Of a DNA stretch of 64,000 nt, positions 1 to 64,000 are shown piece after piece. The stretch lies in IMG/VR virus record IMGVR_UViG_3300042556_001053, positions 1 through 64,000 of that record; one strand, written 5' to 3'. Both the position numbers and the translations under genes were made by a program. The number at the start of each line of letters is the position of its first letter. Within the stretch, counting starts at the first letter, position 1. Under the pieces are notes generated by a model. The model did no database searches and was not told the DNA's origin. It worked only from the letters and a program-made list of their open reading frames with translations. Source of the stretch: a virus.

Positions 1-2015
1 TCTGTTACTGCATCTGCTAATGTAAATGGCATTGGTGTATCCCCTGCTGATTCTGCTCTGTCAGTAAACTCAACAAATGCTTCGGCAAGTGCTGGGTTAG
101 ACTTCATCTGTTCAGCAATCTGTGCAACTTCTGACGGCTTAATACCAAGGTCTTCTGCAACTTCTACTTTTGCTTCTTGCGTCAATGCTTTGAGTGTTTG
201 ACTTACTGCTGTAATTTGTTCAGGGGAAAGAGTAACTAACTTATTATCCTTGCTTGTAAGGTTAGCAATAACTCCAGACAAGTCTTCTGCTGTCCCAGTA
301 CCCTTTTCAGGAATAAGTTCTGCTAAAACTTCATCTTTAATTTCTACATCTGGCTCAGTCCATGGGTTTTCTTCAGGCTCAGGATCTGGTCCTGGTTCTG
401 GTGAAGGTTCAGGCGTAGGCTCTTCTGTGGGTTCCTCAGTAGGCTCTGGAGTTGGTTCTGGAGTTTGTTCTGGATCTGGTGTAGGTTCTATTGTAGGTTC
501 AGGAGTTGGCTCCTCTGTAGGCTCTTCTGTAGGCTCTTCTGTAGGCTCTTCTGTAGGCTCTTCTGTAGGCTCAGGAGATGGCTTTGGCGTAGGACTAGGC
601 TTTGGTTCCTCTGTAGGCTCTTCTGTAGGCTCAGGGCTTGGTTCCTCTGTTGGCTCATCTGTAGGCTCTTCTGTAGGCTTTGGAGATGGATCATCTGTAG
701 GTTCAGGACTTGGTTCTGGGGTGGGTTCTGGGGTAGGCTCTGGAGTTGGTTCTGGAGTAGGCTGATTGGCTGCAGCGTTAGCTGCTGCCTGAGCAATAGC
801 AGACTGAATCTCTCTTTGTAATTGTTCTTCATAGTAACGCCATGCGTTATCAATCGCACTATTAAGATTATTTATTGACTGCTCGTATGCATCTTCAGCA
901 TTATTTTTATTTTGCAATGCAGTGGCAACATTTAAAACTGCGTTGTTATATTCGTTTGTTTTATTAATTAATGTTTGATTATAATTATTTAATGTTGAAA
1001 CTGCTTGATTATAAATATTTAGTTTGTCATTATATACATCTTGTGCTAAGTTCTTTGTAGCAAGTGCTTGGTTATAATCATTTATCTGCTCCTGTGTTGC
1101 ACCTGGTCCAGAAGAAAATGTATTAAGGTTACAGCTAAAATTTTGTCCCCAGACTCTTGGATTTCCAGCATAGTCACATCCTGCTCCAGTCCATCCTCCA
1201 GGAATTGCCCATCCAAGATGATATGAACCTGGGCCTCCGCCGTTATACCACCATATTTCTACATCTAAAGTCTTGTCTTCACTAACATCATATGCTGGAG
1301 AATAGTCGCTCCATGTAGCACCTTGCTCTACCCAGTTATCAACGGCAAGTTGCCCATCAACATACATTCTAAACCCATCATCTGTATATCCTGCAAAGTA
1401 GGTTGATGTGAACCAAGACGGTACTGTTATTTGACCAGTGAACTTAACTATAAAGTTTTCGTATCTGTTACCACAAACTGGTAGTTGCATGTGGCTTGAG
1501 TTCCAAGTACCAGAACAAATCACAGATCCTGGGGTAGCGACATTACCCTGTCTAACAAGAGTATAAACAGTGTATTCCAAACCTGTTCCTCCAGCAGACT
1601 GCATGTTAGATTGTGCTGTTTGTAGATTAATGTTAGCTACTTCAAGTGCATCTAGTGCATTATTCTTATTAGTTAGGGCAGTGGCTATTGTGGCTGTTTG
1701 TCCATCTACCGCTGATTGGGCTAAATCTTTTTCTTCAAGTGCCGTGGTTTCTGCGTCAAGGGAGTCATCATATAGGACAGAGGTTTGTGTCTTGGCTTCT
1801 TCTGCAGATACGGCAAGATCATATTTGTCTTCTGCTTCTTGGATTAAGGATATAAATTCATCCTTGTATCCAAGGTCGTCTATGCTGTTGTTTAGTTCCT
1901 CAATTTGCTGAGCAGCAACTGTTAGTGGATCGTCAGAGTGGGCCTCTGTAGGGGCTATAAGAAGCCAAGCAAAGGCAAGGGTAGAAACTGTAAATATACG
2001 CAAGAGCTTTTTCAA
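1..2015 (-). CDS. Secreted PA14-domain protein with Pro-Glu-Pro-Thr stalk (3' end outside window)
   Basis: The reading frame stays open from a TTG at 2015 to the window edge (671 codons), so the C-terminus is missing. TTG was chosen because a GGAG site lies about 10 nt upstream and the first 25 residues form a typical signal peptide (Lys-Lys, hydrophobic core, Thr-Glu-Ala cleavage). Next come an Ala/Glu-rich coiled coil (about 35-140), a PA14-like beta-sandwich (about 142-300, with the [15 protein letters not shown] and [11 protein letters not shown] signatures), a second Asn-rich coiled coil (about 305-410), an acidic Pro-Glu-Pro-Thr repeat (about 412-552) and an alpha-helical C-terminal part. 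PA14 domains usually bind glycans. I infer a secreted or virion-associated glycan-binding protein on a rigid stalk; a host-surface or lysis role is equally possible. Confidence 0.8.
366..765 (-). repeat. In-frame Pro-Glu-Pro-Thr / Glu-Glu-Pro-Thr repeat tract
   Basis: About 130 codons of the PA14 gene are short 12-nt-based repeats (CCTACAGAAGAG and relatives) encoding P-T-E-E, P-T-P-E and P-S-P-E units. This gives an extended, negatively charged, proline-rich stalk. Tracts of this kind occur as wall-spanning or spacer segments in Gram-positive surface proteins. Repeat number could vary without changing the reading frame. Confidence 0.9.
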
Positions 2016-2037
2016 GTGGTGTACTCTCCTCACACCT

Positions 2038-2046
2038 ATTATATCA
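2038..2046 (-). promoter_or_regulatory. Extended -10 promoter (TGATATAAT) for PA14 gene
   Basis: On the minus strand TGATATAAT lies 22 nt before the TTG start, just downstream of a terminator. The predicted transcript start is near 2031, giving a short leader that carries the ribosome site. No clear -35 hexamer is visible. Confidence 0.6.
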
Positions 2047-2070
2047 AATTATTCAGTTAGACATATAGGC

Positions 2071-2101
2071 AAAAAGAAAGGGAGCCAGTTTCCTGACTCC
2101 C
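2071..2101 (-). terminator. Rho-independent terminator after the secreted coiled-coil gene
   Basis: Minus strand: a 9-bp stem GGGAGTCAG / CTGGCTCCC (one G-T pair) with a GAAA loop, followed by TTTCTTTTT. It lies 18 nt past the stop of the 2119-3525 gene and before the promoter of the PA14 gene. Confidence 0.85.
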
Positions 2102-2118
2102 AAACTTTTAAGTTATTG

Positions 2119-3525
2119 TTACTTAACTAAAGCAACCTTAGCCTTTGGATTCTTCTTGTTCCACTGAGTGGCCAACTTGTTAAATGCAGCCTTCATGGAC
2201 TTAATCGCTGCAGCATTATCTGCAGTCAACTTAGCAATCTGTGCATCCTTAGCAAGAAGAGCAGCATCTGATGCAGTCTTTGCATCAGCAAGTGCCTTTG
2301 CACCTGCTGCCTTCTCTGTTGCTACAGCATCTGCAACTGCCTTATCTGAAGCAGCCTTTGCATCTGCAATTGCCTTATCTGATGTAGCCTTTAGATCAGC
2401 AAGTGCCTTGGCATGTGAAGCCTTTAGTTCTGCAAGTTCTGCAGTAACTATTGCAAGTGAAGCATTAGCTGCTTCCAACTCCAACTTGAACTGTGCGATA
2501 ATCTTATCTGCAGCAACGCCTGCTTCTGCAAGTGCCTTTAGAGCGCTTGCTTCTGCCTTCTTTGCATCAGTTGCTTCTGCTGTTGCCTTTAGTAGGTCAG
2601 CATTAGCCTTTGCTAGGCTTGCTGCTAGGTCTGACTTAGCCTTAACTTCTGCTTCAAGCTGAGCCTTTGTAGATGCATGTGCAGCCTTCTCAGCAGCAAG
2701 TGCAGCCTTCTCAGCAGCAAGCTCTGAAACTAGATCACGAACTGCAATTTCTGCAAATGGTGAAAGTGTACGAGCAGGAAGTCCAACTACGTCTGCAGAT
2801 GTTGCATCAGAAGATGTTGTTGGAGCAAATGTAATAAGTGAGCGTGTTCCAGTTGCTGGTAGTGTTGCAGTAAACTTTGCAACTCCAAAATCTGAAAGTG
2901 TTGCACCAGTTGTTACTGTTGCTGTATCTAGTGTTGCTGATGCAGCAAAGACTGCTGCTGTAATTGACTTACCAGATACCTTGTTACCAAATGCATCTGT
3001 TGCTGTAACTAGAATATCATGCTTTGTACCAGCAGCTCCTGCTGATGGAGCAGATACTGTTAGGTTGTTGATCTTTCCAGCAGTTCCCTGTACATAGTAT
3101 GTAAGAGTTGTTCCACCGTTGTTGATTACAACTGTACCAATTGCTGTTGTCTTTGTGTAGACAAAAAATGTTGCAGTATTTCCAGTACCTGTTGCAATTG
3201 TCAAAGATGATGATCCTGACGATGCTCCTACTGGTGATGCTGATGTGTGTAGTGCAGACACGATTGTTGCGTTAGTTGCTGAAGCAGTAACTGATGTTCC
3301 TGTTGCAACTGTTGCTACAAAGCGCAATGCATCTGCTGCATCAATTGTGTTGTCCTCTGGGACTGGCAATGAAGCAGGTGTAGCAATTACACCATTAGTT
3401 GTATTTGCTACAGAGTTTAGCGTTACTGCAACAGTCATTACCGTTGCATTCGCAGGTGCTGCTGCGACAGTTCCCAAAGTCATGGCTGCAGCCACGGCAA
3501 GGGCGATCTTCTTAAATGAATTCAT
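2119..3525 (-). CDS. Secreted Ig-like / coiled-coil surface protein
   Basis: 468 residues. The ATG is preceded by AAGGAG. The first 27 residues are a signal peptide ending in Ala-Asn-Ala. Residues about 28-265 are Thr/Ala/Val-rich and look like tandem Ig-like beta domains (a TVSAPSAGAAGTKHDILVTATDAFGN segment is typical of bacterial Ig-like folds; it spans about residues 151-176). Residues about 265-445 are an Ala/Lys/Glu coiled coil, and the protein ends in a basic tail with the pattern QWNKKNPKAKVALVK. It directly follows the terminase and closes that transcription unit with a strong terminator. The composition resembles secreted cell-surface (S-layer-like) proteins of Actinobacteria more than classical virion proteins. 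Host-surface mimicry, a decoration protein or an acquired host gene are all possible. The function is not established. Confidence 0.8.
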   Translation of the reverse strand: MNSFKKIALAVAAAMTLGTVAAAPANATVMTVAVTLNSVANTTNGVIATPASLPVPEDNTIDAADALRFVATVATGTSVTASATNATIVSALHTSASPVGASSGSSSLTIATGTGNTATFFVYTKTTAIGTVVINNGGTTLTYYVQGTAGKINNLTVSAPSAGAAGTKHDILVTATDAFGNKVSGKSITAAVFAASATLDTATVTTGATLSDFGVAKFTATLPATGTRSLITFAPTTSSDATSADVVGLPARTLSPFAEIAVRDLVSELAAEKAALAAEKAAHASTKAQLEAEVKAKSDLAASLAKANADLLKATAEATDAKKAEASALKALAEAGVAADKIIAQFKLELEAANASLAIVTAELAELKASHAKALADLKATSDKAIADAKAASDKAVADAVATEKAAGAKALADAKTASDAALLAKDAQIAKLTADNAAAIKSMKAAFNKLATQWNKKNPKAKVALVK

Positions 3526-3536
3526 TTTTCTCCTTG

Positions 3537-5309
3537 TTATATTAGTTTTAGGTTATCAAGAAAACTCTTGACATCTTCAGGCATTTGCCTGTCTTCCAAT
3601 TCTACCATAGCTCTCTGCTGTCTTGCAACTTTATCCGCAGATCCCCAGGTATGAATCTCTATCTCAATATTCATTTCCTTTGGGGTATGAGAAATGGCAC
3701 CAAATACTGCCCCACAAACAGCATCTGCCAAGTCCTTAGACTTCTTTCTAGGGTGATCTACACGATTACCCTTCATGATCTTAAGCTCTGACATTTCTTC
3801 CAGAAGCAAGGGAATCATGGGCATAGCAATACGCTCTTCATAGACCATCATTGCTAAATCTTCGTAGTGTTTTTTGGCAACAGAAACAGTATCAGTTCTT
3901 ATTCCTACCTGCTTTAGCTCTTGCTGAATATCATATGACTGCCAACGGTCAAATGAAACAATACCAATATTAAAACCTTGTCTGCGTAGATTAATAATCC
4001 ATTGTTTTACTTCAGATAGATTAACGGGTCCTTCTGCCTTTGGTTCCCACCATGCTACTGCATCTACTACAACTATTGGTGCTACCTGTTCATAATCTTT
4101 AATTACCTGGATATTTACCCATTTATCTACGTGAGCAATAGCAACTGCACACTTATCGTGCTTCTGTGCAAGGTCAGCGTGAATGTAATATTGCTTGTCT
4201 GGATCTGGCTTAAAGTTTTCTGCAAATCTTCTAAAGCTATCCACAGGGTTTGTTAAGGTCATACAGTTAATAAGTTTATCCTTTTGCTTAAAGAAAGCAT
4301 CTGATGCATAGGTTGGTGTACACAAGAAGCGCATCATTGCATCTCCTAAGTCTGTTAGGAATGCTATCTTAAAGTCATCAATCTGTCTGGTAGGGTTTAC
4401 TTCCCATGTTGGTCGCTTTAATGCCAATACCTTTGGAATCTTGTATGAAATAATATGATCTTCTTCCCATGCAATCTCAAAGAAGTTGTCTGGGTTATCT
4501 TCTGGTAGGTCTTCGTTAATAATAAACTTATGTGATCTATCTACAATTTCTTTCTCAGCAATTACTGCATCGTACCTTTGTGAAATAAAGTCACCTGGAT
4601 AGCGTGGGAATGAAAGCAAAACTACCTTACCAAGATCAGGAAAACGAGAGTCTACGGTACCACGGAAAGCTTTATATATATTGTCCGCAGTTTTTCCTTG
4701 TTCATTTCCTGTTGCTACTTCTGATGCAAAGCCAGAAATTTCATCAAGCACAGCCATAAACAAGTTCAAACCCTCATGTGATTCACGCTCTGAGTGACCA
4801 GAGTAAACAGTGATTGACTTATCAAACTCAATTGAATCTGCTTTAGGGTTATACTTTCCAGCAAACCAGGGTGATCTTTCAATCTTTGACTTAAACCCTT
4901 TAAAGAAAACATTTTTAGCCTGTTGAGCGTTAATAGCAACGTTAATGATATCAATAGCATCTCCTGCAGGCTTACCGTAGTAGACTGCTGGATCTTTTAA
5001 ACATAACATCTTATATACTACATATGCACATGCTACTGTAGATACGAAGTCTTTTCCAGATCCCTTGCCAAGTTGCAGAATGATCTCATTCTTTGTGTAC
5101 TTTTTAAAATATGCTTCACCATCATCACGAATATCCATTACATCTTCTTTACGATATATCTGACTCATTGCTTCAACTATGTCGTATTGTATATCAGAAA
5201 GCGGTGGTTGGCCAAGATAATCTGGAGACTCAACAAATGTTTTTGCATCTACTGGCTGTTCAACAAAATGGTTTTCCTTTAATACTTCTAAGAACTCTTT
5301 AAAACTCAT
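3537..5309 (-). CDS. terL: Terminase large subunit
   Basis: 590 residues. It starts at the ATG at 5309, overlapping the TGA of the upstream gene (ATGA); a further in-frame start at 5330 would add seven residues but needs a longer overlap. The N-terminal ATPase shows Walker A GKGSGKD (about 81-87) and a Walker B-like MAVLDE (about 188-193). The C-terminal RNase H-fold nuclease has three spaced acidic motifs: HADLAQKHDK (about 376), SFDRW (about 453) and DLADAV (about 525). This is the packaging motor and headful or cos nuclease that docks on the portal. It is unusual in lying about 40 kb from the portal gene, at the end of the replication cluster. Confidence 0.93.
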   Translation of the reverse strand: MSFKEFLEVLKENHFVEQPVDAKTFVESPDYLGQPPLSDIQYDIVEAMSQIYRKEDVMDIRDDGEAYFKKYTKNEIILQLGKGSGKDFVSTVACAYVVYKMLCLKDPAVYYGKPAGDAIDIINVAINAQQAKNVFFKGFKSKIERSPWFAGKYNPKADSIEFDKSITVYSGHSERESHEGLNLFMAVLDEISGFASEVATGNEQGKTADNIYKAFRGTVDSRFPDLGKVVLLSFPRYPGDFISQRYDAVIAEKEIVDRSHKFIINEDLPEDNPDNFFEIAWEEDHIISYKIPKVLALKRPTWEVNPTRQIDDFKIAFLTDLGDAMMRFLCTPTYASDAFFKQKDKLINCMTLTNPVDSFRRFAENFKPDPDKQYYIHADLAQKHDKCAVAIAHVDKWVNIQVIKDYEQVAPIVVVDAVAWWEPKAEGPVNLSEVKQWIINLRRQGFNIGIVSFDRWQSYDIQQELKQVGIRTDTVSVAKKHYEDLAMMVYEERIAMPMIPLLLEEMSELKIMKGNRVDHPRKKSKDLADAVCGAVFGAISHTPKEMNIEIEIHTWGSADKVARQQRAMVELEDRQMPEDVKSFLDNLKLI

Positions 5310-5836
5310 GACCAAAAACCAACTATACAATACTTAACGCCAGAAGTAACTGGGTCTGCTGAATGAATAAACTCTTCTGATGATGGAAATACAAATAGAG
5401 TGTTTGACTTTGCTTTAAATGACTTATTAAGATTGCTAAAGGTAATTGTTCCACCATCATAGTTATCGTTTAGGTACAGCACTGCAGATATTTTTCTAGG
5501 AAATTCTTCAGTAGAATCTATATGCTCTGCAAAAAATTGTCCTGGAACATACCTGACAACATGATATCCTTCTCCAGTAGTTATATTAATACTGTGTCTT
5601 ATTGCATACTCATTAACAATAAAATCAACTTCTTTTCTTAGCAGATCGTTTAATTCAACATCTATTCGTTTAACGTTTGCATCCCTTATATCTTTTGCTG
5701 AAAGCTTATTGTTTGTTTTGTATCTAGACTTCGCAACTCTTGCATCTGCCCATTCATGCTCTGAACAATGACCTAAAACATAGTCTAATTTTATGTTTGG
5801 TACATCATAGATAGAAATCATGTCTAAACTATTCAT
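5306..5836 (-). CDS. 2OG-Fe(II) oxygenase, prolyl-4-hydroxylase-like (solitary copy)
   Basis: 176 residues. The double-stranded beta-helix core carries the iron ligands H105, D107 and H158 and the 2-oxoglutarate-binding K168, with the family landmarks VLYLNDNYDGG and FVFPSS. It is inserted between the small and large terminase genes with coding overlaps at both ends (8 nt with terS, ATGA with terL), so it is translated together with the packaging enzymes. The eight other family members of this genome lie at 57.3-63.8 kb. The family hydroxylates protein side chains (often proline) or small molecules; the substrate here is unknown. All catalytic residues are present, so activity is likely. Confidence 0.85.
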   Translation of the reverse strand: MNSLDMISIYDVPNIKLDYVLGHCSEHEWADARVAKSRYKTNNKLSAKDIRDANVKRIDVELNDLLRKEVDFIVNEYAIRHSINITTGEGYHVVRYVPGQFFAEHIDSTEEFPRKISAVLYLNDNYDGGTITFSNLNKSFKAKSNTLFVFPSSEEFIHSADPVTSGVKYCIVGFWS

Positions 5837-6371
5837 TGATATCCACAGAAACTATAGTTAAAACTTCTCCCTCTTTTGCTATTGCTGATAGCCTTTGAAG
5901 GATTATGTCTCTTACATCTGGGTGTGTTGATGCAATATCTCTAAGGATTCCTACCAACACTTCTTGTCTACGTTCAATTTCAACCATTTCTTCGGCAAGC
6001 TCTTTGTTTTCAAGTAGTCCAGCTTTTTGAAGCATATCAATGCGCTTAGACTCAATGTCCATTACAAGCTTAATTGCTGCTGTTTTTGCACTAAGGTTAT
6101 TAGTCATTGATGCTTCGTCAATAACTTCATAAGATTTTAATATAAGCTTACTATAGTGTGCATCAGCTCCAGCAAGTGCATCCTTAGCACGAGCACGAAT
6201 TGCTGTATTATTAGATGTTTTTTCTTTCCATTCATCAATGTATGCAACAACACGAGTTCTTGGAATAGCTAGCTCTTTTGATATGGTTGTTGGGTCGCTA
6301 CCTTTTAGATACTCGCTAACAACATCATTCATTATGTCAAGATGCTTTACTAGTTCTTCTTCAGTTGACAT
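5829..6371 (-). CDS. terS: Probable terminase small subunit
   Basis: 180 residues with an AGGGA ribosome site. Residues about 20-50 form a helix-turn-helix (TTISKELAIPRTRVVAYIDEW). A helical middle (about 75-150, AKTAAIKLVMDIESKRIDML) follows, as expected for the oligomerisation region of small terminases that recognise phage DNA. There is no catalytic motif. The assignment rests on this architecture and on the location one gene upstream of terL. A regulatory DNA-binding protein cannot be excluded. Confidence 0.65.
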   Translation of the reverse strand: MSTEEELVKHLDIMNDVVSEYLKGSDPTTISKELAIPRTRVVAYIDEWKEKTSNNTAIRARAKDALAGADAHYSKLILKSYEVIDEASMTNNLSAKTAAIKLVMDIESKRIDMLQKAGLLENKELAEEMVEIERRQEVLVGILRDIASTHPDVRDIILQRLSAIAKEGEVLTIVSVDINE

Positions 6372-6603
6372 ACTTTCCCTCTAGTCTATTGATTTCATCC
6401 TTAATGTAAAAGATTGCCTTCTCAAGATCTTGAATAGTTTTTGACTCATCTTTAAGTCCTGCTCTCCAAAGATACTTAAATGCATTACCAATATTAAAAT
6501 TACGATGACGAGTAATCTCTATACACTCAACACCAGATGGGTCTGTTGTATAATGACGTGGATGGTTTACCTGATCTACTGTAATATTTAAATTATCACT
6601 CAT
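6361..6603 (-). CDS. DUF3310-family protein
   Basis: 80 residues. The start at 6603 was preferred over an in-frame ATG at 6633 because it lies within the end of the upstream ORF (ATGAGTGA), a typical coupling arrangement. The sequence HPRHY, then CIEITRHRNFNIGNAFKYLWRAG, then a helical QDLEKAIFYIKDEI segment is the hallmark of DUF3310, a small family widespread in phages and sometimes annotated as nucleotide kinase-like without firm proof. It overlaps the small terminase start by 11 nt. Confidence 0.8.
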   Translation of the reverse strand: MSDNLNITVDQVNHPRHYTTDPSGVECIEITRHRNFNIGNAFKYLWRAGLKDESKTIQDLEKAIFYIKDEINRLEGKYVN

Positions 6604-6730
6604 GAATTTGCTCTTCGTCATCTTCCCAATCAAATACTTCTGGCATGCCCTTTAGTGCTGTTATGACGTAAGTTAGTCCAACAGCTCCTGCAACACCAAG
6701 ACCAATAACAACTCTTTGTAATTTATTCAT
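6596..6730 (-). CDS. Small single-span membrane protein (44 aa)
   Basis: An ORF of 44 codons between two overlapping genes. Its ATG overlaps the TGA of the upstream HTH gene (ATGA), and its TGA overlaps the start of the DUF3310 gene. The N-terminal half (about 7-27, VVIGLGVAGAVGLTYVITAL) is one hydrophobic segment; the C-terminus is very acidic (DWEDDEEQIHE). I do not recognise a family. The perfect overlaps on both sides argue that it is a real gene. A membrane-anchored accessory peptide or holin-like role would be speculation. Confidence 0.6.
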   Translation of the reverse strand: MNKLQRVVIGLGVAGAVGLTYVITALKGMPEVFDWEDDEEQIHE

Positions 6731-6882
6731 CGCCTACTCTTCCTTAGTCCAAATTTAGCAAGATAAACATAGATAGTTTCTACACTTGCCCCACACTCTT
6801 TTGCAATTTCTTCTGGTGACTTCTTATCAATAAGAAATCGTTTTTTTAGCCATATTTCTGATGTATATAGTTTAGCAGCCAT
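6727..6882 (-). CDS. Short helix-turn-helix protein (51 aa)
   Basis: The start at 6882, 4 nt after the resolvase stop, gives 51 residues; longer forms would run into the resolvase gene. Most of the protein is a helix-turn-helix (LIDKKSPEEIAKECGASVETIYVYLAKFGL) resembling the Hin/transposase-type or sigma-4-like homeodomain fold, followed by a basic tail. It is likely a small DNA-binding regulator or an accessory factor for the neighbouring terminase and recombination genes. It overlaps the next ORF by ATGA. Confidence 0.6.
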   Translation of the reverse strand: MAAKLYTSEIWLKKRFLIDKKSPEEIAKECGASVETIYVYLAKFGLRKSRR

Positions 6883-6886
6883 AATG

Positions 6887-7453
6887 TTATTTGTCAACCC
6901 CAATTGCTTTATCCCAATTAGACAGAGCCCAATGACCAATACCGCAAGCATCTGCAACATCATTATCACTAATAGTTCTATCATAAATAGTATTAATAAA
7001 TCTTATTGTTCTTTCTTTTCTAAGGGTTCTCTCATAAGATTTGTACCAAGAAACAGACTTTCCAGGGTTGGTAGACCTAATGACAAGTTGCTCTTCTTTT
7101 GATATCTTTTTGTTACCAATAAAGTTTTGCCATGTAATTGGAGAAACCTTGCCTATAATCTGTGTTCCAGTTTGTCCTGCTGATCCAAGAATAGCTCCTT
7201 GAACCAAGGCAAGGTCTGCAGCAGTCTTAGGACTATTCATAAATACTGTGTGCTCAATAATAATTGCTTCAAACCCACCGTATATATCAAAAAAAGATTT
7301 TACTTTTTTGCCTGCATCCATAACCTTTTCGTATGTATCTTTTCCTTCAAAGTTAATCTTTCCAACCGTTACTATGTTTTTTGTAAATGTATCAAACACT
7401 GAAAATGCAAGACTATTAGTGCTAGCATCAATAGCACAAATTCTTTTAGGCAT
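6887..7453 (-). CDS. RuvC-like Holliday junction resolvase
   Basis: 188 residues from the ATG at 7453, where the first beta strand begins with the catalytic D9 (ICAIDAS) as in RuvC; an upstream ATG at 7483 would add ten residues. Further acidic residues are E67 (IIIEHT) and the C-terminal pair D165/D168 (DNDVADACGIG), which complete an RNase H-like four-acid site. The enzyme would cut branched recombination or replication intermediates before packaging, which fits its place between the nucleases and the terminase genes. The middle part diverges from bacterial RuvC, as usual in phages. Confidence 0.8.
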   Translation of the reverse strand: MPKRICAIDASTNSLAFSVFDTFTKNIVTVGKINFEGKDTYEKVMDAGKKVKSFFDIYGGFEAIIIEHTVFMNSPKTAADLALVQGAILGSAGQTGTQIIGKVSPITWQNFIGNKKISKEEQLVIRSTNPGKSVSWYKSYERTLRKERTIRFINTIYDRTISDNDVADACGIGHWALSNWDKAIGVDK

Positions 7454-7469
7454 AATTGCAACACCCCAC

Positions 7470-7760
7470 TTAGTCTTGTTCATACTCAATAAATCCTTTA
7501 ATTTCTTTTAACATCTTGTCAACTGCTTTTTTGCTTACATTACAATTAGCACAAAAACCAGAGTCATTGTAGATAGAAAGGGAAGTATTGCATCCGCCTA
7601 AACATCTGCGATCCTTCCCCTTCCTTTTTTGTCTACGAGTTACTTGATATCTTTCTTTAATCTTATCTTTTGTAGCAAGGTCACGACATTCAAGGCTGCA
7701 GTAAATTTGATAACTGACCTTGGGATCAAACCTATTATCACATCTGCTACAAAGTTTCAC
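7470..7760 (-). CDS. Small zinc-binding protein (two CxxC-type knuckles)
   Basis: 96 residues. Cysteine pairs occur at the N-terminus (CSRC, then CSLEC) and near the middle (CLGGC, then CANC), enough for two zinc ribbons, separated by a strongly basic linker (RRQKRKGKDRR). Such proteins commonly bind nucleic acid. It overlaps the nuclease gene upstream by 14 nt and precedes the resolvase. I do not recognise a named family; a recombination or transcription accessory role is inferred. Confidence 0.65.
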   Translation of the reverse strand: MKLCSRCDNRFDPKVSYQIYCSLECRDLATKDKIKERYQVTRRQKRKGKDRRCLGGCNTSLSIYNDSGFCANCNVSKKAVDKMLKEIKGFIEYEQD

Positions 7761-8532
7761 TCAGTTCCTCCAGAGATGCTATTTTCACAACACCTACTCC
7801 AGCTTCATCACATGCCTTTTTGATTGGACAGTTTTTACAAACCTTAGAGTTTGATCTGTAGTTCTTTGTTGGAAGCTCTTTAACTTCCCAAGACTTACGA
7901 ACAACTCTCATCCATTCAAAAGCTTCATCAATCCATTTACGGTAATGATCATTTACCTCAACTGGAATTACAAGAAGTTCATGGTTATTTTTATTTTCAT
8001 AAATAAGAACACCCTTTGCCTTCTTAAGAATCTTCATATAAATAAGTATCTGTACAACGTGACCCATCTTAGGCTTTCCTGTACGCTTGCGATACTCAAA
8101 CACTTCATTGTTAGTTGTCTTAACTTCAACAACTACCTCTTCGCCCTTCCAATTAATAAAGTTGTCTACATAACCAAAAATTGGAGGATCATCATTAAAA
8201 ATCTTAAACTCTGAATCAATTGAAATACCAGAGTTCTTAAACGCTGTCTCAATTCTTCCATGAGCAAGAGTTCCATTAGTCATATTTGCTACTGCGTATG
8301 GATCAGAGTTGTCTTCAAATACCGCTCCCTCAAATGCAAGGTACCAATATCGTGGACATTCTCCATGCCCGTAGGCAATAGTAGATGGACCAAATGTTTT
8401 CTTTTGTGTATGCTTAGGCTCACGCCCAACTAGATATCCAGCCTCAATAGCCTTTACAAGCTCCTGTGCATCAATCTGTGCTGGTGTCTCAACCTCTTTA
8501 ATCATTATTTGCTTTAGTAAATTTTTTGTCAT
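7747..8532 (-). CDS. Cas4/RecB-like PD-(D/E)XK exonuclease with Fe-S cluster
   Basis: 261 residues from the ATG at 8532 (AAAGGA, good spacing); a longer frame upstream is not supported. The nuclease motif is H91, D123 (GYVDNF), E136-V-K138, plus Q161 (VVQILIY). C59 and the C-terminal C232, C235 and C241 match the four cysteines that hold a 4Fe-4S cluster in Cas4 and AddB-type nucleases. The predicted role is resection of DNA ends for RecA-mediated recombination, in line with the adjoining RecA and resolvase genes. No Cas genes are nearby, so a CRISPR role is unlikely. It is the first gene after promoter 8553-8561. Confidence 0.85.
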   Translation of the reverse strand: MTKNLLKQIMIKEVETPAQIDAQELVKAIEAGYLVGREPKHTQKKTFGPSTIAYGHGECPRYWYLAFEGAVFEDNSDPYAVANMTNGTLAHGRIETAFKNSGISIDSEFKIFNDDPPIFGYVDNFINWKGEEVVVEVKTTNNEVFEYRKRTGKPKMGHVVQILIYMKILKKAKGVLIYENKNNHELLVIPVEVNDHYRKWIDEAFEWMRVVRKSWEVKELPTKNYRSNSKVCKNCPIKKACDEAGVGVVKIASLEELSETL

Positions 8533-8552
8533 TATATTCCTTTGTTTATATA

Positions 8553-8561
8553 AGTATACCA
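8553..8561 (-). promoter_or_regulatory. Extended -10 promoter (TGGTATACT) for the Cas4-like nuclease unit
   Basis: Minus strand TGGTATACT lies 20 nt upstream of the ATG at 8532, in the only gap of this gene cluster. An AAAGGA ribosome site follows. Confidence 0.6.
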
Positions 8562-8563
8562 GG

Positions 8564-8866
8564 TTAGCGCATAATATATTTGAGTGCTGATACCAAGTTG
8601 TTAATTGATTCTGCTGCCGTATAATAAAGGTTCTTCTTGCCACGATCTGATTTATCAACATTGGCCATCCACGTAGCCTTAAATGCCATCTTTGCTGCAA
8701 TTGCCTGAAGTCTAACTATCTCTACCGTTGCTACATTTAGAGGAATGTCTGGTTTGATAATAATCTTAGCAATGAAGGTTAGGGCTTGGGTAAGCTCTTC
8801 GTCCTGCATATAATCAGCTATTTCAGATAGTCCATTAACCATTTCTATTGTTGTTTGTTCACTCAT
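8564..8866 (-). CDS. Helical protein of unknown function (100 aa)
   Basis: Predominantly alpha-helical with no cysteine or catalytic motif. It overlaps the upstream nuclease gene by 8 nt. Segments such as VEIVRLQAIAAKMAFKATWM and KKNLYYTAAESINNLVSALKYIM look like packed amphipathic helices. The position between two nucleases suggests a recombination or replication accessory protein, but I do not recognise a family. Confidence 0.65.
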   Translation of the reverse strand: MSEQTTIEMVNGLSEIADYMQDEELTQALTFIAKIIIKPDIPLNVATVEIVRLQAIAAKMAFKATWMANVDKSDRGKKNLYYTAAESINNLVSALKYIMR

Positions 8867-9149
8867 TGTCTTCTCCTATTATTTGTTCTATTAGTTCAAA
8901 CTCTGTTATCATTAATCTTATTTTTGAGTTACCCTCACCAAGCACAACAAGTATGGCTGGATCATTACCATTTCTAATTGCATCAGTAACCGCCTTGGCC
9001 CAAACATCTTTATTTAATGTAAAAGACTTGGAGCATTCCTTAAAGTCAACAGTAAAATTTTTCCAGGTTGCATCACCCTTATGGGTATTACGACCAGAGT
9101 TCTTGTGCTGCTTAGCACCAATTCTTTTACTTTCCGCTCTTTCGCTCAA
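8859..9149 (-). CDS. Hjc-like PD-(D/E)XK endonuclease (small)
   Basis: 96 residues. The N-terminal pattern KRIGAKQHKNSGRNTHKGD, then a strand with DFK and a Ser-Lys-Ser-Phe turn, matches small phage nucleases related to archaeal Holliday junction resolvases. The candidate active site is D26, D35 and K37. The usual Glu of the second strand is replaced by Asp (D-F-K instead of E-C-K). It overlaps both neighbours. A second resolvase next to a RuvC-like enzyme would be redundant, so it may instead nick or trim DNA. Confidence 0.6.
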   Translation of the reverse strand: MSERAESKRIGAKQHKNSGRNTHKGDATWKNFTVDFKECSKSFTLNKDVWAKAVTDAIRNGNDPAILVVLGEGNSKIRLMITEFELIEQIIGEDNE

Positions 9150-9309
9150 AGTCTTTCCTTGTCATAATAATTGGCACCCTTGACAGGTGTTTGCTAGAAC
9201 ACATCCATGTCAGGTCTGCACTTTCTTTCCATAATCTTACAGATGTAACTTCTTCTCCACATGTCTTGCATGGAAACTTACCTGAAAATATTTTAAATTT
9301 TTCAGACAT
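9127..9309 (-). CDS. Zinc-ribbon-like small protein (60 aa)
   Basis: Contains CKTC (14-17) and a later CSSKH (36-40), a plausible Cys3His zinc site, within a short basic protein. It overlaps recA (8 nt) and the nuclease gene (23 nt), so it is co-translated with recombination functions. The family is not recognised. Confidence 0.55.
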   Translation of the reverse strand: MSEKFKIFSGKFPCKTCGEEVTSVRLWKESADLTWMCSSKHLSRVPIIMTRKDFERKSGK

Positions 9310-10315
9310 CTAAAATCTTATTCTTAATAGAATCTTGTAGATCTAGATCCTCACGAACCCTATTGACAAATCCTTCTCTACCCTGCACCTTAGTTCCATC
9401 TGGCAATACATACCATGCTCCAGTGCGTTCTACAATCCCCATCATTTCAGCCGTATCAACAAGATCGCCAATGCTATCAATACCAACATTATCTCCCCTG
9501 AAATAAAAGTCATACTCGCCAGACTGAAAGCCAGGAGAAGTCTTAGAAAATTGTAGTTCCCAACGAATCTTGCGACCAATTTTTTCTTCAATGAGCTTAT
9601 CTCCAACATGAATCTTACCTTTAATCGCTTGATTGTCTGATTCTGATGAAAAAAGTTTAATGACTGTTGAAGAATAAAATTTAGTAGCCTGACCACCAGT
9701 AGGCTGCTGGCTAGTATACATAGCACTAATATTATTACGAGACTGGCTAATAAGTACCAGCATAGTTGGCTTAACTTTATTATTAGCGTAGTTAAGCATT
9801 TTCCAAGCGTTGCTAAAGTCTCTAGACTCTGCGCCAATCTGTTTCGTATTTTCAAGTTGCTTAAGTTCATCTGAGTCCTTTTCAAAATAAATTGCGGGTA
9901 ATAAAGAAGTAATAGAGTCAATAACTATTATATCAACTCCAGCATTCATCAAGTTGGTTCCAACATCAACCATCTCGTTGATTGTGCGACACTGTGAAAC
10001 AATAAGCTTTGATGAGTCAACACCAAGACTTTCTGCCCACTTCTTGTCGTATGACATCTCAGCATCAATCCATGCACAGATCTTTCCTTCTTTCTGTGCT
10101 AGACCTATCATCTGAAGGCACAAAGAAGACTTTGCAGAAGACTTTGAGCCCCATACCAGTACCTGACGACCATATGGAAGTCCACCATTAAGTGCACGGT
10201 TTAAGCCAAAGCTAGGTGTTTCTGCATACTGTGTTGCTGGAATTGTATCTCCAGCCATGACTGTCTTTCTTAGCTTTGGACTAAGCTGAGCTAATACTTC
10301 TTCTACTGTCATCAT
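9302..10315 (-). CDS. recA: RecA/UvsX-type recombinase
   Basis: 337 residues. The RecA core is clear: a P-loop at 56-63, a Walker B-type strand VDIIVIDSITSL, the loop L2 region VLISQSRNNISA, and the KIRWELQFSKT motif near the C-terminus. The P-loop reads GSKSSAKS, so the second conserved Gly is Ala, similar to the relaxed P-loop of T4 UvsX. The protein would form filaments on ssDNA for strand exchange and replication restart. It starts with two adjacent ATGs; the first overlaps the stop of the MazG-like gene by 1 nt. Confidence 0.92.
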   Translation of the reverse strand: MMTVEEVLAQLSPKLRKTVMAGDTIPATQYAETPSFGLNRALNGGLPYGRQVLVWGSKSSAKSSLCLQMIGLAQKEGKICAWIDAEMSYDKKWAESLGVDSSKLIVSQCRTINEMVDVGTNLMNAGVDIIVIDSITSLLPAIYFEKDSDELKQLENTKQIGAESRDFSNAWKMLNYANNKVKPTMLVLISQSRNNISAMYTSQQPTGGQATKFYSSTVIKLFSSESDNQAIKGKIHVGDKLIEEKIGRKIRWELQFSKTSPGFQSGEYDFYFRGDNVGIDSIGDLVDTAEMMGIVERTGAWYVLPDGTKVQGREGFVNRVREDLDLQDSIKNKILDV

Positions 10316-10632
10316 CAGAATCTTACCCCGTGCTTCTTTGGTCTATCAGAGTTTTTATCCATCTTTTGTTTGATTGCAGAGTCTAAAGATTTTGTCATAT
10401 ACCCTGCCTTTACCATACCTGCATACAAGTCTAAGGTGCGAATGATAATGTCTGCAAACTCATCTGACATTTGGTCTGGGTCCATTTCTTTTCTCAATGC
10501 TTCCATTGCCTCAACAACCTCAGAGACTATCATCATCATTTGTTTTGTTACAAAGATCTCATCTGCTGGGCGATCCCAAAATCCTTTTGCTACTGCATTT
10601 GCGTGAATTTGTTCTGCTAGATTATCAAACAC
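10315..10632 (-). CDS. MazG-like nucleotide pyrophosphohydrolase
   Basis: 105 residues, all-helical. The metal-binding signature is SEVVEAME followed, about 20 residues on, by DEFADIIIRTLD (ExxE...ExxD). Enzymes of this fold hydrolyse (d)NTPs or alarmones; phage copies may clean the nucleotide pool during replication. It overlaps polymerase upstream by 8 nt and recA downstream by 1 nt, consistent with a replication operon. Confidence 0.8.
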   Translation of the reverse strand: MFDNLAEQIHANAVAKGFWDRPADEIFVTKQMMMIVSEVVEAMEALRKEMDPDQMSDEFADIIIRTLDLYAGMVKAGYMTKSLDSAIKQKMDKNSDRPKKHGVRF

Positions 10633-13600
10633 TTTCTACCTCATTCATTGTAATTGTTCCATCCTTTGTTTTTCCAAAATCAAACTTATATACGCTTCCT
10701 TCTTCAATCTTCATGTAAGCCTTTGCAAACTGCATTGGGAATACAACGATTGAGTGCATCTCTCTTCCTGCATCAGCAACTACTAAAGATGCCATCTTCT
10801 TTCCAGCCTTTGTTACTCTTGGCTTAAATGAAACTACAAAGTGCTCACCTTCTTTATATGGCAACATCTTATAGTTTAAAAACTTTACCAAGGAACTCTT
10901 AGATCCTTTTATCTCGTCAGCAGGTACTGCAGATACAATCCTATTGTCACTTGCAAGAATAAGATAAGTGCGACCAGTCTCAATAGACGTAGACTCTTCA
11001 TCAAATATACCAACACTGCCAGTCTTGTCCAAAACTTCAACTCTTGACCATCCTGTTCCTCGTTTAATTGATTTTACCATACCTAATATTACAAATGATC
11101 CAGTCTCTTCGTACTCTTCAACATCATTGATGTAAGCATAATAATGTTGTGGAATAGATGTATTGAACTCAGGAAGGTTAAGATACTCGTAAAGATTCTC
11201 TTTTACTTCCTGTGGATTTGCTGGATTGTCTGGAAATGTAAGTGCTCCTACACATCTCATTGCCTGTAGTGCACGGCTATTTACTCCGTTACCTTTTGTA
11301 AATGTAAACTCTTCAACATCCTTATATGATGCAAATGGACGACCTGCAATATATCTTTCAGCTATCTTGTCAGATATATACTTAATGCCAGTCAATCCAA
11401 ACCTAATACCCTTGCCCTCAATTTTAAAATCAATATCTGAATCGTTAAGGTGAGGAAGCTTAATAGGGATACCCATACGCTTTGCCTCAATTAGGTATTC
11501 AGTTCTTCCGTCCTTGTCCTTTTCGTTCTTAAGCAACGCAAACATAAACTCAAGAGGATAATGATACTTTAACCATGCTGTCCAGTAAGATAGTGTTGAG
11601 TATGCTACTGCGTGAGACTTATTAAATGAGTACCCTGCGTGAGCCTCAAAGTCATGCCATAGATCTAACGCATCATTTGGCGAAAGGTATTGCGAAGCAC
11701 CCTTAACAAATTGATCTTTAAAAACATCAAACTCTTTAGCATCTTTTTTCTTTCCAATGATCTTTCTAACTTTATCTGCTTCCGACATGGACATACCGCC
11801 AAGCTGTACGCATGCTTGCATAACTTGTTCCTGGTAAAGAATACAGCCATAAGTTTCCTCCGTAAATGATTTCATAACTTGATGCTTATAATCAATGTTC
11901 TCACGACCATGTTTACGAGCAATATAAGACTTACCAATAGTATTCATAGCACCAGGACGAACTAAAGCATTTGATGCTGCAAGTTCAGCAAGGTTTTTTA
12001 CACGCATCTTAACTAGAAGGTTTGTGTATGGTGCTGCTTCACACTGGAATACACCCTTAGTGTATCCGTCAGATAGCATGTTATAAACGTTTGCATCATC
12101 CATATCAATCTTTAATAAATCAATCTTTGTTCCTTCACGCTCTTTGATAATATCAATACAGTCTTTAAGTACGCTTAAGGTCTTTAGACCAAGAGCATCA
12201 ATCTTAATCAAACCAATGTTTTCTGCTTCACCCATATCAACTGCCACCACTGGGATTCTTTCATCTTGCCCAGTTACTGATCTTGTCTCTAATGGTGCGT
12301 ACCTAAATATTGGATCTTTGCTTGTTACAACTCCTGCTGCGTGAATTCCAGTACCACGAATTCTGCCACGAAGCTGGTCTCCGTAACGCTCTACCTCTGG
12401 ATACTTTTCTCTAAACCAATATGTATTCTTTGATGTGCAGAAATCATCCCATGTGTCAACAACCTTGAGTACCTTATTAACATCTGGCAAAGGAATGTTT
12501 AAGCATCTTGCAACGTCTCTTACAACACCCTTGTCTTTAAACTGTAAGAATGTGGCAATAGATGCAACGTGTCTGTATTGTCTAACCAGGTAATCTTTTA
12601 CTTCATCACGACGAGTATCTTGAATATCTGAATCAATATCAGGAAAATCGTTGCGGTCTGGATTAATAAAACGGAAGAAAAGAAGTCCATGCTTTATTGG
12701 GTCAATGTCTGTGATACCAAGAGCATAACATAGTAGTGAACCTGCTGCAGATCCACGACCAGGACCAACCATAATCCCTTCACTCTTTGCCCAGTTAAGC
12801 ATGTTACGAACAACTAGAAAGTATGGACCAAAGTTTTTCTCACCAATAATTTCTAACTCTTCATCAAGACGTGTAAGGTATTCTTCATTCTTGTCTAACT
12901 TTCTTTCCTTAAGACCTTCAAGTGCAAGCTTCTTAAGCTCGTCCATAGGCTTCTTATACTGCACTGGAAGAAGATCTAAATGTTCTTTAATGTCGTATCC
13001 TTCAACCTTATCAGCAATCTCATTGGTTGACACAAACATGTCTTCACGATCAATGCCCTGCTTAAGCATTGCATCCTTCATCTCATCATATGAAAGAAGA
13101 TGGATATCAAATTTATTAAAACTCATCATGCGATCAGCACCATAAAGGTAGTCAAGACGATCCATGAATGAATCATGCTTCTTTGACTTATCGTAAGTTA
13201 CATCCTTCTGCAATTTAGCATGAGTATTAAGAAGAAGCATTAGCTCTTGAACTTCTTTTTGACTTGTGTCAGAGTGATGACAGTCTGGTGTTACAACAAT
13301 CTTTACCTTTGCTGCATCAGCAAGTTCAATAATTCCTTTATTAACTTCTGGTGGGTTGTGTGGCATTACCTCAATGTAGTAATCATCACCAAATTCTTTT
13401 TTAAACCACTGTATGTGTTTCTTTGCTGTTGCAAGCTCACCTAACTCAACAGCTTTTGCTATCCAACCACTAAGACATGCAGAGGTTACGATAATACCTT
13501 CTTTATACTTTGCCAATGTTTCAAAATCAAATCTTGGCTTACTAAAGAAACCATCTGTCCATGCAATTTCATTAATCTTGTTAAGGTTTTCCAAACCTTG

Positions 13601-13900
13601 TTGGTTCTTAGCGAGAAGGACTATATGATGATAGTTTTGGTCAAGAGGGTCAAGGCGGTCCGCCTTTGCTCTCTTATCTGCCATACTTGTCGTCATATAG
13701 CCTTCTACACCAAGTATTGGCTTAATTCCATTTGCTTTTGCAATACGGTGCAGTTCCCTATGCCCAGATAAAGTACCGTGGTCAGTGATAGCAATTGCTT
13801 GCATCCCTAACTCAACTGCACGGTTCACGTATTCTTCTGGAGTAGCAACACCATCCATTAAGGAGTAGTGTGTATGGACATGTAAGCCAACGTAGTTCAT
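10625..13900 (-). CDS. dnaE: DNA polymerase III alpha subunit
   Basis: 1091 residues, slightly shorter than bacterial DnaE (about 1150). The N-terminal PHP domain is intact (H7, H9, ITDHGTLSGH). The palm has PDIDSD (about 418-423) and IKIDALGLKTL as the catalytic aspartates, then fingers with the RPGAM and CILYQEQVM motifs, a helix-hairpin-helix region and a C-terminal OB fold (about 930-1000). No separate proofreading exonuclease or sliding clamp is visible in the window, so the phage likely borrows the host clamp. It begins 3 nt after the stop of the ssDNA-binding candidate without a clear Shine-Dalgarno, suggesting reinitiation. Confidence 0.95.
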   Translation of the reverse strand: MNYVGLHVHTHYSLMDGVATPEEYVNRAVELGMQAIAITDHGTLSGHRELHRIAKANGIKPILGVEGYMTTSMADKRAKADRLDPLDQNYHHIVLLAKNQQGLENLNKINEIAWTDGFFSKPRFDFETLAKYKEGIIVTSACLSGWIAKAVELGELATAKKHIQWFKKEFGDDYYIEVMPHNPPEVNKGIIELADAAKVKIVVTPDCHHSDTSQKEVQELMLLLNTHAKLQKDVTYDKSKKHDSFMDRLDYLYGADRMMSFNKFDIHLLSYDEMKDAMLKQGIDREDMFVSTNEIADKVEGYDIKEHLDLLPVQYKKPMDELKKLALEGLKERKLDKNEEYLTRLDEELEIIGEKNFGPYFLVVRNMLNWAKSEGIMVGPGRGSAAGSLLCYALGITDIDPIKHGLLFFRFINPDRNDFPDIDSDIQDTRRDEVKDYLVRQYRHVASIATFLQFKDKGVVRDVARCLNIPLPDVNKVLKVVDTWDDFCTSKNTYWFREKYPEVERYGDQLRGRIRGTGIHAAGVVTSKDPIFRYAPLETRSVTGQDERIPVVAVDMGEAENIGLIKIDALGLKTLSVLKDCIDIIKEREGTKIDLLKIDMDDANVYNMLSDGYTKGVFQCEAAPYTNLLVKMRVKNLAELAASNALVRPGAMNTIGKSYIARKHGRENIDYKHQVMKSFTEETYGCILYQEQVMQACVQLGGMSMSEADKVRKIIGKKKDAKEFDVFKDQFVKGASQYLSPNDALDLWHDFEAHAGYSFNKSHAVAYSTLSYWTAWLKYHYPLEFMFALLKNEKDKDGRTEYLIEAKRMGIPIKLPHLNDSDIDFKIEGKGIRFGLTGIKYISDKIAERYIAGRPFASYKDVEEFTFTKGNGVNSRALQAMRCVGALTFPDNPANPQEVKENLYEYLNLPEFNTSIPQHYYAYINDVEEYEETGSFVILGMVKSIKRGTGWSRVEVLDKTGSVGIFDEESTSIETGRTYLILASDNRIVSAVPADEIKGSKSSLVKFLNYKMLPYKEGEHFVVSFKPRVTKAGKKMASLVVADAGREMHSIVVFPMQFAKAYMKIEEGSVYKFDFGKTKDGTITMNEVESV

Positions 13901-13903
13901 CTA

Positions 13904-14560
13904 TTACCAGTCAATGTTTGCTGATGATGAAGATGAAGGAGTATCAAAGCCTAGGTAAAAGGCTTCTTGTTCCGCATACGGAACCTTATTGAGAGCCTTC
14001 TCCAATGGATAAGGTTCAATTCCTGCCCAATCAAATGGTGCAGAATCTGGGCCACTTGGAATAAGTGTATAGCTTGTCTCAGTACCCTGACCGTTACGCT
14101 TTACCTTCCAAGTAAGATTTGAGATGCTACCTGTTTCAAGTGCATATTCACGAATAGTATTAAATGCTGATTGCTTGCTTACTCCCATGTTCCAGATAGC
14201 AACATATGGAGCCTCAATGCCATCATCTACAAGAACGTTGCAATAGAAACGAAGACGTGCACGCCATCCAGCCTTTGGATCCTTGCGATGCATCTCTTCT
14301 GCCCAGTCACGTCCTTCTGATTCCATTGTATCTACAGCCTTGCGCTTGTAGTCCTTTGGGTTTGTGTGCTCTGATACAACTAGAGCCAATCCACGATCTA
14401 CGTTATAGTTTGCTGAATCTTCATCAAGCTCTTCAATAAAGCGAATCTTTACTGCTTGACCGTCAGCGATCTTAAACCAACGAACCTTTGCACCTGTGCC
14501 TTCAAACTTTGGCTTATCTACTAATGCGTTAATGTTTTTTAGTCCTTTTACAATTGCCAT
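13904..14560 (-). CDS. Probable single-stranded DNA-binding protein
   Basis: 218 residues preceded by AAGGAG. It is rich in beta strands with aromatic and basic residues (KVRWFKIADGQAVKIRFIEEL; WRARLRFYCNVLV) and ends in a flexible Ser-rich tail with a terminal Asp-Trp. This is reminiscent of gp32-like or OB-fold phage SSBs whose acidic tail contacts replication partners. The call rests on this layout and on its position between primase and DNA polymerase; the sequence alone is not decisive. Confidence 0.5.
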   Translation of the reverse strand: MAIVKGLKNINALVDKPKFEGTGAKVRWFKIADGQAVKIRFIEELDEDSANYNVDRGLALVVSEHTNPKDYKRKAVDTMESEGRDWAEEMHRKDPKAGWRARLRFYCNVLVDDGIEAPYVAIWNMGVSKQSAFNTIREYALETGSISNLTWKVKRNGQGTETSYTLIPSGPDSAPFDWAGIEPYPLEKALNKVPYAEQEAFYLGFDTPSSSSSANIDW

Positions 14561-14590
14561 TTTTTTATTTCTCCTTGTTTATTGTTTTTT

Positions 14591-15517
14591 CTATTTTAGC
14601 ATAGACATGATAGAGTTGTCAAACTGGAACTCCAGCTTTTTGATCTCATCATCATCCATGTCTCCTATGTCTTTATATTTTTTGTCTAGGTTAATAACAG
14701 TTACAAGATGACCTAGTTTTTCAACTAACTTATCTTTCATAATGCTACCAGCCTCGTCGTTGTCTGCAATAAGTACAACATTATTGAAGTACTTCTCTAA
14801 TAGTCTGATTTGAGATACAGACACATTAGCACCCAGCGTTGCAACTGCTGGAAAACCTACTTGGTCTAAGCGGATAGCATCAAATGATGATTCCACTACA
14901 TAAACTATACTAGAGCTTTTGACTCTATGCAAGTTAAACATTACCTTACTCTTTGGAAGTCCTGGTGTATTTTTAAATTCTTTGCCTTCAATAGTTCTAG
15001 CAACAAATCCAAGACACATTCCATCAGGTGAATGGATGGGTATTGTTACAGATCCTTGCTTTTCTGAATACCCTAAGTCAAACTTAATGACAGAATCTTT
15101 AGTTACTCTGCGACTATTAAAATAGTTCATTGCTCTTGGTGCATCAAGTGCTTGTTTGTTTAATCTCTTTATGAGTAGTTCATCATACTGTACAAAATCA
15201 GGTGGGGCATATAGTGCTTTATCTACTATGGTTTGTATATCAGACTGCTGCTCTTTGCCTTTAATATACCTTACCGTTTCAAAATACGATCTGTTAGAAG
15301 TAAACATAATCAGCTCAACAAGATTCTTTGTTACCTGACATCCAAAACAAAAGAATAGCCCACTGTCTTTTGCTACTTCTCCAGCAGGTGTTCTAGTGTT
15401 GTTGTGGTATGGGCAATAAATAATAAAGTCATTACCAAACTCAGCTTCAATATCTAGGCCTGCACCATTTAGAACACGACGAATCTGTTCTTCTGTATAA
15501 ATCTCTTTACTTACCAT
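14591..15517 (-). CDS. DnaG-type DNA primase
   Basis: 308 residues from the ATG at 15517, which overlaps the helicase stop by 11 nt. The zinc-binding domain has C35, H38, C57 and C60 (CPYH...CFGC). The Toprim domain shows E209 (VVESSFD) and D252/D254 (ADNDEAG). The helicase-interaction domain of bacterial DnaG is missing, as in many compact phage primases; contact with the adjoining DnaB-like helicase would need another route. It makes RNA primers for the lagging strand. Confidence 0.92.
   Translation of the reverse strand: MVSKEIYTEEQIRRVLNGAGLDIEAEFGNDFIIYCPYHNNTRTPAGEVAKDSGLFFCFGCQVTKNLVELIMFTSNRSYFETVRYIKGKEQQSDIQTIVDKALYAPPDFVQYDELLIKRLNKQALDAPRAMNYFNSRRVTKDSVIKFDLGYSEKQGSVTIPIHSPDGMCLGFVARTIEGKEFKNTPGLPKSKVMFNLHRVKSSSIVYVVESSFDAIRLDQVGFPAVATLGANVSVSQIRLLEKYFNNVVLIADNDEAGSIMKDKLVEKLGHLVTVINLDKKYKDIGDMDDDEIKKLEFQFDNSIMSMLK
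14593..14601 (-). promoter_or_regulatory. Possible extended -10 element (TGCTAAAAT) before the SSB-like gene
   Basis: Minus strand TGCTAAAAT overlaps the primase stop codon and lies 32 nt before the ATG at 14560. It deviates from the window's TGnTATA(A/C)T consensus at one position, so it is a weaker candidate that could boost SSB and polymerase expression. Confidence 0.35.
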
Positions 15518-16730
15518 CTTCAAAGTCCTTGTAACGATAGTAGCCCTTATCAAAGTCACACTGTACTAGGAAGTCTCCCATAAAACCATTACGGTTCTTT
15601 CTAAAGGCACACTCAATAATATCGCTATTGCTAGCACGACCTAGAGCCATAACCCAGTCAGCATCATAAGCAATCTGTCTTGACCAAGCTGTCTGTGCAA
15701 GAGTAGGAACAGTAGACATGTCCTTTACATCATCAGGTGTAGCAGATGAGATAGCGATGATAGGAACTTCTTCACTTATAGCCATAAGCTTTAATTCACG
15801 AGATAGATTCTTCATCTTTACCGTTTCGTTATCAGCTTTTTGGTTTGGGCTCATCAACTGAAGATAATCAACCACAACAAAGTCTGGCTTATACTGATCT
15901 AGCTTTCCACGAATAACAGATGGAGTTACTTCTCCGCCAGAGTCGTTAGAAATAATATGGAAAGGTGGGCGACCATCAATCTTGTCTGTATGCCATTTCT
16001 TTAGCATGTCAAGCTCTATTTCACCATTGGACATCTTACGGTGAGACCAAAGTCCTTCACCCATAATTGTAAATACACGATTACGAACTTCTGTTTCACT
16101 CATCTCAAGGGAGATAATAAGTGGTGTCTTACCCTGTTTCCAGGCCTGTACAGCGAAGTACAGAGCCATCCATGACTTTCCTATACCAGGGTAAGCTAAA
16201 AAGACTCCTAGCTGTCCAGGCATAATTCCAGAAGGTAGGTAGTTATCAAATCCTGGAAGCCCAGTCTTAATACCACGAACTCCAAGTGCTTGCTGCTCTT
16301 TAACATTTTCAAAATATGCAATAGCAGAATCAATATCTGTTGCATCAATGTCACGAATAGAAGATGTGTTTTTCTTTAGTGTTGATGTCTTAGTAATTAG
16401 ATCTTCAAGTGCTTGTACACCTTGTCCACCTTGGACTTCTGTTGCAGCAGATCGTAAAATATCTTTTAGGCTATCATTTAAGTACTCAGACTGTAACTCT
16501 TCTAGATGATGCTTTGTTGCACCAACATCTTTAAGAATCTCAAAATCTCTAAACTTTTCTACAACTAAGGATGATGGTGGAACTGTTCCATTATTTTCAG
16601 CATATAGGCGAATAAAGTTCCATACATCGTTATGTGTTCTAAGTAATGTCTCTACGTTAGCTTGCAGCAGTACATGAAGTTGCTTATCTTGTAATACCGC
16701 TGAAATTACTTTAGCTTCCGTATTATTCAC
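15507..16730 (-). CDS. DnaB-like replicative helicase
   Basis: 407 residues. The N-terminal helical domain (about 1-115) is followed by a RecA-like motor with Walker A YPGIGKSW (180-187), LIISLEMSETEV (motif H1a), a Walker B-type FVVVDYLQLM and a C-terminal arginine region. This is the hexameric 5'-3' unwinding motor of the phage fork. It overlaps the primase (11 nt) and the upstream 102-residue gene (8 nt), so fork proteins are co-translated. Confidence 0.92.
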   Translation of the reverse strand: MNNTEAKVISAVLQDKQLHVLLQANVETLLRTHNDVWNFIRLYAENNGTVPPSSLVVEKFRDFEILKDVGATKHHLEELQSEYLNDSLKDILRSAATEVQGGQGVQALEDLITKTSTLKKNTSSIRDIDATDIDSAIAYFENVKEQQALGVRGIKTGLPGFDNYLPSGIMPGQLGVFLAYPGIGKSWMALYFAVQAWKQGKTPLIISLEMSETEVRNRVFTIMGEGLWSHRKMSNGEIELDMLKKWHTDKIDGRPPFHIISNDSGGEVTPSVIRGKLDQYKPDFVVVDYLQLMSPNQKADNETVKMKNLSRELKLMAISEEVPIIAISSATPDDVKDMSTVPTLAQTAWSRQIAYDADWVMALGRASNSDIIECAFRKNRNGFMGDFLVQCDFDKGYYRYKDFEDGK

Positions 16731-17031
16731 TTAGCCACTCCTTTGCTTTAGCCCTGCGCTCTTGTCTTTCTTTTAGATCTTGCTCTACATCTAGTTTACC
16801 ATTAAGAATCTTTTCTGCGTTATATGCAAAATAGTTCCAGCTTGCTTCCTGTGCAACAGAAAAGTAATAGTCTAATAAGTCATAGCATTGTGACATTCCA
16901 TATGACTCAATGAGTCCGTCTGCTGCCCACTGCTCAACATTTAAATTTAAAGATGGCTTTTGCTCGTACTTTGCTGTATGCAATTTTGAGTATCTACTAA
17001 GCAAAGCCATACGGTCTTTGCGTTCAGCCAT
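16723..17031 (-). CDS. Small helical protein next to helicase (possible helicase loader)
   Basis: 102 residues, helical, Trp/Tyr-rich in the middle (QCYDLLDYYFSVAQEASWNYFAYNAEKIL) with a charged C-terminal helix (KERQERRAKAKEWL). Its start overlaps the previous stop (TAATG) and its end overlaps the helicase start. No family is recognised. A role in loading or binding the DnaB-like helicase is inferred from position only. Confidence 0.6.
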   Translation of the reverse strand: MAERKDRMALLSRYSKLHTAKYEQKPSLNLNVEQWAADGLIESYGMSQCYDLLDYYFSVAQEASWNYFAYNAEKILNGKLDVEQDLKERQERRAKAKEWLSE

Positions 17032-17258
17032 TACTCGTTGATTTCAGACTTTGCTTCGTTAATCTTTTCAGTTAGCTTGTCTTCTACAAACTTGTACACA
17101 CGCTCAAAAGCTTCGTTTGTAGTTTCTCCATCACGCTTGCTATCTACAACTCCTAGATCAAGTCTTAGTGACTGAAAGTTACCAAGATTAAGCGTATACC
17201 CTAATGTTACATTTACCTTTGTTGGTTCATTTGTTACTACGTAATTGCTATTTTCCAT
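17031..17258 (-). CDS. Conserved-type small phage protein (75 aa)
   Basis: The start at 17258 follows a G-rich GGGTGGGG site; longer forms would overlap the upstream gene. Residues about 10-40 (KVNVTLGYTLNLGNFQSLRLDLGVV) form a beta hairpin with the Leu-Gly-Asn-Phe pattern that I have seen in many small phage replication-region proteins of unknown function. An amphipathic C-terminal helix follows. It may act with the fork proteins; the function is unknown. Confidence 0.6.
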   Translation of the reverse strand: MENSNYVVTNEPTKVNVTLGYTLNLGNFQSLRLDLGVVDSKRDGETTNEAFERVYKFVEDKLTEKINEAKSEINE

Positions 17259-17277
17259 TACCCCACCCATTTCTAAA

Positions 17278-17820
17278 TTATATAGACTCATTCCACACTG
17301 GAATAAATCGTCCATCTTCTGTTCTCGTATATGTAAGTATACCGTCTCCCATTCGCCGTGTCAACTCTTGGCTTGTAGGAGTCATGTTGTTCGTTATTAA
17401 TTTGTCTTTTCTTGGTTGTCCAATATGTATACTTGCAAGTATAGCACGGATCTCCCTAACATGCGATTCTGAATAATAAGCCCTGACCTTAAAAGATCTT
17501 TCTCCATTAAGTGATGCTCCTATTGGTGGAGGAATCACTCCTCGTTTAATTAAACTTGGAATATATTTTCTATGTCTGTTGACAAGTTTAGCAGTCTCTG
17601 CTACACTATATGCTCTTTCACGATTCTTTTTAAAATCAGAAAGCAGACAAGTTTCTAAACGATCTTTAGTTATATTATAAAACGTGACCATTCCAGTAGA
17701 ACGTGAGCTATGGTAAACCTTTACAAGATCACCATTAATAAACCATACTTTAACTTTGCCTTTTATTACAGGTTCGTTATTGTATGCTTGGCTCTGGATT
17801 TTTCCTTTTGAAGTATCCAT
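17278..17820 (-). CDS. Helix-turn-helix DNA-binding protein (MerR/excisionase-like)
   Basis: 180 residues. A basic N-terminal beta region is followed at about 87-120 by a winged-helix pattern (YSVAETAKLVNRHRKYIPSLIKRGVIPPP), like MerR or excisionase domains that read a binding site before a helical extension. The C-terminal part is Thr/Arg-rich. It is a candidate regulator of the replication operon. No integrase is nearby, so an excisionase role is not supported. Confidence 0.65.
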   Translation of the reverse strand: MDTSKGKIQSQAYNNEPVIKGKVKVWFINGDLVKVYHSSRSTGMVTFYNITKDRLETCLLSDFKKNRERAYSVAETAKLVNRHRKYIPSLIKRGVIPPPIGASLNGERSFKVRAYYSESHVREIRAILASIHIGQPRKDKLITNNMTPTSQELTRRMGDGILTYTRTEDGRFIPVWNESI

Positions 17821-17957
17821 TGTCCCTCTTTTGTTGCAGAAGGTGGATGATAGAATTTTCTATTTCCACATGTTATGCAGGCTGTCTCTATATGTTCAGC
17901 AGTAGTATACTGCCTATCTACAAAGACACGCCCATCGCATCTATTACATTTTAACAT
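17766..17957 (-). CDS. Small zinc-finger protein (63 aa)
   Basis: It begins at the ATG at 17957. CNRC (4-7) and CITC (about 27-30) form a zinc ribbon, followed by a basic tail. It overlaps the HTH gene by 55 nt in another frame. Likely nucleic-acid binding; the family is not recognised. Confidence 0.55.
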   Translation of the reverse strand: MLKCNRCDGRVFVDRQYTTAEHIETACITCGNRKFYHPPSATKEGQWILQKEKSRAKHTITNL

Positions 17958-17965
17958 CAAGTACT

Positions 17966-18151
17966 CTACTTAGAAATTTTTTCTTTAAGGGTTTTAGAAT
18001 ATTCTTCTTGAGCCTTTTCTTTTTCTTCTTTTTCTTGTATTGACTGAGTAATGTCAGCTCTCAGTATTGCAATTTGTGTTTCATAATTTGATACAAGCTC
18101 ACCAATTCGTTGTTGTAATGCCATGATTACAAGTTCTGCTTTGTTTTCCAT
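17966..18151 (-). CDS. Small coiled-coil protein (61 aa)
   Basis: Begins after an AAAGGGTGG ribosome site. A short hydrophobic start is followed by a long Glu/Lys heptad-like helix (QEKEEKEKAQEEYSKTLKEK). It is one of three consecutive small helical proteins at the head of this operon. The function is unknown. Confidence 0.6.
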   Translation of the reverse strand: MENKAELVIMALQQRIGELVSNYETQIAILRADITQSIQEKEEKEKAQEEYSKTLKEKISK

Positions 18152-18170
18152 TGTTCCACCCTTTTCTTAT

Positions 18171-18386
18171 TTATGATAAAGAATCTAGTTCAGACTGTAA
18201 TACTTGTTTTTGTGCAAGGATATCCGCTATCTGATTTGTTAATGTTGTTATGTTATTTTGATTAGGGGCTGAAATTGCCTGCTCTTCAGCCAATGACAAT
18301 TGTGCATTATATTCTGAATAAGCAATAGTTTTCATGTGTTGCTCTACAATTGTAATCTTTTCCTCTGCTGTTAATTCTATAGTCAT
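18171..18386 (-). CDS. Small helical protein, paralogue of next gene (71 aa)
   Basis: Same length as its upstream neighbour and aligned to it end to end: a Leu-Thr-x-x-Glu-Lys start, a helix with K-x-I/L-x-x-x-x-Y/F, L-x-x-x-E-E-x-A, a Pro-containing turn, then a coiled-coil end (IADILAQKQVLQSELDSL). This is a tandem duplication within a small-gene cluster that leads the replication operon. Its amphipathic helices suggest protein-protein binding; the function is unknown. Confidence 0.6.
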   Translation of the reverse strand: MTIELTAEEKITIVEQHMKTIAYSEYNAQLSLAEEQAISAPNQNNITTLTNQIADILAQKQVLQSELDSLS

Positions 18387-18390
18387 AATA

Positions 18391-18606
18391 TTACTCTACC
18401 TTTGCTAATTCTGCTAAAAGAGCATCAATTTTTATATTGATTTGATCTAACTGCAACTGAAGATCATCAACTGTTTCTGCTTTTGGTTCTGGTACCGCTA
18501 GTTCTTCAACAAGATTAATTTCATAATGAAACTTAGAAGATTCTAGGTTTTTTAGTCGCTGATTTATAATATCAGCTTTTTCTTGATTTGTTAAAGTGTA
18601 TACCAT
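18391..18606 (-). CDS. Small helical protein, tandem paralogue (71 aa), first gene of operon
   Basis: First gene after promoter 18635-18643, with an AAGGAG site. It is related along its whole length to the following 71-residue gene (shared LTxxEKxxIxxQ start and LQxxLxxL-type end). It carries an acidic, Pro-containing linker (VPEPKAETVDD). The first gene of a phage early operon is often a host-takeover factor, but nothing in the sequence proves this. Confidence 0.6.
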   Translation of the reverse strand: MVYTLTNQEKADIINQRLKNLESSKFHYEINLVEELAVPEPKAETVDDLQLQLDQINIKIDALLAELAKVE

Positions 18607-18634
18607 TATTGCTCCTTATGCATAGTATATATTA

Positions 18635-18643
18635 AGTATATCA
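18635..18643 (-). promoter_or_regulatory. Extended -10 promoter (TGATATACT) for small-gene/replication operon
   Basis: Minus strand TGATATACT lies 28 nt before the ATG at 18606, in a 73-nt gap. A second TATACT lies 11 nt downstream, so start sites could be staggered. It likely drives the chain of overlapping genes down to the SSB region. Confidence 0.6.
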
Positions 18644-18679
18644 TACTGATTCACCGTATAGCTATCTATATGGTAATCA

Positions 18680-21600
18680 TCAAGTTGTTGTAAAGGTTAC
18701 TGAGCCAGAGGCTGAGGATCCAGTCTGGTTTGCCCCTGAGTAAACAGTTACCGTAACAGTATATTGTGTTGCACGGGTTCCTCCAGTAATGGTTCTGCTT
18801 CTAGCGGCAGTGCTGTTGGCAGTGACTCCATTAAGATTTGTGGAAGGAGAAGTTGTAATAGAGTATGAAGCCTGATTGGTAGCACTCCAACTTAAAGCTC
18901 CTCCAAAATTGCTTGGAACAACTGCAACATTAGAAATTGTTGCTATTACAGATCCAAAGAACGGTGGGAAGAACGGTGGGAAGAACGGTGGGAAGAACGG
19001 TGGGAAGAATGGGAAGAATGGAGGGAAGAAAGGAGGGAAGAAAGGTGGGAAGAAAGGAGGGAAGAACGGAGTTGCTCCAAAGAATGGAGGGAAGAAAGGA
19101 GGGAAGAAAGGTGGGAAGAAAGGAGGAAAGAATGGGCTTGCACTAAAGAACGGCGGGAAGAACGGCGGGAAGAACGGCGGGAAGAATGGACTAGCAGTAG
19201 TCACTCCAGTAATAAGCGTTGTTTCTCCAACATCAGTACTTGATGGCTGTGGAGCAAGAAGCATGTTTGAAGTAGCTCTTGGTGAGTACCCTCCAGGTAG
19301 GCTTGTTGGGGTAGTTGAATTAAAATAAACACGGTATCTACTGCTTTGTGTTGGTGTAGTTGGATAACTAGTTACAGCAGATCCATTATTTACAAATGCA
19401 AAAGCATTATCTTGAACAACATATCTGTTTATAACAAACATATCAGCATATTGTTGTCCTGGATAAAACTTTGCTTCATACTCCATTATATTTGCGGGAG
19501 TTCCATACTGATATCCTAACCATCTTACTATATATGAAGATGAATCTCCAAAATAATAAAGTGAGGTTTGTTGCATATCTCTTGGCATTACAGAAAATAC
19601 TAATCCAGATGTGCTGGTTACTGAGTCTGACGTATTAGCAGTTACTGCACTGGAGTTTCCTAAACTTATATAGCCATTGGTGGATACGCTTATTCTGTTA
19701 CCCATTGCAAAGGTATATTCTGCTGGAGCTGTATAAGTTACAGAGCCAGAACCTTGGGTGTCTGTAATAGCATTTGCAGTTGTTATGCTTGATCCAGAAG
19801 ACAGTGATGCTGATGTACCAGTCTGATTTAGTCCAGAATAAACTGTAATACTATTTACTGTAACTGTTCTAGATAATGAATCATTAGATATAACAGGAAT
19901 ACTTGGACTAGTTGCACTTGAGTTTCCAGTAACATTGAAGGTAGAAAGCCCTGATGCGGTTATATTAATTGAATAGCTTTGTGCTCCAGATTGTGTCCAT
20001 GAAACATTTGCACCTTTATTTGTATTAATTGCACGTATGCCAACTGATGCTGTTCCAGTTGATGTTACCGTAAATGTTCCATCTGTTAGCAATGATGATG
20101 GGTTTGTTGGAGATGAGCCACCAGAACCTGCTCCAGATACCGTAAATAAGCCTGCTGCTGATGTATTGGATCCGTTTGCCCATGATACAGATCCAGTATT
20201 TGATGGTGGTGTATTAGAAACAGATATGCTAGTAGAAGAACCTGGAGCAATAGAATTATTACTAATAGATATTCCACTAATTGATGGAGGGGCTGCAGGT
20301 GTAGTAAATTGAGTACCAGTAGATGAAACAGTGTCTCCAGTTCCTGATGTTATTATAAGTACTGGAGTGTAACTTGTTTGTTCAGAAAGAGAAACCGACT
20401 TGGATACTTCTGTTGTTCCGCTATGTGAGCCTACACCAGTTAATGACCACGAAGACTGATTTGTTTTTGTCCAAGATATTAATGCGCTATTATATGTAAT
20501 AGAGCTTGCTGTTGGTCCAGAGTTTATTGCTGGAATATCCATAGATATAGATGATGGAGATCCTGAACCTGTTGAGTTCTTTGCTCTAACATAAAAAGTA
20601 TTGCTTCCAGATAATCCACTTACGCTATATGTTAAAACATTACCAATGTCTGTATATCCTAGGTTGTTAATTTGATACTCATAAGATGTAACTGTTCCAG
20701 CGGGTTTTTCCCACGTAAATGTTTTTGATCCACCATTTCCAGGAGACTTTGCTAAATTTGGCGGTGCTGGTGGAATTGCTACTGATGTAGTAAATGATGC
20801 ACCAGTAGTAGTTGCTGTATCACCATTAGGTCCAGTGATAGTTAGAGTTGGTGTATAAGTTGTGCTTGGGCTTAATGCATTATTAACAGCATAGGTTGTT
20901 TGTGTAGTTCCAGTAAACGGATTTCCTGTAGCCCCTGGTATTGATAAAGAAAAAGAAGATTGATTTGTGGTTTGATTTGTCCAGTTAAAGGCTGCACTAA
21001 CCGATGTTACTGGATTTGCTGCTGGGAAAGAAGAAATAACTGGTGGGGTAAATTGTCCAGTGTTTACCGAAGACCCTGAACCAGAACCATTGTATGCTCT
21101 TACTTGAAACGTGTTTATACCATTTATAACATTTAAAGAAACTGAAGTGGTTAAACCAACATCAATAAATCCTAAATTGTTTATTTGATACTCATATCCT
21201 GTTGGAGTTGAACCACCTGACGGTGCACTCCAAGTAAATGTTTTAGCTAAACCATTTCCTGTACTCCTTTGAAGGTTTGTTGGAGGGCCTGGTACTGGGG
21301 CTGATGTGGTAAATGTTCTTGATGCTGATACTGTGTCTCCGCTTGAAGATGTAACTGTAAGTGTTGCTGTATAGGTTGTGCTTCCAACAAAAGCATTGTT
21401 TACTGCATAAAATGTTCCAGAATCATTTCCAGTAAAAGGTGTGCCAGTGGCACCTGGTATAGATAGAGAATAGCTTGATTGATAGGTTGATGTCCAATTA
21501 AATAAAGCTGACGTTGATGTTACTGGATCTGGTGCTGGGAAAGTAAGAGTTGGTATAGTAAATTGTCCAGTGCTTACAGACGTTCCTGGTCCTGCTGCAG

Positions 21601-23269
21601 ATCTTGCTCTTACTGAAAATGTTAAATTTTGCCCAGCTATGCTTGTAAAAGATACAGAACGTGTTAGTCCTGTGCTTACCCAGCCTGCACCACTTAGGTT
21701 GTATTCATAGGATGTAGGAGCTGTTCCAGATGATGGTGCGTCCCATGTAAATGTTTTATTTGGTCCATTACCCAAAGTTCTTTGAAGGTTTGTTGGAGGG
21801 CCTGGTACTGGAGCAAGAGTGGTAAATGCGGTTCCTGAAACAGTATGGGTATCTCCAGTTGATGATGTAACAGTAATTGTGGGTGTATATGTTGTACTTC
21901 CTTGCAAGTCAAACGGTGGAGTTGCAATAGGGGTAGACTCAGTGGTTGTTGCTGAATACGGAGATGTTGCTCCTGCTGGAGATAAAGAAATAGAATAGCT
22001 TGCTTGGTCATTAGATGCCCAATCTATTTCTGCTGCTGTTGAATTAAATGTAACAGCAAATGGTGGCGTTGTAACTCTTGGTACAATAAATGATGGAGTT
22101 GATACAGCTGAGCTTTCAGATGTTGGACCAACAGACCTTACTGAAAAAACATTTTGTGACCCATAGACTGTTGTTATTGAAACACTAGTTAATAGATTAT
22201 TACTGATCCAGCCAGAATCACCAAATGGGCTTGTATATCTATATTCATACTTTGTTAGTGTTCCTCCTCCAACAGGTGCTGTCCAACTGAAGGTTTTTGA
22301 TGTTCCGTTGCCCAAAGTTCTTTGAAGGTTTGTTGGAGGATTTGGTGGGGTTTGAAGTGGTCCAAATACAGCAAATTGTTTAATTCCATAATCCTCCCCT
22401 ATATTATAATCAGTTCCACTATTTTTTTGTGTATCAACAGCATAGTAATATGTACCTTCTGGAATGGTTGCTGGTGTAACTAAAGATGATGTAACATTGT
22501 AAACATTAGATGTAACAGATGGAGTATTTGTAGTTATTCCTGATGTAACCTCAGTTCCATATGTTGCTATATTTGATGTATTATATGTTCCACTTGTTGC
22601 TGTATACCATTTAACTGAGCTTCTTGTTGAGTCTGGCAGATATTCTGCGGTACCGTTCCAAGATGAAGAGTATTGCAATGTAGCTGGTAAAGATGTAACA
22701 ACTCCAATAATTCTCGGATCTACTCCTGATTGTTTTAATGGGTTATTTCTAATTAATGGAATTCTATATCCAAGACCAGTCTCTGTATTATCTGTATTAT
22801 CTATACCTTCTGCACCTGTTGATGTTATTGCTTTTACTGTAAATAATAGCCATTTACCATCCCATAAGTTTGAATCAAAAGTAATTGACACATATGGTCC
22901 ACCCATAGGTGTTTCAGATATAAGGCTTGTGTATGGGCCAGTGTCTAACGTTGCTGATGTTGAACCTTCAAGCTTGTATTTATATGAAGATATTGTTTCT
23001 CCATTTCCATCCCAAATTCCTCTTTGTGCATATTTTGTTGAACCAAAAATAATTGGCTCAATTACATAATTATTTCCTGCTGTATCTGAAGAAAAGTACG
23101 GTGCTTTTGTTGTAAATGGTCCAGATTTCGGCCAAAATAGTTTCCATAATGTTGATGTAGATTTTATCCATGCCCTTGTAACTGGAACCCACTCTGTTGG
23201 GCTTTTCTTAACCCATATTTTAGTAGCAGAAGCCCAGGTAGTTGGGTTTTTTTTAATCCACAATGGCAT
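18680..23269 (-). CDS. Giant fibronectin-III/Ig-repeat tail protein with Phe-Phe-Pro-Pro tract
   Basis: 1529 residues from the ATG at 23269, just after the stop of the upstream tail gene. The N-terminus has a Trp-rich short repeat (xWIKKxPTxWxxxTxxW, about three copies). Residues about 100-1060 alternate four fibronectin-III-like modules (opening PPTNLQRTLGNG, TFxW, YEYxxN) with Ig-like modules (xxSALFNWTxxxQSSYSL), pairwise repeated. A nidogen-like stretch precedes residues about 1360-1438, which are almost only F-F-P-P, and one last Ig-like module ends the protein. It is probably a tail-tip or fibre adhesin. Its location directly after two other tail-tip genes supports this. Confidence 0.8.
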   Translation of the reverse strand: MPLWIKKNPTTWASATKIWVKKSPTEWVPVTRAWIKSTSTLWKLFWPKSGPFTTKAPYFSSDTAGNNYVIEPIIFGSTKYAQRGIWDGNGETISSYKYKLEGSTSATLDTGPYTSLISETPMGGPYVSITFDSNLWDGKWLLFTVKAITSTGAEGIDNTDNTETGLGYRIPLIRNNPLKQSGVDPRIIGVVTSLPATLQYSSSWNGTAEYLPDSTRSSVKWYTATSGTYNTSNIATYGTEVTSGITTNTPSVTSNVYNVTSSLVTPATIPEGTYYYAVDTQKNSGTDYNIGEDYGIKQFAVFGPLQTPPNPPTNLQRTLGNGTSKTFSWTAPVGGGTLTKYEYRYTSPFGDSGWISNNLLTSVSITTVYGSQNVFSVRSVGPTSESSAVSTPSFIVPRVTTPPFAVTFNSTAAEIDWASNDQASYSISLSPAGATSPYSATTTESTPIATPPFDLQGSTTYTPTITVTSSTGDTHTVSGTAFTTLAPVPGPPTNLQRTLGNGPNKTFTWDAPSSGTAPTSYEYNLSGAGWVSTGLTRSVSFTSIAGQNLTFSVRARSAAGPGTSVSTGQFTIPTLTFPAPDPVTSTSALFNWTSTYQSSYSLSIPGATGTPFTGNDSGTFYAVNNAFVGSTTYTATLTVTSSSGDTVSASRTFTTSAPVPGPPTNLQRSTGNGLAKTFTWSAPSGGSTPTGYEYQINNLGFIDVGLTTSVSLNVINGINTFQVRAYNGSGSGSSVNTGQFTPPVISSFPAANPVTSVSAAFNWTNQTTNQSSFSLSIPGATGNPFTGTTQTTYAVNNALSPSTTYTPTLTITGPNGDTATTTGASFTTSVAIPPAPPNLAKSPGNGGSKTFTWEKPAGTVTSYEYQINNLGYTDIGNVLTYSVSGLSGSNTFYVRAKNSTGSGSPSSISMDIPAINSGPTASSITYNSALISWTKTNQSSWSLTGVGSHSGTTEVSKSVSLSEQTSYTPVLIITSGTGDTVSSTGTQFTTPAAPPSISGISISNNSIAPGSSTSISVSNTPPSNTGSVSWANGSNTSAAGLFTVSGAGSGGSSPTNPSSLLTDGTFTVTSTGTASVGIRAINTNKGANVSWTQSGAQSYSINITASGLSTFNVTGNSSATSPSIPVISNDSLSRTVTVNSITVYSGLNQTGTSASLSSGSSITTANAITDTQGSGSVTYTAPAEYTFAMGNRISVSTNGYISLGNSSAVTANTSDSVTSTSGLVFSVMPRDMQQTSLYYFGDSSSYIVRWLGYQYGTPANIMEYEAKFYPGQQYADMFVINRYVVQDNAFAFVNNGSAVTSYPTTPTQSSRYRVYFNSTTPTSLPGGYSPRATSNMLLAPQPSSTDVGETTLITGVTTASPFFPPFFPPFFPPFFSASPFFPPFFPPFFPPFFPPFFGATPFFPPFFPPFFPPFFPPFFPFFPPFFPPFFPPFFPPFFGSVIATISNVAVVPSNFGGALSWSATNQASYSITTSPSTNLNGVTANSTAARSRTITGGTRATQYTVTVTVYSGANQTGSSASGSVTFTTT
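18956..19190 (-). repeat. 12-bp tandem repeats encoding (Phe-Phe-Pro-Pro)n
   Basis: About 18 units in three blocks separated by short Ser-Ala-Ser, Gly-Ala-Thr interruptions. The proline codons differ by block: CCA-CCG in one, CCT-CCT in the next, CCG-CCG in the last. Each block therefore seems to have expanded separately and recently. The unit length is a multiple of three, so copy changes keep the frame. Confidence 0.95.
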
Positions 23270-23270
23270 A

Positions 23271-26200
23271 TTAATATTGTACCAGTAAGTCTCCAGCATA
23301 TCCAGTATCGTCGGTTGGAGCCTGAGTTCCATAAGACGTTGGCTTATAGTATACTGCCATTCCAAGCATAACCTCTCCAGTTACTGGATCTTCAATTAAC
23401 ATTCTTGATCTTGGGTATCTTCCAAGTGGATTGACACCACGATATGATCCACTTCCGTCTGGAACTACTGTTGCGTTGGTAGCTATAGTCATATCTAAAT
23501 CTCTTTGAACCTGTATACCAGTTATTACAACACCGTAAGTTGGATCTAGAGTAATCTTTGATGGACCTGAATATGCTGAAACACCACCTACTGGAAATGC
23601 ACCACCACGTCCAACTCCAGAACCTACAACAACCTGATTACTTCCTTGTATAGTAATCTTGGATTCGGTTCCAACACTAATAAAAGTATTTGTTGCTGCA
23701 TTTATTTTTATTCCAGTGCTGTCAAACTGTTGCCATACATTTGTTGCTGCATTTATTTTTATTCCAGAAGAAGTAAACTTTTGCCAAATATTTGCTGTTG
23801 ATGAGATTTCAATTTTTTGTCCATCTGGCAAACTTGCAGAATCACCATCAATATTAATAAATACGTTTTCTGTTGCAACTAGCTTAATTTTTTTACTAGT
23901 AAATGCTGCCCATGCACCATACTTTGTGCTTGGAGAGTATGCTGCAGCTCCAGTTTCTGGATCAACTACAGTAGTTTGTGCAGTATAAAATAACATTGAT
24001 GGTGTGTTTGTTGCAATAGCTGGATTTAGCTTATCTCCAGTTGCAGCTGAGCCTTTATCCAAAAGAAGTCCTAGGTTTGGAGCTACTGATAACTGTATAC
24101 CAGTTGTGCTTGCAGTAATAAATGGATCGCTTCTTTGAAGAGTGAAGTAGTCCCAATCACCAGTATATAGACCTACTCCCTTTACTGTAGTAACTCCATC
24201 TGCTAATACAGAATTGTTCCAGTAATCCTTAAAGCTTGATCCAGCTGCAATGTATGGTCCGTTTACAGGTCCTGATGATGCTATTTGTTTACCAGTTGAC
24301 CATGGCTCAGTCGGGTTTGGACTAGTTAAATATATGTTATTATTTCTTGGAACTAAAAATGCTGCTGGACCTAGAGTACCACCAGGGGTTCCAGCTGATT
24401 GCAATGACATATAACCATGTTCACCATCCATGGTCATCTTGCCTAATGCTCCTACGCTTGATACAGTTCCAGTAATCTTAGCATTTGACGCATACAGGTT
24501 TCCAGCTAGCGTTACTCTAAATGCATGAGTTGTTCCTATAGCACCAAAACTATCTGAACCAGCCCAAAACACGTTTTCTGTTCCAACAGGCGTACCGTTA
24601 ATGTTGTCTGATGGCGTACTACCAGTGGATATGTATGGTCCATTTATTCCAGCTGTGTACCCCGCAATATTTTGTGAACTTACTGATATATTTCCATCGG
24701 ATGAGTTTAATGATATATTTGCAGCACCAGACCTTGATATAGATGAAGCATTTACATTCCAGCCACCAATAACAGCGCTTCTTGTAGTAAATAAACCATC
24801 TTCTGATCTTATTGTTGTTATATCTCTTGTTGTTGATGAGTTAAAAGTTAGGCCATCTTTGTTTAATATAAAACCAGTTCCTGTAATCAATATAACTGAT
24901 CCAACTGAATCAGTAACTAAAGCATTAGTTGTATTAGCAACAGTAAACGTGTTTGATGTCCTTGCTGTTATTTTAAACTTGCCGTTGTACCCTTCTGGCA
25001 AAAGTCCAGAAATAAGGATATCATCTCCAACTACATACCCATGGTTAATTGAACCAGTTGTATAAGTTGCTGTTGTTGCTGTATAAGTAACGCTGGAGAT
25101 TGCAAATACTGTTGGTGGCGTAATAAATGATTGAAGAGATCCTCCACCAGCTATTGAAACGTTTCCACTAAAATTTCCTTTTCTTGCAGAGATGTTTCCA
25201 TCAATTACAAAATCAGAACCGCTCCAGTCAATATAGTTTGAATTTTCTCCACCAACCCTTATTGAAGCTGATTGATCTGAATCAATGCGCCAGTAGTTAT
25301 ATGAATTAAACCTTAATCCACGTAGTGATGGACCATCATCTTGAATTCCATATCCAAACCTAAATGCTGTGCTATCAGCATCAGATGCATTTGCTTTTGC
25401 TTGAAAATATCCAGAGACATTTACTTTTTCACTTGCAATATACGGAGTTCCACCTATCTCAACATTATTACCCGCAAAGTAATTTGAAGAAAGATTATTG
25501 TACTGATCATATGTTGCAACCGCAATCTCATATTCTGCCCCAAGGCTTAGTCCAGTTAACCTATAAGATGTTGCGTCTCCAATTGAGTCTGCAGTTGAAT
25601 ATTTTGAAACTGGATCTGTAACTGGTCTATACCTTATTCTGTATCCACGTATATCTCCAGCTGTTATTGGGCTCCATGAAAGGTCAATATATCCATTAAA
25701 TCCAACTACTCCTGTAGAATCTATTCCACCTGATGTCTCAAGTGATGTAACATCTGGTGGCCCCTCATTGTCTGCACCTACAGAACTTGTTGGTGTTACT
25801 TTTTTAGCAGCAGAAAAAGCTGTGTATATTCCAGCATCTGAAGAAAATCTTGCCTTTACCCATCTTTGGTTTGTTCCATCAGTAATTATATTTGCTGGAT
25901 TTATTGATCCAAAATAAGTTCTGATATATGTAACACCTGTTGGCTCTGTTAAATCTGTAGACTCATATTCAACCACATCAATAGCATCATAAACATCTTC
26001 AACTGGAGTTGTGTATGAAACACTATAGCCACCTTGAATTGGTTTAACATCAATAACTGGTATTGGCAAACTTAAAACATATTCTGGAACTGTTGGAGCA
26101 CAAATTGTATTGCTTATGTTATTGAGTGGATCTGCAGTCAAAACACATACTGCAGAAAAACTTGTTCTAAACACATTAAACATTGATGTAATTATAGATT

Positions 26201-26705
26201 TTGTTACTGTGACTGTTTGTCTAGTTTGTGTCGTGTTTGGTATAAAGATATTAGACTGCGATCTTTTTGTTACTCCACCTGAAGTTAGTTGCACAATAAA
26301 CTGTGACACAGAATCATTAACATCATTAGCATAATCCCAGTCAAAGCTTATAACTAAATCATTTCCAACCCAAGCTACAGAAACATTTGTTGGGTCAGTT
26401 GGAACAACAATTACTGGTCCAGAACCACCAGGATATGTCTTGGGGGGTTTATTTCCTCCACGTGGAATAGTTATGCCACCGAAATCTGGAGGCAATGGCG
26501 CTGGTGGAGTTCTTCCAGCAGGGTTGTTTAGATTTCTACCGCCACCTATTAATGCTTTTCCATCAAGACCAACAATATCAATTTCAGCACCTTGTCGTGC
26601 TTTTGTCTGTCCTATTTTACCTGGTTTTAATCTTGGGTCATCAACGCCAATTGGTACCGTTTGGTTTTTACCAACGGATTTACCACTTGTATATTTTGAC
26701 TTCAC
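23271..26705 (-). CDS. Minor tail protein with fibronectin-III domain
   Basis: 1144 residues. GTG start with AGAGG upstream. A Pro/Gly-rich N-terminus (about 60-100) precedes beta modules including a fibronectin-III domain (about 335-410; ITAGDIRGYRIRYRP, SLGAEYEIAVATYD). A long beta-helical or trimeric segment with repeated INAATN-type motifs follows, and a conserved-looking C-terminus (GRYPRSRMLIEDPVTGEVML). It likely forms the central tail fibre or tip below the hub and is co-transcribed with the next, larger adhesin. The receptor-binding assignment is inferred. Confidence 0.75.
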   Translation of the reverse strand: MKSKYTSGKSVGKNQTVPIGVDDPRLKPGKIGQTKARQGAEIDIVGLDGKALIGGGRNLNNPAGRTPPAPLPPDFGGITIPRGGNKPPKTYPGGSGPVIVVPTDPTNVSVAWVGNDLVISFDWDYANDVNDSVSQFIVQLTSGGVTKRSQSNIFIPNTTQTRQTVTVTKSIITSMFNVFRTSFSAVCVLTADPLNNISNTICAPTVPEYVLSLPIPVIDVKPIQGGYSVSYTTPVEDVYDAIDVVEYESTDLTEPTGVTYIRTYFGSINPANIITDGTNQRWVKARFSSDAGIYTAFSAAKKVTPTSSVGADNEGPPDVTSLETSGGIDSTGVVGFNGYIDLSWSPITAGDIRGYRIRYRPVTDPVSKYSTADSIGDATSYRLTGLSLGAEYEIAVATYDQYNNLSSNYFAGNNVEIGGTPYIASEKVNVSGYFQAKANASDADSTAFRFGYGIQDDGPSLRGLRFNSYNYWRIDSDQSASIRVGGENSNYIDWSGSDFVIDGNISARKGNFSGNVSIAGGGSLQSFITPPTVFAISSVTYTATTATYTTGSINHGYVVGDDILISGLLPEGYNGKFKITARTSNTFTVANTTNALVTDSVGSVILITGTGFILNKDGLTFNSSTTRDITTIRSEDGLFTTRSAVIGGWNVNASSISRSGAANISLNSSDGNISVSSQNIAGYTAGINGPYISTGSTPSDNINGTPVGTENVFWAGSDSFGAIGTTHAFRVTLAGNLYASNAKITGTVSSVGALGKMTMDGEHGYMSLQSAGTPGGTLGPAAFLVPRNNNIYLTSPNPTEPWSTGKQIASSGPVNGPYIAAGSSFKDYWNNSVLADGVTTVKGVGLYTGDWDYFTLQRSDPFITASTTGIQLSVAPNLGLLLDKGSAATGDKLNPAIATNTPSMLFYTAQTTVVDPETGAAAYSPSTKYGAWAAFTSKKIKLVATENVFINIDGDSASLPDGQKIEISSTANIWQKFTSSGIKINAATNVWQQFDSTGIKINAATNTFISVGTESKITIQGSNQVVVGSGVGRGGAFPVGGVSAYSGPSKITLDPTYGVVITGIQVQRDLDMTIATNATVVPDGSGSYRGVNPLGRYPRSRMLIEDPVTGEVMLGMAVYYKPTSYGTQAPTDDTGYAGDLLVQY

Positions 26706-26718
26706 GTTGGCCTCTTAA

Positions 26719-27246
26719 TTACTTTGGCCCTATTGCCATCCAGTTTACAAAAAAAGTTCCAGTTATTGCGATTCCATCACTGTTAGTACTATTTGGATTA
26801 GTTACTCTGTATGTAAAGCCCTCTTGTGTTACAGCTACAACAGTTACTACAATATGAGAATTCCACTTTACTTTAGTAGATTGTGTATTTTGTATTGTTG
26901 CAGTCACTATTGGAGGTGCATCAAATGATGATGCTCCAGATACGTCGTCTGCAAAAACAACATCGCCATAGTATACCTGTGGCACATTGTTACTAGCTGA
27001 ATCAAAGGTAATTCCTGGTAACTCTGGATTAAACTTGTTCTTACCAAAAACAATCTTTTGTGATCCTGGGTCATACTCATGAGATAAGTCAGACTCACCT
27101 TGCCAGTTTGTCTCGCCTGTACCCTGAATTCCAAAATTATTAGTAATTGCGGTAATGCTATCGCTATGCTGATTAACAACATTAATAACTTGCTGCCATG
27201 CAGCAACGTCTATTACGTTTGGATCTGATATTTTAATGTATGACAT
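26719..27246 (-). CDS. Tail-tip protein with H-type-lectin-like C-terminus
   Basis: 175 residues with AGGAG upstream and its own promoter. The N-terminal 45 residues are helical (a probable trimer anchor). The remaining beta domain ends in a strand pattern FFVNWMAIGPK, like H-type lectin or gp37-like fibre tips that bind sugars as trimers. It lies between the hub and the long fibre genes. Carbohydrate binding is an inference from this C-terminal pattern. Confidence 0.6.
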   Translation of the reverse strand: MSYIKISDPNVIDVAAWQQVINVVNQHSDSITAITNNFGIQGTGETNWQGESDLSHEYDPGSQKIVFGKNKFNPELPGITFDSASNNVPQVYYGDVVFADDVSGASSFDAPPIVTATIQNTQSTKVKWNSHIVVTVVAVTQEGFTYRVTNPNSTNSDGIAITGTFFVNWMAIGPK

Positions 27247-27265
27247 TATGATCTCCTAGATTTCA

Positions 27266-27274
27266 ATTATACCA
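27266..27274 (-). promoter_or_regulatory. Extended -10 promoter (TGGTATAAT) for tail-tip genes
   Basis: Minus strand TGGTATAAT lies 19 nt before the ATG at 27246, in the gap after the tail hub gene. It gives a short leader with an AGGAG site. It would drive the 26719-27246, 23271-26705 and 18680-23269 genes. Confidence 0.65.
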
Positions 27275-27285
27275 CAGCCATCCTG

Positions 27286-30200
27286 CTAATCTAATCTATT
27301 CATCTTGATAGATGTTGAAAGCCCAGAATCAAATGAGTGGGATACTGACTGAACCATATATCGTTGGCTGCTAATACCATTTAGTGAGTAGGTTAGTCCC
27401 ACTATGTCTCCTACTTGGATTAGTGGGTTGCCGAAGATATTTAAAGTTACCGTTTTTGAAAATCCATCCAGACCCATCTCAACAATCTTGAGCATCTTAT
27501 ATGCTGCCTCTTTTGATTGAATCCACTCAGAGTCTAACTGAAGAACTTCTGACATGTTGGATTGGTCAACAACCTTTTCAATAATCTCTGGATCTGATGG
27601 AGCCACAACTTCATGTGTCCATAAGTTAAAGTTAATAGTAAACTGATTAAGTTCGTCAGATTCTTTACGTAAGAAAACCATATGAGGAGAATTGTTTGCT
27701 ACTGCTATCTTTGCTCTAAACCCAGTATTGATAGGAGTTGAGTATGCCAAAGAGTATTCATCAATAATCTTCTTTTGATAATTTTTTTGATCTTCTGGTT
27801 CATTTCCTGGGAAGTAGTACCACATATATTCAATTGGCAAAACATCAACAGACACTGCAGCTGGAGTTGTATATTGAACATCATACACATTAATGCCTGA
27901 AATTTCTGGTGTTGTCTGCATAATATAACTTGGAGACAAGTTGGCTAGGCTTTGGTTTTGTATTAAACCATTTAAAAATTCTCTGTCTTGGTAAAAATAA
28001 CTTACACTTCTTTCCTTTAATGGTTTTTTAGTTGCATGTATTTCTCTTAAAGATGATGCATGGTTTGAATCAGGGGATGGGAACTGTAGTGGTGGCTCTA
28101 AACCATCTATTGCATTAGGAGCTGAAGATGATACAAATCCAAACTTTGTGTCAAGAACCATGTCATTTGCTACAGATGGTTTTCTTCTCATTCCAGTTAA
28201 TGGATTAATGCTTGTTGGCTTATATCCTGTTGCACCTGTATCAGGGTCTGATGGGTCTCCAGGAACTTGCCAGCTACTAATCTCAACATTATTTAAAAAG
28301 ACAGAAAGAATATTCTTGCTTATTTCTTCTGTTCCGTCTTCACCGTCTGATCCGTCAGAAATATATCTAACAACCTTTAGGTTAAATGCGTTATCAGTTA
28401 CATAGTCGTACTGATATTTATTATCAACCTTGGTTTTATTAATTATTTTAGCAAAATTATTTGTTATGCTCTGACATTCTCCAGTTACATCAGACCAAGC
28501 AACTATATATCCATCAGTACGAATTGTAAGGGCATACCTATATCTTGGTGGATCATATAAGGTAACGGTTCCTGGTACTAAAACATTGTACTTAATCAGT
28601 TCAACAAAGTATGCCCAGTCAGTTGATTCTTCATCTTTCATATTAAAAAATAAACCTGCTGTTGTTACAGCTTGATCTGGCATGTCAAACTTAACAGAAT
28701 ATGTTTGATATCCTATATCAAGCGCATCTGTTGGATATATTAAGGTCTTATTAGTTCCAAATGTTTCAACTCTAATTTTATCAATGCTTGGCAAGCTATC
28801 AGTTATTTCACCATTACTTGTTTTACTGTTAATTATAGAAGCATCATTAGATGCTGACACATCAGTATAATAATAATTTATAGATTTTTCGGAAAGGCCT
28901 TTGCTTGCTAACGAATCTATTCTAGCATGTTCTGCTGGGGCAGTACCAAACATTCCACGTTTTACGTTTGTTATTTTTCCAGTTGGTGTTATTAAAATGT
29001 CTGATGTAGAGGCAGTAAATGCAGAACCTGACTTAGTTACTGGGTCAAGAGAGTGAGATGTAGTAAGTATTAAAAAGCTAGTTGCATCTGCATCAAGCAC
29101 TGTTCCAGATAAATTAAACTGAGTTGGAACCATACCGCTAATGTTAACCCTATCACCAACAGCAAAATCATTTTCTGCATAGTATGTGTTTATTACTCCA
29201 TCTCCTTCTGCATCAGTAACTATTGCAGACTTTTGATTTAGACCAACACCGTACTGCTTAACAAACCTATTGATTTCTGAAGATAGCTCAAGATTATTTT
29301 TTACTGAAACCTTTTCTGAAAGATTGGAGCTCATGTTTGTAAGTTCGTACTCTTTATAAACAAAAGAAACAATCTCATTTTCAATAGCTGCGTAGCCCTC
29401 ATTATTCATATTGAATGTGTGAAAAATATCCAATAAGTCGTTATTGTTGATCTGAAACACGTTTGTATCTTCTGACATGTCCGCATTAAGATAGTTAAAT
29501 CCAACAGAATCCAAGGTCTGCTGCTGCCACACCACATCATTTGAAGTTGTATAAATAAATGATGGAGAGTTTTTAATTTCTAGGTTTGTAACATTTTGTA
29601 GCGATGGCGATTGTTTAATTTTAGGTGTCTGATATCTTAGGGATATTTTTCCTGGCTTAGCGTTATTGGATATTGAAAATCCACCTTCTAAAATATTTGA
29701 GTCTGAGATACTGAGTGATGTTGTTGTTGAAGACAGGATATCCTGCAAACTTAAAAACTTCATAATTCCATACTCATCAATATATGCGCCTATTTGATAT
29801 GCAACAAAGATTTGGCTTAAAGCATCTAAAACTGTTGTATCCTTTGAGTTACAGTAGTAATAGGATAGGTCTAATGGTGCTGACTTATTATTACATATTC
29901 TATATAAAGAGTCATAGTCATAGTCTGTAAAACCAGCAAGATCTAATATGTTTGTTATTACTTCAAATACAGTCTTTAGACTTGCTACATAGTCTGGTAC
30001 TGGTGTTGACTGCAAATACCGTGAAATATCAAAGCACTGAACGCTTATGTCGCTAATATCATTTTCTTCCCAAGTATCTGAATAGAATATACCCCCTGGA
30101 ATGTATGTGCCTGATGTTGTTACGCTGCCAGGTGATGCATAATCAATAAGGTTAAAGTTAACGTAAAACTTAATATTTTTTCTTAAAATATTTGCTAATA

Positions 30201-31635
30201 TACTAGATGCTTGATTGCTTTGACTAGAAAAAATGGGAACCAGTGTTGATCCACTCATTGCTGGTATACCTGACAGGCTAATTCTTGCATCATTTGTATT
30301 AATTGAAGAAATTGGAAGAGCAGTTCCTCCAGCATCTAAAGACTTATCTATGCTTATATTTTGTACAAAATCTGAAAGGTCTATTTCAAGTCTTGGAGAA
30401 ACTTCTATTAAGTGCATTCTTTTTAGATCTAAAGATATATTAGAGTTGGCATTTGATACTCCAGTTATTCCAGAAAGTGCAGAATTTGCTTGGCTTGATG
30501 TTTGAGTTACCGTAATCTTTTTTAAATTTGTTGAAATAGACAATGCCCCAGCTGAATCAAACTTTGGCATAACTGACCATTTACTTGTACTCCAAGCAGA
30601 TCCTGTCCAATATAAAACTACAACTCCGCTACTACCAACAACTACTGACTGAGAACTTGTTGACTCAGTTCCATTGACAACAGCAGTTATAGAGATACTC
30701 ACCGTTGGAACAGTCATTAATGTATTAAACTTTAAAACAATTTTATTTGTAGGAATTATTTTTTCATATACAGCAGTGATGCTTCTTGAGTTTGAGTCCG
30801 AAACAAAGTATTTATATGGTGCGATGTCAGACGGTAGCGCTGTCTTTATGTTTGGTATTGTTGATGCTGCAAGAAAAAACTTTGGGTTTTGTAGTATACA
30901 ACTTACTGGAGAATACTTGTTTCCAAAAAATCCTCCAGTTGAAGACTCAGTGCTTAAAAGTTTAGAAGCTATTCTTCTATAGTTAGATGGAAAAGAATAC
31001 TTTGAGTCTCCAGACGAAACATATGATTCTCCTGGTCTGAAGTATGAAAATGCACTTTCGGTTGGAAATAAAGAATGATTGTAAAAATCAAATGCTGTTG
31101 TCTCATATACTTCTGGCAACGTATAGCGAACTGTTGCAGTGAGATCATCTGCATCAGCACCGCTAATTGTGTTGGCTGTTATTTTATAAACAAAAGAAGA
31201 TATTGTATCTAGGCTTCCAGAAGATCCTATGTATGTAACAGCCTTTGTCCAGCCAAGTGAATCAACATCTATATTTTCTGTACCGTACTGAGTATCTGAT
31301 CCTTTTGCAGATGCTGTAACCATAACTGGAGTTGCTCTGTTTGTTTTTACATAAGTTACTATTTTATATGCTTTTCCAGACAATCCAGAGAATGTATACG
31401 AAACTGATCCAGTACCGCCTGACATTGTAAATTTTTTGGTTGTAAAGTTTTCTTTTGATTCTGCTGTTGTGGCATTTGTATCAGTTCCAGATGTCGGAGA
31501 TATCTTTGTGCCTGTTCCAGCAGTGGTAATATATGGCTGATTAAATAAGTTATGATTCCATTCAGCAGAAACTACTGGTACTAATGTTATTGAGTTTGAT
31601 CCTGTAAATACTGATGAGAGTTCGCTACTGAGCAT
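27286..31635 (-). CDS. Tail hub / minor tail protein (baseplate hub-like)
   Basis: 1449 residues; the start overlaps the upstream stop (TAATG). Position after the tape measure and the distal tail gene, plus a C-terminus of the late-control-D / gp27 hub kind (VGDIVGLTYSLNGISSQRYMVQSVSHSF), identify it as the tail-tip hub. A central block (about 940-1160) looks like a concanavalin/LamG-type beta sandwich (SVKFDMPD, GLFFNMKDEES, YALTIRTDGYIVAW, ILSVFLNNVEISSW), which could bind glycans at the tail tip. The N-terminal region has a carbohydrate-binding-like module (about 55-165). Confidence 0.75.
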   Translation of the reverse strand: MLSSELSSVFTGSNSITLVPVVSAEWNHNLFNQPYITTAGTGTKISPTSGTDTNATTAESKENFTTKKFTMSGGTGSVSYTFSGLSGKAYKIVTYVKTNRATPVMVTASAKGSDTQYGTENIDVDSLGWTKAVTYIGSSGSLDTISSFVYKITANTISGADADDLTATVRYTLPEVYETTAFDFYNHSLFPTESAFSYFRPGESYVSSGDSKYSFPSNYRRIASKLLSTESSTGGFFGNKYSPVSCILQNPKFFLAASTIPNIKTALPSDIAPYKYFVSDSNSRSITAVYEKIIPTNKIVLKFNTLMTVPTVSISITAVVNGTESTSSQSVVVGSSGVVVLYWTGSAWSTSKWSVMPKFDSAGALSISTNLKKITVTQTSSQANSALSGITGVSNANSNISLDLKRMHLIEVSPRLEIDLSDFVQNISIDKSLDAGGTALPISSINTNDARISLSGIPAMSGSTLVPIFSSQSNQASSILANILRKNIKFYVNFNLIDYASPGSVTTSGTYIPGGIFYSDTWEENDISDISVQCFDISRYLQSTPVPDYVASLKTVFEVITNILDLAGFTDYDYDSLYRICNNKSAPLDLSYYYCNSKDTTVLDALSQIFVAYQIGAYIDEYGIMKFLSLQDILSSTTTSLSISDSNILEGGFSISNNAKPGKISLRYQTPKIKQSPSLQNVTNLEIKNSPSFIYTTSNDVVWQQQTLDSVGFNYLNADMSEDTNVFQINNNDLLDIFHTFNMNNEGYAAIENEIVSFVYKEYELTNMSSNLSEKVSVKNNLELSSEINRFVKQYGVGLNQKSAIVTDAEGDGVINTYYAENDFAVGDRVNISGMVPTQFNLSGTVLDADATSFLILTTSHSLDPVTKSGSAFTASTSDILITPTGKITNVKRGMFGTAPAEHARIDSLASKGLSEKSINYYYTDVSASNDASIINSKTSNGEITDSLPSIDKIRVETFGTNKTLIYPTDALDIGYQTYSVKFDMPDQAVTTAGLFFNMKDEESTDWAYFVELIKYNVLVPGTVTLYDPPRYRYALTIRTDGYIVAWSDVTGECQSITNNFAKIINKTKVDNKYQYDYVTDNAFNLKVVRYISDGSDGEDGTEEISKNILSVFLNNVEISSWQVPGDPSDPDTGATGYKPTSINPLTGMRRKPSVANDMVLDTKFGFVSSSAPNAIDGLEPPLQFPSPDSNHASSLREIHATKKPLKERSVSYFYQDREFLNGLIQNQSLANLSPSYIMQTTPEISGINVYDVQYTTPAAVSVDVLPIEYMWYYFPGNEPEDQKNYQKKIIDEYSLAYSTPINTGFRAKIAVANNSPHMVFLRKESDELNQFTINFNLWTHEVVAPSDPEIIEKVVDQSNMSEVLQLDSEWIQSKEAAYKMLKIVEMGLDGFSKTVTLNIFGNPLIQVGDIVGLTYSLNGISSQRYMVQSVSHSFDSGLSTSIKMNRLD

Positions 31636-32141
31636 TATATCTCCGTAAACTCAATACTCATATCAACATAGTCTGAAAGTTTTGTTCTGTTAATTATTGT
31701 TTTAGAAAAATCAGTCATAAAAACAGTGTATCTTTTTGCTCCAGTTTCAGTTGAGCCACTATTAAGCGCTGTTTGTGCAGTAGTAAATGTTCCAGATGGT
31801 AGCGATCCTGCAGAAGAATCTGTAGCAAGTTCTGACGCTACAACCTTTATGTATATTGGTACTCCTGCATTTGATTGATAAAAAGATTCAAGCCAAGCAG
31901 CTGCATTAAAACCGTCAGCAGATTCAGAAGTTTTTGATGGTACATATTTCCATGATACTGATATTTTTCTTTTCTTGGCAACAACATATTTTCTCATTGT
32001 TCCATTAGCCATGCGTGACTGAGACTCAATTAGTTCTGTTGAAATCTGAATAGGCTCTCTATTATGGTCTGTAATGCTTTGCCAGCTATTATCTGCACCA
32101 GTTAAAGAAACCTGTATACCTGCACCAATTGTATATGCCAT
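31635..32141 (-). CDS. Distal tail / tail-tip adaptor protein
   Basis: 168 residues, mainly beta (IGAGIQVSLTG; KRKISVSWKYVPS; DYVDMSIEFTEI). It overlaps the tape measure stop and the hub start by single nucleotides (TAATG). Small beta proteins in this slot usually form the distal tail ring that connects tube and hub. The call depends on synteny and fold impression. Confidence 0.6.
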   Translation of the reverse strand: MAYTIGAGIQVSLTGADNSWQSITDHNREPIQISTELIESQSRMANGTMRKYVVAKKRKISVSWKYVPSKTSESADGFNAAAWLESFYQSNAGVPIYIKVVASELATDSSAGSLPSGTFTTAQTALNSGSTETGAKRYTVFMTDFSKTIINRTKLSDYVDMSIEFTEI

Positions 32142-35100
32142 TAGATGCTAACCTTGTTAGACTTATTATTCTTATTAATTTCAACCTTTAATCGTCTCAT
32201 AACTTCGTTTGCAACACCCTCTGGGCTTGCATTGTTACTTGTAATAGGCATATTTATATTATACACGGTACCGCCAGAATTTGTGCTAATGTCTGCAGTT
32301 CCATTATTTACCGCATTCATTGCAGCAACTCCATAGTCCTTAACAGATGATGCCTTTACAACAAACTCTCCATTTGAAACACGAATTGATCCTCCACCTG
32401 CATAACCAAGTGTTGCTTTAATTGAATCAGAGCGTCCTGTTCCAGGACCCTTGATAAGGCCCCCATTGGCCTTCTTAGGCAGTTTTGCCTTCTCAACGCT
32501 AGTTAGCTTAGACCCATCTTTAATCTCAGTTACTCTTGCTCTTAGAGCATCAATTTCGGCATCCTTTTTTCTTAACTCTGTCTCTTTATTAAATTCCATT
32601 TGTACATTTCTTGACTGTTGACCAAGCATTGCTGCCTCTATGTAGTTTCCAGAAATTTTAGCTTGTACTGCCTGACTAGCCAGATCTTGAAGCTTCATCT
32701 GTAAATCAATCTGTCTTTGAACTTCTTCGTTTGCTGCTTTTTGTGCATCACGCTTAGCTTCTAGTTTATTAATCTCTTTTTCTAACAACTTAATATACTG
32801 TTCTTCCGCAGTTAGCTTATCTTTACCCTTGCCTGTTCCATCATCTGGTGACTGATAATCTTTTACATTTGGTGATGTAGAACCTTTTGTAAGCGCTGCA
32901 GCTGCTTTTCTTGCTGCATCTCTTGCAGCATTAAAGCTCTTTATAACCTTTTCAGCATTATAAACTCTTATAGCATCATCTGGACCTGCAACTGTTGTAT
33001 TTTGAAGTATAAGCATTGCTTCAATTGCTCCAGAAAGTGCACCAGTTAATCCTAGAGCTTGGGCCTCCATGATAGCTAACTTATTGCCTGTTCCAGTTAT
33101 TCCTTGTGCAGCTTTTTGTAAGTTAGCTGGAAGCGACTTCATCATTTCATTTAGCAAAATAGTTTGTTCTGGCTTTGGCATTGTTGCAATAGATGATCCA
33201 AGCCTTCCCATTCCTTGAGCGAATTGGTCTGCAGATATAGTTCCATTTTTTAGTTGTCCAGTTAAACCATTAATAAAGCCAGTTGCTGCATCTGCTGCAA
33301 GTTTTACATTTTCTTTAGCTCCCTCAGAAAATTGATTAACAACTTTGTTAACTTGACCTACTCTTTGTGCATAAACCATTGTTTGAGTAATTCCTTGATC
33401 AACCTGATCTAATATAGCGTTAAAGTTTTTGTCAAAGTTTAAAATTCCCATATCAGTTGAAAGATCAACATTAGCAAAGTTAAACTTAAAATCAGTCTTT
33501 CCAGATTCTTCTTGCAAAGCTTTTATAATTAAATCAATTTGTTCTTTGGCAAATCCAGAACCACGAAGCTGAATAGCAATAGAGTCAAAAACTAACTTGG
33601 CTTGCTGATTACTTCCTTTTCTTAAGGACTCAATGTCTTTCTTAAAGTCTTTTTGAAAGTTTTCATTTTCTTGTAATGAATCAATCTGAGATTGTTCTTG
33701 TGAATTTGCACCAGTGTTATCTGTAGCATTATCTCTAGATAAAAAGTCAAGCTTGGTTGGAACCACCCCGAAGAAATCTCCAAGTGTCTTAAGCTTCTTT
33801 TCAGATACTAATGCAGCATCTCCAAGACCTTCAACAGCAAGACGCTCACGCTCTTTTGCTGCATTAAGAAGTTTAACTATGCCGACTGTTGCTGCTAAGC
33901 CTAAAGCTACTAACTTAAATGGTCCTGGTAGAAGAGCTAATACCATCTTTAGTGCTTGGAATCCAAATACCGCTGGCATAATCTTTTGTGCAAGCTCTCC
34001 CATTTTGCCAGGTAGGAATGCTGCTGCTATCATTGCAGAGTTTCCTGCCATACCAACTGCTGCTCCACGTCCTGCAAACTTTGATCCAACCTTACCTGCT
34101 GCACCCTTAGCCTTTGACATTCTAGATTGTTTTTCAGGAGTTGTCATTGGAAGGAATACTGTTCCAGCTGGTGCCACTGGTCCAATACCTGCAGGTCCTT
34201 GTTTTCTTGATGCTTTTCCAGACCTTGTTCCAGAAACAACAGCGTCTCCAAGGGCTTTTCCTGCTTTGTTAGCATCTTTCTTTTTAGACTTTACACCATC
34301 TGCTAAACTTTTTCCTGCATTTGCTCCTGCGTCGCTCATCTCTTTGGATGGAGATGAAATACGAAGAGCTGATCTTGCACCACTAATAAGTGCAGATGTA
34401 GCTGCTTCAACTAAGCTTTTTCCTTTAAGCGCAAAGTCTTTTGCTACCAAAGCTGATATTTGAACTGCGCCTCGTCCACCGTAAGCTGCTTGTCTTTCTC
34501 CTGCTTTTTGATTTAAGAAGCTAACTTTGTTTGAGCTTCTTGGTCTTCCAGTAGCAGTATCTCTAGCAACTCCTCCGCCTGTTCCTGCAGGTGCAACAAC
34601 AAACTCACCAGTTCCTGACTTTATCATAGCTGCTAAATATTTACGCTTTGCTTCTAATATTTGCTTTTCTGTTGTTAGTCCAGACTGCTTAAGTTTTGCT
34701 AGTTCAGTGTCTACTTTTGAAAGTCTTTCATCAGCAATCATTCCTGCTTGCTCTACAGTAATTCTCTTACCGTCAATTTTAATTCTAGCATCTGCCAGCA
34801 ATCCTTCAGTAATTGCTTGCTTAGCGTTTGCTCTCATGTAATCAATTCTTGATTTAGTTGCACCGTTTGAGTCTTGTAGTAAAGCTCTTGCAGTTGCACC
34901 TTCTCTAGATAGCTGCTCAAGCTCTACGGTGTGCTTTTGTGTTGAAACCTTGTTTTCTCTCAGAGCTACAGCTGCTTGATCTCCTGCTTCGGCCAAAGCA
35001 TCTAGTGTAAAAGGCTCTCCCTTAACACCAATTGCATTAAACATTGTATTTCTTGAACCTGTGCCAAGAGTTGTTGTACCACCGAAAGATCTTCCACCAG

Positions 35101-37483
35101 CTAGTACAGCATTGTCATCCTTGACTGAACCAACCAACTCTTCTTGACTCTTTACTAAATCATATCCTTCGCCATCTACTTTGTTTGTAAGCTTAAGGAC
35201 TGTTGTTGAAAATCCTTTAAGCTCATCTCCAACTAGTCTAATTGTTCTTGCAAGTTCACTTGGTGCCGTAACATCAAAGTGAGATGCAACTGCAGATGTA
35301 GAGGTATTTGTAACAAACCTAGATCCCAAACCTTCTGCATATCCAGGTATATTGTCAGCAATCATTCCATTAATAAGGCCAGCGTACTTCTTGCTCATCT
35401 TGGTTGGAATTACTGTTTCTCCTGGCATTAGTAATGCTAGTTCTGAGTCTTGATTTCCTGTACCGCCAACTACCGCAGGCTTACCCTTTGCTCTCTTCTT
35501 AATTGGGCCACGGCCTATAGGCATGGCTGTTGGCATAAAGTTTTTTTGCGCTGCAATTGCTCTAGTGTATGCTCCAGTTAGCTTGTCTACTGATGCTGCT
35601 TCCGCCGTGAATGTTTGTGCAAGATTTCTATGAATTTGATCAAGAGATGCTGCTACTGCTGCTGCATTTCTTTGTTCAAGAGTCATGTACTTAACTTCAG
35701 TGCCAAGAGTTGCAGATGACTGACCAGTTTTATTAAAGAGGGTCTTCATTGCTGTAAAGCCCTTAATTATATTTGCAACACCGTTTGCAAGCAAACCGAA
35801 TGTCATTAATAAGATTGGTCCTAGCCCAGCAATAGCTGTTGTTGCAATAACTATTGCTTTCTTTGTTCCATCTCCAAGATTATTAAATCTATCTAATATG
35901 TTTGAAACAAATTCAGCAATTGGTGTTACTGCCTTCAAAAACTCTTCACCTACTGGAACCAATGAAAGCTTTAGATTTTCAACAGCACCCTTAAATTTAT
36001 TCATAGCCGATTCTGAAGTCATGCCTAATTCTTTTTCAGACAGCGATGCTAGTTCTTGAACAGATGCACCAGCTAGGTCAAGAACACGTGCTGCCTGTGT
36101 ACCATCTTTGGTAACGTTGGCAAAAAGTGTAGATAAACGAGCAAACTGGAACTTACCAAACATTTGCTCAATAACCTGAGCTCTATTTAGTGGATCAAGT
36201 TGATTTAAAGCTGTAGCAAACTCAACAACAGTTGCCTTAAGGTTTCCTCTATTATCTTCTACAATCTTTTTTGCATTGATTCCAAAAGCTAAAAGCATAT
36301 CGTTTGCTTTTCCAGTTGGATTAATTAAAGATCCAAGACCAGACTTTAATGCGTTAGCCCCTTCTGATGCATTAATTCCACCTTCTTTCATTGCAGTCAT
36401 AAAGAATGCTAAATCTTTAAGATCTCCACCAAGTTGTTCAACTACTGGTGCAGCTTTTGGAATTGCAGTTGACATATCATCAAGAGATAGAACAGTCTGG
36501 TTTTCTACTGCGTTAAGAAAATCAATTGATTCTGCAAGCTTTTCAGAAGACATTGAGAAAGCATTTTGTAAAGCAATTGTTGTTTCAAGTGCTTTCTGGC
36601 TATCTACTTGTCCCAGAATAGAAAGTTTGGTTGCTGCAGTTGTCTGTCTTTGAAGATCTAGTCCTTGAAAACCTGCTGCTGCAGCTTCTGCTGCAAGTCC
36701 AACTGTTTGAGAAACGGCAACACCATACTTAGTAAACTGCTTTCCAAGTTCTGTTATTCCTTCTAGTGCTGCTTGGGTTTCTGATGCTGGTGTAAATAAA
36801 TCTCCGTATACCTTCTTAAAACGAATAGCCTGAGTTTCCATATCCATAAATGTTTTTGATGCTGCTGCACCAACACTTATTAATGGAAGTGTAAAACCAA
36901 CCATAAGCTGACGACCAGCCCATTGTGTATTTTTACCAAAGTTAAGTAGGTTTGTAGATCCTTGCTTTAAAAGCTGATTAAGTAATGCTTGCTTTTCAGA
37001 AGCAATCATTGTCTTTGTTGCAAGATCATTCATGTCAAGAGACAGAGGTCTTACAGCAATTGCCTTCATAGCACCGTTTGCATCACGGCCCATCTTAATG
37101 TATTGTGTCTGAAGGTCTTTTACGTTTTCTCTAGCAACCTTGTTTATTGTCTCAAATTCAGACTTAAACAATCTACCAAAAGTTTTTGATGCTCCACCAG
37201 CATACCTAAAGTATTCTCCAAGTGAGAACTTATTCTTCTCTAAAGAATTTGTGAACGACTCAGTGGTTGTTCTGATTGTTTTCATCTGGGCAGAGAACTT
37301 GCCCGTAGCATTAATTGAGTTAATTAAGCCTTGCTGCATTTGAGCAGTAACTGCATTAGCTGCAGCTCCGCCCTTTGCCATTGATGTATGAAAGGCTGAT
37401 ATCTGTCTCTGTAAGTTTTTGATATTCGCCAGTGCTTCAGCAGTATCAATACTTACCTTAATATTGGACTGAGCATCAGCCAT
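32141..37483 (-). CDS. Tape measure protein
   Basis: 1780 residues, the longest ORF. Its long helical N-terminus (LANIKNLQRQISAFHTSMAKG) is followed by the phage tail minor-protein core (about 185-480, WAGRQLMVGFTLPLISVGAAASKTFMDMETQ), hydrophobic segments at about 545-580 and 1140-1180, a Lys/Arg/Gly-rich middle and coiled coils near residues 1620-1700. It sets tail length (by the usual about 0.15 nm per residue, roughly 265 nm; inference) and is ejected with DNA. I see no lysozyme or peptidase motif embedded in it. Confidence 0.9.
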   Translation of the reverse strand: MADAQSNIKVSIDTAEALANIKNLQRQISAFHTSMAKGGAAANAVTAQMQQGLINSINATGKFSAQMKTIRTTTESFTNSLEKNKFSLGEYFRYAGGASKTFGRLFKSEFETINKVARENVKDLQTQYIKMGRDANGAMKAIAVRPLSLDMNDLATKTMIASEKQALLNQLLKQGSTNLLNFGKNTQWAGRQLMVGFTLPLISVGAAASKTFMDMETQAIRFKKVYGDLFTPASETQAALEGITELGKQFTKYGVAVSQTVGLAAEAAAAGFQGLDLQRQTTAATKLSILGQVDSQKALETTIALQNAFSMSSEKLAESIDFLNAVENQTVLSLDDMSTAIPKAAPVVEQLGGDLKDLAFFMTAMKEGGINASEGANALKSGLGSLINPTGKANDMLLAFGINAKKIVEDNRGNLKATVVEFATALNQLDPLNRAQVIEQMFGKFQFARLSTLFANVTKDGTQAARVLDLAGASVQELASLSEKELGMTSESAMNKFKGAVENLKLSLVPVGEEFLKAVTPIAEFVSNILDRFNNLGDGTKKAIVIATTAIAGLGPILLMTFGLLANGVANIIKGFTAMKTLFNKTGQSSATLGTEVKYMTLEQRNAAAVAASLDQIHRNLAQTFTAEAASVDKLTGAYTRAIAAQKNFMPTAMPIGRGPIKKRAKGKPAVVGGTGNQDSELALLMPGETVIPTKMSKKYAGLINGMIADNIPGYAEGLGSRFVTNTSTSAVASHFDVTAPSELARTIRLVGDELKGFSTTVLKLTNKVDGEGYDLVKSQEELVGSVKDDNAVLAGGRSFGGTTTLGTGSRNTMFNAIGVKGEPFTLDALAEAGDQAAVALRENKVSTQKHTVELEQLSREGATARALLQDSNGATKSRIDYMRANAKQAITEGLLADARIKIDGKRITVEQAGMIADERLSKVDTELAKLKQSGLTTEKQILEAKRKYLAAMIKSGTGEFVVAPAGTGGGVARDTATGRPRSSNKVSFLNQKAGERQAAYGGRGAVQISALVAKDFALKGKSLVEAATSALISGARSALRISSPSKEMSDAGANAGKSLADGVKSKKKDANKAGKALGDAVVSGTRSGKASRKQGPAGIGPVAPAGTVFLPMTTPEKQSRMSKAKGAAGKVGSKFAGRGAAVGMAGNSAMIAAAFLPGKMGELAQKIMPAVFGFQALKMVLALLPGPFKLVALGLAATVGIVKLLNAAKERERLAVEGLGDAALVSEKKLKTLGDFFGVVPTKLDFLSRDNATDNTGANSQEQSQIDSLQENENFQKDFKKDIESLRKGSNQQAKLVFDSIAIQLRGSGFAKEQIDLIIKALQEESGKTDFKFNFANVDLSTDMGILNFDKNFNAILDQVDQGITQTMVYAQRVGQVNKVVNQFSEGAKENVKLAADAATGFINGLTGQLKNGTISADQFAQGMGRLGSSIATMPKPEQTILLNEMMKSLPANLQKAAQGITGTGNKLAIMEAQALGLTGALSGAIEAMLILQNTTVAGPDDAIRVYNAEKVIKSFNAARDAARKAAAALTKGSTSPNVKDYQSPDDGTGKGKDKLTAEEQYIKLLEKEINKLEAKRDAQKAANEEVQRQIDLQMKLQDLASQAVQAKISGNYIEAAMLGQQSRNVQMEFNKETELRKKDAEIDALRARVTEIKDGSKLTSVEKAKLPKKANGGLIKGPGTGRSDSIKATLGYAGGGSIRVSNGEFVVKASSVKDYGVAAMNAVNNGTADISTNSGGTVYNINMPITSNNASPEGVANEVMRRLKVEINKNNKSNKVSI

Positions 37484-37507
37484 TCATTACACCTCTTTAT
37501 TTAATTA

Positions 37508-37837
37508 TTACTCATCTGCATTGCTGGCAAAGAGTGTTGCTGCTTCAGAAATTGGAACTCCTGATGCTACTTCAACAATCTTATACACAGTAGGCAAATC
37601 AATATTTTCTTCCAGAGCAGCAATATCTGATGCTAGTTCTGGCTTGTATTGCTCCATTGCGATTAGTACACATTCCATTAGTAGATTAATTGACTTCTCA
37701 TTATCATCTACTACCTCTGCAATACCCTCAAACTTTTTCATAAACTTTCGTAAAAGTGAAATCTTAAGCGGTCTTAGAGTAATTTCTGTACCATCAATTA
37801 GCTTAATCTGTTGTGATTCATAAACAGTTGTTGCCAT
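37508..37837 (-). CDS. Tail assembly chaperone, short form
   Basis: 109 residues. It is related throughout to the N-terminal half of the upstream 232-residue gene (shared IxLxDGTEIxxxPLKIxxLRxFM and EENIDLPTVxxI). In many siphophages a short (G) and a long (GT) tail chaperone come from one gene by a -1 frameshift just upstream of the tape measure. Here the short form is a separate gene with its own promoter. It probably coats the tape measure during tube assembly. Confidence 0.75.
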   Translation of the reverse strand: MATTVYESQQIKLIDGTEITLRPLKISLLRKFMKKFEGIAEVVDDNEKSINLLMECVLIAMEQYKPELASDIAALEENIDLPTVYKIVEVASGVPISEAATLFASNADE

Positions 37838-37863
37838 GTTGATCCCTCCCTAGGTTTGTATCA

Positions 37864-37872
37864 ATTATAGCA
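37864..37872 (-). promoter_or_regulatory. Extended -10 promoter (TGCTATAAT) for short chaperone and tape measure
   Basis: Minus strand TGCTATAAT sits 26 nt before the ATG at 37837, in a 49-nt gap, just after a near-palindrome AATAAGCCTTATT at 37875-37887. It would set short chaperone dosage independently of the long one. Confidence 0.65.
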
Positions 37873-37886
37873 TAATAAGGCTTATT

Positions 37887-38585
37887 TTATCTAAGATCTT
37901 CGTATTCAAGACCCATGCCAATACCAAACCCTGCCTTCTTAGCATTTTGTCCTTGTAGTGATAAAACGTCACTACTATCATTTGTTGCACCACGACTAAA
38001 GACTCTAGCCTTCATGTTTTCCCATTCTTTTTGGCCACGGTCTGAGTCGGTATTATCCTCTAAGTCAACACCCTGTATTGCTGCAAAGAATTTCTTTTCT
38101 TGATAATCTAAATCTCTTTTGCTAGATATGATTGCTATAATTTCTGATAAAGATAACGACTCTTCTAGTTCAGAATAGTCCTTCCATATACCCAGCAAGA
38201 ATACTTCAGACTCTAACTTAGCTAGATCAAAGTCTTCCCAGGATGGTCCTGGATCTCCCTTTTGTGCTTGTGTCTTTACATCTTCTTCTTGGCTTTCGCC
38301 AATCTTAATGTTTCCAGCTATATCTAATATTTCGTGCACCGTTGGCAAATCAATGTTATCTTCTAACTCTTCTATGCTTTTAGATACTGGTGGATAGTAT
38401 TGCTTCATGGCAATTCTTGTGCATTCAAGTAATACCATCATAGCTTCATCATCATCTTTGGTATACCTAATATCATTAAAGGCATCCATAAACTCTCTAA
38501 GATACTTAATCTTAAGAGGCATTATCTCTATTTCTGTACCGTCAAACAAATAAATATTTTTTGTCTTATATATTGATGTAGCCAT
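37887..38585 (-). CDS. Tail assembly chaperone, long form
   Basis: 232 residues. Residues 1-95 match the following short gene; residues about 95-232 are an acidic, then Gly-rich, extension (EESLSLSEIIAIISSKRD; KKFFAAIQGVDL), equivalent to the T domain of lambda gpGT-type proteins. It is one open frame, so no frameshift is needed to make the long form. It lies between tail tube and tape measure. No Shine-Dalgarno is visible; TGGTAAACT lies 9 nt before the ATG, so a weak near-leaderless start is possible. Confidence 0.75.
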   Translation of the reverse strand: MATSIYKTKNIYLFDGTEIEIMPLKIKYLREFMDAFNDIRYTKDDDEAMMVLLECTRIAMKQYYPPVSKSIEELEDNIDLPTVHEILDIAGNIKIGESQEEDVKTQAQKGDPGPSWEDFDLAKLESEVFLLGIWKDYSELEESLSLSEIIAIISSKRDLDYQEKKFFAAIQGVDLEDNTDSDRGQKEWENMKARVFSRGATNDSSDVLSLQGQNAKKAGFGIGMGLEYEDLR

Positions 38586-38602
38586 AGTCTATTAAGTTTA
38601 CC

Positions 38603-38640
38603 ATAAAAACAACAAAGCCCACCTCGTTATGAGATGGGCT
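38603..38640 (-). terminator. Rho-independent terminator after tail tube gene
   Basis: Minus strand: a 10-bp stem AGCCCATCTC / GAGGTGGGCT (one T-G pair) with loop ATAAC, followed by TTGTTGTTTTT. It lies 22 nt past the tail-tube stop and would limit read-through from this highly expressed gene into the chaperones. Confidence 0.9.
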
Positions 38641-38662
38641 AAGTCGTATTATTAAGTTGTTA

Positions 38663-39304
38663 TTATGAAGCGTCGCCGAAGGTGCGATCAACGATCTTAC
38701 CGTATGATCCACTATCGTCTGGTAGAAGACGGAATGAAACTTCAAACATTGATGCTTCATCACGCTTTGCAGATACTGTTACATTCTCAATTGATAGTGC
38801 ACGGTATGCTGTATAAACACGCTCTACGGATGCAGAGTCTTCACAGTCGCCAGTTCCTGGACCAATTGCAACGATTCCTCGCTCAACTGGGCATTCACCG
38901 ATATCTCCTGCTGACAAGTCTAATGTCTTGTCTCCATTAAGTGCTGTAGTAAGCTTTGAATCACCATATGCTAGTGCCAAAAGAAGATTTTCTAGTGTGG
39001 CCTCAGCAAAGGCTGTTGCAAGATTGACTTGCATTCCCTGCTTATAAAGCTTAGCAACGTCAAGAATTTGATCAACCTGTACTTCGCCGAAGTCTGGCTG
39101 AAACTGTAGTTCAAGACCGTTCATTGTGTAACCTACGTTAGTGTATGAATTATCGTTTGTTAGAGTATCTCTATATGAGTTTGCATTAACGAAAGCTGCT
39201 TGTGGGTTAGTGCCACCAGCTGGAGTCAATACAGAGTCTGAAACAAAAAGTGCTGCAGCTCCAACGATGATGTTGTTCTTAGTTCCACGTGTGTAGTTTG
39301 CCAT
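38663..39304 (-). CDS. Major tail (tube) protein
   Basis: 213 residues with an AGAGGTGA ribosome site. A beta-rich single-domain protein in the tube position, with strands such as GYTMNGLELQFQPDFGEVQVDQI and ENVTVSAKRDEASMFEVSFRLLPD, framed by its own promoter and a strong terminator as expected for an abundant virion protein. It polymerises around the tape measure. One copy only and no sheath gene nearby, hence a siphovirus-like tail. Confidence 0.85.
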   Translation of the reverse strand: MANYTRGTKNNIIVGAAALFVSDSVLTPAGGTNPQAAFVNANSYRDTLTNDNSYTNVGYTMNGLELQFQPDFGEVQVDQILDVAKLYKQGMQVNLATAFAEATLENLLLALAYGDSKLTTALNGDKTLDLSAGDIGECPVERGIVAIGPGTGDCEDSASVERVYTAYRALSIENVTVSAKRDEASMFEVSFRLLPDDSGSYGKIVDRTFGDAS

Positions 39305-39366
39305 TTATTCACCTCTTTCTGTAAAAATAGATATTAAATTGTACGGCGTTCTGTTTCCTCAAGTCA

Positions 39367-39375
39367 ATTATAACA
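39367..39375 (-). promoter_or_regulatory. Extended -10 promoter (TGTTATAAT) for the tail tube gene
   Basis: Minus strand TGTTATAAT lies 62 nt before the ATG at 39304 and gives a leader of about 55 nt with a good ribosome site. Together with terminator 38603-38640 it makes the tube gene a separate high-output unit. Confidence 0.65.
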
Positions 39376-39380
39376 GTCTT

Positions 39381-39986
39381 TTATAGGATAATTTTTGTGG
39401 CTAGTTTCTCAGGCTGCCAGTCAGAGTAGCCTACTGAGTCTTTCCCGTCAGAGCCTATGACTGGATTTTGATGATATTCAAAGTCAATTATTATCTTGTT
39501 GCCCCCATAGGTGCGGGCTGTACCAAAGTCAATGATATCCCTTGTTTCTTCAAGCTGATATACCTTGAAGTTGTGGAAGTAGAAAATATTGTCTATTAGG
39601 TCTGGGCTCTGATCTGTGCCTAGATTTATCTGTCTATTAGAGCACCAGTTGTTTACTTCTTCTGCTGTTTCATCAAAACGATCCATAAGTCTAAGCACTG
39701 CTTCTTGGACCTTAACCATGTTTTCTATATTATTATCAGCAGTGGCATAGAAATAGTAAAGGATCTGCTCAGACTTTATGTGTGGAAAACCCTTACGATT
39801 CATCTTAATAAGCCTGTCCCATGTACCCATTACTCCTCCTGCTGGAAAAGATCCTGTAAGATCATCCAATATTGAAGGAGTTGATGGAAAAAATGGAAAT
39901 TCAATATCTGTAATACCAGACACTCTGTCTTGTAAATACTTGTTAATCCAAAGAACTGGTGTATTTAAAAGTGAGTCATTTGCCAT
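39381..39986 (-). CDS. Tail terminator-like neck protein
   Basis: 201 residues; overlaps the upstream gene by 1 nt (TAATG). A mixed alpha/beta protein (LLNTPVLWINKYLQDRV; IENMVKVQEAVLRLMDRF; KIIIDFEYHQNPV). It is the last neck gene before the tail tube, the usual slot of the tail terminator or head-tail joining protein. The call is by synteny. Confidence 0.55.
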   Translation of the reverse strand: MANDSLLNTPVLWINKYLQDRVSGITDIEFPFFPSTPSILDDLTGSFPAGGVMGTWDRLIKMNRKGFPHIKSEQILYYFYATADNNIENMVKVQEAVLRLMDRFDETAEEVNNWCSNRQINLGTDQSPDLIDNIFYFHNFKVYQLEETRDIIDFGTARTYGGNKIIIDFEYHQNPVIGSDGKDSVGYSDWQPEKLATKIIL

Positions 39987-40657
39987 TATTTAATCCCCGC
40001 ATTCGCTATCCATCTATAGCCTACTTGGTATCCCTTGATCTTGCCAGAGGATTTGCCTGCTGATAGATTCTTTCTGTATACATCTGCATTATTAAAGTAT
40101 TGATAAATACCACTTGACTTTAGAAATGCCTGAGTAAAATATCTAGTAAAAAATGTATCTACTACTTTTTGGAAAGAGCCAGTTGTTGCTCTTCCTCCAG
40201 GTGACTGTACTACAACCTCGCCTTTAGTAAAGACTGTTTCTCCACCATCTTCAAAAACCAAAACGTCTGATCTTTTTGGTCTTATGGTTACTGGAGTGCC
40301 TTCTTCCATTATTTTTGCCTTGTTATAAAAAGGTACTGATGAGCCATCCTTAATTGATGTTGATTGCTTAAATGTTGACACAAACGAAAGGCCAAGGTTG
40401 CTTATTGTATAGTTTATATCGTATAGACGTGCATCAGGACTTCCCACTTTAGACCATTCATATATATGATGTAGTGCTTCTGGATTTACCCTGGCATTTG
40501 AGTCTATGTATTGTTCCAATAGTTCTTTTGTCATTACTCCAACATTATTTAAAAACTTTATTTTTCCTGCTTGTACGCCTTCTAAGAATCCAATTGAGTA
40601 GTTCATGATATTCTTCATGTCTTTTTTAAAAGCAACGTCATTCATTATAACTTTCAT
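39986..40657 (-). CDS. HK97 gp10-like neck protein
   Basis: 223 residues. A long N-terminal helix (FLEGVQAGKIKFLNNVGVMTKELLEQYIDSNARVNPEALHHIYEW, about 24-68) is followed by beta strands. HK97 gp10-like tail-completion proteins have the same layout. It sits between the head-closure candidate and the tail terminator candidate, each overlapping by 1 nt. The C-terminal part is basic. Confidence 0.55.
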   Translation of the reverse strand: MKVIMNDVAFKKDMKNIMNYSIGFLEGVQAGKIKFLNNVGVMTKELLEQYIDSNARVNPEALHHIYEWSKVGSPDARLYDINYTISNLGLSFVSTFKQSTSIKDGSSVPFYNKAKIMEEGTPVTIRPKRSDVLVFEDGGETVFTKGEVVVQSPGGRATTGSFQKVVDTFFTRYFTQAFLKSSGIYQYFNNADVYRKNLSAGKSSGKIKGYQVGYRWIANAGIK

Positions 40658-41103
40658 TATAGGTCACTTGCCTGATTCTCTGATCTTCTCAAGACTACCT
40701 TGTAGTACTCTACACTGCCAAACGGACCAACTATAGCTTCAGTTGATGCTATTTCATATATAGTTGAGCGTCCGTTTCTTGGACCAGAGGTTTCTAGGTA
40801 TACGTCTTCTTGCTGTGGTGTTCTTATATTTGTTACGACTACGTTAGTTACTGAGTTTCTGTTGTTTGATGAGGATACTCTAAGGTCTGTCTTGGTTCTT
40901 CCTAATAATATATTTTCTTTAGTTATGTTAACATTTGGCTTAACATCTTCAGATGCTGATTGACCAGTAGGTGCAAAGTTGCAGGCAATAGATCTGTCAA
41001 GAATCCATTGCTTCTTTACGTTACCGTATGCTCCCTGATCTACTATTGGATAGTAGACATCTGCAAGCATTGGGTATAAAAAGTCTGTTGGCTCGCATTG
41101 CAT
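40657..41103 (-). CDS. Head-closure (stopper)-like protein
   Basis: 148 residues, mainly beta, beginning with a Pro/Tyr-rich segment (FLYPMLADVYYPIVDQGAYG) and a barrel-like core. Head-closure proteins in this position form a ring under the portal and connector. There is no catalytic motif. The overlaps on both sides (1 nt) show co-translation. Assigned by position; moderate certainty. Confidence 0.5.
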   Translation of the reverse strand: MQCEPTDFLYPMLADVYYPIVDQGAYGNVKKQWILDRSIACNFAPTGQSASEDVKPNVNITKENILLGRTKTDLRVSSSNNRNSVTNVVVTNIRTPQQEDVYLETSGPRNGRSTIYEIASTEAIVGPFGSVEYYKVVLRRSENQASDL

Positions 41104-42065
41104 TAAAGAATACCTATTCTTGTTATACTCTTCTTATACTTATCAAGGATCTTATCAACAAGCATATTTCCAGTACCGTCAAGAACTGTTTTGTCAAACT
41201 GAACTCTAAACTGCTCTGTATTGTATGATGTCACATATCTCTTGTAATAGTCTATTTTTCCACACTTGATGTCTTCAATAAGCATTGATGCTGCTTCATA
41301 TATGTCATGTGGAACAACCTTGTATCCCGTTTCAAGTAAGAACAGGTAATCCCATCCTTCTGGGAAATGTGATCCAGTTGAGAATGTATATGCGTTTTCA
41401 CTGTAATCTGTATCATAAACATTAAATGAATCTGATGAAGCAGTACTAATAGTTGAGCTCTTTTGCTCAGATCTATTTCCAATCATTCCTGCTTCTTCTG
41501 TGTTTTTTATTATGGCAGTTTTATCTTTTGTTAATTCGTATACCCATTCACCAAGAACAGGAGATTCTAAACTTGCATCATAAACTAGTAATGAGTTTTC
41601 ATATGCCTTTAAGATCTTGTAAGTTCTGTCCCAAATAGGAAGGTAATCCGTTGCTTGTCCAGTCTTATCAAGCCACTCAATCTTGTAGTAGAATCCACCA
41701 GTAATTGAGTCAATTATGGCTCTTGCAATTCTTTCATACTGTGCATACTCTGCAATCTCAGATGCTGTTGTTGCTAGTCTGGCAGGGTTTACATATGGTC
41801 TTTTTATTTCTAGGTTATCTTCAACAACAATTAAATCTTGATCTACAGATTCCTGGTAAACAACCAGATAGTAGCTATCGTCATACTTAGTAAAATCCCC
41901 AGAAACTTCTATAGCAATCTTTGCGTCTGCAGAAGACTCTACTTCATACTCTGCAAGTATGTCGTTTCTGTCTTTGTCCTTGATATGAACTATATGATCC
42001 GTCTCTGGCTCTGCAACGGTATATGTAACAAGAATAGGATATGGTGGTAGTCTTAAGGCTTCCAT
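41103..42065 (-). CDS. Head-tail connector / adaptor-like protein
   Basis: 320 residues. The N-terminal 90 residues form a beta domain; the helical part from about residue 100 (ATTASEIAEYAQYERIARAIIDSITGGFY) resembles gp6/gp15-type connectors that bind the portal, with a large insertion and a C-terminal helical end. It follows the capsid gene group and starts the neck series. A decoration function for the N-terminal domain is possible. Confidence 0.5.
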   Translation of the reverse strand: MEALRLPPYPILVTYTVAEPETDHIVHIKDKDRNDILAEYEVESSADAKIAIEVSGDFTKYDDSYYLVVYQESVDQDLIVVEDNLEIKRPYVNPARLATTASEIAEYAQYERIARAIIDSITGGFYYKIEWLDKTGQATDYLPIWDRTYKILKAYENSLLVYDASLESPVLGEWVYELTKDKTAIIKNTEEAGMIGNRSEQKSSTISTASSDSFNVYDTDYSENAYTFSTGSHFPEGWDYLFLLETGYKVVPHDIYEAASMLIEDIKCGKIDYYKRYVTSYNTEQFRVQFDKTVLDGTGNMLVDKILDKYKKSITRIGIL

Positions 42066-42068
42066 TGT

Positions 42069-42407
42069 TTACTTACCGTATGCTCTCTTCACTTCTTCTG
42101 GAGAAGCTGTGCGTACAGACTTGTTTGTTATCCATTTATCAGCATCCTCCTTAGTGACTATGTTGTACCCCTTGGTTAACTCACCAACGCCATTCCAGTG
42201 AAGATTGCGAACTGAATAAACTGCTACCTTCTCTTTTGGCTCTTGCTTTTTAACCACTAGCTCTGATGACTCTTTAGGCACAAAGCTAAAAATTACCTCT
42301 AAAATATCATTTTTTGTACTTACCCCAAATAGGTCAATGTTATTTTTCTTTGCGTATGACTTTAGTTCAAAGACAGTCTTACTTTTTAATTCATCTATTA
42401 ATGACAT
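42069..42407 (-). CDS. Small protein with SAP-like N-terminal helices
   Basis: 112 residues from the ATG at 42407, with GGAGG at ideal spacing. Residues about 1-45 (LKSKTVFELKSYAKKNNIDLFGVSTKNDILEVI) have the helix-extended loop-helix pattern of SAP or Rho-N-like DNA-binding modules. The C-terminal part is beta (WNGVGELTKGYNIVTKEDADKWI), like head-fibre or head-associated small proteins found after capsid genes. It may contact packaged DNA or the neck; the function is unproven. Confidence 0.6.
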   Translation of the reverse strand: MSLIDELKSKTVFELKSYAKKNNIDLFGVSTKNDILEVIFSFVPKESSELVVKKQEPKEKVAVYSVRNLHWNGVGELTKGYNIVTKEDADKWITNKSVRTASPEEVKRAYGK

Positions 42408-42423
42408 TGTATCCTCCACTGCT

Positions 42424-42432
42424 ATTATATCA
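42424..42432 (-). promoter_or_regulatory. Extended -10 promoter (TGATATAAT) for neck genes
   Basis: Minus strand TGATATAAT is 16 nt before the ATG at 42407, just past the capsid terminator hairpin, giving a short leader with GGAGG. Confidence 0.65.
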
Positions 42433-42442
42433 GAATATGACT

Positions 42443-42472
42443 AAGGGAGACAGTTTTTACGCTGTCTCCCTC
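42443..42472 (-). terminator. Hairpin after the major capsid gene
   Basis: A perfect 10-bp stem AGGGAGACAG / CTGTCTCCCT with an 8-nt loop lies 18 nt past the capsid stop. On the minus strand it is not followed by a good U tract (TAGTCATATT), so it may protect the capsid mRNA 3' end or only partly terminate. Confidence 0.6.
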
Positions 42473-42489
42473 GTCAAGTTAATTTGAGA

Positions 42490-43617
42490 TTATGACTCTA
42501 CTGCAGCATCTGCGTAAGCAACTGCATCAAGCTCTTCCCATTGTAGACCAAAGCGGACGAATACTGTGTATTCAATTGTGTCCTTCTTTGGCTGGTATGT
42601 GCGGTTTACAGTGATATCTCGCTGGAATCCCCATACACGGTTTGAAGGGAATGTAAGATCTACATAGCCTGCTGGGTAGTATGGAACTTCCTGAACGTCA
42701 ACACCAAGAACACGTGTTGTACGTGCTCCACCAAATGTCTGTGCTCCACCATCTAGGTAAGCCTGACGATTAGCCTGTGTTGATCCTGCGATCTGTCCTG
42801 CAAATGCTTCTGCAACTGCATCAGCAAGTGTACCGTTATTCTTAACGATTCCCTGGAATGCATCTGTACCTGCGTAGAACTTTAGATTGTTCTTGATAGC
42901 ACGGTACTTGCGTGGCATTGCTAGGATGATATCCTGCATAACTTCTGGTGTCCATGCGTTATCTGTTACAGTAACGATTGACTCATGTGCGCCACCATCT
43001 GTCTTAACACGGTTTACGAAACCTTCCATGATTGAAAGGAAGTCACCTGTTGAACCATCACCATTAATGGCAAGGTCTTCAATATCGTTTGCAAATGCAT
43101 TGGTCATCAAGCGAACTAGATGATCCTCAAGTGCTGCGCCTTCAATATTGTCTTCTAGTGCTTCTGTTGAAACTTCCCAGTCAAGACGAATCTTCTTGGT
43201 TGTAAGTTCTACCTTAGAGAATGTTGCACCTGCATTTGTAAATGTAGGCTGTGCCTGTGCTGCTGCACGAATGACACGCTCTCCAACGTTGACCTTCTCA
43301 AGTTCCATTGTGTTAGCACGCATTGTAACTCTACGACCATCCTTGGCTAGTACAGTTGCATCCCATACATAATCAATGAAGCGACGAGCCTGCTCTGGTG
43401 CAAGGATACCACCTGGTGTACCAGTTGGGTTTACTGCATTTGGTCCAGATGTTAATCCGTAATTTGCTGTCGCAATATTACCAAGTGAAGCTGCTGGACT
43501 TAGATTTCCATCGGGTCCTTGTGCTACTGCACCACCAATTCCACCTGATACGGCAACGCCATCACCTGTGGGATGATTAAAAGACTTTTGAAGATCTGTG
43601 TTTGTTGTTTCTGACAT
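42490..43617 (-). CDS. Major capsid protein (HK97 fold)
   Basis: 375 residues from the ATG at 43617, preceded by a near-perfect AGGAGGTGA site; an upstream in-frame GTG lacks support. After a Gly/Ala-rich N-terminal arm (about 15-70), the HK97 landmarks follow: an E-loop-like region (GERVIRAAAQAQPTF), the spine helix (EALEDNIEGAALEDHLVRLMTNAFANDIEDLAING) and the C-terminal A-domain with NRVWGFQRDITVNRTYQP. It assembles the capsid shell with the upstream protease-scaffold protein. The strong ribosome site and 3' hairpin fit very high expression. Confidence 0.92.
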   Translation of the reverse strand: MSETTNTDLQKSFNHPTGDGVAVSGGIGGAVAQGPDGNLSPAASLGNIATANYGLTSGPNAVNPTGTPGGILAPEQARRFIDYVWDATVLAKDGRRVTMRANTMELEKVNVGERVIRAAAQAQPTFTNAGATFSKVELTTKKIRLDWEVSTEALEDNIEGAALEDHLVRLMTNAFANDIEDLAINGDGSTGDFLSIMEGFVNRVKTDGGAHESIVTVTDNAWTPEVMQDIILAMPRKYRAIKNNLKFYAGTDAFQGIVKNNGTLADAVAEAFAGQIAGSTQANRQAYLDGGAQTFGGARTTRVLGVDVQEVPYYPAGYVDLTFPSNRVWGFQRDITVNRTYQPKKDTIEYTVFVRFGLQWEELDAVAYADAAVES

Positions 43618-43643
43618 ATTGTTCACCTCCTAGTGATTTTGTT

Positions 43644-44951
43644 TTAGTTAAATAGGTCGGAATTTGTGAGGAAACGTCCGCCCCATAGGGATTTCTGAAT
43701 CACTTTAGGTGATTCCTGTACAATCTCGCCGAGATCGCCAGACTTGCGGAAAGCGGTATCTGCAACTACGGCATCTACGGTCTTTCCAAACTCATTAAAG
43801 CTTCCCTTAACTTCCTTAACTTCCTCTGTTACGGATTCAAGAGACTTTGTAATTGCATCAACGTTGGCTTGCATAGCCTTTACTGTTGCTGCAAGATCGC
43901 TCAAGGCATTAGTTACAGAGTTCTGAATTTCAGAAACTGCCTTGGCAACTTCTGCTGTTGCTGTTGCAACCTCAACGATTGCTTCGTCAGCCTTCTCTGT
44001 TACTTCTTCAATAGAAGGAGCACTAACCTCTTCAACAACTGCATCTGACTTTTCTGCTACAACTTCTTCTGTAACTTCTAGTGACTTTGCAACTGCCTCT
44101 GCAGGAGCCTCTGGAGCAACCTCAACTTCATTAACTACCTCTGCTGCTGGTGCTTCTGGAGCATCAACAACTGCTGTTGTTTCTTCTGTCATAGGATTAT
44201 CCTCCTTTGCTATCTTAATTGTTCTAATGCCTTTTGCACTATCAACTAAGAACTTTATCATTTCTGTTTTTTCTGAATCATTTTTTTCAACAAAACCAAT
44301 GTTTTTCATTTCTTCGCCAGTGACTGGACTTACTTCTGATTCATTTGCTGACAAAGTTACTAGGCCAGACTCTGAATCGTAAAATACATTTTCAACAACT
44401 ACATTAGCTGATGATCCTGTTAGTGTGTCTACTCCGTCAACCTTTTCAACGGATACAATATTTGCAAACTGATTTGCTGGGGAATCTACAAGACTCAACT
44501 CAATCAAATCGTATTCCTTAATAACTCTAATTGTCTTATCTGCTTTTTCATCATATGCATCGTCCCACTTGTTCATTCGTCCCCCAATAGAAAAACCAGT
44601 GTATGTACCATCAAGAACCTTTTCCCAGGCATCCTGTGCGCCCTTTGAAATATAGGCTGAAACAAAAACACCCTTGTAGAACTTCTTTGACTCTGTATCA
44701 AAATACTTTTCTTCTTTAAATGAAACCATCTTGCCTACTGCTGATGGCTGATGCATTTCTCTAATGTTGCCACGGAACTTTGCAAATGCTTCCATTGATG
44801 CTTCTGTTGTAACAATATCATCTTGCTTATCAAGGTTGTCCAAAGATGCAAATCCAGAAACGATGCGCTTCTCTTTGTCTACTTTTGTAAGAGGCATTGA
44901 CAGACGTACATTATCGCCGTCTGTTGACCAATGTGCTTTATTTATATTCAT
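43644..44951 (-). CDS. Prohead serine protease fused to scaffold domain
   Basis: 435 residues. Residues 1-190 are the HK97-family prohead protease: H67 (REMHQPS), S121 (TGFSIGG) and the LSLVDSPAN strand. From about residue 260 an extremely Ala/Val/Glu-rich helical part (EAPAAEVVNEVEVAPEAPAE) and coiled coil (about 335-400) act as built-in scaffold. The protease would remove the scaffold during capsid maturation. The start codon lies 9 nt after a TATAAT box, so the mRNA should be almost leaderless; no Shine-Dalgarno is present. Confidence 0.9.
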   Translation of the reverse strand: MNINKAHWSTDGDNVRLSMPLTKVDKEKRIVSGFASLDNLDKQDDIVTTEASMEAFAKFRGNIREMHQPSAVGKMVSFKEEKYFDTESKKFYKGVFVSAYISKGAQDAWEKVLDGTYTGFSIGGRMNKWDDAYDEKADKTIRVIKEYDLIELSLVDSPANQFANIVSVEKVDGVDTLTGSSANVVVENVFYDSESGLVTLSANESEVSPVTGEEMKNIGFVEKNDSEKTEMIKFLVDSAKGIRTIKIAKEDNPMTEETTAVVDAPEAPAAEVVNEVEVAPEAPAEAVAKSLEVTEEVVAEKSDAVVEEVSAPSIEEVTEKADEAIVEVATATAEVAKAVSEIQNSVTNALSDLAATVKAMQANVDAITKSLESVTEEVKEVKGSFNEFGKTVDAVVADTAFRKSGDLGEIVQESPKVIQKSLWGGRFLTNSDLFN

Positions 44952-44960
44952 GACGATTCT

Positions 44961-44969
44961 ATTATACCA
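44961..44969 (-). promoter_or_regulatory. Extended -10 promoter (TGGTATAAT), near-leaderless, for protease/capsid
   Basis: Minus strand TGGTATAAT lies in the gap after the portal gene, with only 9 nt between the -10 box and the ATG at 44951. The predicted leader is 2-3 nt. Confidence 0.65.
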
Positions 44970-44991
44970 AACCTTTTAAACATTTTCTCAA

Positions 44992-46596
44992 CTATTGAGA
45001 CGCTCTGCCTTCACCCTGTGGATTGCGTCCAGTTGTGGTTGCAGGTCCATCAGATTGACTATTGTTTCGTTCAGTATCTCTTGCTCTGTTTCCAGATGCA
45101 TTTGCTCTAGCATCTGTTGCTTGTCTTGGAGACATTTCAAATGGAGTATCTCCGTCTGGATGCTGTGGAAGACCAATTGCTTCACGAGCTTCATTTGGCA
45201 TCATGACCTGAGTCTTGACATATCTTTCCAGAATCTGTGATTGAGTGATTTCATCTGTAAGTGTAAGTTCATTAAACTTTAACTCAAGAACGTCTGTTTT
45301 TTCTTTGATGATTTTGTTGATGACTTTATTAAGGTGCCCTTGAGCAGGACGTGAAACTTGCTCTTTAAATGTTCTGTCTTGTGCAATTGATGCTGCGATT
45401 GCTGCTGAGTCAGTACCGCCAAGTTTTGAAATTGGCACCTGATGAGCAACAAGAATATCGTCACGATTTTGCTTGCGGTACTCCTTAAATGAACCATCCT
45501 GAATACCGTTTTCAATTGGCTCCATTTTAAACTCAACCTTATTCTGATCAGTATCTCCAGGAAGAGGAATATAGAGGGTTCTATGAGACTGTGCTTTAAG
45601 ACCTGTCTGTAAGAAGCGAAACATCTTGTCCTCTGCTTCACCAGAAAGCTTTGCGCCCTTTAGGGTTACGACATATCTTGGAACAGCTTTATTCTCAAAG
45701 TAGTCAATGTTATATTGTGATGCAAGTTGATCACCAATAAGTGAAGGAAGTGCTGCAATAATGTCAGGAATTCCATAGAAAGTGTTTAGTGGAGAATACT
45801 CCTTGATATGAATAATCTCATTTGGTCGTGGATCTTCTGTCACTGGATTAGGATTGGTTGCACCAAAGTTTCTAAAGTAAACAATCTTTTGTGCAATGAT
45901 CTGCATGTATCCATCACGCAAACGGCGTACACGAATTGTTGTTGATGGTATATGACCAACATAGCCAATATCTCCATTTACTGTACGACCTATTTCAAGG
46001 TACCCATTTCCAGTAGACTCAACATCTGTGTAAACCTTTTCCATTGTTTTGGTAAATGAATCATCATCATTAAGGTTTTCTAGCCAGTCACGCATTTCAA
46101 GCTTCATTCTTTCCATACGCTTGCGTGCTTTATCTGTAGCACTTTGCTCTTTACCCTCAAAGGAAAGCATAGTACGATCTGTTGGTTCAAATGAATATCC
46201 AAGGCCAACAATGTTTGCAACCTTTGCATCAATAGCAGCGTGGTTAGCAAAAGATGTATCATAAAAATTTGCAAGTTCATATAGATTGTATGGAGGAGTA
46301 ATTACGTCAAATAGTCCGTAACCATTTCTATATACCGTTCCAGGATTAATCTGCTTTGATGAAGCATCTACTCCTGATGGTGTAACATTTGCAGAATCTA
46401 GATATGCTGCATTATTTACATCTGCAAACTTATTAAGGTTTCTTGCTGTTCTACGACGAAAGTTTTGCTCTAGTCCAGAAAAGTCTTTAAGCATTTCCCA
46501 TGACTTGTTAAATGGGTCCTGGTCTCTAAAAACATTTTCTTTTTCATCTTGCGTGTTTAAACTTGCAGAGATATACTGATACTCGTTATTATCCAT
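44992..46596 (-). CDS. Portal protein
   Basis: 534 residues from the ATG at 46596, which overlaps the upstream stop; in-frame starts further upstream lack a ribosome site. Portal-family features: IDAKVANIVGLGYSFEP in the wing, an ESTGNGYLEIGR strand pair, an ITPPYNLYELANF start, the long stem region VPISKLGGTDSAAIAASIAQDRTFKEQVSRP, and a helical C-terminus ending in a disordered Arg/Asn/Gln tail (about 485-534). It forms the dodecameric DNA gate for terminase. The adjoining protease and capsid genes confirm the assignment. Confidence 0.9.
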   Translation of the reverse strand: MDNNEYQYISASLNTQDEKENVFRDQDPFNKSWEMLKDFSGLEQNFRRRTARNLNKFADVNNAAYLDSANVTPSGVDASSKQINPGTVYRNGYGLFDVITPPYNLYELANFYDTSFANHAAIDAKVANIVGLGYSFEPTDRTMLSFEGKEQSATDKARKRMERMKLEMRDWLENLNDDDSFTKTMEKVYTDVESTGNGYLEIGRTVNGDIGYVGHIPSTTIRVRRLRDGYMQIIAQKIVYFRNFGATNPNPVTEDPRPNEIIHIKEYSPLNTFYGIPDIIAALPSLIGDQLASQYNIDYFENKAVPRYVVTLKGAKLSGEAEDKMFRFLQTGLKAQSHRTLYIPLPGDTDQNKVEFKMEPIENGIQDGSFKEYRKQNRDDILVAHQVPISKLGGTDSAAIAASIAQDRTFKEQVSRPAQGHLNKVINKIIKEKTDVLELKFNELTLTDEITQSQILERYVKTQVMMPNEAREAIGLPQHPDGDTPFEMSPRQATDARANASGNRARDTERNNSQSDGPATTTGRNPQGEGRASQ

Positions 46597-46999
46597 TTTC
46601 GTACGCTTCTCTTCCATGTGTATTGAGTGTATCCTTTGCAGCTTTCCAAGCACCTAGGTCATTTTTAGATGGGATTAAACCATTAACCATACGATCAAGC
46701 TGTTCTGAGTGCTCTTCTTCTGAAATACGTGTAAGTCCAGGAACAAAGATTGCTTCTCCATCTCCTGGATCACCATAGTACTTAGCTGCATTCTTTAGCT
46801 CAGCTATCTTTGAAATATCACTACGCATAGACTCAATATTGAGAACGTTTCCGTTACCGTCAGTGAACCAACGACCATTTGCCTTTTTATAGACATATAG
46901 TCCCCAATCATAGTTTTTCTCAATGACCTTTTTACGAACATTTCCAACAATTGGTAAACCAGTGTTTGGATTGATTAATGGATTATTTGTATTACTCAT
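46589..46999 (-). CDS. Protein of unknown function upstream of portal
   Basis: 136 residues from the ATG at 46999, chosen because it lies 7 nt after a TGGTATACT box, as expected for a leaderless mRNA; no Shine-Dalgarno exists here, and another ATG at 47005 would sit inside the promoter spacing. The protein has a beta N-terminal half (NYDWGLYVYKKANGRWFTDGNGNVL) and a helical acidic C-terminal half. It overlaps the portal by 8 nt. It may be an internal or portal-associated protein; the family is not recognised. Confidence 0.6.
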   Translation of the reverse strand: MSNTNNPLINPNTGLPIVGNVRKKVIEKNYDWGLYVYKKANGRWFTDGNGNVLNIESMRSDISKIAELKNAAKYYGDPGDGEAIFVPGLTRISEEEHSEQLDRMVNGLIPSKNDLGAWKAAKDTLNTHGREAYENG

Positions 47000-47006
47000 A
47001 ACCATA

Positions 47007-47015
47007 AGTATACCA
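47007..47015 (-). promoter_or_regulatory. Extended -10 promoter (TGGTATACT), leaderless, for the head module
   Basis: Minus strand TGGTATACT is 7 nt before the ATG at 46999, in the 47-nt gap after the ribonucleotide reductase gene. It would start the portal transcript at the start codon itself. Confidence 0.6.
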
Positions 47016-47046
47016 TAATGATACTAAAGTGAACCAACTGGAACCA

Positions 47047-49080
47047 TTAGTACAGCTTGATTTCACATGCATCAGTTGAGCAATATGCTTCACCTTCTGC
47101 TTCAAGATTTTCTACTCCATCATAAATAGCAGACCAATCAATCTTGCCAATTGTTCCAACGTATGCGTTGTACTCTTCTCTTGATATTTCTGTGTATGGT
47201 TGCTGTGGATAAGTTTTATTTCCCATTGGAAGGAATGACACTGCCTTTAGCTGACCTTCATACATATTAAGTGCTGGAGCCACAAACTGCTTTTCTGTTT
47301 CCTTATCAAATGATAGTGTTACAGAAACACCATTGTCTGACCAGTACTTCTGAGCAGTTGCTGCCAAACCAATCTTCTCAAATAGGCTTACTTGCTTCTC
47401 AGCACGCTTATGCCCTGATGCAACTGGGAAGTATACTACTGAGGTATTTGCTGATACTAGATCTGCTTCAATCTTATACCCTGCAGCTTTGAAAAGGTGA
47501 AGCATTGGATCAGTGTTTCCAAAACGAATTGCACGTAGGTAAAATTCTCCACCAGGTCCCCAGTGAACTCCAGGAGTTGCACCAGAAAGAAGTGAAACAG
47601 ATCCTGATGGCTTAACTGTTGTTACACGAACTGATTCACGAACACAAAGCCATTCTGAGTACTTGTGGTCGTAGTGACGAATCTTGTTGTAGCCTTCGTC
47701 CATCCATTCACGTGTTGTTGGAAGACCATATGTGTCTGCAAATGATGCAATACCTGTCAATGATGTACCAATACGACGATTTCTTTGCATGATACCGTTT
47801 GTTTGCTGCCAATGTGTAGGCATAAGGGTTACAGTCTTTCCATAAAGATATGCAAACTTCAATGTCTTGAGGAAGTCCTCCTTAGATTCATGACGATTTA
47901 GGTGCACTTCTACAAGTGTACAAAGTTCGTATGACTCCAATGGCTGCTCCGCACAAGGATTGAAGCCCATGATGCGAGCATCTTTATAATCAGGTGCGTC
48001 CGCAAGACGGCCATAATCACGAGCAACATCAAGCCAAATAAAACCTGGCTCTCCGTTGTCCGCAATTAAATCTACATAATCTTCGTACTTTGTTCCAATT
48101 GATGCTGAGATAGAGTTGTTTGACATCCATGCCCAGCCTGGTTTTTCTGGATCATATGAGTTACGCTCTGGAAATATTTCTGGATTCTTAAGATTAATAA
48201 AACCATCGTCCTCTGGTGTGCCAAGAGCAAGAGTAGCAGAACGACGAACATTTCCAGAAACAACACATGTGCCAATTAAATTAACAATGTCAACAATTGC
48301 ACGGCTATCCAAGAACTCTCCTGCTCTAGAACCAATTACATTGCGAATGCGTGTATGTAGATCAATGAGTGGTGCTGGACCGCTTGCAACGCCTCCAAAG
48401 CCCTTAATAGGGGCACCTAGTGGACGGATAAGGTCATAGTTGAATAGCTGAATTGATTGATTCTGTCGTAGGAACGAATTAATTAAAAGACGAACTGATT
48501 CAACCCATCCTTCACGAGTGTCAGGGATTTCATAGGTTGATTCTGGCTCTGTAGGTGCATAGATTGCCATCTTCTTGTCTTGTCCAAGAGTATCAAATCC
48601 AACTCCAATGCCAAGCATTAATGCATCCATTACCCAAGCAAATAATGCACCAGGATCATTGCGATCAAGGTCTCTTGTAGAAACCATTGCACAGTTTTGA
48701 AGGGAAGCAGAGTTACGCTTCTCCATAGTCATAGGTGTACCAAATGCCCAAAGACCACGACCTGGAGGTGTCCACTTTAATTCAAACATTCTTTGAAAAG
48801 CTTCTTGTGCAGACTTCTGTGCCTTATTGTCGTTCCATGGTAGACGATTATCCTTGGCATGGTTCTTTTGTACTGAATACATACCCTCAATTACACGACG
48901 ACAAACTTCATGCCAGCGTTCTTTTGTACCATCTTCCTTGACACGAGAGTATGTACGAATAAATGTTATCTCTCCCAACGAATTAGATCCTGCATCTGAG
49001 AATCCAAATGGTGCTGGAATTAGTTGATATTTATTTACAAACTCATCTGACAAACGAAATGAAAATACACTTTCTGACAT
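47047..49080 (-). CDS. nrdJ: Adenosylcobalamin-dependent (class II, monomeric) ribonucleotide reductase
   Basis: 677 residues, related to the monomeric Lactobacillus-type enzyme. Its key residues are visible: Cys near 129 (SLQNCAMVST), the radical-site motif NPCAEQPLESYELC (about 376-387, Cys-x10-Cys spacing as in that enzyme), and the C-terminal redox pair C666/C671 (CSTDAC). It converts ribonucleotides to deoxyribonucleotides without oxygen, supplying DNA precursors; it needs B12 from the host or environment. It stands alone between head and fibre modules with its own promoter, structured leader and an upstream terminator, suggesting independent control. Confidence 0.93.
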   Translation of the reverse strand: MSESVFSFRLSDEFVNKYQLIPAPFGFSDAGSNSLGEITFIRTYSRVKEDGTKERWHEVCRRVIEGMYSVQKNHAKDNRLPWNDNKAQKSAQEAFQRMFELKWTPPGRGLWAFGTPMTMEKRNSASLQNCAMVSTRDLDRNDPGALFAWVMDALMLGIGVGFDTLGQDKKMAIYAPTEPESTYEIPDTREGWVESVRLLINSFLRQNQSIQLFNYDLIRPLGAPIKGFGGVASGPAPLIDLHTRIRNVIGSRAGEFLDSRAIVDIVNLIGTCVVSGNVRRSATLALGTPEDDGFINLKNPEIFPERNSYDPEKPGWAWMSNNSISASIGTKYEDYVDLIADNGEPGFIWLDVARDYGRLADAPDYKDARIMGFNPCAEQPLESYELCTLVEVHLNRHESKEDFLKTLKFAYLYGKTVTLMPTHWQQTNGIMQRNRRIGTSLTGIASFADTYGLPTTREWMDEGYNKIRHYDHKYSEWLCVRESVRVTTVKPSGSVSLLSGATPGVHWGPGGEFYLRAIRFGNTDPMLHLFKAAGYKIEADLVSANTSVVYFPVASGHKRAEKQVSLFEKIGLAATAQKYWSDNGVSVTLSFDKETEKQFVAPALNMYEGQLKAVSFLPMGNKTYPQQPYTEISREEYNAYVGTIGKIDWSAIYDGVENLEAEGEAYCSTDACEIKLY

Positions 49081-49140
49081 TTTATATACCTTTCAAAGTA
49101 AAATTATATGAGTACTTCATGTTTTCTGAAGTAGTACTCA

Positions 49141-49149
49141 AGTATAACA
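49141..49149 (-). promoter_or_regulatory. Extended -10 promoter (TGTTATACT) for nrdJ
   Basis: Minus strand TGTTATACT follows a terminator by a few nucleotides. It gives a leader of about 55 nt that contains an imperfect hairpin (49110-49140, arms GAGTACT..CTTC and GAAGTACTC) before the GAAAGG ribosome site. Confidence 0.65.
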
Positions 49150-49154
49150 CACTT

Positions 49155-49187
49155 TAAAAAGAAAAACACGCTCACTAGGAGCGTGTT
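49155..49187 (-). terminator. Rho-independent terminator after fibre gene
   Basis: Minus strand: a 9-bp stem AACACGCTC / GAGCGTGTT with a 5-nt loop, followed by TTTCTTTTT. It lies 42 nt past the fibre stop and directly abuts the nrdJ promoter. Confidence 0.9.
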
Positions 49188-49197
49188 AATCTATAGT

Positions 49198-49220
49198 ATA
49201 GAGTTAGCACTCTATTTTTT
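49198..49220 (+). terminator. Plus-oriented terminator-like hairpin
   Basis: Plus strand: stem ATAGAGT / ACTCTAT with loop TAGC, followed by seven T residues (the first pairs in the stem). No plus-strand gene ends here. It could stop antisense transcripts, end a small RNA, or simply act as a 3' hairpin in the minus transcript. Confidence 0.6.
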
Positions 49221-49228
49221 TATAAGTG

Positions 49229-52200
49229 CTATGCTGAAAGATCTCCAACAACAACCCAAGTGTCTGGATTTGCACGCTTAATAAGCGTTGCACTAGACCA
49301 TTGTGCTCTTAGCTTTAGTCCTGGAGTTCCGTTAATTGTAACTCCTGCGCCTGCAGTAACTGTTGTTTGTCCAGCACCTACTTGTAGGATATCAATCTGA
49401 GTTCCTACTGGGAAAGAAACTGTTGAGTTTGGCTGAACCGTAATGGTGTTTGCACCAGCAACGTTCATTTCAACCATCTTTCCTCTATCAGCAGCAACTA
49501 TTAAATAAGATGCATTTTGTGGACTTGTTGCAAGTTCAGAGAGAACGATGTTTCCTGTTCCAATTTCATCTGTAAGCATTGAAGCAAGGTTAGCAGATGA
49601 TGGAGTTGCAAGGAATGTTGCCACTCCTGATCCAAGTCCTGAGATACCAGTTGCTACTGGAAGACCAGTTGCATTTGTAAGTGTTGCAGATGCTGGTGTT
49701 CCAAGTGCTGCACCGTTAGGAATTGTTACTGTTCCAGTAAATGTAGGTGAAGCAAGAGGAGCACGTGTTGTATCGCTAGCATGTACGTGGTCTGCACGAG
49801 CATACTTTAATGATGTTCCAACTGCAGCTGTTCCATTCATTGCTGGTGTAGCTGCTGATGCCTGACCAACAACGTATGCTGTAGTTGCTACCTGAGTTGT
49901 GTTAGTGTCTGCAGCAGCTGTTGGTGAAGTAGGTGTTCCAGTTAATGCTGGAGAAGCTAAAGGAGCTTTGTTTCCAAGAGCTGTTGTTATTGTAGCTGCA
50001 TAGTTTGCGTCATCTCCAAGTGCTGCAGCAAGTTCATCAAGAGTGTTTAGCGCTGCTGGTGCTCCAGTTGTTAGAACAGCAAGTTCTTGTTGTACGAAGC
50101 TTGTTGTTGCAACTTGTGTTGTATTAGTACCAGTTGCTGCTAGTGGAGCAGTTGGAGTGCCAGTAAGTGCTGGAGAAGCAAGAGGTGCCTTATTATTTAA
50201 CTGTGTCTGAATTGCTGAAGTAACTCCATCAAGGTATCCTGCTTCTGTTTCAGATATTGTTGAAGATATTGCAAGCTTTGTCCAGTCAATTGCTGCTGAT
50301 GCGTTAATGTCAGCATTTACAATTGTACCGTCAAGAATCTTAGCTGATGTAACTGCACCATCTGCCAAGTCACCAGCAACGATAGTTCCATCAAGAATCA
50401 TTCCAGATGTGACAGTTCCTGTTGGAAGAGTAACTGTTCCTGTAAATGTTGGTGAAGCAAGTGAAGCCTTAAGATCAAGAGCTGTTTGGGTTGCTGTTGA
50501 TACTGGCTTATTAGCATCTGATGTATTATCTACAGATCCCAATCCTACCATTGACTTAGTGATACCTGAAACAGTACCTGTGAATGTTGGGTTTGCTAGT
50601 GGAGCCTTAAGATCCAAAGCTACCTGTGTATCATCAGAGATTGGCTTGTCAGCGTCTGATGTATTATCAACGTTACCCAAGCCTACCATTGACTTTGTTA
50701 CACCAGCTACTGTACCTGTAAAGGTTGGTGAATCAATTGGTGCATATGTATCTTCTGCATCTAAAATATCAAGCTTTAGGTTTAGCTCTTCTTGAGTAGC
50801 ACTTGAAACTGGCTTATTAATATCTGATGTATTATCAACATTTGCAAGTCCAACCATGCTCTTTGTTATACCTGCCACTGTTCCAGTAAATGTAGGAGAA
50901 GCAATTGGTGCATAAGTTGTAGCAGCAGTTGATGAGTTAAGCTTAGCATCTAAAGCAGTTTGAGTTAGTGTAGATATTGGCTTGTTAGCATCTGAAGTAT
51001 TGTCAACCTGTGATAATCCAACCATTCCCTTTGTAATACCAGAAACTGTTCCAGTAAATGTAGGTGAAGCTAGAGGAGCCTTAAGATCAAGAGCATTTTG
51101 AGTAGCTGTAGATATTGCCTTATCAGCATCGCTTGTATTTGCAACGTTTCCAAGTCCTACCATTGCCTTTGTTATACCAGCAACTGTTCCTGTGAAAGTT
51201 GGAGAATCAAGTGGTGCCTTAAGATCTAAAGCAGTTTGTGCAGCAGTTGAAATTATCTTATCTAAATCTGATGTATTATCTACAGATCCTAGACCAACCA
51301 TGGCTTTTGTTACACCAGAGACTGTCCCTGTGAAGGTTGGGTTTGCTAGTGGTGCCTTTAAGTCTAATGCAGCTTGTGTTGCAGTTGATGTTGGCTTGTT
51401 AGCATCTGTTGTGTTGTCAACATTGCCTAGTCCAACCATAGCTTTGGTTATACCAGACACTGTGCCTGTAAAGGTTGGTGCTGATAGTGGGGCATAGGTA
51501 TTGCTTGCTAATGTTGCTCCAAGCTTTGAATCAAGCTGACTCTGAACTGGTGCTGTTACACCATTAAGATACTGAAGCTCTGTGTTTGAAACGTCTCCAA
51601 TTGTTGCAGAAGATGCTGTAAATCCAGCTACCGCTAAATCGTCTAGTGAGCCTTGTGTAAAGTCTACTGTTGTTGTTGGCTCTGTTGTAACACCCTTGAA
51701 CAACTTCCACTTAGCATCAGATACGTCTCTTACAAGACCTGAGTGCTTTGCTGAACCATCGTTGTATCCAACTACAAGACCAAGGTCAACTGTATTTGCT
51801 GCATTTTGATGAGCAAGCTGAACCATGTTATCTTCAATTGTTATAGATGTTGCTGATGCTGCAAAATTGGTTCCGTTAACTGTAAGGTCTCCCTCTACAG
51901 TAACATTTCCAGTTGCTATGAGGTCAGGTACTGTTACTTCTCCTGTAAATGTAGGTGAAGCCAAAGGAGACTTTAGGTCAAGTGCTGACTGAGTAGCTGT
52001 TGAAATTGGCTTATCAGCATCTGAAGTATTTTGTGCATTACCAAGTCCTACCATTGCCTTCGTTACACCTGAGACTGTGCCTGTAAATGTAGGTGAAGCA
52101 ATAGGTGCCTTAAGGTCTAAAGCAGCTTGTGTTGCAGTTGAAATCATCTTATCAGAATCTGATGTGTTATCTACAGAACCTAGACCAACCATAGACTTGG

Positions 52201-53230
52201 TTATACCAGAAACTGTTCCTGTAAAGGTTGGGTCTGCTAAAGGAGCTTTTAGATCAAGCTCTGTTTGTGTAGCATCTGAAATTGGCTTGTTAGCGTCTGA
52301 TGTATTATCTACGTTTTCTAGCCCTACCATTGACTTAGTAATACCTGATACAGTACCTGTGAATGTTGGTGCATCTAGTCTTGCAATAGTTGAGTTAACA
52401 GCAAACTGCTCATTATCTATGTCCCACTCTAATCCATCTCCCGCAAGGAGTGGATAATCTCCTGTTGAGTTTGCAATTTGATCATTAACATAGTCTTGTG
52501 TAGCAAGATCTTGTGTATCTGCAATACCGTGTACGTTTGTTGTTTCATCATTGTGTGTTGATACCGCAGAATCTGCGTAAGATTTTGTTGCTACTGTTGA
52601 ATCAATATCAAGGGTAATTGTGTTGGCTATATCGTCATAAGCTTTATCAAGTCCTACTCCAGCTACAATTGCTGTATTTACGGCATCCTGTGCTAGTTCT
52701 GTAATTGCAGATGCATCTGCCTTAAGATTAAGAGCTGTCTGTGTAGCGGTTGAGATAGGCTTGTTAGCGTCTGAAGTATTGTCTACGTTTCCAAGACCAA
52801 CATCTCCCTTTACTATTCCTGATGGAGAAGTAATAGTTTTGTTAGTTAAAGTTTGTGTACCAGTTGTTGTAACAAGAATGCTTGTATCTGCAATACCGTG
52901 AATATTTGTTGTATCTGATTGGTGGTTTGAAAGGTTTGTGGCAATTGTAGTAAAAAATTCGGGATCATCATTAATAGCAGCTGCTAACTCATTAAGGGTA
53001 TTAAGTGCACCAGGGGCACCGTCAATAAGCGCTGTAATTTCTGCAAGAGCACCTTCTCCATCTATGAAGTAGTTGAGGTTAACCCAATGATTAACTCCAT
53101 CACCAATCTTAAACTTATTAGTGTCTAGTTCATATCCAATTTCTCCAGCATTTAGGACTGGTCCTTGGCCTGAGTTAGTAGAAATCCATTGTGCAGCGGT
53201 TCCTTTACGCTGTTGCATTCTTGTTGCCAT
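49229..53230 (-). CDS. Long tail fibre with Mtd_N-like anchor and 11 tandem repeats
   Basis: 1333 residues. The N-terminus (AGEIGYELDTNKFKIGDGVNHW) is like the Mtd_N-type anchor of phage receptor-binding proteins. Residues about 130-960 contain eleven copies of a roughly 45-residue repeat with core MVGLGNVDNTSDANKPIS, TQTALDLKAP and SPTFTGTVSG. These are fibre-shaft repeats that form trimeric beta structures. The C-terminal 110 residues (AADRGKMVEMN, TQIDILQVGAGQTTV) form a terminal beta domain common in fibre tips. Copy number may vary by recombination between near-identical repeats. A likely host-recognition fibre. Confidence 0.85.
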   Translation of the reverse strand: MATRMQQRKGTAAQWISTNSGQGPVLNAGEIGYELDTNKFKIGDGVNHWVNLNYFIDGEGALAEITALIDGAPGALNTLNELAAAINDDPEFFTTIATNLSNHQSDTTNIHGIADTSILVTTTGTQTLTNKTITSPSGIVKGDVGLGNVDNTSDANKPISTATQTALNLKADASAITELAQDAVNTAIVAGVGLDKAYDDIANTITLDIDSTVATKSYADSAVSTHNDETTNVHGIADTQDLATQDYVNDQIANSTGDYPLLAGDGLEWDIDNEQFAVNSTIARLDAPTFTGTVSGITKSMVGLENVDNTSDANKPISDATQTELDLKAPLADPTFTGTVSGITKSMVGLGSVDNTSDSDKMISTATQAALDLKAPIASPTFTGTVSGVTKAMVGLGNAQNTSDADKPISTATQSALDLKSPLASPTFTGEVTVPDLIATGNVTVEGDLTVNGTNFAASATSITIEDNMVQLAHQNAANTVDLGLVVGYNDGSAKHSGLVRDVSDAKWKLFKGVTTEPTTTVDFTQGSLDDLAVAGFTASSATIGDVSNTELQYLNGVTAPVQSQLDSKLGATLASNTYAPLSAPTFTGTVSGITKAMVGLGNVDNTTDANKPTSTATQAALDLKAPLANPTFTGTVSGVTKAMVGLGSVDNTSDLDKIISTAAQTALDLKAPLDSPTFTGTVAGITKAMVGLGNVANTSDADKAISTATQNALDLKAPLASPTFTGTVSGITKGMVGLSQVDNTSDANKPISTLTQTALDAKLNSSTAATTYAPIASPTFTGTVAGITKSMVGLANVDNTSDINKPVSSATQEELNLKLDILDAEDTYAPIDSPTFTGTVAGVTKSMVGLGNVDNTSDADKPISDDTQVALDLKAPLANPTFTGTVSGITKSMVGLGSVDNTSDANKPVSTATQTALDLKASLASPTFTGTVTLPTGTVTSGMILDGTIVAGDLADGAVTSAKILDGTIVNADINASAAIDWTKLAISSTISETEAGYLDGVTSAIQTQLNNKAPLASPALTGTPTAPLAATGTNTTQVATTSFVQQELAVLTTGAPAALNTLDELAAALGDDANYAATITTALGNKAPLASPALTGTPTSPTAAADTNTTQVATTAYVVGQASAATPAMNGTAAVGTSLKYARADHVHASDTTRAPLASPTFTGTVTIPNGAALGTPASATLTNATGLPVATGISGLGSGVATFLATPSSANLASMLTDEIGTGNIVLSELATSPQNASYLIVAADRGKMVEMNVAGANTITVQPNSTVSFPVGTQIDILQVGAGQTTVTAGAGVTINGTPGLKLRAQWSSATLIKRANPDTWVVVGDLSA

Positions 53231-53261
53231 TTATTGCTCTCCCTTGGTGGTATGTAATAGT

Positions 53262-53270
53262 ATTATAACA
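53262..53270 (-). promoter_or_regulatory. Extended -10 promoter (TGTTATAAT) for the long fibre
   Basis: Minus strand TGTTATAAT lies 31 nt before the ATG at 53230, in the 45-nt gap after the 152-residue fibre protein. An AGGGAGAG ribosome site follows. Confidence 0.65.
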
Positions 53271-53275
53271 GATAA

Positions 53276-53734
53276 TTAGTTAAAGTTATCTGTTGCCGTT
53301 CCTCCATCCCAGGTGTATTCCCAGGATGTTGTGTTATAGCTTCCTGCACTTACTAAAACTCCTGGCTCATCATAAGATCCGCCAGAAATAAAAGTACTAA
53401 CAATTAATCCATTTCCATCAATTGAAGTGTCATGGATGTGATCTTGAAGAACTTCTGCATCTTCAAGAGTTGCAATTGCTAACCATTGACCGTCATAATA
53501 GACATGAACTCTTTGTGTTACATTGTCAAACCACAAATTACCATTTAAAGGAGATTGTGGAGGAGTATCTGAAACTGGAATAGATGGTGCTCCAGCTAGG
53601 TTATCAACATATTGCTTTGTTACCGCATGGCTTGGGCTTGTTGGTGTTCCTACAGTTACTGTTCCACCAAAGGATCCACCAAGGCCAACGATTAGCCCAT
53701 TTTTGACTTTAAAATCTTTGCTATTCGTTGACAC
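53276..53734 (-). CDS. Short fibre-associated protein with FKVKNGL anchor
   Basis: 152 residues, GTG start with GAGGAG upstream. The N-terminal motif FKVKNGLIV, followed by VTKQYVDNLAG, is shared with the next upstream fibre gene and probably marks the virion-attachment end. A middle NGNLWFDNVTQRVHVYYDGQWLA module is a small beta domain common in phage fibres, and the C-terminus is Trp/Gly-rich. It is a component of the fibre set. Confidence 0.7.
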   Translation of the reverse strand: MSTNSKDFKVKNGLIVGLGGSFGGTVTVGTPTSPSHAVTKQYVDNLAGAPSIPVSDTPPQSPLNGNLWFDNVTQRVHVYYDGQWLAIATLEDAEVLQDHIHDTSIDGNGLIVSTFISGGSYDEPGVLVSAGSYNTTSWEYTWDGGTATDNFN

Positions 53735-53754
53735 TTGGTTTCTCCTCTGTTAGA

Positions 53755-55434
53755 TTAAGCTACTAGTGTTCCTACAACAGTAACTGTTGAATCATTGTAC
53801 TCTGTGTCTACTAACAGCTGTACATTGCTTCCTGATACTGTTGCAGAGATTGCTGATAGTGAACCGTTAGTTCCTACAATGCCGTACTCTGTGACTGAAA
53901 TATTATCTGAAGAATCAAGTGTTAGAAGAACCTTTGAAATTTCAGTGTGTGTTGAGTAAGCAACCTTTACAAGGTATTCTGCTGAACGATATTCAGCCTT
54001 TGCAAAAGCGTGTGCTATCTGAACTCCTGCTGTTGGTGCTGATAGAGTTGCTGCAACCTGCTTAGCAACTGAGTTTAACTCAACTGCTGTAAAGTTTGGA
54101 ACAACTGCTTCAAGAGCATCTACTGCACGAGTGTTTGTGAAGTAAAGGTTTGTTGTACCTTCATCAAGATCATCAGTATCAGAATCTGCTACACCGTTTT
54201 CTGCGGTGATAGTAAGTCCTTCACCTGTTCCTGTAATTGTAATATTTGTAAGTGAAGCACCAGTCAAAAGTGATGCTGCTGAAGACTTAGCACGAGCATC
54301 TGTGAAGTACTGTGCTGAACCTTCTGCAATATCATCTGTGTCAAGTGCGTCTGCGTGATCAATTGCTGCTTGCTGTGCAAGACCAATTTCTGTGCCTGTC
54401 TTATATGCTGACCAAACCTCTGTTGAAGAAGATGATGCATCATTGATCAAGTCATCTGCGTAGTCCTTAGCGTCTTGCTCTGCTGTGTCAGCATATGACT
54501 GGTAAGCAGTTGTAATTGCTGTCTCACGGCCATCTGTGTAAGAGTTTGCTGATGTTACTGCATCTGATTCTGCTGCATCTACATACTGCTTAGTTGCTGC
54601 TCCAAGGTTTGCTGATGGATCTGCTGAAAGGACAAGAAGTCCAGTCATTGTATCGCCAGACTTAGCTACCTTTTCACCAATTGATGTTCCAATTGTTGAA
54701 GCAAACGAAGCATCATCATTTATTGCTGCTGCAAGTTCGTTAAGTGTATCAAGAAGTTCTGGAGCACCATTTACAAGGTCTGACACCTTTTGATCAGCAT
54801 AAGCTTTAGCATCTACCTCTGCTTGATCTGCGTATGCCTCGTAAGCAGTTGTGATTGCTGTCTCACGAGTATCTGTGTAAGCCTTAGCGTCTACTTCTGC
54901 CTGATCAGCGTATGCTTCGTAAGCAGTTGTAATTGCACCTTCACGGGTGTCTGTGTATGCCTTGGCATCTACTTCTGCTTGATCTGCATATGCTTCGTAA
55001 GCATTTGTGATTGCTGTTTCTCTGCCATCAGTGTAATCATTTGCTGCTTCTTCAGCTGCTGCTGCTGCACCAATTGTATCCCAAAGACCAGTGTTAGCAG
55101 TTACTGCACGTTGATTTGTAAAGTAAAGGTTTGTACCTTCTGCAAGATCGCCTGTGTCGTGGTTTGAAATGTCTGATACTGTACCAGTTACGTTACCTGT
55201 TACGTTACCGCTTAGATTTGCTGTAATTGTTCCTGCAGCAAAGTTTCCTGAACCGTCACGCTTTACAACTGTGTCCGCTGTATTAGCAGATGTGGCTGTT
55301 CCGCCAATAAGACTAACAATGTAGTCTTGGTCTGCTTGCTTCTTTGTAAGAACATCAAATCCGCCAACGGTAGCTGTTGCACCATCAACGACAAGACCAT
55401 TCTTTACTTTAAAGTTTTTATTTACTGTTGCCAT
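53755..55434 (-). CDS. Fibre protein with 26-residue Ala/Tyr/Asp helical repeats
   Basis: 559 residues with AAGGAG upstream. The N-terminus has the FKVKNGLVV anchor. Residues about 135-215 are three near-identical 26-residue repeats (RETAITTAYEAYADQAEVD, AKAYTDT), with a fourth degenerate copy at about 300-325; they would form a trimeric coiled coil. NxYFTxxRA motifs occur three times (LYFTNQRAV, QYFTDARAK, LYFTNTRAV). The C-terminal 110 residues match the C-terminal domain of the following 148-residue protein (SVTEYGIVGTNGSLSAIS). A shaft or tip of a side fibre is likely. Confidence 0.8.
   Translation of the reverse strand: MATVNKNFKVKNGLVVDGATATVGGFDVLTKKQADQDYIVSLIGGTATSANTADTVVKRDGSGNFAAGTITANLSGNVTGNVTGTVSDISNHDTGDLAEGTNLYFTNQRAVTANTGLWDTIGAAAAAEEAANDYTDGRETAITNAYEAYADQAEVDAKAYTDTREGAITTAYEAYADQAEVDAKAYTDTRETAITTAYEAYADQAEVDAKAYADQKVSDLVNGAPELLDTLNELAAAINDDASFASTIGTSIGEKVAKSGDTMTGLLVLSADPSANLGAATKQYVDAAESDAVTSANSYTDGRETAITTAYQSYADTAEQDAKDYADDLINDASSSSTEVWSAYKTGTEIGLAQQAAIDHADALDTDDIAEGSAQYFTDARAKSSAASLLTGASLTNITITGTGEGLTITAENGVADSDTDDLDEGTTNLYFTNTRAVDALEAVVPNFTAVELNSVAKQVAATLSAPTAGVQIAHAFAKAEYRSAEYLVKVAYSTHTEISKVLLTLDSSDNISVTEYGIVGTNGSLSAISATVSGSNVQLLVDTEYNDSTVTVVGTLVA
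54795..55035 (-). repeat. 78-bp tandem repeats in fibre gene
   Basis: Three consecutive copies encode the R-E-T-A-I-T-T-A-Y-E-A-Y-A-D-Q-A-E-V-D helical unit. The DNA copies differ mainly at silent sites. An additional diverged copy lies near 54470-54545. Confidence 0.85.
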
Positions 55435-55452
55435 TTTTTATCTCCTTGTTGG

Positions 55453-55899
55453 TTATGCCTTTAAACCCATACGAGCAAATCGTACGGTTATAGGCGTAAT
55501 ACCCACTGCTGGCGTTACAGAAAGATTTACTGTATTCGCCACCCTAGAGACGCTAATGGTGCCAATATTCCCATCATTGTCTATTGTTCCATATTCGCTG
55601 ACTGATACATCTGTACCGTCAACCAAAATTGTCATTTCTGTTGCGTAGAACTTATTATCTCCAGCAGTTGTCTTTTTGATGGAGATTATGTATTTGACCA
55701 TGCGCCATGCAGTAGCATCAAAATTATCAATTACCGTTGCTGATTCAATACCGTTAACAGTATTTTCATTATTACCTGCAGAACCTAAGTCTGTTGATTG
55801 AGCAGCCGTAGTATCAATTAGGTTTTCATAATCTGTCTGTGTAGGACGATCACCTGTTTGAAATGTTGACTTTATTGTGCTTATTGGGAGCTTAGCCAT
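55453..55899 (-). CDS. Small fibre/tail accessory protein
   Basis: 148 residues. A helical N-terminus (PISTIKSTFQTGDRPTQTDYENLID) precedes a beta domain (about 65-148: TILVDGTDVSVSEYGTIDN) homologous to the fibre gene downstream. The ATG is 6 nt past a TATAAT box, so the message is predicted leaderless. It likely caps or adapts fibres. Confidence 0.65.
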   Translation of the reverse strand: MAKLPISTIKSTFQTGDRPTQTDYENLIDTTAAQSTDLGSAGNNENTVNGIESATVIDNFDATAWRMVKYIISIKKTTAGDNKFYATEMTILVDGTDVSVSEYGTIDNDGNIGTISVSRVANTVNLSVTPAVGITPITVRFARMGLKA

Positions 55900-55905
55900 G
55901 TCCTA

Positions 55906-55914
55906 ATTATAGCA
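55906..55914 (-). promoter_or_regulatory. Extended -10 promoter (TGCTATAAT), leaderless
   Basis: Minus strand TGCTATAAT is separated by 6 nt (TAGGAC) from the ATG at 55899, so transcription should start at or next to the start codon. Confidence 0.65.
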
Positions 55915-55922
55915 TATTTATA

Positions 55923-56147
55923 TTAAAGTATATAATTACTGTAGCCAATGATTTGAAGCGGAATTGGAGGAACAGCGCTTGCTCCGCCTGCTTCAATGCG
56001 AATTGCTGTTAGTCTAATTCTAAACGGTAGTGTAGAGTTTATAACTACATTTTTGCTTGGAGCGCTAATGCTTGTTCTAATTGCAAAATCTTGTTCAATT
56101 CTTTTTGTAAATACTGGCCTGTCTTCATAAATCTTAACAGTAGCCAT
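55923..56147 (-). CDS. Small beta protein (74 aa), fibre module
   Basis: 74 residues, all beta-like (VKIYEDRPVFTKRIEQDFAIRTSI; LPFRIRLTAIRIEAGG). Its ATG overlaps the upstream stop by 1 nt. Probably a virion protein of the fibre module; the family is not recognised. Confidence 0.6.
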   Translation of the reverse strand: MATVKIYEDRPVFTKRIEQDFAIRTSISAPSKNVVINSTLPFRIRLTAIRIEAGGASAVPPIPLQIIGYSNYIL

Positions 56148-56560
56148 TATGCAGTTACATCCTCAAGGACAATGAGTCTGCCTTGAGCTACCGTCCAAAC
56201 TATTGCATCTCCTCCAAGTGAAACTTCAATATCAAAAATATCATTGGTTTGAAGAGTTGCAGTTTGACTTGCTGACAGAGAAACTGTAAATTCTCCAACA
56301 AGATCGTCTGCATCTTGAATTGGTGTTAAAGTTAAAAGCAAAGTTGCTGTATCTGTTATTTCTCCAGGAACTACTGGGCTTGTAGTAGGACGCTTTATCT
56401 GCATAGAAATATTCCAGTCAGGGATAACTAAAGGTACTTTAGCGTCATCAGTTAAATAAACCTTAAATGCTGCTGTATCGCCCTTGACAAAAGTCCAATT
56501 TACGAATGGTGGTCTTTCACCAATATCATATGTAGATGCTTGTCCTCTGAATGTAGCCAT
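56147..56560 (-). CDS. Small beta-sandwich virion protein, fibre module
   Basis: 137 residues from the ATG at 56560, 6 nt after a TATAAT box; an in-frame upstream start would lie inside the promoter. An Ig/BppU-like beta fold is suggested by FVKGDTAAFKVYLTD, WNISMQIKRP, EFTVSLSASQTATL and FDIEVSL, as in baseplate upper-protein N-terminal domains. First gene of the fibre module. Assignment by fold impression. Confidence 0.6.
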   Translation of the reverse strand: MATFRGQASTYDIGERPPFVNWTFVKGDTAAFKVYLTDDAKVPLVIPDWNISMQIKRPTTSPVVPGEITDTATLLLTLTPIQDADDLVGEFTVSLSASQTATLQTNDIFDIEVSLGGDAIVWTVAQGRLIVLEDVTA

Positions 56561-56566
56561 TTTTAT

Positions 56567-56575
56567 ATTATACCA
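56567..56575 (-). promoter_or_regulatory. Extended -10 promoter (TGGTATAAT), leaderless, for the fibre module
   Basis: Minus strand TGGTATAAT with a 6-nt spacer (ATAAAA) to the ATG at 56560. It faces away from the plus-strand promoter at 56643. Confidence 0.65.
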
Positions 56576-56614
56576 CGATGAAAACAACAAATAAAATAAT
56601 TTAAAAAAATATTA

Positions 56615-56631
56615 CAAAAGGTTGCCTTTTG
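56615..56631. promoter_or_regulatory. Palindrome CAAAAGG-TTG-CCTTTTG in the divergent promoter region
   Basis: A perfect 7-bp inverted repeat with a 3-nt centre. It overlaps the -35-like TTGCCT of the plus promoter and sits 40-56 nt upstream of the minus promoter. It is a candidate operator for the only rightward gene. Confidence 0.4.
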
Positions 56632-56642
56632 GGTCAATTTCA

Positions 56643-56651
56643 TGTTATACT
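56643..56651 (+). promoter_or_regulatory. Extended -10 promoter (TGTTATACT) for the lysozyme-like gene
   Basis: TGTTATACT with a TTGCCT -35-like hexamer 18 bp upstream (56622-56627). The leader opens with a hairpin TGCTACC-AACA-GGTAGCA (56659-56676) and carries AGGAGG before the ATG at 56703. Confidence 0.7.
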
Positions 56652-56702
56652 TAGATAGTGCTACCAACAGGTAGCATCTTTAGTCTCTAGGAGGTTATTA
56701 TT

Positions 56703-57275
56703 ATGAGAAGAGATAAAAAGATTTGGATTGGAATCCTTGCTGCACTTGGGCTTATTGCACCACTAAGTAATGCAGCTAATGCTTTAAGTACTGAAAATAA
56801 CTTGAGTAAACCAGCCATTGCTGAACCTTCAACCGCCAAGGCGGTTTTTTTGGTTTCTAAGCCTAAAAGTCTGGTAGCAGTAAAAAAGAACCTAAATGTT
56901 CTACATAAGTATCAGGATGCTGTTAGTCTTACAGACCGTCAGTTAAAGGAGCTTTTGCATGCCGTTGGTTTTCGTGGCCAAGGCCTAGTAAAGGCTTGGG
57001 CGGTAGCTAAGAAAGAGTCTAATGGCCGTCCACTAGCTTTTAATGGCAATGTTAAGACTGGTGACAACTCTTACGGTATATTTCAAATCAATATGCTTGG
57101 AATGCTAAAAGAAGGTCGTCAAGATAAGTTTGGCCTAAACTTTAATAGTGAGCTCTTAAACCCTGTTATCAATGCACAGGTTGCATATCACATGAGTAAT
57201 GGTGGAAAGAACTGGTCTGCTTGGAAAGGCATGACTCCAAGAACCAAGTCCTGGATGGCTAAGTTCCCTTACTAA
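56703..57275 (+). CDS. Secreted lysozyme/transglycosylase-like muralytic enzyme
   Basis: 190 residues with a strong AGGAGG site. Residues 1-27 are a signal peptide (Arg-Arg-Asp-Lys-Lys, hydrophobic core, Ala-Asn-Ala). A low-complexity linker (about 30-70) leads to a lysozyme-like domain with the catalytic E105 (VAKKESNG), SYGIFQIN (123-130) and NAQVAYHMSNGGKNWSAW (about 155-172), typical of SLT/resuscitation-factor-like folds that cut peptidoglycan. It is the only rightward gene and its stop overlaps that of the oxygenase operon tail to tail. It is probably the endolysin, exported by the host Sec system. A terminator-like hairpin lies inside the linker. Confidence 0.82.
   Translation: MRRDKKIWIGILAALGLIAPLSNAANALSTENNLSKPAIAEPSTAKAVFLVSKPKSLVAVKKNLNVLHKYQDAVSLTDRQLKELLHAVGFRGQGLVKAWAVAKKESNGRPLAFNGNVKTGDNSYGIFQINMLGMLKEGRQDKFGLNFNSELLNPVINAQVAYHMSNGGKNWSAWKGMTPRTKSWMAKFPY
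56831..56851 (+). terminator. Intragenic terminator-like hairpin in the lysozyme gene
   Basis: Plus strand AACCGCC-AA-GGCGGTT followed by five more T residues, inside codons for the linker after the signal peptide. It has the form of an intrinsic terminator about 170 nt into the transcript and could act as an attenuator; a 2-nt loop may refold to a larger loop with a shorter stem. Confidence 0.55.
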
Positions 57276-57850
57276 AAAGGCAAATTTTTATTAAGAACTG
57301 TTGGGTGCTCATCATTACCTCTCATAAATATTGTTGAGAAGTATCTAGGCGAATCATCTAAAACTGGAAGAGATCCATGCATAACTTCTCCTCCATGAAG
57401 TAGGGCTGAGCCAGCTTTTGGTTTAATAGTTATTCCTAATTCTGGGTAGTCAAGCTCTCCACCAAGATAGTTATCATTATAATATATTACAAGGCCATAG
57501 CCTAAATAATATCCTTCAGGGGTTGTATCATTATCACGATGTTGCTTTATTTGATCGCCTTTTTTAAACCTAGAAATCTTTAATTCTTGTTCACAAAAAA
57601 AATATGATGGGAATATGTAGTCAACCTTATCAAAAACCAAGCTTCTACACAAATCTTTATGATCATAAAGGAACAAACTTTTATCGTGCCATAAACTATA
57701 TTCATCTGAAATTTCATTAAGATCAGTCCAGCCATCTTGTTTTTTATCAGAAAGTATATTTAAAATTAAAGACAGTTCTTCTTGATTTAAAAAGTTTTCA
57801 ATTTCATAAACATCCTCTGCAAGTTTGTTAATTTTAAAATTGTATTTCAT
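57272..57850 (-). CDS. 2OG-Fe(II) oxygenase 8 (last gene of array)
   Basis: 192 residues. The core carries H104, D106, H158 and R169, with YYNDNYLGGEL and IKPKAGSALLHGG. The Phe-Pro strand of its relatives is replaced by Leu-Leu-His-Gly, which may alter the substrate cleft. The N-terminal half is Asp/Trp-rich. It starts directly after the dehydrogenase stop (TAAATG) and its end overlaps the lysozyme gene. The substrate is unknown; prolyl-4-hydroxylase-like by motif. Confidence 0.85.
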   Translation of the reverse strand: MKYNFKINKLAEDVYEIENFLNQEELSLILNILSDKKQDGWTDLNEISDEYSLWHDKSLFLYDHKDLCRSLVFDKVDYIFPSYFFCEQELKISRFKKGDQIKQHRDNDTTPEGYYLGYGLVIYYNDNYLGGELDYPELGITIKPKAGSALLHGGEVMHGSLPVLDDSPRYFSTIFMRGNDEHPTVLNKNLPF

Positions 57851-58519
57851 TTAACCAAACTTACTACTACCTATATGGTTCATTTCAATATGATTAATAT
57901 TAAAATGACTTGGAAGATCTGATACCCACCTAATAGACTCTGCAAGATCTTCAGCAGTCAAGGCTATTTCACGTCTTTCTGTTTGTGTATCAATAGTTCC
58001 TGGGCATATTTCAGTAACCTTAATGCCGTAAGCAGGAAACTCTAAACGCATAGTATCAACTAGTGCCATCATTCCTCTTTTAGCGTTTATATAGTTACCA
58101 CCACTACGGTATGGAACCTTTCCACCCAAGGAACTTATAAATATAATAGTTGGAGACTTAGACCTTTGCATGCATGGAACAAAAAGCTGTGAAAGGTACA
58201 TAGGTCCAGAGACATTTATTTCGTAGGCAATTCTAAAATTATCCATTGTTTCATTTATAAGCATTGTTGGACCTGATCCACCACCAGCATTATTAACTAG
58301 AAGGTCAAGTGTGATATCTTTGTATTTTTCAAAAAAAGACTTAATCTCTTCAGGATTAGTTATGTCCATCTTGTATGTTTCAACATTGTCAGATACAAGC
58401 TCATTGACCTTAGAAAGGTTTCTAGAGACAGCTATAACCTTGTAGCCACTCTCAGACAGAAGTTTTACTGTAGCATAGCCAACGCCCTTGCTAGCCCCTG
58501 TAACTATGGCTGTTTTCAT
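57851..58519 (-). CDS. Short-chain dehydrogenase/reductase (YdfG-like)
   Basis: 222 residues. The Rossmann motif TGASKGVG (7-14), NNAG (76-79), the catalytic Ser near 130 and Y143-x3-K147 are intact. An Arg after the second strand (VSRN) suggests NADP. The C-terminal region AESIRWVSDLPSHFNINHIE is like YdfG-type hydroxy-acid or 3-hydroxy amino-acid dehydrogenases. The start overlaps the upstream oxygenase by ATGA and the next oxygenase follows immediately, so it belongs to the oxygenase operon. It could oxidise a hydroxyl made by an oxygenase or reduce a ketone; this is inference. Confidence 0.9.
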   Translation of the reverse strand: MKTAIVTGASKGVGYATVKLLSESGYKVIAVSRNLSKVNELVSDNVETYKMDITNPEEIKSFFEKYKDITLDLLVNNAGGGSGPTMLINETMDNFRIAYEINVSGPMYLSQLFVPCMQRSKSPTIIFISSLGGKVPYRSGGNYINAKRGMMALVDTMRLEFPAYGIKVTEICPGTIDTQTERREIALTAEDLAESIRWVSDLPSHFNINHIEMNHIGSSKFG

Positions 58520-59220
58520 CTGTTGTCCGTAGGCTGTGTACCGCCAGATAAGTCGTTATACCAGTGCATAGGTATCATATATTTAAAACCACTTTTTACA
58601 AGGTGAGCTGTATGATGATAAGGAGGAGAAGATGGGAATATAATTACGCTTCCAGCTTCTGGTTTAATTCCTATTGTTATTCTGTCAGAATCCTTGGACA
58701 AAGAGTAGTCTTCTGATGGCTTTCCATTAATAATAGGGGCATCTGGGGACTCTATGGTAAAAGATAATTCGCCACCTTCGTAGTCATCATTTAAATAAAA
58801 CACTAAAGAGTATCTTAACCTAGTGTCCCCTTCTTGTTGATCAAAGTGTGCACCCATAAAGGTTCCAGCGCTATATTTTTTAATATCAAAGGCTGGTAGA
58901 ATCATTGGCTCTTCCATGTCTCCTTTTGATACTGCATAGTCTTTGCAGACATTATAGAATAAATCAGTTATTGTGTTATATATGTAACTAACAGGGCTAG
59001 CATCTTTATCTGCTATTTTTTCAGAATCAGATGGCTGAACAGTTTTTTGAGATCCATACAAATACATCTCTCCACTGCAGGCTGTCCACTCATTCCATTT
59101 AGTCAAGGATGTGCCATAGTCTTTGCTCTCAGTGGCTTCAATCATTTCTATAAACTTTTTTGGATCTGCTATTGCATTTTTATAGTAATATATGTTTTCT
59201 TCAAGTATTTCTCTTTGCAT
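58516..59220 (-). CDS. 2OG-Fe(II) oxygenase 7
   Basis: 234 residues. Catalytic set H125, D127 (AHFDQQEGD), H203 and K213; FYLNDDYEGGELSF and IKPEAGSVIIFPS are present. Closely related to its upstream neighbour (shared KDYA.S.GD.xEP, KKYxxGxxMGAHFDQ), so the pair is a tandem duplication. It overlaps the dehydrogenase start by ATGA. The N-terminal 100 residues form a helical domain not found in minimal prolyl hydroxylases; it may choose the substrate. Confidence 0.88.
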   Translation of the reverse strand: MQREILEENIYYYKNAIADPKKFIEMIEATESKDYGTSLTKWNEWTACSGEMYLYGSQKTVQPSDSEKIADKDASPVSYIYNTITDLFYNVCKDYAVSKGDMEEPMILPAFDIKKYSAGTFMGAHFDQQEGDTRLRYSLVFYLNDDYEGGELSFTIESPDAPIINGKPSEDYSLSKDSDRITIGIKPEAGSVIIFPSSPPYHHTAHLVKSGFKYMIPMHWYNDLSGGTQPTDNR

Positions 59221-59963
59221 TACATTATCCCCTTATTTGATTGTTGAGGATACATGCTCATGTTGTTGTGTATCCAATGACCTGGAACCATATACTTAAA
59301 TCCAGACTTTACTGTATGTGCTATATGAAAATATGGTGCTTTTGCAGGAAAAATTATTACGCTATTTGCTTTTGGCTTTATTCCAAAGTCTATTGATTTG
59401 CTTGCCTTGGCTATTTCATAATCTAGGTCTACACCTGGTGCTCCATGAACCCAGCCTTCGGAGCTATTCCATCCACCATCATAGTCTTTAAGCTGAAATG
59501 AAATTTCTCCGCCTTCACAGTCATCATTTAAATACATGACTAAAGAATATCTTAGTGTTTCATCTCCATCTAGTTGATCAAAGTGTGCTCCCATAGATCT
59601 TCCAGTATTATACTTTTTAATATTAAATGTTGGAAACAGATTTGGCTCATCGTAGTCTCCAAGAGATAAAGCATAATCTTTACATACATTATGAAACGTT
59701 TTCATAACAGCATCATAAATATACTTGGTTTTTTCTCCAACCTCGTCTTTTAATTTATTAATTGAATCTAAATTAAAGGTTTTGGTTTCACCATAGATAA
59801 AAGACTTATCGTTAGAAGATGTCCAAGGCTCCCAAACATTTACGTTATGTTCACTTGATGCGTCCAATGCGTCCAGCTCTTTTAAAATTTTCTGAAAAGT
59901 ATCAAAATTTTCTATTGCATCAGTATAATAATAAACCTTTGGATCTAAAATTTCTTTATTCAT
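59220..59963 (-). CDS. 2OG-Fe(II) oxygenase 6
   Basis: 247 residues with AAGGAGA upstream. H127, D129 (AHFDQLDGDE), H213 and K223 are intact. Paralogue of the next gene; it differs by an insertion at about 160-185 rich in Gly/Trp between the two halves of the beta-helix. Overlaps the next gene by 1 nt. Unknown substrate. Confidence 0.88.
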   Translation of the reverse strand: MNKEILDPKVYYYTDAIENFDTFQKILKELDALDASSEHNVNVWEPWTSSNDKSFIYGETKTFNLDSINKLKDEVGEKTKYIYDAVMKTFHNVCKDYALSLGDYDEPNLFPTFNIKKYNTGRSMGAHFDQLDGDETLRYSLVMYLNDDCEGGEISFQLKDYDGGWNSSEGWVHGAPGVDLDYEIAKASKSIDFGIKPKANSVIIFPAKAPYFHIAHTVKSGFKYMVPGHWIHNNMSMYPQQSNKGIM

Positions 59964-59972
59964 TCTGTCTCC

Positions 59973-60632
59973 TTAATATTTATTATTTTCATAGAAGTTT
60001 TTTTCTTTTATAAAACCAACTAGAACATATCTAATTGGTCCCTCACCAACTGGAATTACTCCGTGATGAAAATCGCTAGTTCCTGGGAAAATAAGAAGTG
60101 ATCCCTTTTTAGGTTTTATTTTTAAATCTAAGTTTTTAAAAAACAATTCTCCATCAGCATACTCATCATTAAGATATAAAATGGTTGCATAACGAATTGA
60201 GGGATCTGTGTCTTGATCTGTATGAGCCTTTAGTTCAACTCCAGGCTGCATCCTTTGCAATGTAGCTAGTCCACTTAGCTCTAAATTACTTCCTTCATTA
60301 ACTACGGCTTTATTTAGTCTTTGATATACAGTGTGATAGATTGGATATGCCCTTATTACCAGATTCTTGTCTTCCCAGTTTCTGGTGATCTCAAACTTTC
60401 CTTCAGCAACAAGATTGTCAACGTCATCTCTACCAAATTTTTCCATACAGAATCTTTTAAGGTTGGAAGTATATTCTATAAACCAATCCTCGTCTGGTGT
60501 ATTGTTGATAATCTCTAAATAGTCGTCTATTTCTTCTTGAGAAATAAAATCTTCTAATAAAAGTAGATCTTTTGATATTTCTTCAAATTTTATTCCTAGA
60601 TCAGTTAGCTCTTTTGTAAGATATGCAGACAT
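59973..60632 (-). CDS. 2OG-Fe(II) oxygenase 5
   Basis: 219 residues with an extended AGAGGAGGTAATC ribosome site, the best in the operon. H137, D139 (AHTDQDTD), H190 and R201 form the active site, with LYLNDEYADGELFF and IKPKKGSLLIFPG. The N-terminus (LLLLEDFISQEEIDDYLEIIN) is the standard helix before the catalytic core. No close paralogue among its neighbours. Confidence 0.88.
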   Translation of the reverse strand: MSAYLTKELTDLGIKFEEISKDLLLLEDFISQEEIDDYLEIINNTPDEDWFIEYTSNLKRFCMEKFGRDDVDNLVAEGKFEITRNWEDKNLVIRAYPIYHTVYQRLNKAVVNEGSNLELSGLATLQRMQPGVELKAHTDQDTDPSIRYATILYLNDEYADGELFFKNLDLKIKPKKGSLLIFPGTSDFHHGVIPVGEGPIRYVLVGFIKEKNFYENNKY

Positions 60633-60633
60633 A

Positions 60634-61383
60634 CTAGATTACCTCCTCTGGCTTATATTTATTTCCATCTTTATCTAGCTTCCACCCTTGCTTAAGTAGC
60701 TCTTGCCACTCTGCTCTTTCAATCTCTTGCTTTGCTCTTGTTTCTTTCATTTCTTCGGCCCATGCATCTCTTACCTCTTGTGGGTAGGCATCTTCTTCAC
60801 GGTCATCCCAGAAAGATCCTATGGTATATCTTACACCTTTAGTAATTAACGATACTTCGTGCATATTATTAAATCCACCGTCAAATACGGCAAGCATTCC
60901 AACCTTTGGCTGAATTTCTATGTTTTGATCTGGAAATCTTAAAAGACCACCTTCAAAATCATCGTTTAAGTACAGGAATCCTGCATATCTACTTCTTGTA
61001 AATGCTCCAGAATTGCCCTTCTCATCTGTATTATCAGAGTGTACTCTTGCATAAGCACCTGGCTCCCACTTTTGAGTATGATATCCAATTTTAGAAATTA
61101 TTTTTGGGTCTAAGTCATGTACTGATGCAATTGCTTCTGGCATCTTACTTTCAATATCTGAAAAAATAGTTGGAGATAGCCCAGCGTCAATTACCTCTTG
61201 ATCATTGTCTTGTGGTAGCACTGAAGAATATGACTCATAAAATGATATAGGCATCCAAGTTAGTCCGCCGTTATTTGCTTGTGCATCAAGTGCATTAATC
61301 ATCTTTTTGCACTCATCTTCACTAACAAAGTTTTCAAAAATAACAATATCCTTTGTAAGTCTTATCTTATTGTTTAGGTTCAT
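60634..61383 (-). CDS. 2OG-Fe(II) oxygenase 4 with charged C-terminal extension
   Basis: 249 residues. H115, D117 (ARVHSDN), H175 and R185 are present, with FLYLNDDFEGGLLRF. After the core a helical Trp/Glu/Lys extension (about 195-249) is unusual in the family and may bind a partner protein. Stop and next start are 1 nt apart. Family prolyl-4-hydroxylase-like; substrate unknown. Confidence 0.88.
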   Translation of the reverse strand: MNLNNKIRLTKDIVIFENFVSEDECKKMINALDAQANNGGLTWMPISFYESYSSVLPQDNDQEVIDAGLSPTIFSDIESKMPEAIASVHDLDPKIISKIGYHTQKWEPGAYARVHSDNTDEKGNSGAFTRSRYAGFLYLNDDFEGGLLRFPDQNIEIQPKVGMLAVFDGGFNNMHEVSLITKGVRYTIGSFWDDREEDAYPQEVRDAWAEEMKETRAKQEIERAEWQELLKQGWKLDKDGNKYKPEEVI

Positions 61384-62261
61384 TTTATTCTCACAGCTCC
61401 TTCTATTTCGTTTCTTTGTGGATGATCTTTTCTAAACTGTTCATGTATTTCTGGTTGCATGCTTGCCCATACATGCTTACCAAACTCTTTTTCTTTTTCA
61501 TACCATTCATCAGACCCTTTTTCATACTTTTGCCAATACATTCTTGACAAAAACTTATTTTTATTGTAAGAAGGCATTACTCCATGTAAGTATGGATCAC
61601 CATTTTCTGTTAAATAATCGGGATGCCCTGATGGAAAAACAAGTAGGTCTCCTGCTTGTGGCTTATATTTAACAAGCTTATCTCCCATTGCAAAGTCAAC
61701 CTCTCCGCCTTCATAGTCGTCATTAAAATAAATAGTGCATGTTATTACAAACTTGTATCCTGGAGCATCTGCCATCTCTCTCTGATAGTCTGAATGATAT
61801 CTCATCCCTACCTTTTCTTCATCAGTGCTTACATGATACTTTCCAACTGTTCCACCAGCCCACTTCCAGGTTGGAACAGTCTGACCACTTTCATCTACAG
61901 ACAAGTCATCTAAATCTACTTCTACCCCATACTTTTTAATATAGTGCTCTGTAGCCAAATAAAAGTTTTCCAACATCTCTATTGCAAAGAGTCGCTGGTC
62001 TTCCTGAGACTGTGTTGTTGTTTTGATATCTTTTAAACCGCCGTACTTATCGTACATAATCAGATTAGGTATTATTGGGCTTAAGTATTCTCCAAAAATA
62101 GACCATTGTGTCCAAGGGCTAAAAAGTCTATCTTCTGAGTTATCCAAAGAATCATTTAAAACTTTGTAAGATTTTGAAATATCTTTAAACATATTTTTAT
62201 AAACTACAATATTTGGGTATATTTCTTCAAACACAATACCATTTTCTTGGGTGTTGTTCAT
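61380..62261 (-). CDS. 2OG-Fe(II) oxygenase 3
   Basis: 293 residues. Iron ligands H156, D158 (RYHSDYQRE) and H226; K236 or R240 likely binds 2-oxoglutarate. Shares its whole length with the upstream gene (FEEIYPNIVVYxNxF start, QEDQRxF, RYHSDY, SGHPxYxTExG, C-terminal INGVRxx-like end). Overlaps both neighbours by ATGA-type junctions. The larger size suggests a different substrate class from the 220-residue members. Confidence 0.88.
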   Translation of the reverse strand: MNNTQENGIVFEEIYPNIVVYKNMFKDISKSYKVLNDSLDNSEDRLFSPWTQWSIFGEYLSPIIPNLIMYDKYGGLKDIKTTTQSQEDQRLFAIEMLENFYLATEHYIKKYGVEVDLDDLSVDESGQTVPTWKWAGGTVGKYHVSTDEEKVGMRYHSDYQREMADAPGYKFVITCTIYFNDDYEGGEVDFAMGDKLVKYKPQAGDLLVFPSGHPDYLTENGDPYLHGVMPSYNKNKFLSRMYWQKYEKGSDEWYEKEKEFGKHVWASMQPEIHEQFRKDHPQRNEIEGAVRIK

Positions 62262-63145
62262 CTTAATCTAACCCCATTATCTATTGTAATTCTTTGTAGG
62301 TTTTCTTTTTCATATTGACCCTGAATCTTATTCATCTCTGACTGCCAAGAGTCACCAAAAATTAGACTTTTTTCTTTCCACTCATCAGATGAGTCTTCAT
62401 ATACTGTCCAAAACATCCTTATAAAATATTTTTCATTTTCTTTACAAATTTCTGCAGCATGTAGATATACCTCACCATCTTCTGTGGAATATTCTGGATG
62501 TCCTGAAGGAAAAACAACAAAATCTCCAGCTTTTGGTTTATAGTTTATTAGCTTATTGCCAACTGCAAAGTCAATTCCGCCTCCTGAATAATTATCATTT
62601 AGGTATATGGTTGTAGTCAAAACAAACTTATATCCTGGGCCCTTTATAGCTTCTCTAACATAGTCGCTGTGATATCTCATTGCTAATCTTTCAGAGTCTG
62701 GCCCAGCAGCGGTAGAACCAACATAATATTTACACAAAGATGGTCCAGTCCAGTTCCACTTTTGATATTTTTTTCCATCTGATTGAACAGTATCTTTTTC
62801 TTCTTTGTGTATTGGGAAGTTGTGTTTTTCAATATAGTGGTTATTAGCCAAATGAAATGCTTTAATTAATTCAATCATAAAATATCTTTGATCTTCTTGA
62901 ACCTTGCTAGTAGGTTCTATGTCAAAGTTAATTTTAAGATCTGAGACATTTTTATCAAAAGATATTCCAAAGTTTTCTATTTTTTCACCTATAGAGTACC
63001 AGTCATTCCACTTGTCCCATATAGCATCTTCATAATTATTTATTGAATCTTTTGCAATCTGATACATTCTTTCTGGGTCTTCAAATATGTTATTGTAAAC
63101 AACAATATTTGGATAAATTTCTTCAAATGTAAGTTCTGTAGTCAT
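62258..63145 (-). CDS. 2OG-Fe(II) oxygenase 2
   Basis: 295 residues from the ATG at 63145, which follows the upstream stop by 1 nt; the longer frame would overlap that gene by 68 nt. H159, D161 (RYHSDYVRE), H229 and K239 are present, with IYLNDNYSGGG and YKPKAGDFVVFPSGHPEY. One acidic residue of the usual GGE motif is replaced by Gly. Tandem paralogue of the next gene. Confidence 0.88.
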   Translation of the reverse strand: MTTELTFEEIYPNIVVYNNIFEDPERMYQIAKDSINNYEDAIWDKWNDWYSIGEKIENFGISFDKNVSDLKINFDIEPTSKVQEDQRYFMIELIKAFHLANNHYIEKHNFPIHKEEKDTVQSDGKKYQKWNWTGPSLCKYYVGSTAAGPDSERLAMRYHSDYVREAIKGPGYKFVLTTTIYLNDNYSGGGIDFAVGNKLINYKPKAGDFVVFPSGHPEYSTEDGEVYLHAAEICKENEKYFIRMFWTVYEDSSDEWKEKSLIFGDSWQSEMNKIQGQYEKENLQRITIDNGVRLR

Positions 63146-63146
63146 A

Positions 63147-63821
63147 TTACGGCTTTCTGTCTCCAGTATGTTCCGTAATTTCCCAAAAAAATGGACATGT
63201 AAATCTAAGCCCACTTTTTATTTCTGTGACCCCATGTATATAGTTCATATCTCCAGGGAAAAAATATGCTGCTCCTTTTTTAGGTTTAAATTGAACTCCT
63301 TGATTTGGAAAGTATAGCTCTCCGCCTTCGTAGTCTTCATTTAAATAAAACAAACTGGAAAGATCATAGTTTGGAAAATCATTTGGCAGTCCTGCGTCTG
63401 GCCCGTCGTGCAGTTCTTTATCAGCGTGTGGTTTTTGGAATTGTCCTGGAAGCCACTTGACAATTGTTGTTCCTGTAGGAATTACTTTTACTTTATAAAA
63501 TTCTTCTACTATTGGTTGCAATCTTTGAAATAGGCCAGCAATGACTGGAGATATCTTTGGATCGTTTTTGTCTAAACTTGGCTGTGTTGCAACTCTATCT
63601 TTCCAATAATCTGAATCGTATACTACTGTACCGTTTTCATTTACATGGCTTTCTGTTACATCCCAAATTGTTAAAGATTTTGCAGCCTTTTCTAAAAACT
63701 CTATTTCTTCTTGTGTCATAAAGTTTTCTAGCTCAACAATCATTTCTTTGCCACTACCAAACCAGCCAGAAGGTGTTATTGATGGCTTTCTAACCACAAC
63801 AGAAGCTTTTATATTATCCAT
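63147..63821 (-). CDS. 2OG-Fe(II) oxygenase 1 (first gene of array)
   Basis: 224 residues. H132, D134 (KPHADKE), H196 and R206 are intact; LFYLNEDYEGGELYFPN and FKPKKGAAYFFPGD are textbook prolyl-4-hydroxylase-like motifs. The ATG lies 6 nt past a TATAAT box, predicting a leaderless mRNA that runs through all eight oxygenases and the dehydrogenase. The first 30 residues are basic and Pro/Gly-rich. Confidence 0.88.
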   Translation of the reverse strand: MDNIKASVVVRKPSITPSGWFGSGKEMIVELENFMTQEEIEFLEKAAKSLTIWDVTESHVNENGTVVYDSDYWKDRVATQPSLDKNDPKISPVIAGLFQRLQPIVEEFYKVKVIPTGTTIVKWLPGQFQKPHADKELHDGPDAGLPNDFPNYDLSSLFYLNEDYEGGELYFPNQGVQFKPKKGAAYFFPGDMNYIHGVTEIKSGLRFTCPFFWEITEHTGDRKP

Positions 63822-63823
63822 AA

Positions 63824-64000
63824 TTAGATTATACCATTTCCTTTGCTTGCTGTATTGTCCGTAACAGAAAGACGGATAACCTTTGTTTCGTGAGAGCCTT
63901 TACTTTCACCCTTTTCATTAATTGCATCTCTATACCAATCGGTCCATTCACCAGATTGATTAATTTTTTGTGCAGCTTCTCCATATGACTGATGAGCTTT
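63824..64000 (-). CDS. C-terminal end of an unidentified protein (5' end outside window)
   Basis: An open frame enters from the right edge and ends in TAA at 63824-63826 (58 residues seen). The visible part is hydrophilic, with a helical AAQKINQSGEWTDWYRDAI segment and a strand ETKVIRLSVTDN near the end. Its stop codon is embedded in the promoter of the oxygenase operon. No family is recognisable from this fragment. Confidence 0.7.
   Translation of the reverse strand, partial: KAHQSYGEAAQKINQSGEWTDWYRDAINEKGESKGSHETKVIRLSVTDNTASKGNGII
63828..63836 (-). promoter_or_regulatory. Extended -10 promoter (TGGTATAAT), leaderless, for the oxygenase operon
   Basis: Minus strand TGGTATAAT overlaps the last codons of the upstream gene and is 6 nt (CTAATT) from the ATG at 63821. 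It is the only promoter-like box I see for the operon. Confidence 0.65.

Follow-up and report, generated by a model that had tools for sequence, protein, structure and literature searches.

Aromatic-proline tracts in tail proteins of aquatic phages as candidate substrates of co-encoded prolyl hydroxylase-like enzymes

What is the role of a long run of phenylalanine and proline in a phage tail protein, and by what process was it built? The question arises from a 64,000-nucleotide stretch of viral DNA (positions 1 to 64,000 of the IMG/VR record IMGVR_UViG_3300042556_001053; hereafter the window), which forms part of a full record of 114,443 bp that we call G000. The original prediction, made from the sequence alone, had announced a Phe-Phe-Pro-Pro tract of about 80 residues, and such a tract does exist, with 78 residues reading ASP-FF(PPFF)3-SASP-FF(PPFF)4-GATP-FF(PPFF)4-PFF(PPFF)4-GS (Table 1). 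The array has periods of 12 bp and 66 bp according to TRF, indicating that segment duplication and 12-bp expansion have both shaped the tract. Three codon-distinct blocks, each arisen separately by slippage, had been proposed; the three signatures (CCG-CCG, a CCT/CCA mixture and CCA-CCG) are indeed present, but the blocks number four. Blocks 2 and 3a share an identical codon order and match at 53 of 54 bases from the first phenylalanine on, and thus derive from one 66-bp duplication and not from separate expansions, so that a separate origin may hold for blocks 1 and 3b, which look like local 12-bp expansions. Phenylalanine is encoded by TTC in 88% of cases over all tracts, versus 20% in the genes of the window (TTT 80%), and the second proline of the units shows an excess of CCG (window 18956-19189; L128 2884-3960). 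An open frame on the antisense strand (18876-19328), encoding KNGG repeats, was rejected as a mechanical by-product of the repeat. The AF2 model of the tract has no regular structure, with a pLDDT of 27-58 that says little on polyproline II.

Table 1. Positions of the tract, its blocks, the protein that bears it and the oxygenase genes (window coordinates unless marked G000).
Feature	Position	Strand	Remarks
FFPP tract	18956..19189	-	78 residues, four blocks; inside ORF 18680-23365
Block 1: P-FF(PPFF)3	19145..19189	-	proline codons CCG-CCG
Block 2: P-FF(PPFF)4	19079..19135	-	CCT/CCA mixed codons; from first Phe on 19079-19132
Block 3a: P-FF(PPFF)4	19013..19069	-	duplicate of block 2; from first Phe on 19013-19066
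Block 3b: P-FF(PPFF)4	18956..19012	-	codons CCA-CCG
1561-aa tail protein, FnIII/Ig-like repeats, bears tract	18680..23365	-	PF00041 at residues 1491-1552; final gene of tail module
2OG-Fe(II) oxygenase J	57272..57850	-	last gene of array
2OG-Fe(II) oxygenase I	58516..59220	-	PF13640
2OG-Fe(II) oxygenase H	59220..59963	-	PF13640
2OG-Fe(II) oxygenase G	59973..60632	-	PF13640
2OG-Fe(II) oxygenase F	60634..61383	-	PF13640
2OG-Fe(II) oxygenase E	61380..62261	-	PF13640
2OG-Fe(II) oxygenase D	62258..63214	-	PF13640
2OG-Fe(II) oxygenase C	63147..63821	-	array goes on past window
2OG-Fe(II) oxygenase B	G000 64552-65229		beyond window
2OG-Fe(II) oxygenase A	G000 66015-66728		beyond window; second FFPP gene upstream of A
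Further PF13640 oxygenase	5306..5836	-	outside array

The predicted placement of the tract in a tail protein is supported by an FnIII domain (PF00041, 29.6 bits in the profile search against a cut-off of 25), by the tail module and by a gene order shared with Streptomyces phage Moab. In the 1561-aa protein the tract is flanked by an Ig/NIDO-like domain and the last FnIII domain. Its gene comes directly after the tail genes, in a position matching that of Moab gp44, and a scan of gp44 gave no proline-rich or aromatic-proline stretch. The order portal-protease-...-tape measure-tail-DnaB-primase-SSB-DnaE in G000 is also that of Moab (Stanwilliamsviridae), and the head protease is ~41% identical over its full length to those of Moab and its relatives. 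By these two traits the phage can be regarded as a Stanwilliamsviridae-like actinophage, for which a freshwater actinobacterium is a plausible host. Elsewhere in the window, long tandem repeats of 138 bp and 78 bp are found in tail-fibre-like genes (50948-52225 and 54800-55020).

Relatives at the same site were retrieved using the C-terminal portion of the tail protein in the window. Every homologue found, from 79% down to ~30% identity, has 6 to 16 aromatic-proline units at the equivalent place, and no homologue has unrelated sequence there. The tract always precedes either a short tail or a domain of FnIII-like type, and in two cases it consists of HFPP or YFPP units. Since these relatives come from other metagenomes, the window tract is not an assembly artefact. 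A comparison of repeat number between strains, as the original prediction had proposed, was carried out at a sister locus, the second FFPP gene of G000, where 35, 39 or 43 units are found, changing in frame, among strains whose FnIII part is 99-100% identical. In the record IMGVR_UViG_3300044645_001103 (L354/L431) the head protease is 100% identical to that of the window, whereas the end of the tail protein is only ~79-84% identical and the number of blocks is different, which is suggestive of fast change at the tail tip.

Far from being very unusual, as had been supposed, such tracts are common in aquatic phage contigs, with the FFPPx3 pattern occurring in at least 119 IMG/VR stretches. Among the matches listed, these stretches form 53 DNA clusters and represent at least five unrelated protein contexts, including FnIII proteins, small proteins of 120-180 aa and proteins with a C-terminal S74 chaperone (PF13884) or a Hint-like domain. 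The first position of the unit is F, Y, H or W. Several of the proteins (L033, L006, L024, L116 and others) have Hint/intein-like ends and others end in an S74 chaperone or Cys-rich tips, which suggests variable tips behind a constant tract. For the N-terminal part of the small proteins a PASTA identity (PF03793) was discarded, the match reaching 13.1 bits, below the cut-off of 23.2, in one sequence only. A search of cellular genomes (257 Gb) gave 12 FFPPx3 matches, most of them spurious, against the 119 or more in IMG/VR, which places the viral tracts well above chance expectation. Only four of the cellular loci look genuine (L141, L144/L149, L150); L141, L144 and L150 have oxygenases alongside and are thus probably viral contigs, so that a cellular origin of the tracts was rejected. 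In phage isolates the FFPP proteins had no tblastn match, in a search that effectively covered the flanking domains, since BLAST masks the tract.

The original prediction had also mentioned that the tract might be a substrate of prolyl hydroxylase-like enzymes of the same genome. G000 encodes 13 PF13640 domains, 12 of them above the curated cut-off, and ten of these genes lie in tandem at 57.3-66.3 kb, eight of them within the window. The HxD...H motif is kept in 12 of the 13 copies, the remaining one (87870) having HxE. Directly upstream of this array, on the same strand, is the second FFPP gene (G000 66884-67960; L128 2884-3960), whose product consists of two FnIII domains and then a tract of 39 units. 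The gene upstream of it encodes a collagen-like protein (PF01391; G000 68001-68720; L128 4001-4720, minus strand), possibly a second hydroxylase substrate. The array also contains a short-chain dehydrogenase (window 57851-58519) and, between oxygenases A and B, a 258-aa protein without Pfam match (G000 65239-66015; L128 1239-2015), and it is adjoined on the opposite strand by an SLT/lysozyme-like gene (window 56703-57275).

The residues H138, D140 and H191, which make up the HxD...H iron triad of the oxygenases, are invariant among 55 homologues, and the basic residue for 2OG binding is present as well. The PDB profile matches are prolyl and lysyl hydroxylases, reaching 3e-12 for a Bacillus P4H. 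The AF2 model has a pLDDT of 94 and its top PDB folds are prolyl hydroxylases with TM values of 0.5-0.64, the closest being Pseudomonas putida P4H with EF-Tu, the algal P4H with (Ser-Pro)5, PBCV-1 P4H and PHD2. By fold and nearest solved relatives the enzymes are therefore predicted to be peptidyl prolyl hydroxylase-like. Array members C and J have sub-threshold Tet_JBP matches, for which reason nucleic-acid substrates may also be envisaged.

The association between tracts and oxygenases extends well beyond G000. PF13640 is present, usually in 6-11 copies, in 46 of the 50 longest FFPP records among the matches listed, versus 6 of 50 records of comparable length selected for a Pro-Thr repeat (Fisher p about 8e-17); the four tract contigs with no oxygenase in hand are partly fragments. 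The FFPP records contain 3.04 oxygenase ORFs per 10 kb and the Pro-Thr records 0.12, so that a tie to any proline-rich tail repeat was rejected. A single record of the Pro-Thr set (1/50) has an FFPP tract, and this record alone has a six-oxygenase cluster, which begins 1.3 kb beyond the tract. Conversely, when loci were retrieved with oxygenase B as the sole query, 67 of 80 contained a tract gene and only 8 collagen-like genes, so that collagen was rejected as the principal partner of the oxygenases; of six Pro-Thr control loci with a collagen-like frame, four contain a 2OG gene as well. The phage's own lineage was sampled by head protease (19 records), a cluster being defined as six or more oxygenases; clusters were present in 9 of the 11 records that bear a tract and in none of the 8 that lack one, one of which is 118 kb long. 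Neither environment nor lineage by itself therefore explains the link.

The arrangement is strongly polar. Oxygenase and tract gene are on the same strand in 284 of 311 cases, and oxygenase density amounts to 8.1 per 10 kb within 1 kb downstream of the tract gene and to 0.12 per 10 kb within 1 kb upstream. Where 3 kb of sequence was available on the side in question, an oxygenase lies within that distance downstream of 59 of 73 tract genes and upstream of 1 of 50, which becomes 24 of 31 and 1 of 26 when counted by DNA cluster; 160 fresh loci gave 96 of 109 downstream and 1 of 74 upstream. The order of the subfamilies, A-B-C-E-F-G-H-J, is conserved across loci. Furthermore, the set of enzymes follows the repeat unit. 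In an exploratory, post hoc comparison subfamily A was present with 27 of 28 tracts having three-residue FFP units versus 1 of 35 pure FFPP/YFPP tracts, and the rule, stated beforehand, agreed with 104 of 105 fresh loci from two scans, the search patterns of which separate lineages as well. On trees built from subfamilies B and C, the match of motif and subfamily A corresponds to no more than about 3-6 independent switches, and the informative supported pairs on these trees all agree, in numbers too small for a significant sign test.

The position of tract genes directly before rows of oxygenases, seen across hundreds of related viral fragments, suggests that these enzymes serve to modify rods made by the phage itself. 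We consider it likely that the tracts form rod-like modules of tail proteins and are acted on by hydroxylases that the same phage encodes, and we are moderately confident that they define an undescribed protein-modification cassette of aquatic phages, in which aromatic-proline tail rods are combined with co-encoded, sequence-matched prolyl (or phenylalanyl) hydroxylases. Units of the type (F/Y/H/W)-F-P-P, with optional F-F-P units, are built into FnIII tail or adhesin-like proteins of many aquatic phages, and the polar cassette of these phages comprises the gene for the tract protein followed by several peptidyl prolyl hydroxylase-like 2OG-Fe(II) enzymes. Within the infected cell these enzymes would hydroxylate the prolines (or Phe/Tyr) of the tract, with subfamily A matched to FFP units and B and C to FFPP units, and hydroxylation would confer solubility and stiffness on a rod that is otherwise very hydrophobic and suit it to a role at the surface. 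Sequences and models show directly that the tract is conserved, that it is linked to the oxygenases with a fixed polarity, that motif and enzyme match, and that the enzymes have the fold and catalytic triad described above; the location in the virion, the hydroxylation and its effect on solubility or adhesion are all inferred. For the cassette tract, the substrate role put forward originally is strongly favoured by gene linkage, polarity and the matching of motif and enzyme. The window tail gene is ~38 kb away from the array, so that its link with the enzymes consists of the same motif in the same genome; by that identity its tract, which may be an extended rod or spacer of aromatic and proline residues in the virion tail protein, would be modified by the array enzymes as well.

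A different possibility, to which we assign a minor share, is that the tract is an unmodified spacer or adhesive rod and that the oxygenases act elsewhere, on the host surface, on host proteins such as EF-Tu, on nucleic acid or on the 2OG pool, being neighbours of the tract gene through a shared host-interaction cassette. In the literature, cyanophage 2OG genes are credited with effects on the 2-oxoglutarate level, DNA repair or host metabolism (PMC9602691, PMC3037559), which is in line with this possibility, as are the P. putida P4H bound to EF-Tu as closest fold and the weak Tet_JBP matches in C and J; however, the linkage is strictly polar, is directed to the tract gene and is absent from other kinds of proline-rich tail protein, and the enzyme repertoire follows the repeat unit. 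It is more doubtful that the enzymes act on the tract but mainly on phenylalanine or tyrosine, or that the proline hydroxyls serve as glycan anchors. Half of the tract is F, the aromatic residue varies (F, Y, H, W) at position 1 only, and 6-11 enzymes per genome exceed the need of one proline site, but the close structural and profile relatives are all prolyl or lysyl hydroxylases, and no glycosyltransferase was identified in the G000 array. Direct insertion of the tract in lipid or binding to glycans, also suggested originally, is very unlikely and found no support: the extreme hydrophobicity of the tract and its company of FnIII domains and a lectin-like neighbour gene (26719-27246, a sub-threshold H_lectin match) would agree with it, but in the 1561-aa protein the tract sits between two globular domains. 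Finally, a selfish slippage product without function is scarcely credible, despite the codon blocks, the 66-bp duplication and the differences in unit number between strains, given that third codon positions within tracts vary freely, yet F, P, Y, H and W account for 97% of 7126 tract residues even when interruptions are counted (FP being demanded by the unit definition), and that remote homologues keep a tract at the equivalent place and tracts recur in no fewer than five protein contexts unrelated to one another. Residue make-up was used here in place of non-synonymous counts within units, which were dropped as proof of selection because the unit definition forbids such changes. Selection on the protein probably maintains the tract while the repeat number changes.

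The proposal of tracts hydroxylated by co-encoded enzymes can be compared with several known systems. The prolyl 4-hydroxylase of the Chlorella virus PBCV-1 acts on Pro-Ala-Pro-Lys repeats, not on FFPP, and PBCV-1 is not known to have a multi-enzyme operon together with the substrate. This enzyme (vCPH, PDB 5c5t) is likewise a viral peptidyl prolyl hydroxylase and matches the G000 enzymes in fold and profile, although PBCV-1 infects eukaryotic algae, unlike the phage of G000. The title of Eriksson et al. 1999 (cited in PMC9301287) refers to characterisation of its peptide substrates and argues for 4-hydroxyproline in viral proteins. The plant and algal P4Hs acting on cell-wall glycoproteins, whose structure with (Ser-Pro)5 (PDB 3gze) is the second-best fold match to the G000 enzyme, also hydroxylate tandem proline repeats, but they are eukaryotic, recognise a Ser-Pro motif and belong to a secretory pathway with glycosylation. 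Collagen-like phage tail fibres, one of which is encoded beside the second FFPP gene, provide proline-rich repeats that prolyl hydroxylases might modify; they differ from FFPP tracts in forming a Gly-X-Y triple helix and in their presence at only 8 of 80 oxygenase loci.

Large 2OG families are known from cyanophages (PMC9602691, PMC3037559), which like G000 have many diverse PF13640 genes per phage, as in cyanophage S-SCSM1 with its 24 2OG-Fe(II) oxygenase genes, whose function is described as uninvestigated by the authors of that study (PMC9602691). In S-SCSM1 two runs of oxygenases (4 and 3) are found among tail fibre genes, and between them is a short tail fibre with RQPRNF-type repeats (L454 16081-17346), an arrangement that is possibly the cyanophage counterpart of the cassette. 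This phage showed no FFPP tract and no operon beginning with a tract gene. A separate search for the repeat pattern YRxPFTYR gave no match. The literature search, which covered few subscription papers, returned no description of FFPP tracts or of a tract-hydroxylase operon. What appears new is the pairing of FFPP tract and hydroxylases, a viral prolyl hydroxylase with repeat substrates (PBCV-1) and the large cyanophage 2OG families being already known.

The conserved, polar and motif-matched pairing with an FFPP gene provides a concrete candidate substrate for phage 2OG-Fe(II) enzymes. If the proposal is true, hydroxylated proline rods would be built post-translationally on phage tails, as a phage counterpart of the systems that hydroxylate extensin or collagen. 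The proposal would then account for one large group, or more, of the phage 2OG-Fe(II) genes, and part of what has been filed as 'auxiliary metabolism' would be virion assembly.
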